A stretch of 39,655 nucleotides of DNA from positions 1-39,655 of the forward strand of contig OMYT01000030.1 in assembly GCA_900315315.1 (NCBI GenBank). The letters run 5' to 3'. A program made the position numbers and the translations under genes. The stretch's first letter is position 1. Each line of letters starts with the position of its first letter. The DNA is from an uncultured Eubacteriales bacterium (GTDB taxonomy: Bacteria; Bacillota; Clostridia; Christensenellales; Aristaeellaceae). The notes beneath the pieces were generated by a model. The model ran no database searches. It saw only the letters and a list, made by a program, of their open reading frames with translations, and was not told the origin of the DNA. Positions 1 to 39,655 of this stretch are shown here, piece by piece.

Positions 1-111
1 GCCGTTCCTAAGACTGTTTACGACAAACTGGGTCTGTATCAATTTTTTCAGTACAAACAGCGTTTCGTGAATACGCAGTATAACCTCAACAGTATTTTTT
101 CTCACAAATAA
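1..111 (+). CDS. C-terminal end of an unrecognised protein (cut by window start)
   Basis: Frame 1 is open from the first base to a TAA at 109-111 and encodes 36 residues ending in NSIFSHK. The stretch is rich in aromatic and polar residues (KLGLYQFFQYKQ) and has no recognisable motif. It converges on the K+ channel gene, and the roughly 100-bp gap between them holds a GTTCC/GGAAC repeat. I do not recognise the family. The reading frame is short, so it could be fortuitous. Confidence 0.4.
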   Translation, partial: AVPKTVYDKLGLYQFFQYKQRFVNTQYNLNSIFSHK

Positions 112-176
112 ACTTCCATGATTCAGTTTGACGTTGTACTTCTCCTGGATCGCCCTGAGCGACGGTCAGTCTTCCC

Positions 177-214
177 GGAACGGGAGCGTCCCTCCGTTCC
201 GGTCCCTCCGTTCC
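177..214. repeat. REP-like GGAAC/GTTCC element
   Basis: GGAACGGGAGCGTCCCTCC is followed by GTTCC, then a second CCCTCCGTTCC. It matches the core of the elements at 1331, 4358, 6461 and 8336, so it belongs to one dispersed intergenic family. It sits between two converging genes. Confidence 0.65.
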
Positions 215-215
215 G

Positions 216-1241
216 TCATTCCTGTACCTGTTCCGCGGTTTCCATTTCTTCCGGTTCATCCGGATCTTCGGTGTTTTTGGTTTCGTTGTAGAAGTTGACA
301 ATGATGGATGTAATCAGGGCGACCACGATGATCCCGTAGAGTCCGAGGACCACGGAAACAGCTCTTCCCGGAAGGGTGACTGCCGTGAAATCGCCGAATC
401 CAATGGTCGTAACAATCGCGAAACAGTACCAGAGCGCGTCCCCAAAGGAAGATATGCCGGTTTCCAACTGCGGAAGGATAATGGAGAAGGCAATAATCAG
501 CAAAAGCATTCCGAACAGGATCTCCGCCGCGTAGGTTTTCCTCACGATTTTGCGCAGCGCATCCATTTTAACCCGGGAGAAGATGATCTGAGCAATGTAA
601 TAAAAGATCCGGGGAACCATCATGAACAGCAGATAGAGCAGCGCGGTGCTGCCGCCCATAACAAACGCACAGAGCACAATGAACAGAAGAACAAGGATGA
701 AAAGGATTCTGGGGATCACATTGCGGACTTTGTGATTCCTGATAACAGAAAAGATATGATCCACGATCAGGGCGGTCACATGAAGAACAGTTGCCAGGCC
801 AGGTGCAATTGCCGAATCTGTGAAAAGAAAGATACCTGCACAGGCGGCAAAAAGCAGGGAACCGATCCCGTACCGGAACTGATTCAGGCGCCAGTTGTCC
901 CGTGTGATCAGAGCCCTCAGCAGGAACAGCAGGGCAAAGGCTGCATACATGATGAATGCCAGCAGTTTCAGTGTCCCCGAGTTATAACCTTCGTATTGTT
1001 CTACCTCCTCGGTCACTTTTTTCAGTTCTTCCAGGCCGTCAATTGTCTGCTGGTCATTTCCTTCCGTGCTGACAGTTTGCTGGCCGGCGAGTTTTTCATT
1101 CATGGCATTCAAGTCAGCCCTGACTCCTGTCTTCAGCAGGCTGATGCACACGGAAAACAGCGTAGCCAGGATCACCAGCAGGAGCAATCCCTGCAGTACC
1201 GTAATCAGAGTTCTGCTGTGTTTCAGTTCCTGAATTTTCAT
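216..1241 (-). CDS. Potassium channel protein (two-TM pore, Ion_trans_2 type)
   Basis: A membrane protein of 341 aa, predicted to conduct K+ across the cytoplasmic membrane. The pore motif TTIGFGD at residues 278-284 is a canonical K+ selectivity filter. It lies between a hydrophobic helix (about 243-260) and a final helix (about 294-315). The N-terminus has one helix (about 12-33), followed by a polar, probably extracytoplasmic segment (about 37-85) and several further hydrophobic helices. No RCK/TrkA_N nucleotide-binding domain follows the pore; the tail is a short acidic stretch (DPDEPEEMETAEQ). The long polar loop after TM1 is unusual for simple Kch-type channels. The start has a purine-rich AGGAGGTATAGTAAGCG leader. 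It is the last gene before a REP-like element. The ligand or voltage sensor, if any, is unknown. Confidence 0.85.
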   Translation of the reverse strand: MKIQELKHSRTLITVLQGLLLLVILATLFSVCISLLKTGVRADLNAMNEKLAGQQTVSTEGNDQQTIDGLEELKKVTEEVEQYEGYNSGTLKLLAFIMYAAFALLFLLRALITRDNWRLNQFRYGIGSLLFAACAGIFLFTDSAIAPGLATVLHVTALIVDHIFSVIRNHKVRNVIPRILFILVLLFIVLCAFVMGGSTALLYLLFMMVPRIFYYIAQIIFSRVKMDALRKIVRKTYAAEILFGMLLLIIAFSIILPQLETGISSFGDALWYCFAIVTTIGFGDFTAVTLPGRAVSVVLGLYGIIVVALITSIIVNFYNETKNTEDPDEPEEMETAEQVQE

Positions 1242-1285
1242 CGCTTACTATACCTCCTGATTTGATTAAATCATTCTTCCTCGTG

Positions 1286-1318
1286 AAAAAAAAACGGCTG
1301 CGGTTCGCTTCGCAACCG
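1286..1318 (-). terminator. Rho-independent terminator after the DUF4003 gene
   Basis: Read on the minus strand, an imperfect stem (CGGTTGCG paired with CGCAGCCG, one mismatch) is followed directly by nine T residues. It lies about 100 bp downstream of the stop at 1419. Confidence 0.65.
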
Positions 1319-1330
1319 GGAAAATGGACC

Positions 1331-1358
1331 GGAACAGAGGGACAGCCCTTTTTGTTCC
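1331..1358. repeat. REP-like GGAAC...GTTCC element
   Basis: GGAAC at 1331 and GTTCC at 1354-1358 bracket GAGGGACAGCCCTTTTT. This is a single-hairpin version of the dispersed family whose perfect form is at 8336-8377. It lies between the DUF4003 gene and its terminator. Confidence 0.65.
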
Positions 1359-1418
1359 GTTTTTATCGCGAATGGCGGAGGAGAAATCCTCCGTGTTTTC
1401 TTTAGTCGGAATCGTCAT

Positions 1419-2420
1419 TTAACTGAACGAATTTCCTATGGTCGAGCTGACGATGATCCCCGTGAGGATGATCATCACCAGAATCAGCACCAGTTCCTCA
1501 ACAATGGCCTGAGTGATCGCGTTCGTTACGCTTGATGAGGCAGCCGCACCTCCCGCCTGCAGGTCCTTAAGCACCATGGATGTCGCAAACAGACGGCGTT
1601 CGCTCGTCCCGATGGAGAAAGCGCCATAGCCCTTCTGTCCTTTCAGCCGGTTGTCTACCTCACCGATCGACGCCACCGTTTCATTCAGATCATAGTCGGC
1701 ATCCGCAAAAGCGGCGTATATCACCATGGCCTTATCCTTCGCGGTTTCGTGCTTCGCATCCCTGCATGCGTCATACAAGGCAAAGAAAGCCTCCAGTTTC
1801 CGATCCGCTGGTTTGTCGGAAAGTGCAAGGACCATGGCTGCTGACTGGGCAACGTCCGAGCCGATTTTATAATTATTCTTCATAGCCTGAAAAAGTCTTT
1901 CCGCTTCTTCAGCGGCCTGTACGGGATCTTTGCCCGCCATGATCATCAGTGCGACAAGCGACATATCGCTTTCATCCGTCAGGAAAGGGTGCTGCTTTTT
2001 CAGCATGGTGTATGTCTCGCGTGTTTTCTCCACGACCTCCGTGCGCCGCTCCCCGGGGCAATTATCCACGATGGTTGTCGCCGCCATCGCGAGCATCTCA
2101 CCCGGCAGCCTGTGATCCGCCCTGAGTTTCCCGTATACGTCCATCACATCATCGAGATAGGCGGCCGGGTCGTCCGCGAGCGCCATTTTCGTCAGGATCA
2201 CACGCTGCAGCGTCCCGCGGAAGTTCGAAAACATGCCGGCTCTGCTCTTCAGAATGCCGCCGCATTCCCTGATGCGCTCCGCATCGACCTCGCGCCCGGC
2301 GTTGACATGCATCATCGCGCAGAGTTTCAGAACTGCCTCATGTTCGATCTTTGCCACCTTGCGCATGGCCGTCTCATTGCGAATCTGCGCCTCGCAGATT
2401 TCCTGCAGGGATTGTTTCAT
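1419..2420 (-). CDS. DUF4003 family protein
   Basis: A 333-aa, mostly helical protein that I assign to DUF4003, a Firmicutes family of unknown function, from overall pattern (lengthy helical repeats, the segment TDESDMSLVALMIMAGKDP, and a hydrophobic C-terminal tail). The start was placed at 2420 (MKQSLQEICEAQ) because an AAGGAG site lies about nine bases upstream. A longer frame to 2483 has no such site and adds low-complexity residues. The last about 30 residues (VLILVMIILTGIIVSS) form one membrane helix, so the protein may be tail-anchored. It is a single gene with its own terminator at 1286-1318. Molecular function is not known. Confidence 0.7.
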   Translation of the reverse strand: MKQSLQEICEAQIRNETAMRKVAKIEHEAVLKLCAMMHVNAGREVDAERIRECGGILKSRAGMFSNFRGTLQRVILTKMALADDPAAYLDDVMDVYGKLRADHRLPGEMLAMAATTIVDNCPGERRTEVVEKTRETYTMLKKQHPFLTDESDMSLVALMIMAGKDPVQAAEEAERLFQAMKNNYKIGSDVAQSAAMVLALSDKPADRKLEAFFALYDACRDAKHETAKDKAMVIYAAFADADYDLNETVASIGEVDNRLKGQKGYGAFSIGTSERRLFATSMVLKDLQAGGAAASSSVTNAITQAIVEELVLILVMIILTGIIVSSTIGNSFS

Positions 2421-2502
2421 TTTTCTGTTCTCCTTCACATTCGACTTGATCGGCTTCCTCCGGCCGTATGACTCCATGATCATCCGTCTGTACTATGTTT
2501 CT

Positions 2503-2508
2503 ATTATA
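2503..2508 (-). promoter_or_regulatory. Possible -10 box (TATAAT) for the DUF4003 gene
   Basis: A perfect TATAAT on the minus strand lies 83 bp upstream of the start at 2420. No good -35 is found at 16-18 bp spacing, so this is only a candidate. Confidence 0.3.
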
Positions 2509-2578
2509 CAGCAGATCAACTCATTTGGGTATTCCATTCAAAATTATCCAAATACCATTGAGTACCGTCCCGCCGTTC

Positions 2579-2597
2579 ATCTGAACCTGGTTCAGAT
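2579..2597. repeat. 19-bp palindrome over the stop codon of the S41 peptidase gene
   Basis: Nine-base arms ATCTGAACC and GGTTCAGAT flank a single T. The minus-strand stop at 2592-2594 lies inside the right arm. No T-tract follows, so it is not a standard terminator. It could act as an mRNA 3'-end stem. Confidence 0.45.
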
Positions 2598-4316
2598 CAG
2601 TCCGTTGATAAACTTCGTCAGGGTTTCCCGGTCATAGAAGCTGGAAAGATGGGACAGATAAATATCCGGTTCGACGCCCTGATCAATGTTATAGAACGAT
2701 CCGTTTTTGAAGAACGACATCCGGCTCGGTCCGGAAATCTGGAACATGGCTCCCCACGCCGTGGACATGGGCTGCACTGTACAGCTTCCGCCGCCGGAGG
2801 TCCTGCCCAGCAAAGTCACCTTCTGGGAATCTTTGAAAACAGCGGGCACGAGATTGCCGCAGGAAAAGCTCAAGGGAGAGATCAGGCAAAAGATGTTTTT
2901 ATCATCCATTTCGTCCATGCTGTTAAATTCCCTGTCCAGATTTGTATCTCCCCGGTACAGCACCGTGGAAAACGCGCCGGTGGACGTATTCTTGACGCAG
3001 AAAGGCGCTTCGCCGAGGACCCAGCTCATCACGAAGATCCCGGCGTCCACCGCGCCGCCGCCGTTACAGCTCAGGTCGATCACCACATTCTGAATCGGAC
3101 TGTCCTCCCGGTAAATCATGGAATGGGCATAGAGAATCAGTCCAATTGTATCATCCGGAAATGATCCCCCGTTCAGAACTTCATAATAGGAAGTACTGGG
3201 ACTGGCGGTAAACTCATCAAACAAAATATAAGCGGTATTCCCGACTTCCTGATACGTGTCCGGGCTGTCCCCGAGCCATTTGGTCCGCTCGGTGTAATAC
3301 CGATTATAATCCTTACTGTACCGAGTGCTGGCTGTCCCGTAAAGGCCGTCAAGCTCTTCCCGTCCGCTCATCCATGAATAGCCCAGAAATGTGGAATGCA
3401 TATCGTCCAGATAATAATCGATGAAATCATAGAGCGCCGTGTCCGCCTCCCATGGATCGGTATCGCGCATGGATGCATCATATCCGATCTGCCAGAAAAG
3501 CGTATCAAAGCTCGTGATCTCATGGGTGTCCTTCAGGCCGTACAGTACATCCAGCGCCAGGCACAGTTCCCGATAGCCGTAATCCGCCAGGGCTTTACTG
3601 CGCTTCTTCGGTTCAGCGGAATAGTATAGTTCTCCCACAGGCGTAAGACCTGAAGCGGCATCCCCAAAGTAATAACTCGAACCCAAAAAGGCCGCCTTCC
3701 CGTTATAGAACGGATTTAACTGAAAATGGGGCGAAGTGATCAGATCCCCCATCGTCTGGAACGGTACATATCCTTTTCCGTCCTGAAGAATAATCTCTAT
3801 CTCATAATCCTTCGTCAGCTCAAGGAGCAGTTCATCCCCCTGACGGTCAAAAGATCCTTTGGTATTCCGCTGGAAAAGCTCCGCCTCGCCTGCCTCGTTG
3901 AATCCGCTGAAGGACAGAATATCCTGCAGCGAGGTATCCGAAGAAGCATGCAAAAACATGTTGTAGTCGTCAAAGTCAATCGTTCCCTCCGCAAAATTCA
4001 CGGTCATGCTGTATCCGTTTTCCCGCTTCAGGATGATCTCGTTTCCCTCCTGTTCATAGGTCAGGGCATAGTTTTCATCCCCGCCATAAGCGGGATACAG
4101 CAGATTGAGCAGATCACACCAGGCATGGAGTTCAACCCAGGGAAGATCCTCCACACCGTCCATAAAATATAACGGAAATTCCGTATTGGAATCAATCGCC
4201 CCTACATAAAGTGTCACAACCTTTTCCTCGATCTGATGATCCGTTTCCGCCGCAGCCGAAAGGGGCATCAGATTGAACATCAAAACGATCGCGATGATTG
4301 CAGAGAGTAATTTCAT
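2592..4316 (-). CDS. Secreted S41 family peptidase
   Basis: A 574-aa protein with a Sec signal peptide (MKLLSAIIAIVLMFNLMPLSAAAE). Residues about 25-300 form an accessory region rich in Trp, Tyr and Asp. The C-terminal half carries the S41 (C-terminal processing peptidase) fold: NVVIDLSCNGGGAVDAG is the conserved strand-Gly-rich turn, and PLSFSCGN contains the likely catalytic Ser at about residue 485. The following GRTSGGGSC matches the conserved stretch after the nucleophile. No PDZ domain is evident, so it resembles the tricorn/IRBP-like S41 group rather than CtpA. The start has AGGAGGT about ten bases upstream. The peptidase acts outside the cell; its substrate is unknown. Residues encoded at 2696-2746 are duplicated as non-coding DNA upstream (4419-4469). 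Confidence 0.8.
   Translation of the reverse strand: MKLLSAIIAIVLMFNLMPLSAAAETDHQIEEKVVTLYVGAIDSNTEFPLYFMDGVEDLPWVELHAWCDLLNLLYPAYGGDENYALTYEQEGNEIILKRENGYSMTVNFAEGTIDFDDYNMFLHASSDTSLQDILSFSGFNEAGEAELFQRNTKGSFDRQGDELLLELTKDYEIEIILQDGKGYVPFQTMGDLITSPHFQLNPFYNGKAAFLGSSYYFGDAASGLTPVGELYYSAEPKKRSKALADYGYRELCLALDVLYGLKDTHEITSFDTLFWQIGYDASMRDTDPWEADTALYDFIDYYLDDMHSTFLGYSWMSGREELDGLYGTASTRYSKDYNRYYTERTKWLGDSPDTYQEVGNTAYILFDEFTASPSTSYYEVLNGGSFPDDTIGLILYAHSMIYREDSPIQNVVIDLSCNGGGAVDAGIFVMSWVLGEAPFCVKNTSTGAFSTVLYRGDTNLDREFNSMDEMDDKNIFCLISPLSFSCGNLVPAVFKDSQKVTLLGRTSGGGSCTVQPMSTAWGAMFQISGPSRMSFFKNGSFYNIDQGVEPDIYLSHLSSFYDRETLTKFINGLI
2696..2746 (-). repeat. Source copy of a 51-bp direct repeat (inside the S41 gene)
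   Basis: These 51 bases are identical to 4419-4469 in the same orientation. Here they encode GPSRMSFFKNGS of the S41 peptidase; the other copy is intergenic, so this is the likely donor. Confidence 0.9.
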
Positions 4317-4357
4317 GATCGATCAGACCTCCTGTTTCTTGACTCACGTACCATTAC

Positions 4358-4418
4358 GGAACATGGGGACGACCCATTTTGTTCCACTTAAACGGAACGG
4401 GGGGGCGTCCCTCTGTTC
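4358..4418. repeat. Two adjacent REP-like elements
   Basis: The first unit runs from GGAAC (4358) to GTTCC (4385) around GGGGACGACCCATTTT. The second runs from GGAAC (4394) to GTTC (4418) around GGGGGGGCGTCCCTCT. Both match the dispersed family. They lie in the leader region of the S41 gene and abut the duplicated 51-bp segment. Confidence 0.75.
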
Positions 4419-4469
4419 ACGATCCGTTTTTGAAGAACGACATCCGGCTCGGTCCGGAAATCTGGAACA
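4419..4469 (-). repeat. Intergenic copy of 51 bp of the S41 peptidase coding sequence
   Basis: Identical over 51 bases to 2696-2746, same orientation, with divergent sequence on both sides. On the left it joins a REP-like unit directly; on the right its final GGAACA runs into AATGGGTC, which again looks like the start of a REP unit. It therefore looks like a captured gene fragment within a REP cluster. Confidence 0.9.
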
Positions 4470-4474
4470 ATGGG

Positions 4475-5065
4475 TCAGTATACGTTCCGCCGTGTCTTTC
4501 TGTAATAGATGGCCTTGGACAGCTGGACATAAACGGCGGCGGCGAGCACCCCGTACATCATGGCAGGCGGATAGACGGTCAGGGAAAGGATCAGCGCGAT
4601 CAGCTTAATAGCAATATCGGGCACCTGAAACATGCGGTAGGATTTTGTGGCTTCATGCAGGGATTGGTTCCCGGGATTCGCGCGATCCACCACCTTATGC
4701 AGAATCCAGTTGACGCAGGTGACGACGATCACGACAATGCCGTAAAAAGCCTGTGTCAGGTGATTGTTGAAATTGGTGCTGACAAGCCCTGTGGCATAGG
4801 GCATAAACGAGGCGAAGAACAGGAAAATCAGGTTCCACCAAAGGACCGTGCGGGAAACCGTTTCCACCTTTTCCCAGATGCTGTGCATGGAGATCCATAC
4901 CGAACCGAGCCAGAAAAAAGACAGCCAGTACGCGAAATAATTGCTCCGCAGCGCCCAGAAACCGCTGAGGGAGATCTCTTCCGGTTTTTTCAGTTCCAAT
5001 ACCAGAATAGTCATGATGATGGCCAGAACCGCATCGGTGAATGCAAGCAGTCTTTCCTTTTTCAT
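4475..5065 (-). CDS. TMEM175 family (DUF1211) membrane protein, putative K+ channel
   Basis: A 196-aa membrane protein with about six hydrophobic helices, the length of one bacterial TMEM175 repeat unit. The N-terminal signature RLLAFTDAVLAIIMTILVLE matches the RxxxFSDxxxAI(I/V)xT motif of TM1 that lines the pore in this family, with Thr in place of the usual Ser of FSD. Bacterial members form tetrameric K+-permeable leak channels lacking the TVGYG filter. Followed by WISMHSIWE and PYATG segments typical of the family. It lies 14 bp downstream of the Sel1 gene on the same strand, so the two are probably co-transcribed. Confidence 0.85.
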   Translation of the reverse strand: MKKERLLAFTDAVLAIIMTILVLELKKPEEISLSGFWALRSNYFAYWLSFFWLGSVWISMHSIWEKVETVSRTVLWWNLIFLFFASFMPYATGLVSTNFNNHLTQAFYGIVVIVVTCVNWILHKVVDRANPGNQSLHEATKSYRMFQVPDIAIKLIALILSLTVYPPAMMYGVLAAAVYVQLSKAIYYRKTRRNVY

Positions 5066-5079
5066 GGGTTTTCTCTCCT

Positions 5080-6357
5080 TTATTTCTGCTGATATTCATC
5101 CCCCAGCACGGCCTTCAGGTGCTCCTCATCTTCCTTATCCGCTTTATATCCGGCATCCAGGGACTTCTGATACCATTCTGCCGCTTTGGCGAGGTCTTTC
5201 TCCACACCCTCTCCCAGATAGTAGCAGTCACCGACAGCGAATATAGCGGCAGGGTATCCCTGTTCCGCCGCCAGCATGAAGTATTCCACGGCCTTGCCGT
5301 AATCCTGTTCAACCCCTTCCCCGTGTCTGTAATTGTATCCGATATCATACTGTGCGCTCGCACTGCCCTGTTCGGCGGCAAGCTGGAAATACTTCATGGA
5401 CTCCCCGTAATCCTTTGTTACTCCTCTGCCTTCGGCATAGCAATAGCCCAGTGAGGTCTGGGCCTCCGGATTTCCCTGTTCGGCGGCCATCCGGATATAC
5501 TTCAGCGCCTCTTCATCGTTCTGCTCCACACCGGTACCGTCCAGATAAAACAAGCCCAGCGAATGCTGCGCATCCGTATTTCCCTGCCCGGCAGCCTGCT
5601 GATAATACCCGAAAGCCTTGCCGTAGTCCTGTTCCACCCCCAGGCCGTATTCATAGCAGCGCCCAAGCATATTCTGAGCGATGGCGAACCCTTGTTCCGC
5701 AGCAAGGGTGTAATACTTCACAGCCTCGCCGTAGTCCTGGCTGACGCCTTTTCCGTTCAGATACACATAGCCCATGTTATTCTGCGCGGCCGCAACCCCC
5801 TGCTCCGCAGCCGTCCGGTAATACTTCACGGCCTCTTCTTCGTTTTTCTCCACGCCGCGGCCTTCCAGATAGCAGTTGCCCAGATTGTTGACCGCATTGA
5901 TATTTCCGAGATCCGCAGCCTTCTGATAGTATTCGAAGGCTTTATCATCATCCGGTTCCACGCCCAGACCATAACAATACAGATTGCCGATTTCCTTGAT
6001 CGCTTCGGAATAGCCGAAGTCCGCGGCAAGCCGGCAATACTCCATAGCCTTTTCGTAGTCCCCCGCATTCATCGCGGCTTTGCCGTCTTCATACAGGGCT
6101 GCGGCCAGCTCATCCACGGCCTGCAGGATTTCAGGCGCGTCAGCCTCCAGTTCCAATGCTTTTTGGAAGTATTCGGCGGCTTTGACAAGATCCTGTTCGA
6201 CCTCTTTGCCGCGGCGGTACAAAAGCTCCTCCGCGGTCATCTCCGCCGCAGGTTTTTCCGCCGATGGAGCTTCCGTCGCGGCTGTTTCCGCAAACGCCGC
6301 ACCGAAAGCGGTGAAGCACAGACAAAGGGCCAGTACAAACAGCATAATCTTCTTCAT
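5080..6357 (-). CDS. Secreted Sel1-like repeat (SLR) protein
   Basis: A 425-aa exported protein. The signal peptide MKKIMLFVLALCLCFTAFGAAFAE ends near residue 24. An N-terminal TPR-like segment (about 40-100) is followed by about eight to nine Sel1 units of 36 residues, each following the pattern GxGVxxDxxxAxxYYxxAAxQGxxxAQxxLGxxY. The 108-bp DNA periodicity spans about 5130-6050. Sel1 repeats form alpha/alpha solenoids that mediate protein-protein interactions; the partner is unknown. The start at 6357 was chosen because GGGAGGGG precedes it by about six bases; an upstream ATG at 6399 would disrupt the signal peptide. The promoter at 6402-6430 fits this start. Confidence 0.85.
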   Translation of the reverse strand: MKKIMLFVLALCLCFTAFGAAFAETAATEAPSAEKPAAEMTAEELLYRRGKEVEQDLVKAAEYFQKALELEADAPEILQAVDELAAALYEDGKAAMNAGDYEKAMEYCRLAADFGYSEAIKEIGNLYCYGLGVEPDDDKAFEYYQKAADLGNINAVNNLGNCYLEGRGVEKNEEEAVKYYRTAAEQGVAAAQNNMGYVYLNGKGVSQDYGEAVKYYTLAAEQGFAIAQNMLGRCYEYGLGVEQDYGKAFGYYQQAAGQGNTDAQHSLGLFYLDGTGVEQNDEEALKYIRMAAEQGNPEAQTSLGYCYAEGRGVTKDYGESMKYFQLAAEQGSASAQYDIGYNYRHGEGVEQDYGKAVEYFMLAAEQGYPAAIFAVGDCYYLGEGVEKDLAKAAEWYQKSLDAGYKADKEDEEHLKAVLGDEYQQK

Positions 6358-6401
6358 ATTTTTCCCCTCCCGAATATGGATCAGATGTCTTCGCTGCATC
6401 T

Positions 6402-6430
6402 ATCATATTCGAATGAAGCTTATCAGTCAA
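6402..6430 (-). promoter_or_regulatory. Sigma-A-type promoter for the Sel1-TMEM175 transcript
   Basis: TTGACT (-35) and TATGAT (-10) are separated by 17 bp on the minus strand. The predicted start of transcription near 6395 leaves a leader of about 38 nt. Confidence 0.7.
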
Positions 6431-6460
6431 GGTTCCCCACGCCGTGATGTTGAACAAGGG

Positions 6461-6511
6461 GCGGAACAAGGCGGAACGAAAAGGGTCGTCCCTCCGTTCC
6501 GCCTCCGTTCC
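6461..6511. repeat. REP-like GGAAC/GTTCC element
   Basis: GCGGAACGAAAAGGGTCGTC is followed by CCTCCGTTCCGCCTCCGTTCC. The core is identical to the right arm of the perfect palindrome at 8357-8377 except for one region. It sits between the divergent promoters of the Sel1 and GGDEF genes. Confidence 0.7.
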
Positions 6512-6547
6512 TTCCTTCTACGTCGGCAAACTCTCCCCGGCAAAGAA

Positions 6548-6576
6548 TTGAAATCTGCGCTTCCATATGGTAAAAT
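6548..6576 (+). promoter_or_regulatory. Sigma-A-type promoter for the GGDEF gene
   Basis: TTGAAA (-35), 17-bp spacer, TAAAAT (-10). The predicted transcript start near 6583 is about 37 nt before the ATG at 6620. Confidence 0.7.
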
Positions 6577-6619
6577 AAACCTGAAAAGGGACAAAAATCA
6601 ATACAAGGGGTACATATTG

Positions 6620-7825
6620 ATGAAACATTATCTGCTGGTTCACAGCCGGAAGGACGGGGACGCCGGAGCGCTGCCTGTCAGCGGAACGGTTCACGATATG
6701 TATTCCGCGGAAGACGCAATCGCTTTTCTGGAGAACGGTGAGCTGCTTTCCGCCGTGATCCTGGATACGCCCTCTGAGATTCCGGGTGTCGACCGGCTGA
6801 TCAGCAGCGTCAACGACAGGAACAGCGATCTGCTTGCTTTTCCGGTTCTGATCCTGACAGATGAGGAGCACATCGGGGCAGATGAGCAGTATCTGGGCGG
6901 CCTGGTTGTGGACTGCGTCCTGAAACCGCTGCGGCCGGCTGTGCTGAAAAACCGCCTCGCGAACGCGGAACAGCTGGTCAGTTCGGTTTCATTTACGGAG
7001 TTTTCCCGGATGCTCCAGTCGCTTCCGGCCAATATCTACCTGAAGGACAATCACGGGCGGTATGTCTTTTCTTCCCAGACCTGGCATCACCTGAACACGG
7101 AGAACGATCCAGAATGGACCATCCGCGGGAAAACAGACCTGGATATCCGGAAGGACAAGGAAAACGCCCGGAGGGCACTGAACTCCGACCTGGAACTGAT
7201 CCGCACCGGGAAGGGCACCTCCTATATCATTGAGGAAAACGAGGGAGAGCAGGAATTCCTGCAAATCATCAAGGAACCCTTGTTCTATGAGGACGGCAGC
7301 GTCAGGGGCATCATCGCGCTGATCAATATCGTAACGGAGCAGGAGCAGATGCGCCGGAAACTTCGGGAGCGGTATATCACCGATCAGCTGACCCGGGTTT
7401 ACAATCGCAGTTATTATACAGAGTATCTGGCGGAACTGGATCAGTTCGCTCCGGATCCGCTGAGCATTATCATCGCGGACTGCGACCACCTGAAGCAGGT
7501 TAACGATACCTGCGGCCATATCGCCGGGGATGAATATATCCGCAGCTGTGCGGAACTCCTGCGCTTTACGCTCACCCGGGAAGCGCTCATCTTCCGGACC
7601 GGCGGTGATGAATTCGCCGCGTTCCTGCCGGGAACCGGCGCAGAGGAAGCAAAACGACTGGTTGAGAAAATCAGGGAAAACGAGGGCAAATTCCGGATTG
7701 AGGAAAACATCCTCTCCGTTTCTGTCGGCTGCAGCACCATGACAGGAGAAAATGACCTGAAACGGTATATCGGCATGGCAGACCACAATATGTATGAAGA
7801 AAAACAGTCAAAGAAAAACCGGTAA
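6620..7825 (+). CDS. PAS-GGDEF diguanylate cyclase with a receiver-like N-terminus
   Basis: A 401-aa cytoplasmic protein. Residues 1-115 resemble a response-regulator receiver fold (VILTDEE, VVDCVLKPLRP with the conserved Lys-Pro), although the acidic pocket and phospho-acceptor are hard to place. A PAS domain follows at about 125-235 (SLPANIYLKDNHGRYVFSSQ). The GGDEF domain occupies about 240-395: ITDQLTRVYNRSYY, the metal-binding IIADCDHLKQVND, and an intact GGDEF active site at 328-332. Such proteins make cyclic di-GMP from two GTP. The RxxD inhibitory site expected just upstream is absent (TREALIFRT), suggesting no product inhibition. The start at 6620 has AAGGGG nine bases upstream. The DUF3237 gene follows after 39 bp, probably in one transcript. 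Confidence 0.88.
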   Translation: MKHYLLVHSRKDGDAGALPVSGTVHDMYSAEDAIAFLENGELLSAVILDTPSEIPGVDRLISSVNDRNSDLLAFPVLILTDEEHIGADEQYLGGLVVDCVLKPLRPAVLKNRLANAEQLVSSVSFTEFSRMLQSLPANIYLKDNHGRYVFSSQTWHHLNTENDPEWTIRGKTDLDIRKDKENARRALNSDLELIRTGKGTSYIIEENEGEQEFLQIIKEPLFYEDGSVRGIIALINIVTEQEQMRRKLRERYITDQLTRVYNRSYYTEYLAELDQFAPDPLSIIIADCDHLKQVNDTCGHIAGDEYIRSCAELLRFTLTREALIFRTGGDEFAAFLPGTGAEEAKRLVEKIRENEGKFRIEENILSVSVGCSTMTGENDLKRYIGMADHNMYEEKQSKKNR

Positions 7826-7864
7826 GGAAAACGTACGGCGCAGCGCCGGAAATGGAGGATCAGC

Positions 7865-8260
7865 ATGCGGGACGAACTGTTGATGGAGATCAGGGTAACC
7901 TGCCGCGAGCCGGTCAGTGTAGACGGCGCGAACCGCAAAATCGTGATGATCCCGTTCACGGGCGAAGCTTCCGGACCGTATTTCAGCGGTTCTGTGATCG
8001 GGACCGGCGTGGACACGCAGAAGATTGAGAAGGACGGCAGCATCCTCCTGTCGGCAAGGTATATGCTGGAGGGAACCGACAGTGCGGGAAACGCCTGCCG
8101 CGTCTTTGTGGAGAACCAGGGAAACTGGACAATCGGCTTCACGCCGTCCGTCGTGACGGACAGCCCGCTGCTCGCCGGCTGGGAAACGGCAAGCCTGTAC
8201 GCAACAGCGGACGGGATTCCGGAAGGAGTCCTGATCCGGATCTTTTCCGGAGAACCGTGA
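7865..8260 (+). CDS. DUF3237 family protein
   Basis: A 131-aa soluble protein with no signal peptide. The pattern (FSGSVIGTGVDTQKI, ARYMLEGTDSAGNACRVFVEN, then the hydrophobic strand near the end) matches DUF3237, a small beta-barrel family of unknown activity. The length is near the family norm of about 150 aa. GGAGG lies about seven bases before the ATG. It directly follows the cyclase gene and is likely co-transcribed with it. A link to cyclic di-GMP signalling would be inference only. Confidence 0.75.
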   Translation: MRDELLMEIRVTCREPVSVDGANRKIVMIPFTGEASGPYFSGSVIGTGVDTQKIEKDGSILLSARYMLEGTDSAGNACRVFVENQGNWTIGFTPSVVTDSPLLAGWETASLYATADGIPEGVLIRIFSGEP

Positions 8261-8335
8261 AACGACACATCACACGTCGTTCTTCTTGATTTCTGAATCT
8301 TCCGGCGAAGCCGGTTCACCCGTTTCGAAACAGGG

Positions 8336-8377
8336 GGACGACCCTTTTTGTTCCGCGGAACAAAAAGGGTCGTCCCT
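8336..8377. repeat. Perfect 42-bp REP-like palindrome
   Basis: Two 21-base arms are exact reverse complements with no spacer; the left arm begins GGGACGACCC and ends GTTCCG. It is the best-preserved member of the family also seen at 177, 1331, 4358, 6461 and possibly 4464. It lies downstream of the DUF3237 gene. It lacks a typical one-sided T-tract, although each arm carries TTTTT internally. Confidence 0.9.
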
Positions 8378-8466
8378 CCGTTCCTACGAACTGACATGTA
8401 CACCGCCTGCCGTAAACAGTGAAACAAAGCATTCTCTGAACTTTTAAAGAAATTGTTACATTTTTA

Positions 8467-8495
8467 TTGACATTTGTGTCGATTTAGTGTAACAT
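8467..8495 (+). promoter_or_regulatory. Strong sigma-A-type promoter
   Basis: A perfect TTGACA, a 17-bp spacer and TAACAT, followed by an AT-rich leader. The predicted start of transcription is near 8502, about 84 nt before the ATG at 8586. Confidence 0.75.
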
Positions 8496-8585
8496 CATTC
8501 ATAAAGATTCACAAAAGTAATGATTCTGATGACAGAAAATACTTTGAAGGACCTGAGTAGTATCAAAATACAAGGAGGAAACAAA

Positions 8586-9479
8586 ATGAAAAAAATCGTT
8601 TCTGGTTTGCTGCTGCTGTGCATGCTGTTCACATGCCTGACCGCCGTAGCCGAAGACGCTGCCGAAGATGCTGCCTCATCTCAGCCGGCGCCGGTTTTCC
8701 AGACGGCTGACGGCGTCCTGAGTATCCAGGCGCCCAATGCGACCTGGGTCGAGATTCAAGAGCCGGATTTGTGGTTCGCGATGACAGACGGTGATGATTA
8801 TATTCTGATCGATCACCTGAGCAACGGCGAAGTGCTTTCTGCCACGACACTGGCGGATGATGAGTTTGCCGCGGTTTACGACGCATGCGTGTCCACGCCG
8901 AACGAAGTCTTCCATATCGTAGGCTGCGCAGTCGACAAGGAAAGCCTGAAGGATATCATGCAGGCCATCGCAACGGTCAAGATCCTTGAATTCGACACCA
9001 AGCAGGCCATTCAGAAAGCTGCCGCACCGGTCACTGAGTTTACGGTGGATGAATACAATGATGTGCTCTATTGCACGAGCAAGCATCTGAATATTAGGGG
9101 CAGCTGGACCGTGAAGTCCCCCAGGCTCGGCTATCTCAAAAAGGGTGAGGCCGTGCAGGTGACGGGCATCGTCCGGCGGAACGGCAAGGACTTCGGCTGG
9201 TACCGTATCAACTACAATGGCGGCGACGCTTTTGTCAGCGCCAAGTACCTGAAATCCACGCAGCCCAAGGGCGGTTCCACAACTTCTTCGGGCAGTGACG
9301 ACGCACTCGATCATCCTGCGGGCGTGGATGCTCAGGATCCGGATGCGTATACGGATGCGGGCTACGCACGCGATAATCCTGAGCACGTGGATGCTCAGGA
9401 TCCGGAAGCATATACGGATGCGGGCTACGCACTTGATACTCCTGAGGGCGTGGATTCGCAGGATCCGGATGCGGTCTAA
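8586..9479 (+). CDS. Secreted protein with an SH3-like domain and acidic tail repeats
   Basis: A 297-aa exported protein. The signal peptide is MKKIVSGLLLLCMLFTCLTAVAE. Residues about 35-145 form an unassigned globular domain (ISIQAPNATWVEI, DDYILIDHL). Residues about 160-225 look like a bacterial SH3 domain: LNIRGSWTVKSPRLGYLKKGEAVQVTGI followed by WYRINYNGGDAFVSAKYL. After a Ser/Gly linker come two full and one partial copies of a 21-residue acidic repeat (pattern ALDxPxGVDAQDPDAYTDAGY). SH3b domains usually bind cell-wall peptides. The start at 8586 has AAGGAGG eight bases upstream; an earlier ATG at 8520 is rejected because it would bury the signal peptide. Function is otherwise unknown. 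Confidence 0.8.
   Translation: MKKIVSGLLLLCMLFTCLTAVAEDAAEDAASSQPAPVFQTADGVLSIQAPNATWVEIQEPDLWFAMTDGDDYILIDHLSNGEVLSATTLADDEFAAVYDACVSTPNEVFHIVGCAVDKESLKDIMQAIATVKILEFDTKQAIQKAAAPVTEFTVDEYNDVLYCTSKHLNIRGSWTVKSPRLGYLKKGEAVQVTGIVRRNGKDFGWYRINYNGGDAFVSAKYLKSTQPKGGSTTSSGSDDALDHPAGVDAQDPDAYTDAGYARDNPEHVDAQDPEAYTDAGYALDTPEGVDSQDPDAV
9303..9476 (+). repeat. 63-bp in-frame tandem repeat (2.8 copies)
   Basis: Units at 9303-9365, 9366-9428 and a partial unit at 9429-9476 share GTGGATGCTCAGGATCCGGA and ACGGATGCGGGCTAC. They encode the acidic tail of the SH3-like protein. Confidence 0.9.
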
Positions 9480-9498
9480 AGTACCTGATGACATGGGC

Positions 9499-9522
9499 GG
9501 CAGGATGTCCTGCCTCCTTTTT
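9499..9522 (+). terminator. Terminator of the SH3-repeat gene
   Basis: The stem GGCAGG/CCTGCC with loop ATGT is followed by TCCTTTTT. It lies 20 bp after the stop codon. Confidence 0.7.
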
Positions 9523-9692
9523 AAGTTCCTGATCCATATACCGGATCTCCCCTTTTCTGTTCAGCCCGGTCCGGAAAAAATTACTTTTTTACTGCCAGCA
9601 TCTCTTGCTGGTTCGTATACCCTTATGCAGGACGCAATACAGCGTATGTAAAAAAAAAAGAAAAAAACGCTAAATGCGAGGAGGAAACAAAA

Positions 9693-9893
9693 ATGACTGA
9701 GAATATGAAGGAACTGAGCGTAAATGAAATGGAACAGGTCAACGGCGGCTACGACACCTATATCGTCGTGAAAGGTGATACCCTTTTTAAGATCAGCCGC
9801 AGGTACGGCGTGACTGTAGACGATCTGGTCCGCTGGAACGGGATCAAAAACCGGAATCTGATCCATCCCGGTCAGCAGCTGAAAATCTATTAA
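9693..9893 (+). CDS. Double-glycine leader peptide fused to a LysM domain
   Basis: A 66-aa protein. Residues 1-19 (MTENMKELSVNEMEQVNGG) are a textbook bacteriocin-type leader: the L-S-x-x-E-M-x-x-V-x-G-G pattern recognised and cut by C39 peptidases of PCAT-type ABC exporters. The mature part, 20-66, is almost exactly one LysM module (YIVVKGDTLFKISRRYGVT, then DLVRWNGIKNRNLIHPGQQLKIY), which binds peptidoglycan GlcNAc chains. So the product is predicted to leave the cell without Sec, be cut after Gly19, and adhere to the wall as a free LysM domain. GAGGAGG precedes the ATG by about nine bases. No C39 exporter or immunity gene is in the window. It lies between two secreted wall-type proteins on the same strand, with a terminator on each side. 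Confidence 0.85.
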   Translation: MTENMKELSVNEMEQVNGGYDTYIVVKGDTLFKISRRYGVTVDDLVRWNGIKNRNLIHPGQQLKIY

Positions 9894-9919
9894 TCAGCAA
9901 CAAGTGTTTTCTGCCGATT

Positions 9920-9951
9920 CCAACAGGCCGCTTCGGCGGCTCTTCCGTTGG
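9920..9951 (+). terminator. Terminator after the LysM peptide gene
   Basis: An inner stem GCCGC-TTCG-GCGGC (very stable C(UUCG)G tetraloop) is enclosed by CCAAC/GTTGG, and is followed by a T-rich stretch (GGCTTTGTTTCGTTTG). It lies about 30 bp after the stop. Confidence 0.6.
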
Positions 9952-10036
9952 ATCAGGCTTTGTTTCGTTTGTTCGCGCTCCGGAAGTTTTCCCTTTACAA
10001 TTACTCCGGTAACGCGATAAAATTTAGCAAATGTGA

Positions 10037-10306
10037 TTAAAGGCTGACTACAGTATCACCCTCCCGAATATCCGTCTTCAGGACGGCAGCATTTACTTCG
10101 ATGTCGCCGATGAGAACGGCGGGACCGTTGAACAGGAGCAGCCCTATACCTTCGAAGCGGGCCAGATCGCGTTCGATGATGAAGCCGGCAACATGGCAGT
10201 CTTTGATCTTTTGGAGGACGGCAATATCATGATGTCAATGTTCCTGAAGGAAGAAGGCGATCAGATGCTGTGCATTACTGTCTTCCTGGTCCCCGCCGAC
10301 GCATAA
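10037..10306 (+). pseudogene. 3' remnant of an unrecognised gene
   Basis: An open frame of 89 codons ends at TAA 10304-10306 and reads like a real protein (DYSITLPNIRLQDGSIYFDV, then MAVFDLLEDGNIMMSMFLKE and a hydrophobic end). It begins right after an in-frame TGA at 10034-10036 with no start codon or ribosome site at its 5' end; the first in-frame ATG is at about codon 54. Base composition and codon use match real neighbours, so it looks like the C-terminal part of a gene that lost its 5' part. The family is not recognised. The stretch 9952-10036 upstream holds nothing else. Confidence 0.55.
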
Positions 10307-10342
10307 TCCGATCAGAACAGCAAATCATAAGGAGGTCTTTCC

Positions 10343-11968
10343 ATGAAGAAAACCCTGAGTATCCTGATTGGTCTTGTGCTGGTTCTGGCCCTGTGCTTTG
10401 GCACGGCGTCCGCCCAGCTGATGGTGGTTGACGGCGATATCGGTACCGTCACCAACATCTACAGTCTCCCGGCGAGGAATTCCTCAGTCGAAGGCTATAT
10501 CGCGGCCGGAGCGCTTGTGGACGTTGTCGAAACCACGACGGACCACAGTTGGTTCAAGATTCTGGTTGGCAGCGATGAGCTCTGGATTCCTGCCACCGCG
10601 CTGAACGCCGCAAAGCCATCCGATCTGTACTGGTTTGAAACGCTGGACGAGAATAACGAGTTCGCGGCCACCGGAGCGATCGATGTTTACAGAAGCCGGA
10701 TCGACCCGATCGCTACGATGATGATCGAGACCATTCCCGACAAGACGGCGAAAGAAACGATCGATATGATCAAGGAACGTTTCCCGGGCGGAAACGATCT
10801 TACCTGCAAGCTTGATGGCCGTAACGCTGTGGGCTATGAGACGGTGACCGAACGGATCAGGAAATTGAACTATGCCGTTGACCTGAACGGCGGAGATGTA
10901 CTTTTCATCCAAATCGTTGGAGACAGCGATCCCGCAGATGCTGCCATGGGTATTTTTACTGCAGACCTTATCGACAACATCCATTTCACGGATACCCTCA
11001 GCGAGATCGACCGGACCAGCCGTGTCTTCTGCCCGCGCTGCAGAGTCTGGTTTGACTCTCCTGAAGCCTTTATCGCGCACAACTGCCCCGGCGAAACCAG
11101 TACCATCTATGTCCGTTGCCCGGACTGCGGAAACTGGTACGCTGAAGGGGCCGCCTATAACAATCACGTGTGCTATGCCCGCTCCTCCGACTATGTACAG
11201 TGCCCGGACTGCGGCAACTGGTACGAAGCGGGAAATATTTTCCGCAACCATGTCTGCCCGGCAAAGGACTACAACTATGTCCGGTGCCCGGATTGTGGCG
11301 ACTGGTTTGAGGAAGGCGTCATCTTCCGCAACCATGTCTGCCCGGCCAAAAACAGCGCCACGTCCTCCGAAATGGTCCGCTGTCCGGACTGCGGTGACTG
11401 GTTCGAAGAAGGCATCATCTTCCGCAACCATAACTGCCCGGCCAAAGTCGATAACATGGTCCAGTGCCCGGACTGCGGCGAATGGTTCGAAGAAGGAAAC
11501 ATCTTCCGCAACCATAACTGCGCAGCGAAATCTCCCGAAATGGTCCAGTGCCCGGACTGCGGTGACTGGTTCGAAGAAGGAAATGTTTACCGCAACCACG
11601 TCTGCCCCGCCAGGAGCAATGAACAGGAACCGGAGCAGGAGCAGGAACAGATACAGGAAGACGCCCGTGAAAGTATCCAGTGCGAGTGGTGCGAAGAGTG
11701 GTTCGATGATATGGATGTTTACATCCATCACGTCAACTACGACTGCCCCATGAGGGATGCTTACGTTAACAGCAGCACCTCCGCTGAAGACCCGGAACCT
11801 GTTGAAGACGTTTCTCAGGACACGGTTGCTTACGATGAACCTGTTGAATATGGTTCTCAGGACGCCGGCGCTTACGATGAACCTATTAACGACGAACCCC
11901 AGGATCCGTATGCTTCCAATTACGATGAACCCATTGACGACGGCCCCCAGGATCCGTACGCCGAATAA
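10343..11968 (+). CDS. Secreted protein with eight tandem CxxC-x12-HxC fingers
   Basis: A 541-aa protein with a signal peptide (MKKTLSILIGLVLVLALCFGTASA). Residues about 28-90 are SH3-like (IYSLPARNSSVEGYIAAGALVDVVE, then WFKILVGSDELWIPATAL). Residues about 95-225 form a second globular region. From about 229 to 470 there are eight finger units, of which seven follow CPxCxxWx9HxC exactly (Cys-x2-Cys-x12-His-x-Cys), separated by about 10-16 residues; the eighth is CEWCEEWFDDMDVYIHH with a later Cys. Spacing is close to C2HC zinc fingers but with a shorter His-Cys gap. The tail is acidic (repeats of DEPxxxxxQDPY). Zinc or other metal binding outside the cell is inferred from the ligand pattern. 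AAGGAGG precedes the ATG at 10343. Such finger arrays in exported proteins are unusual. No named family is recognised. Confidence 0.8.
   Translation: MKKTLSILIGLVLVLALCFGTASAQLMVVDGDIGTVTNIYSLPARNSSVEGYIAAGALVDVVETTTDHSWFKILVGSDELWIPATALNAAKPSDLYWFETLDENNEFAATGAIDVYRSRIDPIATMMIETIPDKTAKETIDMIKERFPGGNDLTCKLDGRNAVGYETVTERIRKLNYAVDLNGGDVLFIQIVGDSDPADAAMGIFTADLIDNIHFTDTLSEIDRTSRVFCPRCRVWFDSPEAFIAHNCPGETSTIYVRCPDCGNWYAEGAAYNNHVCYARSSDYVQCPDCGNWYEAGNIFRNHVCPAKDYNYVRCPDCGDWFEEGVIFRNHVCPAKNSATSSEMVRCPDCGDWFEEGIIFRNHNCPAKVDNMVQCPDCGEWFEEGNIFRNHNCAAKSPEMVQCPDCGDWFEEGNVYRNHVCPARSNEQEPEQEQEQIQEDARESIQCEWCEEWFDDMDVYIHHVNYDCPMRDAYVNSSTSAEDPEPVEDVSQDTVAYDEPVEYGSQDAGAYDEPINDEPQDPYASNYDEPIDDGPQDPYAE
11030..11746 (+). 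repeat. Tandem finger-encoding repeat array
   Basis: Eight diverged copies with a period of about 84-99 bp, sharing TGCCCGGACTGCGG and TTCCGCAACCA. Units 3-7 are the most alike, suggesting recent duplication within the array. Confidence 0.85.
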
Positions 11969-11992
11969 ATCCATATGATTTCATCCGACAAA

Positions 11993-12036
11993 ACGGGCCA
12001 GCGCACTGCGCAGGCCCGTGGTTTATATTGTTTTTT
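11993..12036 (+). terminator. Terminator after the finger-array gene
   Basis: The stem ACGGGCC/GGCCCGT (11993-11999 with 12013-12019) is followed by GGTTTATATTGTTTTTTG. It sits between converging genes; the opposite strand has AAAA ahead of the stem, so it may work in both directions. Confidence 0.65.
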
Positions 12037-12048
12037 GCTGTCTCTGTC

Positions 12049-12618
12049 TCAATCCGCAGCCTGAGTCTCTACCGGAACAAAGTCCATGTCGCTCAGGAAC
12101 GCCACCACGCGTTCGATATCCGCGTCCGTCAGCGCTTCCTCTTCAGCGCCGGGAACGATCTCCATCTCGAGCTCATGTCCCTTGTAGATCGTGTACACAT
12201 AAGCTTCCCGTCCGCCGGGAATTTTGGCGATCAGCAGCTTGGTACCGGACTTTGTTTCTTTAATATCAAATTCTACCTCGTCATATTCCTCAAAGAAGGA
12301 ATCCTTGATCGCTTCCATATCTTCCTCGGAAACATCGTTCAGCCGCTCGGTGTCAGCCCACTCATCATTGAACGCGATGATCAGGCCCATCTGCGGCAGT
12401 TCCGCTTTGGAGGTAGTGATATTCGCGATCAGCGTCATATCGTTCTGCATGTATACGTTGACCTTATAGTCGTTCGGCAGGGGGCTGTACTTGATGTCAA
12501 ACGCGCCGATCACCTTCAGCACACCCAGCGATTCCTTTTCCGCCTCAGCCTCGGCCATTGCGGCCGCGCAGGTCAGCACCATCATGAGGCATAAAACCAG
12601 AGCGATGATTTTTTTCAT
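12049..12618 (-). CDS. Small secreted protein (paralogue of 24866-25948 and 39546-39655)
   Basis: A 189-aa exported protein with signal peptide MKKIIALVLCLMMVLTCAAAMAE. It is related along its length to the first 200 residues of the protein at 24866-25948: both have ERLND followed by a helix, a strand ending in GT(K/R)LL, a hydrophobic IYKGxxxE strand, and LTDADIE ahead of FLSxxDFV near the C-terminus. The gene cut by the window end shares the same C-terminus. This defines a lineage-specific secreted family. The function is not known. The gene lies 33 bp downstream of the SH3b gene on the same strand, so they are probably an operon. Confidence 0.75.
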   Translation of the reverse strand: MKKIIALVLCLMMVLTCAAAMAEAEAEKESLGVLKVIGAFDIKYSPLPNDYKVNVYMQNDMTLIANITTSKAELPQMGLIIAFNDEWADTERLNDVSEEDMEAIKDSFFEEYDEVEFDIKETKSGTKLLIAKIPGGREAYVYTIYKGHELEMEIVPGAEEEALTDADIERVVAFLSDMDFVPVETQAAD

Positions 12619-12651
12619 TGCGTTATCCTCCTTATCTGTCTGTCAGCCTGA

Positions 12652-13218
12652 TCATTCGCGGGGCAGGAATTTCTTCATGGCAAAGCCCGTGATTCCCGAG
12701 TTCGGATCAACCACCTGATACCAGGCGCCCAGTTCGGCAATGACCTGCAGTCTGCTGCCGTAGGCGATCTTCCGGATCAGCTTGGCATTCTGGTCGGGTG
12801 CCCACCGGACGTTCACGGAACCTGTTCCGCGGGTGCCGCGTACCGTGACCCAGAAGGGATCGACTTTCTTCGCGTTCTTATAAGGATCACTTTTCTGCTT
12901 GTTCTTCTGGTTCCTGCTGGGATCATAGGGACCCGGATCGTTTCTGCTCATCAGACTCGTCATCGCGTAGCCGGGTACGCTGCCCCAGATAAGCTCAGAC
13001 CAGCCGTTTCCCAGGTCGTGGTCTACGCCGATCTCTTCGCGGTAGGGGATGGTGCCGATCACGGGGTATTGCTTCCCCGGGCCGCTGCGAACGTTAAGGG
13101 GTTTTCCGTTACTGCAGTTGGAATAGGCGGTGTAGATTGCCGACGCAGTGGTGGGCAGGATAAACATGGTCATGACAAGTGTCAGGACCGCTACCAGGGC
13201 CACAATCCGTTTGGTCAT
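12652..13218 (-). CDS. Secreted protein with two SH3b domains
   Basis: A 188-aa exported protein with signal MTKRIVALVAVLTLVMTMFILPTTASA. SH3b domain 1 (about 32-90) contains PLNVRSGPGKQYPVIGTIPY and WSELIWGSVPGYAMTSLM; domain 2 (about 120-188) contains VNVRWAPDQNAKLIRKIAYG and WYQVVDPNSGITGFAMKKFL. A basic linker (NQKNKQKSDPYKNAKK) joins them. SH3b domains of this type are thought to bind peptidoglycan stems. The start at 13218 follows AGGAGGT by about eight bases; an alternative GTG at 13239 would overlap that site and is rejected. The promoter at 13253-13281 drives it together with the 12049 gene. Confidence 0.85.
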   Translation of the reverse strand: MTKRIVALVAVLTLVMTMFILPTTASAIYTAYSNCSNGKPLNVRSGPGKQYPVIGTIPYREEIGVDHDLGNGWSELIWGSVPGYAMTSLMSRNDPGPYDPSRNQKNKQKSDPYKNAKKVDPFWVTVRGTRGTGSVNVRWAPDQNAKLIRKIAYGSRLQVIAELGAWYQVVDPNSGITGFAMKKFLPRE

Positions 13219-13252
13219 TGATGATGACCTCCTTTTCACTTGATTTATATGG

Positions 13253-13281
13253 ATTATACCACACGTTTATGTAACAAACAA
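13253..13281 (-). promoter_or_regulatory. Sigma-A-type promoter for the SH3b operon
   Basis: TTGTTT (-35), 17-bp spacer, TATAAT (-10) on the minus strand. The predicted leader is about 28 nt. Confidence 0.65.
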
Positions 13282-13283
13282 GT

Positions 13284-13315
13284 TTTAGCAAACAGCAGGC
13301 TTTGCGGCCTGCTGT
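13284..13315 (-). terminator. Stem-loop terminator after the 13345 gene
   Basis: A nine-base perfect stem ACAGCAGGC/GCCTGCTGT with a six-base loop lies 30 bp past the stop. On the minus strand it is followed by TTGCTAAAACTT, a weak T-tract. Confidence 0.6.
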
Positions 13316-13344
13316 CAGATGATGCCTTACCAGTCGCTTACCGA

Positions 13345-13881
13345 TCAGTTCCATGGAGTATAGGCCCACTCCATATACTGAATCTCGTCTTTCTCGTTCA
13401 GCTCGATCTTCGTGGGGACGAACCAGAAGTCGTAGGTTGCCGTATCGAGGCTTTCCTGCGGCAGGTCGCATGAGAAGACCAGTTCGTGTCCGTCATATTC
13501 GGTGTCAGCAAGATAGGCAGCAATGTACCACTGATACAGGTCCGTCACCTCAACGGTCTTCATGTCGTAGTCCAAAGTGTTACCGATCATTTCCGCCTTG
13601 AAGTCCGGGGCCAGCGGATAGGTTTTTTCTGAATCGGCCGCCGTCTCGGGAACATCCATTCCCTCTTTATCCTGCGTAGCGCGCTCGAAATGACCGGTGA
13701 CGGAGGTAACCTTATGGTCTTCGCCGTAATTCAGTTTTGTCACGAAGAACATGTCATAAGCCGTGCCTTTCGCATCTTCAAAGGTAACAAAGTTATGCTC
13801 CTTCTCCTTCCCTTCCGCGATGGCCAGTGCGGATACCGTTACCAGGATGAGTGCCATCAGAACCATCAGAATCTTTTTCAT
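13345..13881 (-). CDS. Small secreted protein of unknown function
   Basis: A 178-aa exported protein with signal peptide MKKILMVLMALILVTVSALAIAE. The mature part is acidic and aromatic (FVTFEDAKGTAYDMFFVTKL, then DLYQWYIAAYLAD and DFWFVPTKIEL), probably a beta-rich single domain. GGAGGAGG precedes the ATG by seven bases. It is a single gene ended by the stem at 13292-13315. I do not recognise the family. Confidence 0.7.
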   Translation of the reverse strand: MKKILMVLMALILVTVSALAIAEGKEKEHNFVTFEDAKGTAYDMFFVTKLNYGEDHKVTSVTGHFERATQDKEGMDVPETAADSEKTYPLAPDFKAEMIGNTLDYDMKTVEVTDLYQWYIAAYLADTEYDGHELVFSCDLPQESLDTATYDFWFVPTKIELNEKDEIQYMEWAYTPWN

Positions 13882-14010
13882 GTTTTTTCCTCCTCCCGCT
13901 TTATACAGCGGTTTTCATCTTTATTTCGGGCTCTTTTAAGCCTCTTCATTAGGTTATACGATTCACCGGTACCTGATGGCAGCTTTACGTTCAATGTTCT
14001 GTCAGTCCTT

Positions 14011-14028
14011 CCTGATCCCCGGATCAGG
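14011..14028. repeat. 18-bp palindrome over the stop codon of the last operon ORF
   Basis: CCTGATCC and GGATCAGG flank CC, and the minus-strand stop at 14024 lies within. No T-tract follows. It may be a 3'-end stem of the long operon's mRNA or mark the break point where the last ORF was truncated. Confidence 0.45.
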
Positions 14029-14230
14029 CATATTCCAGCGTCCAGGAGAGGAGCGCGGGATACTGTTTCCACAGGGCCGTAATGATCACATGGTTTTCCG
14101 TATCCCGTACGCCCCATCCGAACGGATCTCCGACGTTCCTGTACATTTTGCGCAGGTCATCTTCAGTCAGAACTTCAAAACTGTCCGGAATCTGCAGGGT
14201 AAACGTTTCGTTGATTGTCTGCCGTCCCAT
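14024..14230 (-). CDS. Small unrecognised protein, last ORF of the transporter operon
   Basis: A 68-aa soluble protein, starting MGRQTINETFTLQIPDSFEV and continuing DLRKMYRNVGDPFGWGVRDTENHVIITALW. GAGGTG lies about six bases before the ATG, and the upstream ORF ends nine bases earlier, so it is translated in the same message. The protein ends abruptly in a strand (LLSWTLEYA) and the stop lies in a palindrome, so it may be the N-terminal part of a longer protein. The family is not recognised. Confidence 0.5.
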   Translation of the reverse strand: MGRQTINETFTLQIPDSFEVLTEDDLRKMYRNVGDPFGWGVRDTENHVIITALWKQYPALLSWTLEYA

Positions 14231-14239
14231 AATAACACC

Positions 14240-14470
14240 TCAGCCCTGAGTTCCCATCATGTCATACTCCAGCTCGATCCCGTTATCCGTTTCAAAGAGC
14301 ACCCGGTACCCTTCTTCTTCATAGACGATCTGTACAAGACCGCCGGGATATACGTATTGCGCACAGGAGATGGCAGTTATCTCTTCCGGGCACCTCTTCC
14401 GGGCACCTCTTCCGGGCATGCAGGACCGGCATGCATGACATTTCAGTCCTTCTTCACCCGCAGCACCCAT
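14240..14470 (-). CDS. Small unrecognised ORF with a repeat-containing N-terminus
   Basis: The C-terminal about 48 residues (AISCAQYVYPGGLVQIVYEE, then a Gly-Ile-Glu-Leu strand) look like a small beta-strand domain. The N-terminal residues are Cys- and Arg-rich and are encoded by a 13-bp tandem repeat, so they may not be the original start. The 14470 start overlaps the end of the TlpA-like gene by 28 bp and has AGGA about eight bases upstream. The alternative ATG at 14419 has no ribosome site. It lies nine bases before the 14230 start. Function unknown. Confidence 0.4.
   Translation of the reverse strand: MGAAGEEGLKCHACRSCMPGRGARKRCPEEITAISCAQYVYPGGLVQIVYEEEGYRVLFETDNGIELEYDMMGTQG
14383..14418. 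repeat. 13-bp tandem repeat (2.8 copies)
   Basis: CTTCCGGGCACCT at 14383 and 14396, then CTTCCGGGCA at 14409. The unit is not a multiple of three, so a change in copy number would shift the frame of the ORF at 14240-14470. Confidence 0.85.
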
Positions 14471-15723
14471 TCGCCGTATTCCTGGGTGGTATACATATCA
14501 TAACTCTCATCCCAGCTGTATCCTTCCGGCACATCGATGATCTGCACGTGATATTTGTAGGGTTCGCCTTGATAGGTAATCGTTCCGGTTTCGTCGGTCT
14601 CCTGCGGTGTGCAGGCTGTGTCCGTGCAGAAATTCACCGTGACCCCCTCCACAGGGTTGTTGTCCTGGTCCACCACATGAATGATATAGGCCTGCAGGGC
14701 GTTTTCCGCCGGTGCGTCTGCGTCCGCGTATTCCCAGTGAATCCCCTCGTATCCGTCTTCCTTCAGGCTGTCAACCAGTATTTCGATGCACTCTTCATCT
14801 TTCATCATGTAGTAGATGATATCCTTTTCCGTGATCACATCCTCATTGCCGTTAAACAGCCCGACCTGGAATATCGGCAATTCGTCTTCCGGGTTGGGCA
14901 TAAACTGTTTGTAGGAATACACACCGGTTTCCGGGTTCAGCAGTTCTGTGACATGCAGGTTGCCCGCCCTGTACGTATCCGCGTACATCATCGCGGGGAC
15001 ATCGTCATCCGCGGCAACCTCCATCCGCATGATCACAGACTCATCCGGGATAATCCAGCAGGTGAAAGGCTTCTCGATGTTTTCCGCATAAATATAAACC
15101 TTTTTGTAGTCGCCTTCCGGATAAAGTGCCCGTGCCGAAGATACAGGGAACGCCTGGGTGGAATCATCCCTGGGGATGCTTTCCAGGACCGCACTCTGCG
15201 TATAGCCGTCTCCCAGGAATGTTTCCAGAACGCGTCCCACTTCCTCCGCGCTGCTGAAAGCGCTGCCATGGTAGAAAACGGCGTTGCCGAAGCGGTCCAC
15301 AATCACGGTATCGGGAATACCGTACGTGCAAATATACTGGTACAGTTCTGCGCCCTCATCCCGCCCCATCGGGAAGGAGATGCCGTTATCGCTGCGGTAT
15401 TGCGCGATATCCTCCATCGTGTCATTCTGTTCCTGACTCAGAGCGATGAAGGCAACCCTGTCACGGTATTTTTCATAGGCTCTGTTCAGATGCGGAAACT
15501 CGTTCCCGCACGGGCCGCACCATGTCGCCCAGATATTGATCAGCACCGCTTCATGGTCCTTCAGGGCTTCGGACAGGGTGAAGGTGTTCCCCTCGGTATC
15601 CGTTGCCGTAAAATCCGGGAACGGCTTTCCCAGAAAATCTGTGTCTTCCTCTTCCGCCGATGCGGCGCATGCGAGCACGCCCAGCAGCATGATTGCCATC
15701 AGGATACAGATCAGTTTTTTCAT
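14443..15723 (-). CDS. TlpA-like thioredoxin protein with a C-terminal extension
   Basis: A 426-aa exported protein with signal peptide MKKLICILMAIMLLGVLACAASA. Residues about 30-175 are a redoxin/TlpA thioredoxin domain: FPDFTATDTEGNTFTLSEAL, then WATWCGPC with the CxxC at Cys69-Cys72, and the cis-Pro loop GIPDTVIVDRFG. Such domains reduce or exchange disulfides outside the membrane. Residues about 190-340 are an unassigned domain, and about 345-426 look like an Ig-like/carboxypeptidase-regulatory-type sandwich (VVDQDNNPVEGVTVNFCTD with TDETGTITYQG). The ATG overlaps the stop of the upstream gene (ATGA), a sign of coupled translation. It is the third-last ORF of the hybrid transporter operon. 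Confidence 0.82.
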   Translation of the reverse strand: MKKLICILMAIMLLGVLACAASAEEEDTDFLGKPFPDFTATDTEGNTFTLSEALKDHEAVLINIWATWCGPCGNEFPHLNRAYEKYRDRVAFIALSQEQNDTMEDIAQYRSDNGISFPMGRDEGAELYQYICTYGIPDTVIVDRFGNAVFYHGSAFSSAEEVGRVLETFLGDGYTQSAVLESIPRDDSTQAFPVSSARALYPEGDYKKVYIYAENIEKPFTCWIIPDESVIMRMEVAADDDVPAMMYADTYRAGNLHVTELLNPETGVYSYKQFMPNPEDELPIFQVGLFNGNEDVITEKDIIYYMMKDEECIEILVDSLKEDGYEGIHWEYADADAPAENALQAYIIHVVDQDNNPVEGVTVNFCTDTACTPQETDETGTITYQGEPYKYHVQIIDVPEGYSWDESYDMYTTQEYGEWVLRVKKD

Positions 15724-16943
15724 TTTGTCACCTCCTCGATGTTTTGATCAATATTTTCAGCCGCTTTTCGTCTTCCAGAAAGCGACGCGATCACCCAACC
15801 CGTCAGCGCCAGCACAATCCCCCATCGGATCATTCCGCTCCAGAACCGGATCTCCGCCAGTTCCGGCGTCACAAACCGCAGGGGGTTGGCCGCCTCGGTC
15901 GTCAGCTCCCGGAATCTGACGGCGATCGCTTCCGGTTTCACCAGGTTTTCCGGAACCCACTCCGGAAAAGCCGTCATCATCTGACTTCCCCAGTACACCA
16001 GCACCGCCGCCGCGGCCACGCCGGCCGCCGTCAGCAGGAGCATCTGCAGCCCTCTTCCCAGGAACTTCCAGATCATCTGGCGGGGATAACAGTACCGCAT
16101 TTCCTCCTTCAGCCCGCGGATCCATTTCCCGAACCATTCCCGCAGCTTCCGGCTCCACAGCGCAAGTATCCGCAGCATCAGCAGAATCAACACAACCCGA
16201 AGCATCACGGTGCCCCGTATTTTTTCCTTCCGGGTCAGAATCGTCTGTCCCGTTCCGAAATGCCCCTTTGCCCCGTTCTCAAAGATGGAACGCAGGTTGT
16301 CCAGCCCCGTCCCGCCGACGGAAAGGGTCATGATCGTGCAGTCCGGCGCGCCTGAAGCGCCCAGCGGAATCCAGGCCTGGCCACTGCCGCGTTTCCCGAC
16401 GTAGTTCCGGGCCTCCGCCACCCCCACGACCTGAAACCTGGCAGTCCCGATCGAAACGATCTGGTCAACAGCCTCGTTTTCTCCGAACATTTTGAATGCC
16501 AGCGCGGAATCCAGCACAATGACCTGCTGACCCGCGTCGCCCCGGGCCAGAGGGCGGCCGGCGGTAAAAGCCCGGGGATAAACGCCGAAATAGTCTCCCA
16601 GGGTCTCAGTCACAGTGACCTGATCCACCGTCACAACCCCGGTCTTCAGTGAAACCCCTTCCGCCGTGCCGTGCAGGCTGTCCGCCGGAAAGGCGTTCCC
16701 CCATTCCTGCTCCGTTTCCGTCAGCTTCTGCAGCCAGGGAATGCTCTTCCGGACTGTTCCGCTGCCGGCCGGAGCTTTATCCTCCGCCCCGGGAAGAAAA
16801 ACATACTGGCCGACGTCAGGGACCCTTTCCAGCATGACCGCGCCCCAAAGGATCAGCAGCACCCCGGGCAGGATCCACAGCCATTTTTTCCATCCCGGCC
16901 TTTTTCCCCTGCGGGTTCCGGTTTCCGTCCTGATTTCGCTCAT
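15720..16943 (-). CDS. MacB periplasmic-core-type ABC permease without ATPase domain
   Basis: A 407-aa membrane protein with MacB/FtsX-like architecture: TM1 (about 19-40, WLWILPGVLLILWGAVML), a large extracytoplasmic core (about 45-245, with LGDYFGVYPRAFTAGRPLAR, VIVLDSALAFKMFGE and VGVAEARNYVG typical of the MacB core), then helices at about 248-262, 290-312 and 378-395. MacB proteins are mechanotransmitting ABC permeases whose ATPase here would have to come from elsewhere, because no ATP-binding domain is fused or nearby. The sequence between TM2 and TM3 is basic and amphipathic. Its ATG overlaps the stop of the MFP gene by four bases, and its own stop overlaps the TlpA gene. Confidence 0.7.
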   Translation of the reverse strand: MSEIRTETGTRRGKRPGWKKWLWILPGVLLILWGAVMLERVPDVGQYVFLPGAEDKAPAGSGTVRKSIPWLQKLTETEQEWGNAFPADSLHGTAEGVSLKTGVVTVDQVTVTETLGDYFGVYPRAFTAGRPLARGDAGQQVIVLDSALAFKMFGENEAVDQIVSIGTARFQVVGVAEARNYVGKRGSGQAWIPLGASGAPDCTIMTLSVGGTGLDNLRSIFENGAKGHFGTGQTILTRKEKIRGTVMLRVVLILLMLRILALWSRKLREWFGKWIRGLKEEMRYCYPRQMIWKFLGRGLQMLLLTAAGVAAAAVLVYWGSQMMTAFPEWVPENLVKPEAIAVRFRELTTEAANPLRFVTPELAEIRFWSGMIRWGIVLALTGWVIASLSGRRKAAENIDQNIEEVTK

Positions 16944-18289
16944 TTTGCCGCTGCTTCCTTCATATACTCCATGACTGCGCCGCCCTCGTTCAGCGCCCGG
17001 TCCTCCATATAAAGAATCCGCTGGTCAGTCATATTCTCATTAATGGAGACCGTGACACCCGATTCCGCCAGCACGGTGACATTAACCTTCCGGACCACCA
17101 TCTGGTTGCCGCCGAAGGTGGAGGACTTATTCTCGCCCACGTACACAAAGCGGTTGCTCCCGCTGCCCCGGACTGCCGTCGCCGGCACCAGGCAGCTGGA
17201 CGTCTTGGCCCGGGTCACCAGCCTGGTCTTCAAATCGTTCTTCATCATGGCGGACACATTGCCCAGGGCGTAGGTCACGTCATTCGTAATCTCCGCATCC
17301 GCATAGGGATGCCCGTCCGGGGTCAGCCCCGTGTCAATAATCTTCGTGGTGGGATTGTTCCCGATTTCCGCGATCACGGTCAGACTGGCGCCGGTCTCCA
17401 CTTCCTGCTTCAGGCCGGTCAGATCCACGCGGATCACCGGGTCTTTCCCCTCCGCGGTCAGCTCGGCAATCACGGTATCCCGGTTGATCAATCCTCCCTT
17501 TTCCACGTTGAAGGAGGCAAGATAGCAGTCTCTGGGAGCGGTAATCTTTTCCGTGGTTTTCATCAGAACCTGGATCTCGGTCATCTTCTTTTCCGCGGTC
17601 TCGATCTTCTTCCTGTATTCCTTCATTTGCTGAATCGGCGTCCAGGTATCATTGGGAATCGCGTAGCGTTCCAGCGCGGAAAGCGTTTCGGAAACCTGTT
17701 TCAGCGCTTTCTCCGAAATTTTCCAGGTATCGAACAGCTCCTTCGTTTCATCCTTCACGCCCTCCGGAAGTCTGCCGTCCTCCGTCAGTTCCAGGCCCTC
17801 CGCGGTCAGCGCCGCCGTCAGGTTCACCCGGGCGCCCCGCTCCACGGTCCGGGCTGCATCCACTGCCTCCCAGGCGGCCTGCCATTGCTTCTCCTGCTGG
17901 GTCAGGCGGATCTCCCCCGTCTTCTTCTCCAGCTCCCGCAGTTCCTTCCAGGCGGTATCCACCTCGGCCCGCAGCGATTCCAGGGTCTTTTCCCCGTCCG
18001 TCACCCGGGTGTTCAGCATCGTGGCGCCTTTCCTCACCCGGTCTCCCTTGGAAACCCGGACAGCGGTGACCGTCAGGGAGACGCCTTCCGGCAGATTCAG
18101 CTTCCATTCCTCCGTCTCCGGAAAAACCACTTTTCCGGTCAGTTCCGACTCCAGCTCCATCTTGCCCATCCGAACCTGCGCGAAGCGAACCTTCGGCGTG
18201 GTCATGGTCCGGATGGTGCCGGAGAAAAAGATGCACAGGGCCACCACAACGGCGACGATCAGCAAACCCTTCAGAGCGATTTTCTTCAT
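16940..18289 (-). CDS. HlyD/MacA-type membrane fusion protein (efflux adaptor)
   Basis: A 449-aa protein with one N-terminal signal anchor (LKGLLIVAVVVALCIFFSG). A lipoyl/barrel half-motif (LNLPEGVSLTVTAVRVSKGDRVRKGATML) is followed by a long helical hairpin (about 100-235), the second lipoyl half (ITAPRDCYLASFNVEKGGLINRDT), and a beta-barrel region with VPATAVRGSGSNRFVYVGEN. This is the MacA/YknX/HlyD layout; adaptors of this class join an inner-membrane pump to an exit path or the cell wall. The partner is most likely the MacB-type protein whose gene overlaps it by four bases. The ATG has AGGAG seven to eight bases upstream. Confidence 0.82.
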   Translation of the reverse strand: MKKIALKGLLIVAVVVALCIFFSGTIRTMTTPKVRFAQVRMGKMELESELTGKVVFPETEEWKLNLPEGVSLTVTAVRVSKGDRVRKGATMLNTRVTDGEKTLESLRAEVDTAWKELRELEKKTGEIRLTQQEKQWQAAWEAVDAARTVERGARVNLTAALTAEGLELTEDGRLPEGVKDETKELFDTWKISEKALKQVSETLSALERYAIPNDTWTPIQQMKEYRKKIETAEKKMTEIQVLMKTTEKITAPRDCYLASFNVEKGGLINRDTVIAELTAEGKDPVIRVDLTGLKQEVETGASLTVIAEIGNNPTTKIIDTGLTPDGHPYADAEITNDVTYALGNVSAMMKNDLKTRLVTRAKTSSCLVPATAVRGSGSNRFVYVGENKSSTFGGNQMVVRKVNVTVLAESGVTVSINENMTDQRILYMEDRALNEGGAVMEYMKEAAAK

Positions 18290-18302
18290 TTTCCCACTCC
18301 TA

Positions 18303-19163
18303 TTACTTCAGCTCCGTCAGCGTAATTCCGCTGAGGATGTCCTCCTGGAAAAAGAGATAGATAAACAGCGCGGGCAGAATATACAGCGTGGCGCCGGCAA
18401 ACTCAAACCCGGTGTTTTCTCTGGCCAGCTGATTGAACTGGATGGACAGCGGCTGCAGATCCGGCCGCGCCGCCAGATAGGTCAGCGGCTGCTCGACCAG
18501 GTTCCAGCAGTCCGCGAAGGACAGGGCCGCCGCCGCGCCCAGAATCGGCCGGCAGACGGGCAGAATAATCCGCAGGTATGTGCTGAAAGTCCCGGCGCCG
18601 TCCATCTCCGCTGCCTCGATGAGTTCATTGGGCAGTCCCACCATGAACTGGCGGATCAGGAAGATGTAAAAGGGCATGAACCACATGGGCAGAATCACCG
18701 CCCAAACGGTGTCCGTCAGCCCCAGGGACCGGAGCGTCAGCACATTCGGCACCATGGTCACCTGGAAAGGCAGGAGCATCAGCAGGATGATTCCGAAAAA
18801 GATCACGTTCTTTCCGCGGAAGCGGAACCGGCTCAGCCCGAAGGCCATGGCCGGGATAATGACCGCCTGTCCCGCCATAATCATCAGGGCATACATGGCG
18901 GAGTTGACGAAGAGCCGCAGCACAGTATTGTCCGTGATCAGAATCTGATAATACTGCTCCAGGGATACCACGTTGGGAATCAGATGCGCCTCCATCCACC
19001 GGGTTGTATCGTAGCTCCCCCGGGTCTTCAGGAAGACCTTCATCTCGTCGATGGAGCTGAAGGAATACAGGAAGGTCTGGATAATGGGCAGCAGCAGCAC
19101 CAGTGCCAGAATCATCAGCACGCCCTGCAGGATCCGCAGGCGGAAGCCGGACATTTGCTTCAC
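18303..19163 (-). CDS. MalG-like carbohydrate ABC transporter permease
   Basis: A 286-aa membrane protein with six predicted helices, a CUT1-family (MalG-type) inner-membrane subunit. The cytoplasmic coupling-loop EAA motif is clear near residues 182-200 (EAAEMDGAGTFSTYLRIILP). The N-terminal segment ILQGVLMILALVLLLPIIQT and the MWFMPFYIFLIRQFM stretch are typical. It starts with GTG at 19163, preceded by AAGGAGG with eight bases spacing. It pairs with the MalF-like protein just upstream. The substrate cannot be read from the sequence. Confidence 0.88.
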   Translation of the reverse strand: MKQMSGFRLRILQGVLMILALVLLLPIIQTFLYSFSSIDEMKVFLKTRGSYDTTRWMEAHLIPNVVSLEQYYQILITDNTVLRLFVNSAMYALMIMAGQAVIIPAMAFGLSRFRFRGKNVIFFGIILLMLLPFQVTMVPNVLTLRSLGLTDTVWAVILPMWFMPFYIFLIRQFMVGLPNELIEAAEMDGAGTFSTYLRIILPVCRPILGAAAALSFADCWNLVEQPLTYLAARPDLQPLSIQFNQLARENTGFEFAGATLYILPALFIYLFFQEDILSGITLTELK

Positions 19164-19177
19164 ACGCTTCGCCTCCT

Positions 19178-20032
19178 TTACGACAGGCCCCGCTGGGCTC
19201 TGCTCTGCAGCCAGAACAGCAGCCCGAACAGGACAAACACAATCACGGCAAAGGAATAGGCCGCCGTCGTCACGTTCTGATAATTCAGTTTGGAATACAT
19301 GTTGTTCATGTAATTCTGCAGAGTATAAATCGGCTCATCCGGATAGGCGCCGCCGATGAAGTATACTTCCTTGAAAATCCGGAAAGCGTTGACCCAGCAC
19401 AGGATGAACACCAGGAACGCGGAAGGAACAATCAGCGGCAGGGTAATCTTGAAAGCCTGCCGGGGAAAGGACGCGCCCTCCAGGGTGGCGTATTCATACA
19501 GGGATGCGGGAATCGCCTGCAGCGCCGCCAGGAAAATGACGATGCAGAAGCCCATGTTTTTCCACAGAAACAGCAGCACAACCGGAAACCGTAGAGAGGC
19601 CCCCTGAAGCCACTCGATCCGGCTTCCGCCCAGCAGCGTGATCAGATGGTTGACCGGTCCGCCGTAATCGAACCAGAGCAGCCAGATAAGCAGCACCGCG
19701 CTGGAGGGCATCAGATAGGGCAGCAGCGCCGTATTCCGGAATACCGCCCCCGCCGGGCGCATCCGGTTCACCACCACGCTGATCACGAAGGACAGGAGGA
19801 ACAGGAGCGGAGCGCAGATCAGGCTCAGCTCCAGGGTATTCTTCAGCCCCAGCTGAAACATCGGGTTCTGCCAGACGGCGGTATAGTTTCTGAAACCTAC
19901 AAAGGTGTTCTCAAAGCTGCCGTCGGTCAGGCTGTACCAGATGCCTCCGAAAAAGGGAGCCACATAAAACAGCAGCAGCCCGACCAGCCCCGGCAGCAGA
20001 AAGGGCAGCACCTGTCTTTTCTTTCTGTACAA
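19178..20032 (-). CDS. MalF-like carbohydrate ABC transporter permease
   Basis: A 284-aa CUT1-type membrane subunit with six helices and the standard N-terminus (RQVLPFLLPGLVGLLLFYVAPFFGG). The EAA loop is at about 178-198 (EYATLEGASFPRQAFKITLP). It starts with TTG at 20032, four bases after the stop of the giant fusion gene; a GGAAGGGAA site in the end of that gene precedes it. It forms the importer pore with the MalG-like protein. No ATPase gene is in the operon, so a shared MsmX/MalK-type ATPase is likely. Confidence 0.87.
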   Translation of the reverse strand: MYRKKRQVLPFLLPGLVGLLLFYVAPFFGGIWYSLTDGSFENTFVGFRNYTAVWQNPMFQLGLKNTLELSLICAPLLFLLSFVISVVVNRMRPAGAVFRNTALLPYLMPSSAVLLIWLLWFDYGGPVNHLITLLGGSRIEWLQGASLRFPVVLLFLWKNMGFCIVIFLAALQAIPASLYEYATLEGASFPRQAFKITLPLIVPSAFLVFILCWVNAFRIFKEVYFIGGAYPDEPIYTLQNYMNNMYSKLNYQNVTTAAYSFAVIVFVLFGLLFWLQSRAQRGLS

Positions 20033-20036
20033 AGTC

Positions 20037-23000
20037 TCAGTTCCCTTCCTGTCGCATCATCTGTATTTTCCGGTCGATCCAGCCCAGCAGGTCGGAAGCG
20101 GACCGGGTTCCCTCCATGAAGCCGTTCATCATCTCCATGAACTGATCCACGCTGTCAGAGGTCATGAGAATCTGGAGGAAGCTCCCTTTCGCGGCTTTCA
20201 GATAGTCGACCCTGGACTGATAGGCCGAAATGGCATCCGGGGAGATCAGCCAGCTTTGATCCTCTAAATCCGCCAGCTTTTTTTCCATCGCCTTTACCGT
20301 CTCGCTCCATTGTGCCCGGGCACCCTCGTCCTCAGCGTTTTCCTCGTTCTTCCTTGATATCTCCAGCCATTTCTCCTGGTTGGCCTTTTCCGCCTGATAG
20401 CCGGGCTTCCGGACAGCCTCCGTCACATCCCGGTACAGGGAGTGGCTGGTGAAAACATCCATCTGCTCCAGGGCGCTCTCCAGGAAGATCATGGCTTCCT
20501 GAGGGTGCTGACTGTAGGGATTGATAAAAGCAACGACGATCTGGACCGGCAGCACGGGATCCTCCCCCGCCGTCAGCGCCAGCGGCAGGGCAATATTGGG
20601 GGTCTCCCAGATGGCTGCCGGACTGCCCGCATTAAACAGGCCTGTCTTTTCGCCGCCCATTGCCTTGTTCATCTCATCGTCGGCAATCAGCGGCTCGAGT
20701 TCCTCATCCGTCAGGATCCCCAGCTTCTCATAGGGAACCCGGTTCAGCTCATCCAGCAAATTCCGCAGCAGCGGAACGTCAAAGGGTTCCTCCGGATGGA
20801 GCACGGAATACTGGTTCAGCATGTTTTTCAGTATTTCTTCCTTGAGGATTCTCCGCTCAAGGGCGAGATCAAAAAGGCGGAAATCCGTCCCCTCCAGTTT
20901 CTCCTTTTCCTCCTCCAGGCAGGCGAAAAATGCCTCCCAGGTTCCGGGCAGATCCGCCGCCGTCCGGTTCAGCTTCTTCAGGCAGGATCCGTTATAGCCG
21001 ACGGTCAGTCCATTGACGAACAGGGGCACGGCGACCAGCTTTCCGTCCTTCCTCAGGCTGTCCGATGCTAAAGCGTACATCCTGTCCGTCGCTTTGGTCA
21101 GCTTTTCACTCCCCTCCAGTTCCTTCATGAAGTTCCGGTTGTACAGGGCTCCGAAAACCGAGGAATCCGAGGCCATCACATAAACATCCACCCGGGGATC
21201 CTGATTCATCATCGCCTGCAGGACGCTGCTTTCATCCCCGGCGTTCTCCGGTGCCACCGCCAGATCGCTGTGCTCGCTGGCAAACCGGACCAGCGCCGCA
21301 TCCATGCTGTAATCTGAGGCAAATGACTGGATCCGGATGACGGTCTTCTGATTCAGGGAGGGATCGGTCGTTCGCAGGAAAACACCATCGCTGTTCCAGA
21401 CCGCCAGCCTTCCGTCCTCCAGCTGCATGCTGAAAGGCCTGGTGGAGGAAAGAACATCGGTGTTGACCGCCTCCGCCTGCTCCGGGTTCCGGTTCCTGAC
21501 GGCAAAAATCTCGCCGTTCCGGCTGTAGTAGAAAATATCGTTCTTTTCGTCATAATGGGCGCTGTCCCCCGGGTCTTCTGTTTCCGTTGTCAGGGTCAAC
21601 AGCTCTTCCGAGCTTCCCGTCTCCCGATTGTAAATGGAATAGGTATTCTTCCAACCGCCTTCCGAGCTTACCCGGCAGATCACCAGTTTGTCCTCTCCCA
21701 GCACCTCGAAGGAATACAGGTCGGCGGGCGTCTCCTCCGTGCTTTCTCCGCTCAGCAGATTGAAGCTGATCAGCTCCGACGCATTGCTGTAGTCCGTTAC
21801 CGACAGATACAGCCGGTTGCCCGCGGAGCCGCTGGCCTGGACTGTCTTATTCCTGCCGTCTCCCGTCTTCATCCGGCTCCAGTCCAGGGTCACGCTTTCC
21901 TCGTCCTCCAGATCCGCCCGGCCTCCGCTCAGCTTCAGCTTCCGTATATGTCCTCCGGAGACAGCTTTCCCCTCTTCCAGCGTGTATTCCCTGTTAACGG
22001 CGTTGTAGATCTCCCCGTTCCAGGCAAACCAGACGCCGGTGGATTCCGAAACCTGCAGGATCCGGGTTTCCCGGGTCAGTCCGGCCTTCTTCAGCTCTTC
22101 CTCCGGAATATCCTCCGCCTCCGTCTTCAAGGAAGACAGGCGTTCATTCATCTGGTCAAAGCTGTAGGTTTCCGAATCTCCGGTGTCGATATGGTGAATC
22201 GTCAGGGTTTCGCTCTCCGCCTTCCGGAAAATATAGAGGAGGTTCCCCGTCAGGATCACGTTCTGAATTCCTTTGCCGTAATTCTCGGAGGGTTCTCCTT
22301 CCAGGGCCTCATAGAAAATGAGTTCGTTTCCGCCGGTGGGGTCCCGGTGTTCGACTTTGGGTCCGTCCGTTTCGACGCTTCCCGTCATCAATTCCGCCAT
22401 CACTGATCCCAGGACAGTTTCTTCCGTTTTCAGTGCGGCATCTTCGGCTTGCGCGGCGGGCTTCTCAGCGGACTCTGCTTCCGCCGTTTCCGTCGCCTGC
22501 GGCTCAGCGGCAGGCTCCGGTTTTTCCGTTTCAATCGCCATTGTCTGATCGTCGGATTCCTGCAGCTTACTCTCAGTTTCTCGGGTCACATCCGCCGGCG
22601 CCGTCTCTTCCGGTTCAGGCTGTTGGATCTCCGCATCCGGCTCCGCCTTCTCTTCAGCTTCTTCCGCAGAATCATCCGAAAGCACTGTGATCTGAACTGT
22701 CATTCCCGACCGGATTCTTTCATCCGCTTCCAGGGAGGCGTAAGCCTTGTAGGTTTTGCGTTCCTTCGTTTCCTTGGTTTCCGTATTCTTGCTTTCCGTA
22801 GGCACATAGGAGATGGACGTAATGCTTCCGGGATAAGCTTCCCCTGCCTCCCTGGCCCAGAGCAGCTCTGTGGAGACCTGCTGTCCCTCTTTCAGCAGAA
22901 AGAGATCCGCCTCCGGAACCTCAAATTCCACCCTCAGCTCGGAGATGGGCATGATTTTCATCAGGATATCGCCCTTGGCGGCGTTTTCCCCGTCTTTCTT

Positions 23001-23804
23001 ATCCACGCTGGAAACGATCCCCTTCGCCGGGGAGAGTACCCTGCTGTCCGAAGCCTGGAGACCGTCCAGCACCCCTTCCACCGTCTCGAAAAGCAGATCG
23101 CCCCGTTCCACCTGATCCCCGTTGCTGACGTAGATTTTCAGCACGCTGCCCGTGCCCTTGACGGCCAGGGGCTTCGTCCGGTCCACCTTGCCCCGGCCGA
23201 TATTGCTTTCCTTGCTGTAATTCGGATCGCGGTAGACGGTCACTTTCTCCTCCATGCTGAGATCTCCGTCGGTAACCTCAACACTGTATCCCTTATCGCT
23301 TCCCTTATCTTTATCATCCTTACCGCTGCTGTCGCTGTCGCTGCCGTTCAGGGCGGAGACAATGCCCGTCCCATGATGGCGTCCGCCCGTAGTGCTTCTC
23401 AGATACACCTGCTCACCCAGGTGGATATATTTGTTTTCACTGGCATTGTAGGCTTTGCCGGAGGTGGCCTTCACCACGTAGCGGTTGGTGGGTTCGATAA
23501 ACAGGCTCGCCCCGTAGCGCCCCGTAACATCCTCCGCCTTATCCCCTTCCGTAATGTACAGTCCGGTGACCGTTCCTTCGATCGGAGCATAGACCGGGGT
23601 GGTGGAAATGCCGGCCAGGGTATCTCCCTCCATAACCAGGTCGCCGACCCTTACCCGGATATCCGTCACCTTTCCGCCGAAGGGCGCCTGCACAAGCAAA
23701 AGGTTTCCCGAGGTCACGGTGCCCTGATATGATGTGTCCGCAAGGGATCCCCCCACCAGGAAAACCATGATGAAGGCCAGCATCCAACAGCAAATTCGTT
23801 TCAT
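20037..23804 (-). CDS. HlyD-type adaptor fused to a propeller-like region and an ABC solute-binding protein
   Basis: A 1255-aa exported protein. A signal peptide (MKRICCWMLAFIMVFLVGGSLAD) is followed at about 24-370 by an HlyD-like adaptor: two biotinyl-lipoyl-type segments (VQAPFGGKVTDIRVRVGDLV with APIEGTVTGLYITEGD; then GSVLKIYVSNGDQVERGDLL with SPAKGIVSSVDKKDGE) and a barrel segment. An acidic Glu/Ala/Pro linker covers about 373-470. Residues about 470-815 have repeated strand pairs (NLLYIFRKAE, GVWFAWNGEIYNAV, DIFYYSRNGEIFAVR) like a beta-propeller. Residues about 817-1255 are a family-1-type solute-binding protein: VIRIQSFASDYSMDAALVRF, then DVYVMASDSSV, KLVAVPLFVNGLTVGYNGSC and PGTWEAFFACLEEEK. 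The start at 23804 has AAGGAGA eight bases upstream; a longer frame to 23891 is rejected. It is first in the operon, with MalF/MalG-like genes next. It lacks a lipobox Cys at the signal end. Confidence 0.8.
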   Translation of the reverse strand: MKRICCWMLAFIMVFLVGGSLADTSYQGTVTSGNLLLVQAPFGGKVTDIRVRVGDLVMEGDTLAGISTTPVYAPIEGTVTGLYITEGDKAEDVTGRYGASLFIEPTNRYVVKATSGKAYNASENKYIHLGEQVYLRSTTGGRHHGTGIVSALNGSDSDSSGKDDKDKGSDKGYSVEVTDGDLSMEEKVTVYRDPNYSKESNIGRGKVDRTKPLAVKGTGSVLKIYVSNGDQVERGDLLFETVEGVLDGLQASDSRVLSPAKGIVSSVDKKDGENAAKGDILMKIMPISELRVEFEVPEADLFLLKEGQQVSTELLWAREAGEAYPGSITSISYVPTESKNTETKETKERKTYKAYASLEADERIRSGMTVQITVLSDDSAEEAEEKAEPDAEIQQPEPEETAPADVTRETESKLQESDDQTMAIETEKPEPAAEPQATETAEAESAEKPAAQAEDAALKTEETVLGSVMAELMTGSVETDGPKVEHRDPTGGNELIFYEALEGEPSENYGKGIQNVILTGNLLYIFRKAESETLTIHHIDTGDSETYSFDQMNERLSSLKTEAEDIPEEELKKAGLTRETRILQVSESTGVWFAWNGEIYNAVNREYTLEEGKAVSGGHIRKLKLSGGRADLEDEESVTLDWSRMKTGDGRNKTVQASGSAGNRLYLSVTDYSNASELISFNLLSGESTEETPADLYSFEVLGEDKLVICRVSSEGGWKNTYSIYNRETGSSEELLTLTTETEDPGDSAHYDEKNDIFYYSRNGEIFAVRNRNPEQAEAVNTDVLSSTRPFSMQLEDGRLAVWNSDGVFLRTTDPSLNQKTVIRIQSFASDYSMDAALVRFASEHSDLAVAPENAGDESSVLQAMMNQDPRVDVYVMASDSSVFGALYNRNFMKELEGSEKLTKATDRMYALASDSLRKDGKLVAVPLFVNGLTVGYNGSCLKKLNRTAADLPGTWEAFFACLEEEKEKLEGTDFRLFDLALERRILKEEILKNMLNQYSVLHPEEPFDVPLLRNLLDELNRVPYEKLGILTDEELEPLIADDEMNKAMGGEKTGLFNAGSPAAIWETPNIALPLALTAGEDPVLPVQIVVAFINPYSQHPQEAMIFLESALEQMDVFTSHSLYRDVTEAVRKPGYQAEKANQEKWLEISRKNEENAEDEGARAQWSETVKAMEKKLADLEDQSWLISPDAISAYQSRVDYLKAAKGSFLQILMTSDSVDQFMEMMNGFMEGTRSASDLLGWIDRKIQMMRQEGN

Positions 23805-23942
23805 ACTCCGGTCTCCTTCCGTTTTCTTCCGCCGGTTTCCCGCTTCCCGGCAAAGCGTTTTCCGCAGTCCGCAGCGGGTCAGGTTCGGCACATCGATGAA
23901 TCTGGATATGATGAGGATATATTCTTAATTTTATATTATAAA

Positions 23943-23971
23943 ATTATACACCGGATTGAACAATCAGACAA
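23943..23971 (-). promoter_or_regulatory. Sigma-A-type promoter of the hybrid transporter operon
   Basis: TTGTCT (-35), exactly 17 bp, TATAAT (-10) on the minus strand in an AT-rich island. The predicted start near 23936 gives a leader of about 130 nt before the ATG at 23804, long enough for a regulatory structure, though I see none clearly. Confidence 0.7.
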
Positions 23972-23994
23972 TATACAGTTTTTACTTTCATTGA

Positions 23995-24768
23995 CTCTTA
24001 CAGGGTTTCATTCTCCTTCATTTGACGGTGGCGGAAGAATACTCCCTGCGCGGGTGGAAGGACGAACCTTTTTTTCTGGAGAGAGCCGGAAACCGGTATC
24101 TGCGGAAAATCACAGACCTGTATATCCAGCGGATGGAGAATGGTGTGACCTATACCGTCATTGATCCGAATGAGGATCTTTTCTACATCGGCACCGTCGA
24201 AGACCGAATCAGCGAATTCAATCAGTACGGAGATAACGCGTATGTTCCCCGCACGTTATACCATTCCAGGTATGGCTGGCTCTGTACCTCCTGTCAGCCG
24301 ATCCGGTCGGAAGGGCAGGTTTTCGGTCTCCTCTGCGAGGAAAACGCTGCAAATATGTTTGTCACCGTCTGGCTGGGGATCCTGGATCTGAAAACGGGGA
24401 TCATGCGGTGCTGCAACGCTGGCCATGAGTATCCGGCGGTCATGCGGGCCGGAGGTCAGTATGAGCTCCTGATTGATAAGCACGGCATGATGCTGGCAAT
24501 TTTCGAGGACAATGCAATGACCGGGTATGAGATCCGCCTGAACCCGGGCGACCGGTTCTTCGTCTACACGGACGGTGTGACGGAGGCGATGAATGAAAAG
24601 CAGCAGCAATATGGCACGGGCCGCATGCTGGAGGAGCTCAACAGCCTGAAGGATTCGGACCAGGAGACGGTTCTCCGGGGCGTATTAGGTGATATCCGGA
24701 ACTACGCCGGAAGCGCGGAGCAGTTTGACGATATCACCATGCTCGGCCTGACCTTTCAAGGAGAATAA
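23995..24768 (+). pseudogene. Decayed SpoIIE-type (PP2C) phosphatase with sensor remnant
   Basis: The open frame (TTG at 24022 is the only start-like codon; the frame opens after a TGA at 23992) encodes about 250 residues. The first about 110 (EEYSLRGWKDEPFFLERAGN through DLFYIGTVEDRISEF and PRTLYHSRYGWLCTS) resemble an extracytoplasmic dCache-like sensor. At about residue 107 they jump straight into the C-terminal half of a SpoIIE phosphatase domain: TVWLGILDLKTGIMRCCNAGHEYPAVM, then FFVYTDGVTEAMN and the final QFDDITMLGL. The transmembrane/HAMP segment and the N-terminal phosphatase half with its metal-binding GDFYD-type Asp are missing. There is no ribosome site or signal peptide. So it appears truncated at the 5' end and internally deleted, hence inactive. 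Confidence 0.75.
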
Positions 24769-24813
24769 AAAGATGTTCCGCATCGCTGAATGCGAAACAT
24801 GAGATCGTTTTAA

Positions 24814-24843
24814 AAGGACCGCAGCCTGTGAGCCGCGGTCCTT
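24814..24843. terminator. Bidirectional terminator between converging genes
   Basis: The perfect nine-base stem AAGGACCGC/GCGGTCCTT has a 12-base loop. TTCTGTTCG follows on the plus strand, and on the minus strand the stem is followed by TTAAAACG. It ends the phosphatase remnant and the three-gene operon at 24866-28644. Confidence 0.65.
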
Positions 24844-24865
24844 CTGTTCGTATCGTTATTGCATT

Positions 24866-25948
24866 TTACTGCCAGGGGGCGTAGAACCTTTCGATCGAGG
24901 TTTCTTCGCCGTTCTCATCGAAGCTGATGGAGATGTTTTCGCTGGCAAAGCCGATCCCTTCAGCACTCGCCGCTTCCAGCGCGGCGAACAGATCAGCCGC
25001 CGTTCCGGCCTTCACCTCATCCAGCGCTATGCCCGATTCGGGATCAATATCATCCGTGAATACCAGGCTGTCCGGTACCGCAACCGTCATTTCTTTGGCC
25101 GCCACCAGGATCGGGCTGTCATAGAAATAGGGGTTGTACAGGCCGTCCGCGTTCTTGCGGAGATAGTATTCATCATTGATGATTGCATCGTCTCCGTCAT
25201 AGGACAGGGTGGCGATTTCAATTTCCTGATCTCCGATCTTGATGGTATCGCCTTCGTTGATCTTCACGGCATCCCATTCGGTCATTACGATGGGTACCAG
25301 CAGCGTCACATCAATGGTCTTCGCTTCCGGATCAAAGCCCGTGATGTTCGCGGTGAAGGTGTTCCCTTCCACCTTAACTTCAGCCTCTTCCGCGCCTTCC
25401 ACAAAGTCCAGCCCGCTCAGGAAATGATTGCAATTCTCAATATCCGCATCTGTCAGTTTCTGATCCACGGTCACCCTGCCGGGCGTCATGGTAAACTCGA
25501 TGCAGTATCCTTTGTAGATCGAGAAAGCCGCCAGGGAGTCATAGGTATCGCTCGTGGTCCGGCAGAGCAGCAGGCGGGTTCCGTATTCCGTTTCATCATA
25601 GGTGATATTGGCGTAGGGATCTGTGTCTGTAAACGTTTTTTCCAGCAGCGCCAGCTGATCGTCATCCAGATCGTTCAGGCGTTCCACGTCCGAATAGGTC
25701 TCATCGTACGCAATGGCCAGCGTAATCTCCGGCTTACCCGGATCTTCGCTGCGGATATAGCTGAGGATCGAATCGTCATCCAGTTCAAAAGGAATGATCT
25801 TGTATCCTTCCGGCAGAACGCCTTTCAGCGTAAACTCCCCGTTTGCCCTGAGCGTCCCGAAATTCGTTTTTTCCGTTTCCTCCGCCAGTCCGGCGGCGCA
25901 GCCCAGCAGCAGCGCCAGGCTCAGCAGGATGGCAATAATCTTTTTCAT
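24866..25948 (-). CDS. Secreted protein, long paralogue of the 12049 family
   Basis: A 360-aa exported protein with signal peptide MKKIIAILLSLALLLGCAAGLAE. Residues 25-200 are homologous to the 12049-12618 protein (ERLNDLDDDQLALLEKTF, GTRLLLCR, IYKGYCIEF, LTDADIENCNHFLSGLDFV). Residues about 205-360 form an extra domain, beta-rich and acidic (VTLLVPIVMTEWDAVKINEG, SFDENGEETSIERFYAPWQ). It is the last gene of a three-gene operon, 30 bp after the SH3b gene. Function unknown. Confidence 0.72.
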   Translation of the reverse strand: MKKIIAILLSLALLLGCAAGLAEETEKTNFGTLRANGEFTLKGVLPEGYKIIPFELDDDSILSYIRSEDPGKPEITLAIAYDETYSDVERLNDLDDDQLALLEKTFTDTDPYANITYDETEYGTRLLLCRTTSDTYDSLAAFSIYKGYCIEFTMTPGRVTVDQKLTDADIENCNHFLSGLDFVEGAEEAEVKVEGNTFTANITGFDPEAKTIDVTLLVPIVMTEWDAVKINEGDTIKIGDQEIEIATLSYDGDDAIINDEYYLRKNADGLYNPYFYDSPILVAAKEMTVAVPDSLVFTDDIDPESGIALDEVKAGTAADLFAALEAASAEGIGFASENISISFDENGEETSIERFYAPWQ

Positions 25949-25978
25949 GATGGATTTTCCTCCTTCTGTCGATTTGAT

Positions 25979-26566
25979 TTACCTGGCGGCAAATTTCTTA
26001 TGAATATAACCGACGTCTCCGGTATCCGGATCCTGCACCTGCAGATAGTGATCCAGTTCCTTCAGGACGATCAGCTGTTCAGTAGCCTTGTACCCGATGA
26101 TGATCCGGCCGGTTTCGCTGGGAATCCAGCGCATATAAACCAGGCTGGTCACGCGGGCGGGACGTGCCGTGATCTTGTAATCATCCACATCCACCGCGCT
26201 TGCGAACTCCGCGTTGATATCCGTCATGGGATCGCCGGTAATCTCAGACTGTTCCTCTTCGATGAGCCTTTTCACTTCTTCCGGATCCGCCTTGATCAGG
26301 AACCGTGTGCTGACATATCCGAGCTCGCTGTCCTTGTAATTGATTGCGGCCCATTCACCATTGATGAAAGATACAACTGTAACTTTCTCACCGTACTTCA
26401 GCTTTCCGATAATATCGCCGCCGGGCGCGTTGCGGACATTCAGTTCTTTTCCGTTATCGGTAAATACCCAGTATGTGGTGTCTTCCTCCACTTCCTCGGC
26501 GAAAACTGCCGTGCAGGCCAGTGCGATGACTACGGCCAGCGTCAGCGCAAGAATCTTTTTCAGCAT
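25979..26566 (-). CDS. Secreted SH3b domain protein
   Basis: A 195-aa exported protein with signal MLKKILALTLAVVIALACTAVFAE. SH3b domain 1 (about 30-90): ELNVRNAPGGDIIGKLKYGE, then WAAINYKDSELGYVSTRFL. A helical linker rich in Glu follows, then a second SH3b (about 128-195): MRWIPSETGRIIIGYKATEQ, ending LGxxHKKFAAR-like. The layout and ending resemble the 12652-13218 protein. The start at 26566 follows GAGGAGGTAAAC; the upstream ATG at 26599 lies inside the preceding gene's end and is rejected. The middle gene of the operon. Confidence 0.82.
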   Translation of the reverse strand: MLKKILALTLAVVIALACTAVFAEEVEEDTTYWVFTDNGKELNVRNAPGGDIIGKLKYGEKVTVVSFINGEWAAINYKDSELGYVSTRFLIKADPEEVKRLIEEEQSEITGDPMTDINAEFASAVDVDDYKITARPARVTSLVYMRWIPSETGRIIIGYKATEQLIVLKELDHYLQVQDPDTGDVGYIHKKFAAR

Positions 26567-26595
26567 TTTTTGTTTACCTCCTCTGTCTCTTTCCG

Positions 26596-28644
26596 TCAAT
26601 GATGTCCGTATTTCCTCGTGGTGCGGTGCCTGGGCTGAATCACATGGACCCAGTCGCCGTCGATCTGATAGCCGGTTACCGTTACACTTCCGTTAAAATC
26701 CACGGTATCAGCGTCGTCATGCTGGATATGATCCGTTCTCCAGCCGCTCTGACCGGTTTTCTGGCCCGGATTGAGCCTTCCGCTCCAGGTAATATTAAAC
26801 GTGTTCTTTCCGCTTTTGTTTGTGTTCAGCGGAGGATTGCCTGCCTCGCCGCCATTAAACACCGATACAACAGCCGTAATCTGTGTAATCACAAAATTCG
26901 TGTCATTCCGGACTACCATACTGAACTGTGCATCTTCATCCCATCCGATATCGCCCAGGAAGGCAACGCCGTTGTCAAAATCGCCGACCGTCACCGGAAT
27001 GGTAGCCTGGAAGCCGCCGTCTTCGGTGGTTGCAGTCACAACCGCGTCTCCGTAGTTCACACCGGTCAGACTCACATGCATATCCTTCTCCGGGGCAACG
27101 ATCACGATACCCGGATCCGAAGTTTCCCAGCTAATGTTCTTGTTCAGCGCGTCCTTCGGTTCGATGATCGCCTTGGTTTTAACCGTCTGGCCCGGATCGA
27201 TATACGCATGTCTGCGGTACATCCGCACGCTTTCGACATGCTTGCCGACATGAACATTGATCGTGCCCTTCCGTTTGGATCCGTCTGTGCTTGTGGCGCT
27301 TACGGTGGTCTTTCCGGCTTTCACGCCGGTGACAATTCCTTCAGCGTCCACCGTCGCGATGGCGGTTTTGGCGGACTTGAACTCAAGGGTCTTGTTCGTG
27401 GCATTGTCCGGTTCAACCGTCCATTCCAGCTGGGTCGTCTCGTTAACATAGACCAGCGCGGTCTTGCTGTTGAAGGAAATCCTGGTCACAGGCTGGACAA
27501 TATGAACCGTCGCCGTGGCGGAAACGCTGTCCAGCGCCTCGCTTGTGCAGGTGACCGTGCAGTCGCCGATCGCGATCCCCTTGATCTGTCCAGTCTTGTT
27601 CACCGTGGCGATCGATTCGTCCGATGAGGTCCAGATCACCTTTTTGTTGTCGGCGTCCTTCGGCAGAACCGTTGCTTTCAGATTGCCGGTGCGCCCGACG
27701 GCCACCGTAATCTCCTCCGAACCCAGCGCAATGCTTTCCGGATTCTGCACAACTTTCACGCTGCTGTTGGCGCGGACATTGCTTCCGTCCGCGGACGTCG
27801 CGATCACACGGCCGTTCCCGTGCTTCACGCCCGTGACCGTTCCGTTCCCGTCGACCGTAACGAATTTCCCGTCCCCGGACCATTCCACGCTCTTAATCGT
27901 GGCATTTTCCGGCTCCACCTTCGCGGTGACGGTGATCTGCCCGCCGACGGTAACCGCAGGCTCGGACATCTCGATCGTCACCTTGGTCACCGGCTGCACC
28001 ACCAGCACCCGGAAACGGGTATTCACTTCAGGGTTCGACTCACTGGCAACCGTCAGGATGGCTTCCCCGGCTGCGACACCGGTTACCGCATTCTTCGCCA
28101 CAGTAAACACGCTGTCATCGTTCCCGGTAAACGTCACGTTCCGGTTGCTGGCGTCCTTCGGCTCCACAGCTGCCAGAAGCTGGTATTTCTTTTTGACCGG
28201 CAGGAGCAGCACGGGCAGCTCGTTCTCCTCGGCATTCTCCCGGACTGACAGATATGGCGCGATCTTCTCGTCAGTGGGGGCGTAAACCGGAAGCTTGTCC
28301 GTGTTCACCGTCACCGACGTGACCGGTTTCAGAACCGTCACTTTGATCTGGGCCTTGTAGCTCTTATTGTCGGCCCTGACCGTTGCCGTAATGACGGCAC
28401 GGCCCTTTTTCACCGCGGTGACAAGGCCGTTCCCATCCACCGTGGCCACTTTCTGGTCCGAGGAGGTGTAGGTCAGTTCCCCGCCTTCCGCCGCGCCCTC
28501 CCGGGCCAGCACGGTCTGCAGAGTTTCGCCTTCGCTGATCGCGGCTTCCGAAGCGTCAAACGCGATCCCGTCCCCGGCTGCCATTGCGGTAAAGGTTACG
28601 CAAACCAATGCCGCGATGGTCAGAAGAATAATCAGTTTCTTCAT
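26596..28644 (-). CDS. Secreted protein with six Big_2 Ig-like domains
   Basis: A 682-aa exported protein with signal peptide MKKLIILLTIAALVCVTFTAMAA. Six Big_2 (bacterial Ig-like) domains of about 80-90 residues cover about 25-575, each with the pattern VxPxDAxNKxVxWxSSDxxIATVxxxGxVTGVxxGxxxVTAT. A C-terminal domain of about 105 residues (MVVRNDTNFVITQITAVVSVFNG) resembles FxLYD-type folds; the end is His/Arg rich. Big_2 proteins are usually surface adhesins or stalks, but no LPxTG or SLH anchor is seen. The first gene of the operon with the SH3b and 12049-family genes; the gap to the next start is 29 bp. Confidence 0.85.
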   Translation of the reverse strand: MKKLIILLTIAALVCVTFTAMAAGDGIAFDASEAAISEGETLQTVLAREGAAEGGELTYTSSDQKVATVDGNGLVTAVKKGRAVITATVRADNKSYKAQIKVTVLKPVTSVTVNTDKLPVYAPTDEKIAPYLSVRENAEENELPVLLLPVKKKYQLLAAVEPKDASNRNVTFTGNDDSVFTVAKNAVTGVAAGEAILTVASESNPEVNTRFRVLVVQPVTKVTIEMSEPAVTVGGQITVTAKVEPENATIKSVEWSGDGKFVTVDGNGTVTGVKHGNGRVIATSADGSNVRANSSVKVVQNPESIALGSEEITVAVGRTGNLKATVLPKDADNKKVIWTSSDESIATVNKTGQIKGIAIGDCTVTCTSEALDSVSATATVHIVQPVTRISFNSKTALVYVNETTQLEWTVEPDNATNKTLEFKSAKTAIATVDAEGIVTGVKAGKTTVSATSTDGSKRKGTINVHVGKHVESVRMYRRHAYIDPGQTVKTKAIIEPKDALNKNISWETSDPGIVIVAPEKDMHVSLTGVNYGDAVVTATTEDGGFQATIPVTVGDFDNGVAFLGDIGWDEDAQFSMVVRNDTNFVITQITAVVSVFNGGEAGNPPLNTNKSGKNTFNITWSGRLNPGQKTGQSGWRTDHIQHDDADTVDFNGSVTVTGYQIDGDWVHVIQPRHRTTRKYGHH

Positions 28645-28720
28645 TGCATCAGCCTCCCTGTTATAAGTTCACCAATGATGTTATATTGTACCACAAAGCA
28701 AGCCGGTATAAAAGGATTAT

Positions 28721-31700
28721 TTATACCTCTTCTTTGCGGATCAATCCCTCCAGGATCTTCACATACAGGTCATGGAACCGTTCTATCCGTTCCTTGTCAA
28801 ACAGCCCTTCGGCGTATTCCATCTCGGAGTCAAAGCCGTTGTCGCCGTATTCGTTCTCCAGCAGTTCCATCTCCAGCCGGGCGCCGGCGGCGCTGAACTC
28901 ATCGGCCAGCTCCAGCATCTCATGCGGCAGCTCGTCCAGTTCGTCCGCGTTGATGCCCAGCTGCAGGTTCACCTCCATGCAGTCGTTCAGATAAGGCTCC
29001 CTGGTTTCCGTCATGAAGTCCCATCCGCAGTGGGCAATGCCTTCCGCTACCTGTTCCTTGACGGAAAGCAGCAGATCCCGTACGGAGGAGTACTCTTCCA
29101 TCCTGGCCGCAGCCGGAATATTCCGGATCAGCATACCCACGACGTTCTCCGTTTCCGGGGACAGGCGGTTGTTGTAAATCCAGTTGATCATCACATGCTT
29201 TTTGCCCGTAAACCGGGAAAGTGCCAGCAGGCCCGCGCTGATCGCCATCACGGAATGGGAAACGCCCCAGTATTGCTCCGCTTCCTTTACCTGCGCGGCA
29301 TCGAAACCAAGCCGGATCATTCTTCCCGCCTGGTTGATGTTTGTGCTCTCATGATCCGGTTCCGGAATATTGCACCAGTCATCGTCGCCGTAATTCTCCC
29401 TGAAATACGCGCGGTCTTTCTCCAGCGTTCCGTCCCTGACGAGCTCCTCATTCTTTTCCAGCATCGCGAAGTAATAATCCTTCTTCATCTCCCGGCCGAA
29501 GTAGGCGTTCATGATATCGCCCATGAGCACGCCCAGGGATCCGCCGTCCATCAGCAGGTGATGTACGTCGAAGAACAGATAGCAGCCTTTGCGCCCGCGG
29601 AAGACGTTGACCTTGCACAGGCAGGCGTTCAGAATCCGCTGGAAGGGCACCAGCAGGATATCGCCCAGCGCGTCCTCGGTTTCCGGCCGGATATCGCGCA
29701 CTTTTACCTTCGGCAGCAGCTCCGGAACATACTTCTGCTTCAGGTCATTGTTATCATCGAAGAAGAATGCTACGGAAAGGCCCGGATGGTTTTCCAGCGC
29801 CCTGTTCACCGCGTCGCAGAGCCTGTCCGCATCCACTTCCTTGCCGAAATGCACCAGAATATGCATATTGCTCCACATGGTGGATCCCGGCCGGAACAGC
29901 TGGTTATCGATCATCTGCAGCTGCAGGGGCGACGGATCATAGGCTTTCAGGCGCGCCCTGGCTTCCAGCTCGTCCAGGCTTTCGGACATGCTCCGTTTCT
30001 CCAGTGCCTTCGCAATGGCCCCGGGCGTGCGCAGCTGGAATACATCCGACGCGTTCATGCTGTCGAGCTTCGCTTCCGAAAGCACCACCATTGCCTTGAG
30101 CGAATCGCCGCCCAGGTCAAAGAAGTCGTCCAGCAGGCCGACCTTGCCCTCTTCCAGCTTCAGCGTCCGTGCGAAAGCGTCGCAGAGGATCCGTTCCGTT
30201 TCCGTTTCCGGCGGAACATATTCCGCCTTCAGATCCTGGAGATCCGGTTCCGGCAGGGCTTTCCGGTTGACTTTGCCGTTGCTGGTCATCGGCATTTCTT
30301 CCAGCTGCATCAGCACGTTCGGAACCATGTATTCCGGAAGCTTCTCCTGCATGAATTCCTTCAGTTTCTCCGCGGGAATTTCTTCCTTCGCGGTATAGTA
30401 GCCGGCCAGGTATTCCGTTCCGCCGGTCTTCCGCACTGTTGCCGCGCTGCTGGAAACATCCGGGTACTCCGTCATGACCTTCTCGATCTCGTCCAGTTCA
30501 ATCCGGAAGCCTCTCAGCTTGATCTGGTTATCCAGGCGGCCGAAGATGCGGACTTCGCCTTCCTCCGTCCAGGCCGCCAGGTCTCCGCTGTGATAAGCCC
30601 GCAGGCCGTCATGCTCAAAGAAGGCCGCCGCAGTCTTGTCCGGCAGGTTCACATATCCGCGGCCCACCTGGTCCCCGCAGATAATCAGCTCGCCCCGCAG
30701 GCCGACCGGCAGTTCGTTCCCGAACAGGTCCGCCACATAGAAGACGGTATTCGCGATGGGAGGCCCGACGGTCACGTGCTCCTCGCCTGTCATCAGAGCC
30801 GCGGAGCAGCCCATGGTACATTCGGTCGGCCCGTATACGTTCAGGATCACGCTGTCTTCCCGAAGTTCCCGCAGCCGGTCGTACAGCTGCCGGGGGAAGG
30901 CTTCCGCGCCGATATCGAAGAAGGTGAACTGCCGGATCGCCTCCCGGCTCGCCGGAATCTCCAGCAGGCTCAGCAGGTAGGTCGGCGTACAGGTAATCCC
31001 GTTGGCCCCGCTTTCCGTCACCAGACGCGCGAACAGGGCCGGATCATGGACTTCAGCCTCCGTGGCAATCACCACGGTGTTTCCGTTGCAAAGCGGCACA
31101 AACTCCTCCACGACCGATACGTCAAAGGAGAAGGCAGCCAGGGCCAGGTTGACCCGTCCCGGCGCCGCGTAATGCATGATCTCAATGGATTTTTCATTCC
31201 GGTGTACGTAGTTGGCGATGTTCCGGTGTTCGATCATGACGCCCTTGGGCCGGCCCGTGGATCCGGAAGTATAAATGCAGTAAGCCAGGTCATCAGGCCC
31301 TGCAGCCTTTCCTTCTGCATTCTGCATTCCGCATTCTGCATTCGCCCTGACGCTGCCCAGATCGTCCGCCCCGAACGCCTCCTCCAGCGTCAGGATGCGG
31401 TACTCCCTGTCCTGCAGCTGCCTGCCGGCGATCTGCTCCTTCGTCGTCAGCAGCAGCTTGCTCCCGCCGTCCTGCATGCAGAAGTCGATCCGGTCGTCCG
31501 GATATTCCGTGATAAAGGGCACAAAGGCCGCGCCGCTCTTCAGGACCGCGATTTCCGCCACATAAGCCCAGATCTCCCGGTCAAACAGCACGCCGATGAG
31601 CTGATCCCTTCCGGCGCCGTGCTGCGTCAGCACTTTCGCCAGCTGATCGCTCAGCAGGTCCAGTTCCCGGAAGCTCAGCTGTTTCCCGGCCGTGATGACC

Positions 31701-34700
31701 GCCGTCTTCTCCGGGTTCGCCTGCGCGTGCCGGCGGATCTGCTCATGTACGGGGATGAATTCCATCGGAACCTTTGTATCGTTGAACCGTGCGAACTTCG
31801 CCCGGTCTTCTTCCGTCAGCAGGCTGACCGCGCCGATCTTCGCGCTGTTCATCAGGCCTTCGGCTGTGGTAAACAGATCCTGGGCGAAGCGGAGTACCCA
31901 TTCCTCCGTAAATTTCTCGTTCCTGTATTCCAGCGTCACGTTGTATAGGCCGTTCGTGGCGAAGAACTGGATGGACATGCAGCCCGTGACCATGCCGGTG
32001 TGATACTGCTCCATAAAGGTTTTGTCGCCCATGAGCAGGTTGTCGTCCGTGTCCCGGCCCATCCGGTCCGTAAACAGGTCGCCCTGATAAATGAACTCGA
32101 CGTCCTCGTTCACCGGACAGGTCTTCAGCACCTCGTCAAAGGAGTAGATATCGTTGGCCATGGAGTTGAAGAGCTGGCGGCTGATCCCCCGCAGGTATTC
32201 CTCCACCGGCAGATCTTTCCGCAGGTCCCCGTAGACCGGGATGCGCTTGATCAGCGTGCCGATGGTATGGCTCATCTCGCCCAGGGGCCGGCCGTTATAG
32301 ACCGTGGAAAAAGACACATGCTTGCTGTTCAGGTATTTCCCGAGCATGAGCGCCATCGCGCCCATGAAGAAGGTGCTCTCGGAAATATGCAGCTGGTCGC
32401 AGAACGCCTTGACCCGCTCCGTGGTCAGCGTCCCCGGCTCATAGCGGACATTTTTGCTGACGCCGGGAGTCAGCGGCCCGTTCAGGTCGCCGTTCAGCGC
32501 GGGAACATCCTCGCAATCCTTAAACAGGTTCAGGTAGTATTCCTTTGCCTTGTCGTGGGAGCCGTCCTGTATCAGGCGCTCCTCGTACATGGCCGCCTGC
32601 TGGACCGTAAACTCCTCGCCGATCAGTTCCTTTCCCGCCAGCGCCCGGTTCATCTCGGAAATAAACAGGCTGATCGCACTGGCGTCAAAATAGATCAGAT
32701 GGGTTTTGATGGCCAGATAGCAGCGCTCCGGCGTCCGGTAGACCGCCGGGCGGATCAGCAGGCTGTCCATCATCGGCACCACCGGCATAAAGGTCTTCAT
32801 GAAGTTCATCCGGCCTTCTTCCGGCCCGTCAAAGACCGGGATTTCCAGCTCGGCATCCGGAACGAGGATATTGGCGGGCATCCCCACCGTATCCGCGTGA
32901 ATCACATACTTCATGGCTGGATGCGCTTCGAGAACCTTGTGAACCGCCTCGATCAGCTGTTCCGCCGTCACGCCTTCCGCCGCCCGCGTCATATAGGGCA
33001 GCGTATAGGTTTCCTTGTTTCCGCCGGTCAGGCTTTCCAGATAGATACCCATCTGGGTCTTGGTCAGCGGATAGGCATCCCGGTTCATCTCCGGCTTTTC
33101 CGCACCGCTCCCGGATTCCAGGAAGGCCGCCAGCTCCCGGGGCGTCGGATGGGTCGAGATATCCTGGAAGGAAAGGGTGGATCCCAGGTCACTCAGGTTG
33201 CTGATCAGCACTGCCGCGCTCAGCGACGTGCCGCCGCAGTCAAAGAAGTCGGACGTGGCGCCGGCCCGTTCCATGTCCAGCGTATCCGCGTATGCCTTGC
33301 AGATCCGCTCCTCCAGTTCCGTTGCCGGGGGCTCGTACGCCGCTTCGTTGGTTTTGATCTCCATCGCCTTCAGCGTCGGATAGTCAAACTTGCCGCGGTC
33401 GTTCCGGGGCATCTTGTCCAGATGGATAAAGTATTCCGGAATCATGTATTCCGGCAGCCATTTGGAAGCGAATTCCTTCAGCTCCGCCGGAGAAGTTTCC
33501 GTACCGGTATAGTAACAGCAGATCAGGTCGCCGCCGTGAACCGTTACATTCACGTTTGCCACCTCGTCCATACCTTCCTTTTTCCGGATCACCTGGTCAA
33601 TTTCGCCCAGCTCGATCCGGTAGCCGCGGACCTTGACCATCCGGTCGTTCCGCCCGTGGAAAATCAGGTTTCCGTCTTCATCCCAGGCCATCTGGTCGCC
33701 GGTGTGGTACATCCGTGCGCCGGGAATGAAGGGATTCTCCGTAAACCGCTTCGCGGTCTCCTCCGGCAGGTTGTTATATCCCAGCGCCAGCCAGGGCGTC
33801 GTCACGCACAGCTCCCCGATCACGCCCGGATCTTCAATCAGTTTTCCGTTTTCGTCCATCAGATAGGCGTGTACGTCTTTCGCGGGCTTGCCCAGGGTCA
33901 GGGGGGTGCCTTCGCCGACGGGATGAATCAGGATCGCCGTTCCGGTCTCGCTGGCGCCGAAGAATTCCACCACACCCGGATCGCTGATATTATCCTTGTT
34001 GACAAACTTCTCGCCGACCATCGCCACGTATTCCAGCGGCAGCGGCCCGTACAGCTTCCGCATCACGGTGAACATCTGCGGCGGGATATACATGCCGGTA
34101 ATATTCCGTTTTTCGAACAGCGTATGGATCATATCCATGTTCTTGCGTTCGGTTTCATTGGCAATATAAACGCTGCCGCCGGACGTCAGCACCGGCATCG
34201 TGTCGAACGTGCCCGCAATAAAGCTGAACCCGGCAATGTTCAGGGACCGGGAATTTTCCGTAAACTTCGTGACGGACCCCAGCACCTCCGGCGCGTTGTT
34301 CAGCATCGCCTGGCGGTGAACAACGCCCTTGGGCTTTCCGGTGGATCCTGAAGTATAGAGGATATAACCTTCCGTGTCCGGATCGGAAAGATCCAGGCCC
34401 GTATCCCCTTCCGGTTCATCCGCGTTTTCCGGGAAGATCTCTTCGAGAATCATCAGCGGCGCGCCTTCTGTATCCGCCGCTTTTTCCGCGGTGGTGATGC
34501 ACAGCGCACAGCCCACATCCTCCAGGATCGTCTTCACCCGCTCCTTCGGATACTCCCCGTCGATCGGCACCGCGGCACACCCGGCCCGCAGGATGGCAAA
34601 CAGTGCGACCACGAATTCCTTCGTCCGCGGCAGGAACAGCGCAATCCGCCCTTTCTGTCCTTTTCCGCCGAGCTGTTCCATGATCCGCTCCGCCAGATAA

Positions 34701-34813
34701 GCGGACCGGTTGTTCATCTGCTCATAGGTATAGGTCCCGCGGATATCCAGCACCGCCGGATTCTTCGGATGCTTCGCAGCCTGCTCCAGAAACTGTGTTA
34801 CTACTGTCTTCAT
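28721..34813 (-). CDS. Nonribosomal peptide synthetase, A-T-C-A-T-C
   Basis: A 2030-aa cytoplasmic multienzyme. A1 (about 1-480): LYTSGSTGKPKG at about 152, GDQMAWDEDGNLIFHGRNDR, and NDRGKFDY as the A10 Lys motif. T1 at about 500-575 with CGGTSL (Ser near 529). C1 at about 580-1010 with HLIYFDA in place of HHxxxDG, so the second, catalytic His is Leu. A2 (about 1020-1520): YTSGSTGRPKG, YGPTE, and NGKVNR. T2 with LGGDSL near 1566. C2 (about 1620-2030) with intact HHLLMDG near 1749. There is no thioesterase or reductase: the final C domain probably releases the product. By eye, A1 has Ile where the amino-acid-binding Asp235 belongs, while A2 has Asp. It starts three bases after the MATE gene. 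The product is unknown. Confidence 0.9.
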   Translation of the reverse strand: MKTVVTQFLEQAAKHPKNPAVLDIRGTYTYEQMNNRSAYLAERIMEQLGGKGQKGRIALFLPRTKEFVVALFAILRAGCAAVPIDGEYPKERVKTILEDVGCALCITTAEKAADTEGAPLMILEEIFPENADEPEGDTGLDLSDPDTEGYILYTSGSTGKPKGVVHRQAMLNNAPEVLGSVTKFTENSRSLNIAGFSFIAGTFDTMPVLTSGGSVYIANETERKNMDMIHTLFEKRNITGMYIPPQMFTVMRKLYGPLPLEYVAMVGEKFVNKDNISDPGVVEFFGASETGTAILIHPVGEGTPLTLGKPAKDVHAYLMDENGKLIEDPGVIGELCVTTPWLALGYNNLPEETAKRFTENPFIPGARMYHTGDQMAWDEDGNLIFHGRNDRMVKVRGYRIELGEIDQVIRKKEGMDEVANVNVTVHGGDLICCYYTGTETSPAELKEFASKWLPEYMIPEYFIHLDKMPRNDRGKFDYPTLKAMEIKTNEAAYEPPATELEERICKAYADTLDMERAGATSDFFDCGGTSLSAAVLISNLSDLGSTLSFQDISTHPTPRELAAFLESGSGAEKPEMNRDAYPLTKTQMGIYLESLTGGNKETYTLPYMTRAAEGVTAEQLIEAVHKVLEAHPAMKYVIHADTVGMPANILVPDAELEIPVFDGPEEGRMNFMKTFMPVVPMMDSLLIRPAVYRTPERCYLAIKTHLIYFDASAISLFISEMNRALAGKELIGEEFTVQQAAMYEERLIQDGSHDKAKEYYLNLFKDCEDVPALNGDLNGPLTPGVSKNVRYEPGTLTTERVKAFCDQLHISESTFFMGAMALMLGKYLNSKHVSFSTVYNGRPLGEMSHTIGTLIKRIPVYGDLRKDLPVEEYLRGISRQLFNSMANDIYSFDEVLKTCPVNEDVEFIYQGDLFTDRMGRDTDDNLLMGDKTFMEQYHTGMVTGCMSIQFFATNGLYNVTLEYRNEKFTEEWVLRFAQDLFTTAEGLMNSAKIGAVSLLTEEDRAKFARFNDTKVPMEFIPVHEQIRRHAQANPEKTAVITAGKQLSFRELDLLSDQLAKVLTQHGAGRDQLIGVLFDREIWAYVAEIAVLKSGAAFVPFITEYPDDRIDFCMQDGGSKLLLTTKEQIAGRQLQDREYRILTLEEAFGADDLGSVRANAECGMQNAEGKAAGPDDLAYCIYTSGSTGRPKGVMIEHRNIANYVHRNEKSIEIMHYAAPGRVNLALAAFSFDVSVVEEFVPLCNGNTVVIATEAEVHDPALFARLVTESGANGITCTPTYLLSLLEIPASREAIRQFTFFDIGAEAFPRQLYDRLRELREDSVILNVYGPTECTMGCSAALMTGEEHVTVGPPIANTVFYVADLFGNELPVGLRGELIICGDQVGRGYVNLPDKTAAAFFEHDGLRAYHSGDLAAWTEEGEVRIFGRLDNQIKLRGFRIELDEIEKVMTEYPDVSSSAATVRKTGGTEYLAGYYTAKEEIPAEKLKEFMQEKLPEYMVPNVLMQLEEMPMTSNGKVNRKALPEPDLQDLKAEYVPPETETERILCDAFARTLKLEEGKVGLLDDFFDLGGDSLKAMVVLSEAKLDSMNASDVFQLRTPGAIAKALEKRSMSESLDELEARARLKAYDPSPLQLQMIDNQLFRPGSTMWSNMHILVHFGKEVDADRLCDAVNRALENHPGLSVAFFFDDNNDLKQKYVPELLPKVKVRDIRPETEDALGDILLVPFQRILNACLCKVNVFRGRKGCYLFFDVHHLLMDGGSLGVLMGDIMNAYFGREMKKDYYFAMLEKNEELVRDGTLEKDRAYFRENYGDDDWCNIPEPDHESTNINQAGRMIRLGFDAAQVKEAEQYWGVSHSVMAISAGLLALSRFTGKKHVMINWIYNNRLSPETENVVGMLIRNIPAAARMEEYSSVRDLLLSVKEQVAEGIAHCGWDFMTETREPYLNDCMEVNLQLGINADELDELPHEMLELADEFSAAGARLEMELLENEYGDNGFDSEMEYAEGLFDKERIERFHDLYVKILEGLIRKEEV
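31313..31343. repeat. Short tandem repeat of TTCTGCA in the NRPS A2 domain
   Basis: Four copies of the 7-bp unit TTCTGCA (third with one change) plus TTC. On the coding strand it encodes NAECGMQNAEG, a low-complexity insert just before the LAYCIYTSGSTG core. It preserves the frame. Confidence 0.85.
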
Positions 34814-34816
34814 TCT

Positions 34817-36181
34817 TTATTCCTCACTCTCCGCCTGCGCTTTCGCCAGAGCCTTCTCCTCGCCCTTCTTCGCCCACCAGGCAAAGAAACCGATCGCCGT
34901 CAGCAGTGCAAGCACCTCAGCCGCCGGCGTGGAATACCAAAGCCCGTCGTTGCCCATAAGCAGCGGCAGCAGGAAAACCATGGCCAGCGGCCCGGCCAGG
35001 CCCTTGACAATCGCAATCGCCATGGAAGCGGTTCCCTGATTGCACCCTGTAAAATAAGACGAACTGTAGGTCGTAATTCCTCCCAGCAGGAAGGAAAAAC
35101 TGATAATCCGCAGCGCATGGGTGGAAAGCGCCGTCAGCACCTCGTTATATCCCACAAAGATTCGGCTGATCGGATTGGCCAGCGCGAAACTCAGCCCAGC
35201 CATAATGACCCCGAATATGCCCATCAGGATCAGCCCGTTCCGCTTCAGGCCGTGCAATTCTTCCCTGTTTCCTTTGCCCAGATGATATCCCACTACCGGC
35301 ACAATGCTCATGCTCACACCGTAGAATACCGCTATGAACAGTCCGCCGACATATTCGCTGACCGCATATGCGCCCACGCCGTCGTCTCCCAGGTAGCGGA
35401 TCAACTGCAGGTTGAAGATTACCGCCACCATCGCATAGGAGATCGCGTCCACCATCTCCGACCCGCCGTTGTACAGGCTCTGTCCCAGGGCTTTGATGTC
35501 CCTGCACGGTTTCACAAAGTGCAGCTCATGCTTCTTGTTGAAGAAATACACCATCGGAATGATCGCGCTGACCATCCAGGCCAGCCCGGTCGCGATCGCA
35601 GCGCCCCGCATTCCCCATCTGAAAACGGCCACAAACAGCGCGTCCAGCAGGATATTGGCCACCGCGTTGGATATTGTCGTAATCAGCCCCAGCCCGGGCC
35701 GTTCGGCGGTGATCAGCAGCGGATGGAACGCCATCGACAGCATCTGGAACGGCATGAAGATCGCCAGGATTCGCCCGTAGGTGATGCACCCTTCCATCAT
35801 GGCTTCCGAAGCCCCGACCCAGCGGGAAATCGAAGGCACCAGAATATACAGAAGAACGGACAGCAAAATACTTGCGACCGCAAGCACACCGATAATCATG
35901 CTCAGCAGCTGCTTCGCCCGCTCCTTCTTCCCTTCGCCCAGTTCCTTGGAGATCAGGGCGCTGGCGCCTGTCCCGAACATCAGCCCCACGGACATCACGA
36001 TCAGCAGCGGCGGGAAAATCAGATTCTCCGCTTCGAAGGCGGCCTCTCCGATAAAGTTGGAAATAAAAAATCCGTCCGCAATCTGATACGTGTTGTCCAC
36101 AATCTGCATCCCGATGCTCGGCAATGCGAACAGCAGGATCTTTGACATTGTGAAATGGTCCGAAATCTGAATTTTCTTCAA
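34817..36181 (-). CDS. MATE family efflux transporter
   Basis: A 454-aa membrane protein with about 12 helices in two halves, the usual MATE length. Characteristic segments: LLFALPSIGMQIVDNTYQIADGFFI, a Gly-rich loop GTGASALISKELGEGK, and the second-half repeat ISYAMVAVIFNLQLI. MATE proteins export drugs or metabolites in exchange for Na+ or H+. The NRPS gene begins three bases after its stop, so the two are translationally coupled, and the transporter most likely exports the NRPS product. Helix ends are not strictly assigned. A likely -10 box and a palindrome lie upstream. Confidence 0.9.
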   Translation of the reverse strand: MKKIQISDHFTMSKILLFALPSIGMQIVDNTYQIADGFFISNFIGEAAFEAENLIFPPLLIVMSVGLMFGTGASALISKELGEGKKERAKQLLSMIIGVLAVASILLSVLLYILVPSISRWVGASEAMMEGCITYGRILAIFMPFQMLSMAFHPLLITAERPGLGLITTISNAVANILLDALFVAVFRWGMRGAAIATGLAWMVSAIIPMVYFFNKKHELHFVKPCRDIKALGQSLYNGGSEMVDAISYAMVAVIFNLQLIRYLGDDGVGAYAVSEYVGGLFIAVFYGVSMSIVPVVGYHLGKGNREELHGLKRNGLILMGIFGVIMAGLSFALANPISRIFVGYNEVLTALSTHALRIISFSFLLGGITTYSSSYFTGCNQGTASMAIAIVKGLAGPLAMVFLLPLLMGNDGLWYSTPAAEVLALLTAIGFFAWWAKKGEEKALAKAQAESEE

Positions 36182-36246
36182 TCACGTCACTCCTGTTTCA
36201 TTCGACCGAAAACACAAAATATGGAAATTAACCAGTTCTACAATTT

Positions 36247-36252
36247 ATTATA
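36247..36252 (-). promoter_or_regulatory. -10 box (TATAAT) of the MATE-NRPS operon
   Basis: A perfect TATAAT on the minus strand, about 66 bp upstream of the ATG at 36181. The -35 is poor at 16-18 bp spacing, which fits a promoter needing an activator. Confidence 0.5.
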
Positions 36253-36294
36253 CTACCACATCATGTGCTCGGAATAAAGAACTTTTTCATCATT

Positions 36295-36311
36295 TGTGAC
36301 ATAATGTCACA
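36295..36311. promoter_or_regulatory. 17-bp palindrome, candidate operator of the MATE-NRPS operon
   Basis: TGTGACAT-A-ATGTCACA: eight-base arms around one base. It sits about 43 bp upstream of the -10 box, where an activator could bind. It resembles TGTGA/TCACA sites of CRP/FNR or Rex type, but with 7 rather than 6 central bases. It also lies 46 bp past the end of the NUP gene. Confidence 0.45.
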
Positions 36312-36356
36312 CATTTATGAATTTTTTCTGATATTTCGGCGTTCCTCCCTGGGGAA

Positions 36357-37403
36357 TCAGAATTTTCCGGCCAGGATGGCGTCAATCACTGCGCTGCCCG
36401 CGGTGAAATTATTCTTCATGGCCGTCTCGAAGATATCGGCCGCTTCCGGGCTATCCTCATCTTTTAAACTGCTTTCGTATTCCGGGTCCCATAGGCGTTC
36501 AGGCGTTGCCCCGTTCATAAACACGTCCATGTTCACGCTGACCCGCAGAACGATCACCCGGTCCAGCAACCCCAACCATCTGGCTGCCGTGCATACGGCA
36601 ACGTCTTCCATCTCTGTTGTCACAAAGGGATCGGGGCATTCATACACCTGAATCATCTTCAGGGCGTTGGCGTGGTCATATTCTCCCTTCCAGTAGTTGT
36701 CGGCGGTCACCGTGGTGCCCCGCATGACCTTTGGATCACGAACGGCCCATTCTGCGCCGTCAAAAGCCGTGCTCATAAATTTCCGGGTCTTTTCTGTGGT
36801 CTCCATCGGCAGGTCCTTGACCAGATCCCATACCTTGTCCGTCAGTTCCTGGTTCAGCCGGATCACTGCCGCGTTGTCAAATATTTCATCATGGAACCAG
36901 ATTTCTGACGTCTGGTTCTCCATTTCCCGGATATCCGCGTGATGGCCCAGATCATAGTCCACCGCGGTGCTGATGAGAAACAGGTCGCCCATCACGGTGC
37001 TTCCCTTTGCAGAGCCGGCGCAGCCCGTGGAAAGGATATAGGCGTCGGAAAAATCAAACCGCGGGTCTGAAAGCACAGATACAGTGCACAAAGCTGCATT
37101 TACTTTCCCCATGCCCGTCATACAGAGTGCAATGCCGTCTTTGACATACAGCAGGCCGTTTTCCTGACTGCCCCTGATTTCATAGCTTTCCGCCCCGTCT
37201 AGATAGCGCTCGTAGTAATACTGCGCTTCCCCCGGAAAGTCCCCCTTCATCGCGCCGATCTCGAATTTCGTCAGGATCAGCACCCTGACCGGGATTTTTT
37301 CCGCCGAAGTATCCTCCGCTTTCGTCCCGGCCGTGATTCCAGGACCGAATACCGCCAGTCCGAACAACAACAGTGCCAGGGTCAACGAAATGAATTTGCT
37401 CAC
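36357..37403 (-). CDS. Purine nucleoside permease (NUP) family protein
   Basis: A 348-aa exported protein with an N-terminal signal (SLTLALLLFGLAVFG). It fits the NUP family (fungal purine nucleoside permease homologues, related to nucleoside phosphorylases): VLILTKFEIGAMKGDFPGEAQYYYE, then CMTGMGKVNAAL, DPRFDFSDAYILSTGCAGSA and DVAVCTAARWLG. Bacterial members are secreted or anchored and may bind or cleave nucleosides. The start is GTG with AAGGAGA seven bases upstream. A fragment of another gene ends 20 bp upstream, so co-transcription is possible. Signal cleavage site not clear. Confidence 0.85.
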   Translation of the reverse strand: MSKFISLTLALLLFGLAVFGPGITAGTKAEDTSAEKIPVRVLILTKFEIGAMKGDFPGEAQYYYERYLDGAESYEIRGSQENGLLYVKDGIALCMTGMGKVNAALCTVSVLSDPRFDFSDAYILSTGCAGSAKGSTVMGDLFLISTAVDYDLGHHADIREMENQTSEIWFHDEIFDNAAVIRLNQELTDKVWDLVKDLPMETTEKTRKFMSTAFDGAEWAVRDPKVMRGTTVTADNYWKGEYDHANALKMIQVYECPDPFVTTEMEDVAVCTAARWLGLLDRVIVLRVSVNMDVFMNGATPERLWDPEYESSLKDEDSPEAADIFETAMKNNFTAGSAVIDAILAGKF

Positions 37404-37422
37404 TGCTTTTCTCCTTTTCGAT

Positions 37423-37587
37423 TCACAGTATGATCCTGATCAAAATCCTTGAGCGTTCCGAAGCTTTCCGGACCGCCTGTTCCAGCGCCTGCCGGTCCAC
37501 CGGCTCTGTCAGCTCAATACCGGTCCGGATGGTACCCAGCATCCCCGGCCCCGCAGCGTACATCAGATTGTTCACTTTCCGGCTCAA
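37423..37587 (-). pseudogene. N-terminal fragment, acyltransferase/condensation-like
   Basis: A minus-strand frame (TTG at 37587, stop TGA at 37423) encodes about 54 residues containing NLMYAAGPGMLGTIRTGIEL, then TEPVDRQALEQAVRKASER. The TEPVDxxALxxAVxxA pattern is like the N-terminus of condensation-domain-like or alcohol acetyltransferase proteins, which are normally 400 aa or more. It ends soon after, right at the 5' side of the NUP gene, so it looks like a truncated remnant. The start is poor (weak GGGGG upstream). Confidence 0.4.
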
Positions 37588-37648
37588 AACACAACCCCCG
37601 CCCGTTTAATACTTGCTTAATCCTATCCCGTCTCCCGAAAAACCGCAA

Positions 37649-38590
37649 TTACCTCCGGTCTCTTTCTTTCAGCAGTTCATCATACCGGATTCTGTTTGTC
37701 GTTGCGCCTGAAACATACGGATCCAGTTTTTTCAGTTCTTCCTCCAGATCCTGCTCAATAAAATAGGCTTCCAGCGGAATACCGGCATCCCTGCACAGTG
37801 CCGCACAGCCTTCAACCATGTTCAGGCAAAAGCAGTATACGTCCAGAAACACTTCATTCGTTCCCGACTGCAGTGTTTTGACATCCTGAATCGACTGTTC
37901 GACATTGTCGGTGCTGAGCCAGAGCAGGATCAGAAGGCCGAGCCGGGCGTCCCGATCACAGTCCCTGACAGCTTCCAGATACGGCTTGTCAAAAGAAATC
38001 CAGGTCGCTCTTTGCTCCAGCCCGTATTTCCTGACCAGATCCACCAGACCTTCGACCACCTTCGTCGAATATCCCCTGTCCCCTTTCAGTTCGATGTACG
38101 GGTCCAGATCAAGCCGCCTGCAAAGCTGAAGAAACTCTTCAAAGGTCGGAATCCTTGTCCCTTTATACTCTTCCCCTTTCCAGATGCCGAAATCATAAAC
38201 GAGCGCCTCATCGTAGGTGATCTTACGGATTTCGATCATCCGGTCCGGTTCGCTGCCGTCGGCATTGCGGGCGGTCCGGTTAATTTCTGCGTCATGCAGC
38301 AGAACCGGAACGCCGTCCTTTGTGAAGGCGATATCTGTTTCAACGATCTGAAAGCCGTTTTCTTTGGAGAGCTCATAGGCCGGAAGCGTGTTTTCCGGGG
38401 CGACCGTGTTATAGCCGCGATGATTGATGCTTCTGACAGGCGTCGCCGGATCATCGGCAAGCACCGCCTGCATCGTAAAGAAGAAAAGTGCAATGCACAA
38501 AATCATGCTGAGAATACAACGCAAAAAAGTACGTTGACCCACCGGTACCGTATGCGTGCGAATCGTTCTTCGGAAACCGCTGATATCCAT
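37649..38590 (-). CDS. Membrane-anchored or secreted glycerophosphodiester phosphodiesterase
   Basis: A 313-aa GDPD protein that hydrolyses glycerophosphodiesters to glycerol-3-phosphate and an alcohol. The active-site motif is clear: HRG at 57-59, PENT near 65-68, ETD at 84-86, and HD at 99-100; later EELKG-like YIELKGD and the terminal strand follow. A hydrophobic helix at about 23-46 (ILSMILCIALFFFTMQAVLA) precedes it after a basic N-terminus, acting as signal or anchor. The length is usual for the family. GGAGG precedes the ATG at 38590, and a promoter is at 38637-38666. Confidence 0.88.
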   Translation of the reverse strand: MDISGFRRTIRTHTVPVGQRTFLRCILSMILCIALFFFTMQAVLADDPATPVRSINHRGYNTVAPENTLPAYELSKENGFQIVETDIAFTKDGVPVLLHDAEINRTARNADGSEPDRMIEIRKITYDEALVYDFGIWKGEEYKGTRIPTFEEFLQLCRRLDLDPYIELKGDRGYSTKVVEGLVDLVRKYGLEQRATWISFDKPYLEAVRDCDRDARLGLLILLWLSTDNVEQSIQDVKTLQSGTNEVFLDVYCFCLNMVEGCAALCRDAGIPLEAYFIEQDLEEELKKLDPYVSGATTNRIRYDELLKERDRR

Positions 38591-38636
38591 AAAGGCATTC
38601 CTCCGCGAAAATCACGACAACCTGAAATCTGCTTAC

Positions 38637-38666
38637 ATTTTATCGTTACTTTCATTCATTTGACAA
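38637..38666 (-). promoter_or_regulatory. Sigma-A-type promoter for the GDPD gene
   Basis: TTGTCA (-35), 18-bp spacer, TAAAAT (-10) on the minus strand; predicted leader about 40 nt. Confidence 0.6.
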
Positions 38667-38724
38667 CTGAATTTTTACAAATTGTGACGGAATACGAATT
38701 CGTGCTTGTCAGTACTATGATTCT

Positions 38725-38752
38725 AAAAACAGCCCGGGCAAAGCCCGGACTG
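38725..38752 (-). terminator. Rho-independent terminator after the 38777 gene
   Basis: On the minus strand CAGTCCGGGC, loop TTT, GCCCGGGCTG (one T-G mismatch pairing) is followed by TTTTT. It lies about 25 bp past the stop. Confidence 0.75.
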
Positions 38753-38776
38753 CAGTGAATCTCCCTTCGAAGCCGA

Positions 38777-39367
38777 TCAGTCCGTCACGCTGACGGGATC
38801 CTGTCCGAAATCCTGATATGCTTCGATATCAAGGTTGTTATCCAGCACGTAGGCCACAACCGCCGCGCGCTGATACTGGGGCAGGCAACTGTCTTCCGAA
38901 GCGCCGGTGGTCTGGGCGTACTGCTCTTCCAGTTCCTTATCGCCGTTGCAGAATTTGGCGATATCCTTTGCATACTCCTCGCCTTCGCCGGCTGTTTCCA
39001 TGGATACGACCGTCCATACGCCGTCTTTCTTCTCCAGCTTCATCACGCCGGGGCATTCCCCGCCGGAAGTGGTTTCCAGGGTCTTCCCGTTCAGCTTGTA
39101 GCAGAAGATCCAGAAATTGCCGTAAACCGTCATTTCGGTCTCATCCGCGTTCATGTCGGTCTTCAGAATAATGGGCGTGGGGATCAGGACACCGCCCTCT
39201 TCAGGGGTGAATCCGAAGTCCGTTGCCAGCATATAATCCTCTACTGCGGCATAGACATCATCATTCCCGCTGTAGGTAAAAGCCGGCAGGACGGTATTCT
39301 CCGCAAACGCGCATCCGATACCCAGGGCCATTGCCAGAACCAGCAACATAGCAACCATCTTTTTCAT
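38777..39367 (-). CDS. Small secreted protein of unknown function
   Basis: A 196-aa exported protein with signal peptide MKKMVAMLLVLAMALGIGCAFAE. Mature residues begin with a helix (DDVYAAVEDYML) followed by strands (MTVYGNFWIFCYKLNG, GVWTVVSMETAG), an arrangement reminiscent of NTF2/SnoaL-like or DUF4878-type small folds, but no family can be assigned. It has two or three Cys residues outside the signal. AAGGAGA precedes the ATG by about eight bases. Single gene with its own terminator. Confidence 0.72.
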   Translation of the reverse strand: MKKMVAMLLVLAMALGIGCAFAENTVLPAFTYSGNDDVYAAVEDYMLATDFGFTPEEGGVLIPTPIILKTDMNADETEMTVYGNFWIFCYKLNGKTLETTSGGECPGVMKLEKKDGVWTVVSMETAGEGEEYAKDIAKFCNGDKELEEQYAQTTGASEDSCLPQYQRAAVVAYVLDNNLDIEAYQDFGQDPVSVTD

Positions 39368-39497
39368 TTCCTTAATCTCCTTTTCTTGTCATTATTTTTG
39401 ATTCCTGCCATACAGCACTGATGTTATGCTGCATTCACTGGTATATACGCTGCTGAATTGTGTTGTGGCAGTTATCAATTCATATGCCGATTTGAAA

Positions 39498-39521
39498 CAC
39501 CCGGGCCCCAGGGTCCGGGTG
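39498..39521 (-). terminator. Terminator after the window-end gene
   Basis: The stem CACCCGGGCC with GGTCCGGGTG (one mismatch or wobble), loop CCAG, lies about 25 bp after the stop at 39546. On the minus strand only a short TTTC follows, so the T-tract is weak. Confidence 0.5.
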
Positions 39522-39545
39522 AAAGAATTACGGAACAGACAAGGC

Positions 39546-39655
39546 TTACTTTTCGACGGGGGTGAACTTCACGTCCGAGAGGAATTTGAGCACGGCACTC
39601 ATCAGTTCATCGGTGACTTTGTCCTCTTCGCCTTCGGGATAGATGTCGATTTCGA
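39546..39655 (-). CDS. C-terminal end of a third 12049-family secreted protein (cut by window end)
   Basis: A minus-strand open frame running off the window edge; 35 codons plus the stop TAA (39546-39548) are visible. The sequence EIDIYPEGEEDKVTDELMSA followed by VLKFLSDVKFTPVEK aligns with the C-terminus of the 12049 protein (VTDE/LTDA, FLSDxxFxPVE). So it is the end of another family member of the same secreted group. It is followed by the stem at 39498-39521. Confidence 0.7.
   Translation of the reverse strand, partial: EIDIYPEGEEDKVTDELMSAVLKFLSDVKFTPVEK

Follow-up and report, generated by a model that had tools for sequence, protein, structure and literature searches.

The window, the whole 39,655-nucleotide stretch of DNA analysed here from an uncultured Eubacteriales bacterium of the gut, carries a minus-strand operon that probably encodes a single machine: a type I (CUT1-like) ABC importer that depends on a solute-binding protein (SBP) and bears an outer superstructure derived from MacA and MacB. 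Its genes run in the order FUS, MalF, MalG, HLYD, MACB, a TlpA-like gene, and two ORFs of 76 and 68 aa (Table 1), and the eight ORFs reported in the preliminary description are all found at their coordinates. FUS and MalF are separated by 4 bp, MalF and MalG by 14 bp, and MalG and HLYD by 13 bp. HLYD overlaps MACB by 4 bp, as MACB does the TlpA gene, which in turn shares 28 bp with the 76-aa ORF; a 9-bp gap lies between the two small ORFs. As previously claimed, none of the eight encodes an ATPase. A ribosome-binding-like GGAAGGAGA is located upstream of the FUS start, the ATG at 23804. The promoter formerly proposed at 23943 corresponds to a site at 23971-23943 that agrees with 10 of 12 consensus positions and is the best of six in the piece of sequence scanned, but the number of such sites is at chance level (6 observed, against 5.7, sd 2.3, in shuffles). 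Because the count matches that of shuffled sequence, the site is plausible and not more.

Table 1. Features of the operon, with positions in the window and the evidence for each.
Feature	Coordinates	Strand	Evidence
FUS, 1255-aa secreted fusion: signal peptide, HlyD/RND_mfp adaptor, acidic linker, beta-propeller-like domain, SBP	20037..23804	-	Domain searches, model, Foldseek; parts are separate adjoining genes in relatives
HlyD/RND_mfp-like part of FUS, about residues 25-400	22605..23732	-	HlyD_3 9.9e-18 (above cut-off); RND_mfp 3.3e-17 (below its cut-off)
Beta-propeller-like part of FUS, about residues 512-812	21369..22271	-	Strand-rich segment of AlphaFold2 model; weak PQQ_2 match in a relative
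SBP part of FUS, about residues 821-1255	20040..21344	-	SBP_bac_8 in family; Foldseek to sugar-binding proteins
MalF/UgpA-like permease, EAA loop kept	19178..20032	-	BPD_transp_1 3.1e-15; EAA residues invariant
MalG/UgpE-like permease, EAA loop kept	18303..19163	-	BPD_transp_1 1.4e-12; conservation
HLYD, membrane-anchored HlyD/MacA-like adaptor	16940..18289	-	RND_mfp 7.4e-7 (below cut-off); EmrA and MacA PDB profile matches; alignment
MACB, MacB periplasmic-core-domain membrane protein without FtsX domain	15720..16943	-	MacB_PCD 1.9e-10; model; Foldseek
TlpA/ResA-like thioredoxin with C-terminal Ig-like part	14443..15723	-	AhpC-TSA 1.1e-17
76-aa ORF, no convincing family match	14240..14470	-	ORF list, domain search
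68-aa ORF, no family match	14024..14230	-	ORF list, domain search
Promoter-like site TTGTCT-17-TATAAT	23943..23971	-	Consensus match only

The importer side of the operon is built from FUS and the two permeases. FUS merges into one protein what relatives encode as neighbouring adaptor and SBP genes. Its beta-propeller-like middle domain is missing from the preliminary description; one relative matches PQQ_2 weakly, under the cut-off. SBP_bac_8 matches FUS itself weakly, with 23.2 bits (cut-off 27), and is found at E<=0.01 in 25 of 33 family members. Foldseek likens a confident model (pLDDT 88.9) to sugar-binding proteins of known structure. On these grounds the operon has the extracytoplasmic, sugar-type SBP of a CUT1 importer, FUS remaining below the cut-off. 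It also has the two BPD_transp_1 permeases with EAA loops: in MalF, the EAA-loop residues E180, A182, G186 and A187 are invariant in all 17 sequences. The best solved relatives of the MalF profile are AlgM1, an ABC sugar transporter permease and MalF. Mean pairwise identity is 61-62% for the permeases, which form the conserved core, and falls to 34% for HLYD, 29% for MACB and 26% for the SBP, which diverge.

The other side of the operon resembles exporters. HLYD is matched weakly by HlyD_3 and RND_mfp, both under their cut-offs, and by the PDB profiles of EmrA and, weakly, MacA. The MacB core of MACB is established by MacB_PCD, which is present in all 36 members, and Foldseek leads from its model (pLDDT 91.1) to MacB and YknZ, the extracellular domain of YknZ being matched by both profile and fold. 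YknZ belongs to an ATPase-driven exporter. These likenesses to MacA/EmrA and MacB, together with the other ATPases on hand in the genome (111 PF00005 matches), speak for two machines sharing one operon: a CUT1 importer of the ordinary kind and, independent of it, a MacAB-like exporter that uses a MacB/LolD-type ATPase from elsewhere, the two being co-regulated for a common niche. We consider this unlikely. The FtsX domain is found in none of the 36 MACB members and in none of six other module members whose core domain is clear, and the ATPase-coupling motif in none of 58 MACB-like proteins; both positive controls (L237 and L211) give the domain and the motif. Judged from its sequence, MACB has lost the ATPase-coupling FtsX part while keeping the MacB core domain. 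As the domain and the motif are missing, powering of the MacB type by some other ATPase, which the preliminary description had implied, was dropped. The own or adjacent MacB/LolD-type ATPase of a MacB exporter is also not found: the window's contig (C107) has no PF00005 match, and the ATPase that recurs in relatives' operons is UgpC/MalK-like. In a screen of 90 relatives, ABC ORFs flagged by motif alone lie within 3 kb at L033, at L069 and, with a widened span, at L049. The linkage of HLYD, MACB and MalFG in about 100 loci overall argues against two machines as well.

Within the window's family, this linkage was followed in 90 distinct loci found via MACB or HLYD. MalFG comes before HLYD in all 80 testable loci and MACB after HLYD in all 85, while a propeller-SBP is present in 71 of 74 and FUSn, a further HlyD, in 28 of 33. 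The conserved set thus consists of a propeller-SBP (or SBP), MalF, MalG, HLYD and MACB, often with FUSn in this family. The HlyD-SBP fusion is absent from all 90 and is seen in this genome only. A genus-mate (G112) has no match to the module. TlpA and the two small ORFs, which had been counted among the parts of the system, have no match in any of 40 related regions, which extend to 20 kb at most and include short ones, and were therefore rejected as module parts. They are local additions outside the conserved module, although TlpA is probably co-transcribed with the operon.

The same combination occurs in other families. When a 398-genome sample of the phylum was ranked by MalF match alone, the window's own MalF scored 486 bits, seven other genomes (eight places) 314-349 and one 241, the rest reaching at most 205. 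Together with 15 further loci drawn from three of the families concerned, those eight places make up 23 distant loci in five other families. Of the distant loci, 22 were testable for HLYD and 21 for MACB, and each of these has the gene in question; an SBP or propeller-SBP accompanies MalFG in 21 of 23. One of the distant MACB matches, at L257, is weak (21 bits), as is that of a further relative, L209 (35 bits). At L264 the HLYD frame is broken into two ORFs. The gene set stays together despite an altered order at L255 and L257. The adaptor and MacB genes could have varied independently of MalFG, the outcome that the preliminary description had set against its own reading. They stay together, except in some f23 loci and one f163 locus. 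In f23, L207 has MalFG and HLYD with no MACB detected, and at L210 the place behind HLYD is taken by an ORF with ABC-ATPase motifs; it was considered as a MacB with its own ATPase and dropped, its start looking unlike MacB. The f163 locus (L258, the MalF of 241 bits) has fused MalFG and an SBP, and neither HLYD nor MACB is detected there. Distribution within families is patchy, with the module present in 3 of 45 f47 genomes, 3 of 10 from f115 and 11 of 20 from f67. Gene linkage across families thus supports the earlier view of the import and adaptor parts as one system.

Two-component genes lie near the module in all eight f47 and f115 loci that were examined; they are VanR/VanS-like in five, and a sixth has a VanS-like kinase. 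D,D-carboxypeptidase-like genes likewise neighbour the module in two distant families. Together with the eight two-component neighbourhoods, the existence of FtsX-related proteins that play no part in transport lends some weight to a sensor or mechanotransmission device, in which the propeller-SBP and HLYD/MACB would relay occupancy or wall state via MalFG and its ATPase to a regulator, and little net transport would take place. This is quite improbable: MalFG are the most conserved parts and keep their EAA loops, as expected of real transport, and neighbour clustering in the window's family, a weak test whose leaky filter admitted module genes, reveals no conserved linked regulator.

For the single importer, a candidate motor is at hand. 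An orphan UgpC-like ATPase of this genome (G000:C168, L198) scores 507 bits for UgpC (cut-off 432), and no MalFG is detected in the 18-19 kb around the orphan in this genome and four genus-mates (L198, L230-L233). The genome has 19 MalG-like matches versus only three for OB_MalK, one of the three under cut-off. In the distant loci, a UgpC/MalK-like ATPase is present in 16 of 23, mostly as the gene directly following MACB, and in 14 of these it lies at most 280 bp from MACB or overlaps it. Both module ATPases scanned for UgpC pass the NCBIfam cut-off of 432 (466 bits for L251, 504 for L256), and those of L250 and L251 carry OB_MalK and TOBE_2; family-library scans covered three module ATPases, the others being assigned by similarity. 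Through the orphan and the 16 distant loci, the UgpC/MalK-type ATPase of a CUT1 importer, in the operon or shared, is accounted for. The importer here would be powered by the shared orphan UgpC/MsmX-like ATPase, in line with the earlier suggestion of an ATPase from elsewhere. Multitask ATPases are known in Firmicutes (PMC7658222). A dedicated, relocated ATPase finds no support in a tree in which the module ATPases need three changes and form no single clade (L238 is labelled there as an orphan, though weaker MalF/MalG-like matches occur in its region). As the module ATPases do not separate from the remaining UgpC proteins, a motor dedicated to the module is not established.

We infer the direction of transport, the complex and the substrate from these data. 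Outside the membrane, a substrate would be captured by the receptor of FUS. In an arrangement like that of MacA on MacB, HLYD would rest on the MACB core and build a scaffold or conduit across the wall zone, positioning the receptor over MalFG, which would import the substrate, driven here by the shared orphan ATPase. Run in the opposite direction, MalFG would be an exit path and HLYD/MACB an outer duct for export or presentation. The proteins of solved structure that come closest to HLYD and MACB are indeed exporter parts, but the ATPase is of the importer type and an SBP or propeller-SBP goes with MalFG in the 71 family and 21 distant loci above; since SBPs serve import, this counts against export, which is very unlikely. 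A large or envelope-derived oligomer is weakly favoured over a simple sugar as the substrate of the proposed importer. VanRS-type genes next to the module in five of eight loci of two distant families hint at the envelope, and with the D,D-carboxypeptidase-like neighbours they circumstantially favour the guess that the substrate might be wall-derived.

The proposed machine can be compared with known systems. ABC importers and MacAB exporters are usually regarded as separate worlds. The module is like CUT1 systems (UgpAEBC-MalFGK2), including MsmX-dependent importers, in its SBP, its two BPD_transp_1 permeases with EAA loops and its UgpC/MalK-type ATPase, and like MsmX-dependent importers without their own ATPase it would here share one from elsewhere. 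Unlike CUT1 systems, it regularly includes one or two HlyD adaptors and a membrane protein with a MacB core, and its SBP often comes with a beta-propeller, being fused in this genome to an HlyD adaptor. As in MacAB and MacAB-TolC, an HlyD/MacA-like adaptor adjoins a protein that has a MacB core, one membrane helix at its N-terminus and several at its C-terminus. Unlike MacAB, the window lacks an ATPase domain or adjacent LolD-type partner, MACB lacks the FtsX domain and coupling motif, a conserved FPEWVPE segment lies in its C-terminal part, and the module is linked to an importer. YknWXYZ-type Gram-positive exporters also combine an adaptor with a MacB-like permease, whereas the module has an importer core and a UgpC-type motor. 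Six proteins searched with PADLOC have no match at E<=0.01. No published description of the gene combination was found in the literature searched, which covered few subscription papers and no preprints, and the vanI paper (PMC4229326) contains none of six transporter terms.

Recurrence of the same combination in other families suggests an undescribed import route through the cell envelope. We tentatively raise the possibility of a new class of envelope-spanning importer, in which a duct or scaffold derived from MacA and MacB, its ATP coupling lost, would pass a large substrate, perhaps derived from the wall, on from a receptor at the surface to a motor made of MalFG and UgpC, an exporter architecture turned to uptake. 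The linkage of importers to a MacB part without ATPase coupling, over several Bacillota families, means either that importers can have a trans-wall adaptor of their own or that proteins with a MacB core also serve in another role that needs no motor. For annotation, many “carbohydrate permeases” and “efflux adaptors” of gut Clostridia are probably parts of one system. The module also provides a testable handle on what these anaerobes import with it.

The operon consists of eight minus-strand ORFs separated by at most 14 bp or by short overlaps, as first described. Pfam and NCBIfam uphold the HlyD, MalF/MalG-like, MacB-core and TlpA types given in that preliminary description, which had left the propeller part of the first protein unnamed. 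This 1255-aa fusion (FUS) has an HlyD/RND_mfp N-terminal part and, in its predicted model (pLDDT 88.9), a strand-rich beta-propeller-like domain ahead of the solute-binding (SBP) part; by Foldseek, the model matches maltose-type and other sugar-binding proteins of known structure. The permeases MalF and MalG are BPD_transp_1 proteins, the adaptor HLYD gives a weak HlyD match, MACB is MacB_PCD, and the sixth protein is a TlpA/ResA-type thioredoxin, while the remaining two small ORFs match no family convincingly in either collection. All of the first five proteins stay below the curated NCBIfam cut-offs. The promoter-like site outranks five others in its stretch, shuffles of which average 5.7 such sites. 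TlpA and the small ORFs adjoin or overlap the end of the operon, where co-transcription with it is possible; their proposed membership of a single system falls away, as comparison with related regions places them outside the conserved module of importer, HLYD and MACB.

Features located in the window and in related loci
Locus	Coordinates	Strand	Feature
Window	14024-23804	-	Eight-ORF operon
Window	5080-6399	-	Sel1-repeat protein
Window	24022-24768	+	SpoIIE-type phosphatase gene, divergent from operon
Window	26596-28644	-	Protein with five Big_2 stretches, secreted-looking
Window	28721-34813	-	2030-aa NRPS-like protein; two AMP-binding, two PP-binding, two condensation stretches
Window	34817-36181		MatE transporter adjoining NRPS-like gene
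L061	10590-20000		3137-aa open frame, signal-like start, directly after MACB, reaching end of fetched stretch
L208, L210 (f23)	6097-6411, 930-1262		Small secreted-looking proteins, C-x-HG-like stretch near end, beside or inside f23 version of module
L237	5961-9658		HlyD-like gene and canonical FtsX-containing MacB permease just ahead of UgpC-type ATPase, the orphan's counterpart in genome G025
L254 (f47)	10566-17865		VanRS-type genes, VanI-type D-Ala-D-Lac ligase and VanX immediately upstream of module
L258 (f163)	7969-10981		SBP lipoprotein and single-ORF fused MalF-MalG pair, after two-component system

A MACB search (E<=0.001) of 200 sampled genomes of the window's family finds matches in 95, and 40 regions, none longer than 20 kb, were picked from these. 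Scanning named genome contigs with the HLYD alignment, via one peptide pattern, gave 74 loci labelled as uncultured Clostridia, Clostridiales or Eubacteriales, as Christensenella or Christensenellaceae, or as Candidatus genera such as Pullichristensenella (class Clostridia in NCBI); many of their record titles name ruminant gut compartments. Removing duplicates with an identical HLYD tail, and loci without a callable HLYD, reduced these 114 to 90, a sample that, being found through MACB or HLYD, is not on its own independent evidence of linkage. Wherever there is enough sequence, MalF-MalG are the next detected module genes upstream of HLYD (80/80) and MACB the next downstream (85/85), with medians of 13 to 75 bp from each stop to the next domain start within the core order. 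Of 74 testable loci, 71 have a propeller-SBP upstream; the misses are L053, L103, with its SBP downstream instead, and L143. In 16 of the 90, two or three SBP matches lie upstream, as tandem propeller-SBP genes ahead of one MalFG-HLYD-MACB set (L043, L045 and L054 among them). A separate HlyD gene, FUSn, is present in 28/33 testable loci; in three relatives inspected it adjoins an SBP gene that begins with its own signal-peptide-like segment. In none of the 90 are FUSn and SBP joined in a single ORF, which makes the fusion, within this sample, a peculiarity of the window's genome. The genus-mate G112 has no MACB or HLYD match.

An independent approach starts from MalF. Run over 398 phylum genomes, a 17-row alignment (three rows from the sister family f23) scores 486 bits in the window's own genome, 314-349 bits at eight places in seven others, 241 bits in one further genome and at most 205 bits in all the rest. 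At E<=1e-70, MalF occurs in 3/45, 3/10 and 11/20 genomes of three of these other families. The preliminary description had raised the alternative that adaptor and MACB genes vary independently of MalFG; put to the test in 23 such MalF-chosen loci (f36, f44, f47, f67 and f115), HLYD is present in 22/22 whose contig extends far enough, with its frame broken into two ORFs in L264, and MACB in 21/21 testable ones, in L257 only as a weak match (21 bits; Pfam 20.5, below the cut-off of 27). An SBP or propeller-SBP gene accompanies them in 21/23. The commonest order is MalF-MalG-HLYD-MACB-ATPase, from which L257 departs with SBP-HLYD-MACB-MalF-MalG and L255 by placing its SBP after MACB; this constant content despite changed order argues for a functional unit. 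The importer and MacA/MacB-type parts very probably form a single system. Exceptions occur in f23, whose loci were reached via HLYD: the four core genes are complete in L206, MACB matches weakly in L209 and was not detected in L207 or L210, and L208 stops at a contig edge. In the 241-bit locus of f163, a MalFG fusion stands with an SBP and a two-component system; HLYD and MACB were not detected there, and the next gene is DUF2254.

MACB shares its core domain with the MacB exporter but lacks the FtsX domain and the coupling motif. All 36 aligned members have MacB_PCD and none has FtsX (PF02687) at E<=0.01; six more from f23, f47, f67 and f115 (L206, L250, L251, L253, L254, L256) have MacB_PCD above cut-off without FtsX, and in L209 and L257 neither domain rises above its cut-off. 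The ATPase-coupling-loop motif of MacB/FtsX permeases is found in 0/58 module proteins and, together with FtsX, in both controls (L237, L211). The MACB model (pLDDT 91.1) matches MacB and YknZ structures, as does the MACB profile in the PDB. Outside the core, an FPEWVPE segment followed by a helix is conserved between the last two membrane helices. From its sequence, MACB would somewhat more probably than otherwise be a motor-free scaffold, uncoupled from any ATPase.

The ATPase had been expected to come from elsewhere. The window's operon indeed encodes none, and the genome's 111 PF00005 matches all fall on other contigs; in operons of other families, a motor of UgpC/MalK-like type, not MacB type, recurs. 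A UgpC/MalK-like ATPase is present in 16 of the 23 distant loci, overlapping MACB or within 280 bp of it in 14; in L261 its gene comes after that for the SBP, and in L266 it lies 6.8 kb off in divergent orientation. None was detected at L255, L257, L271, L272 or L273, and L262 and L267 are truncated. The scanned ATPases of L250 and L251 contain ABC_tran, OB_MalK and TOBE_2 (Pfam), and UgpC scores are 466 bits for L251 and 504 for L256 (NCBIfam cut-off 432); the others were typed by similarity. A motif screen of the 90 family loci flags candidate ABC ORFs within 3 kb at L033 and L069 and, via a widened span, at L049. Elsewhere in the window's genome, an orphan UgpC (L198) scores 507 bits (NCBIfam); MalFG was not detected in the 19 kb around it, and in four genus-mates the corresponding genes (L230-L233) likewise stand alone within 18 kb. 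In this 89% complete assembly, MalG-like matches at E<=1e-6 number 19, some of which may be MalF, versus three OB_MalK matches, one of them under the family cut-off. PMC7658222 documents shared ATPases, MsmX in B. subtilis and MsmK in S. pneumoniae, that power a number of importers with no ATPase of their own. The EAA-loop residues of MalF are invariant in 17/17 aligned rows. A motor dedicated to the module finds nothing in its support, since module ATPases are not gathered into a single clade in a tree of 29 ATPases.

Pairs of aligned family members share on average 61.4% identity in MalF (38 rows), 61.9% in MalG (39), 52.0% in FUSn (20), 34.5% in HLYD (41), 29.0% in MACB (41) and 26.4% in propeller-SBP (30). 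An unchanging permease beneath fast-evolving outer parts fits a fixed substrate type or motor with a varied surface.

Two-component genes lie near the module in 8/8 examined f47 and f115 loci: VanR/VanS type by similarity in L251, L252, L254, L259 and L262, a VanS-like kinase in L261 and others in L253 and L260. VanR of L251 and L254 scores 427 and 422 bits (NCBIfam cut-off 350), and VanS 410 and 406 (cut-off 400). A D-Ala-D-Ala carboxypeptidase-like gene (Peptidase_S11 in L251) separates the VanR/VanS genes from MalF in L251, L252, L259 and L262; VanX and a D-Ala-D-Lac ligase are also nearby in L254. Neighbour clustering, a weak test, shows no such linkage in the window's own family. Among proteins of solved structure, the MalF profile matches AlgM1 best, which is part of an importer for the polymer alginate. 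Together, Van-type neighbours and AlgM1 likeness suggest nothing more definite than envelope stress, wall material or a large oligomer; an envelope-derived substrate is a tentative, rather doubtful proposal.

The whole would be one machine, with an importer core, an outer scaffold derived from MacA/MacB and a UgpC-type ATPase as its power source, and judged from sequence it would likely transport inwards. The degrees of confidence expressed here for system, direction, scaffold and substrate are judgements rather than results. Searches of an open-access library found no description of importer, HLYD and MACB combined. Every part comes from a known family, and it is their combination that may be new.
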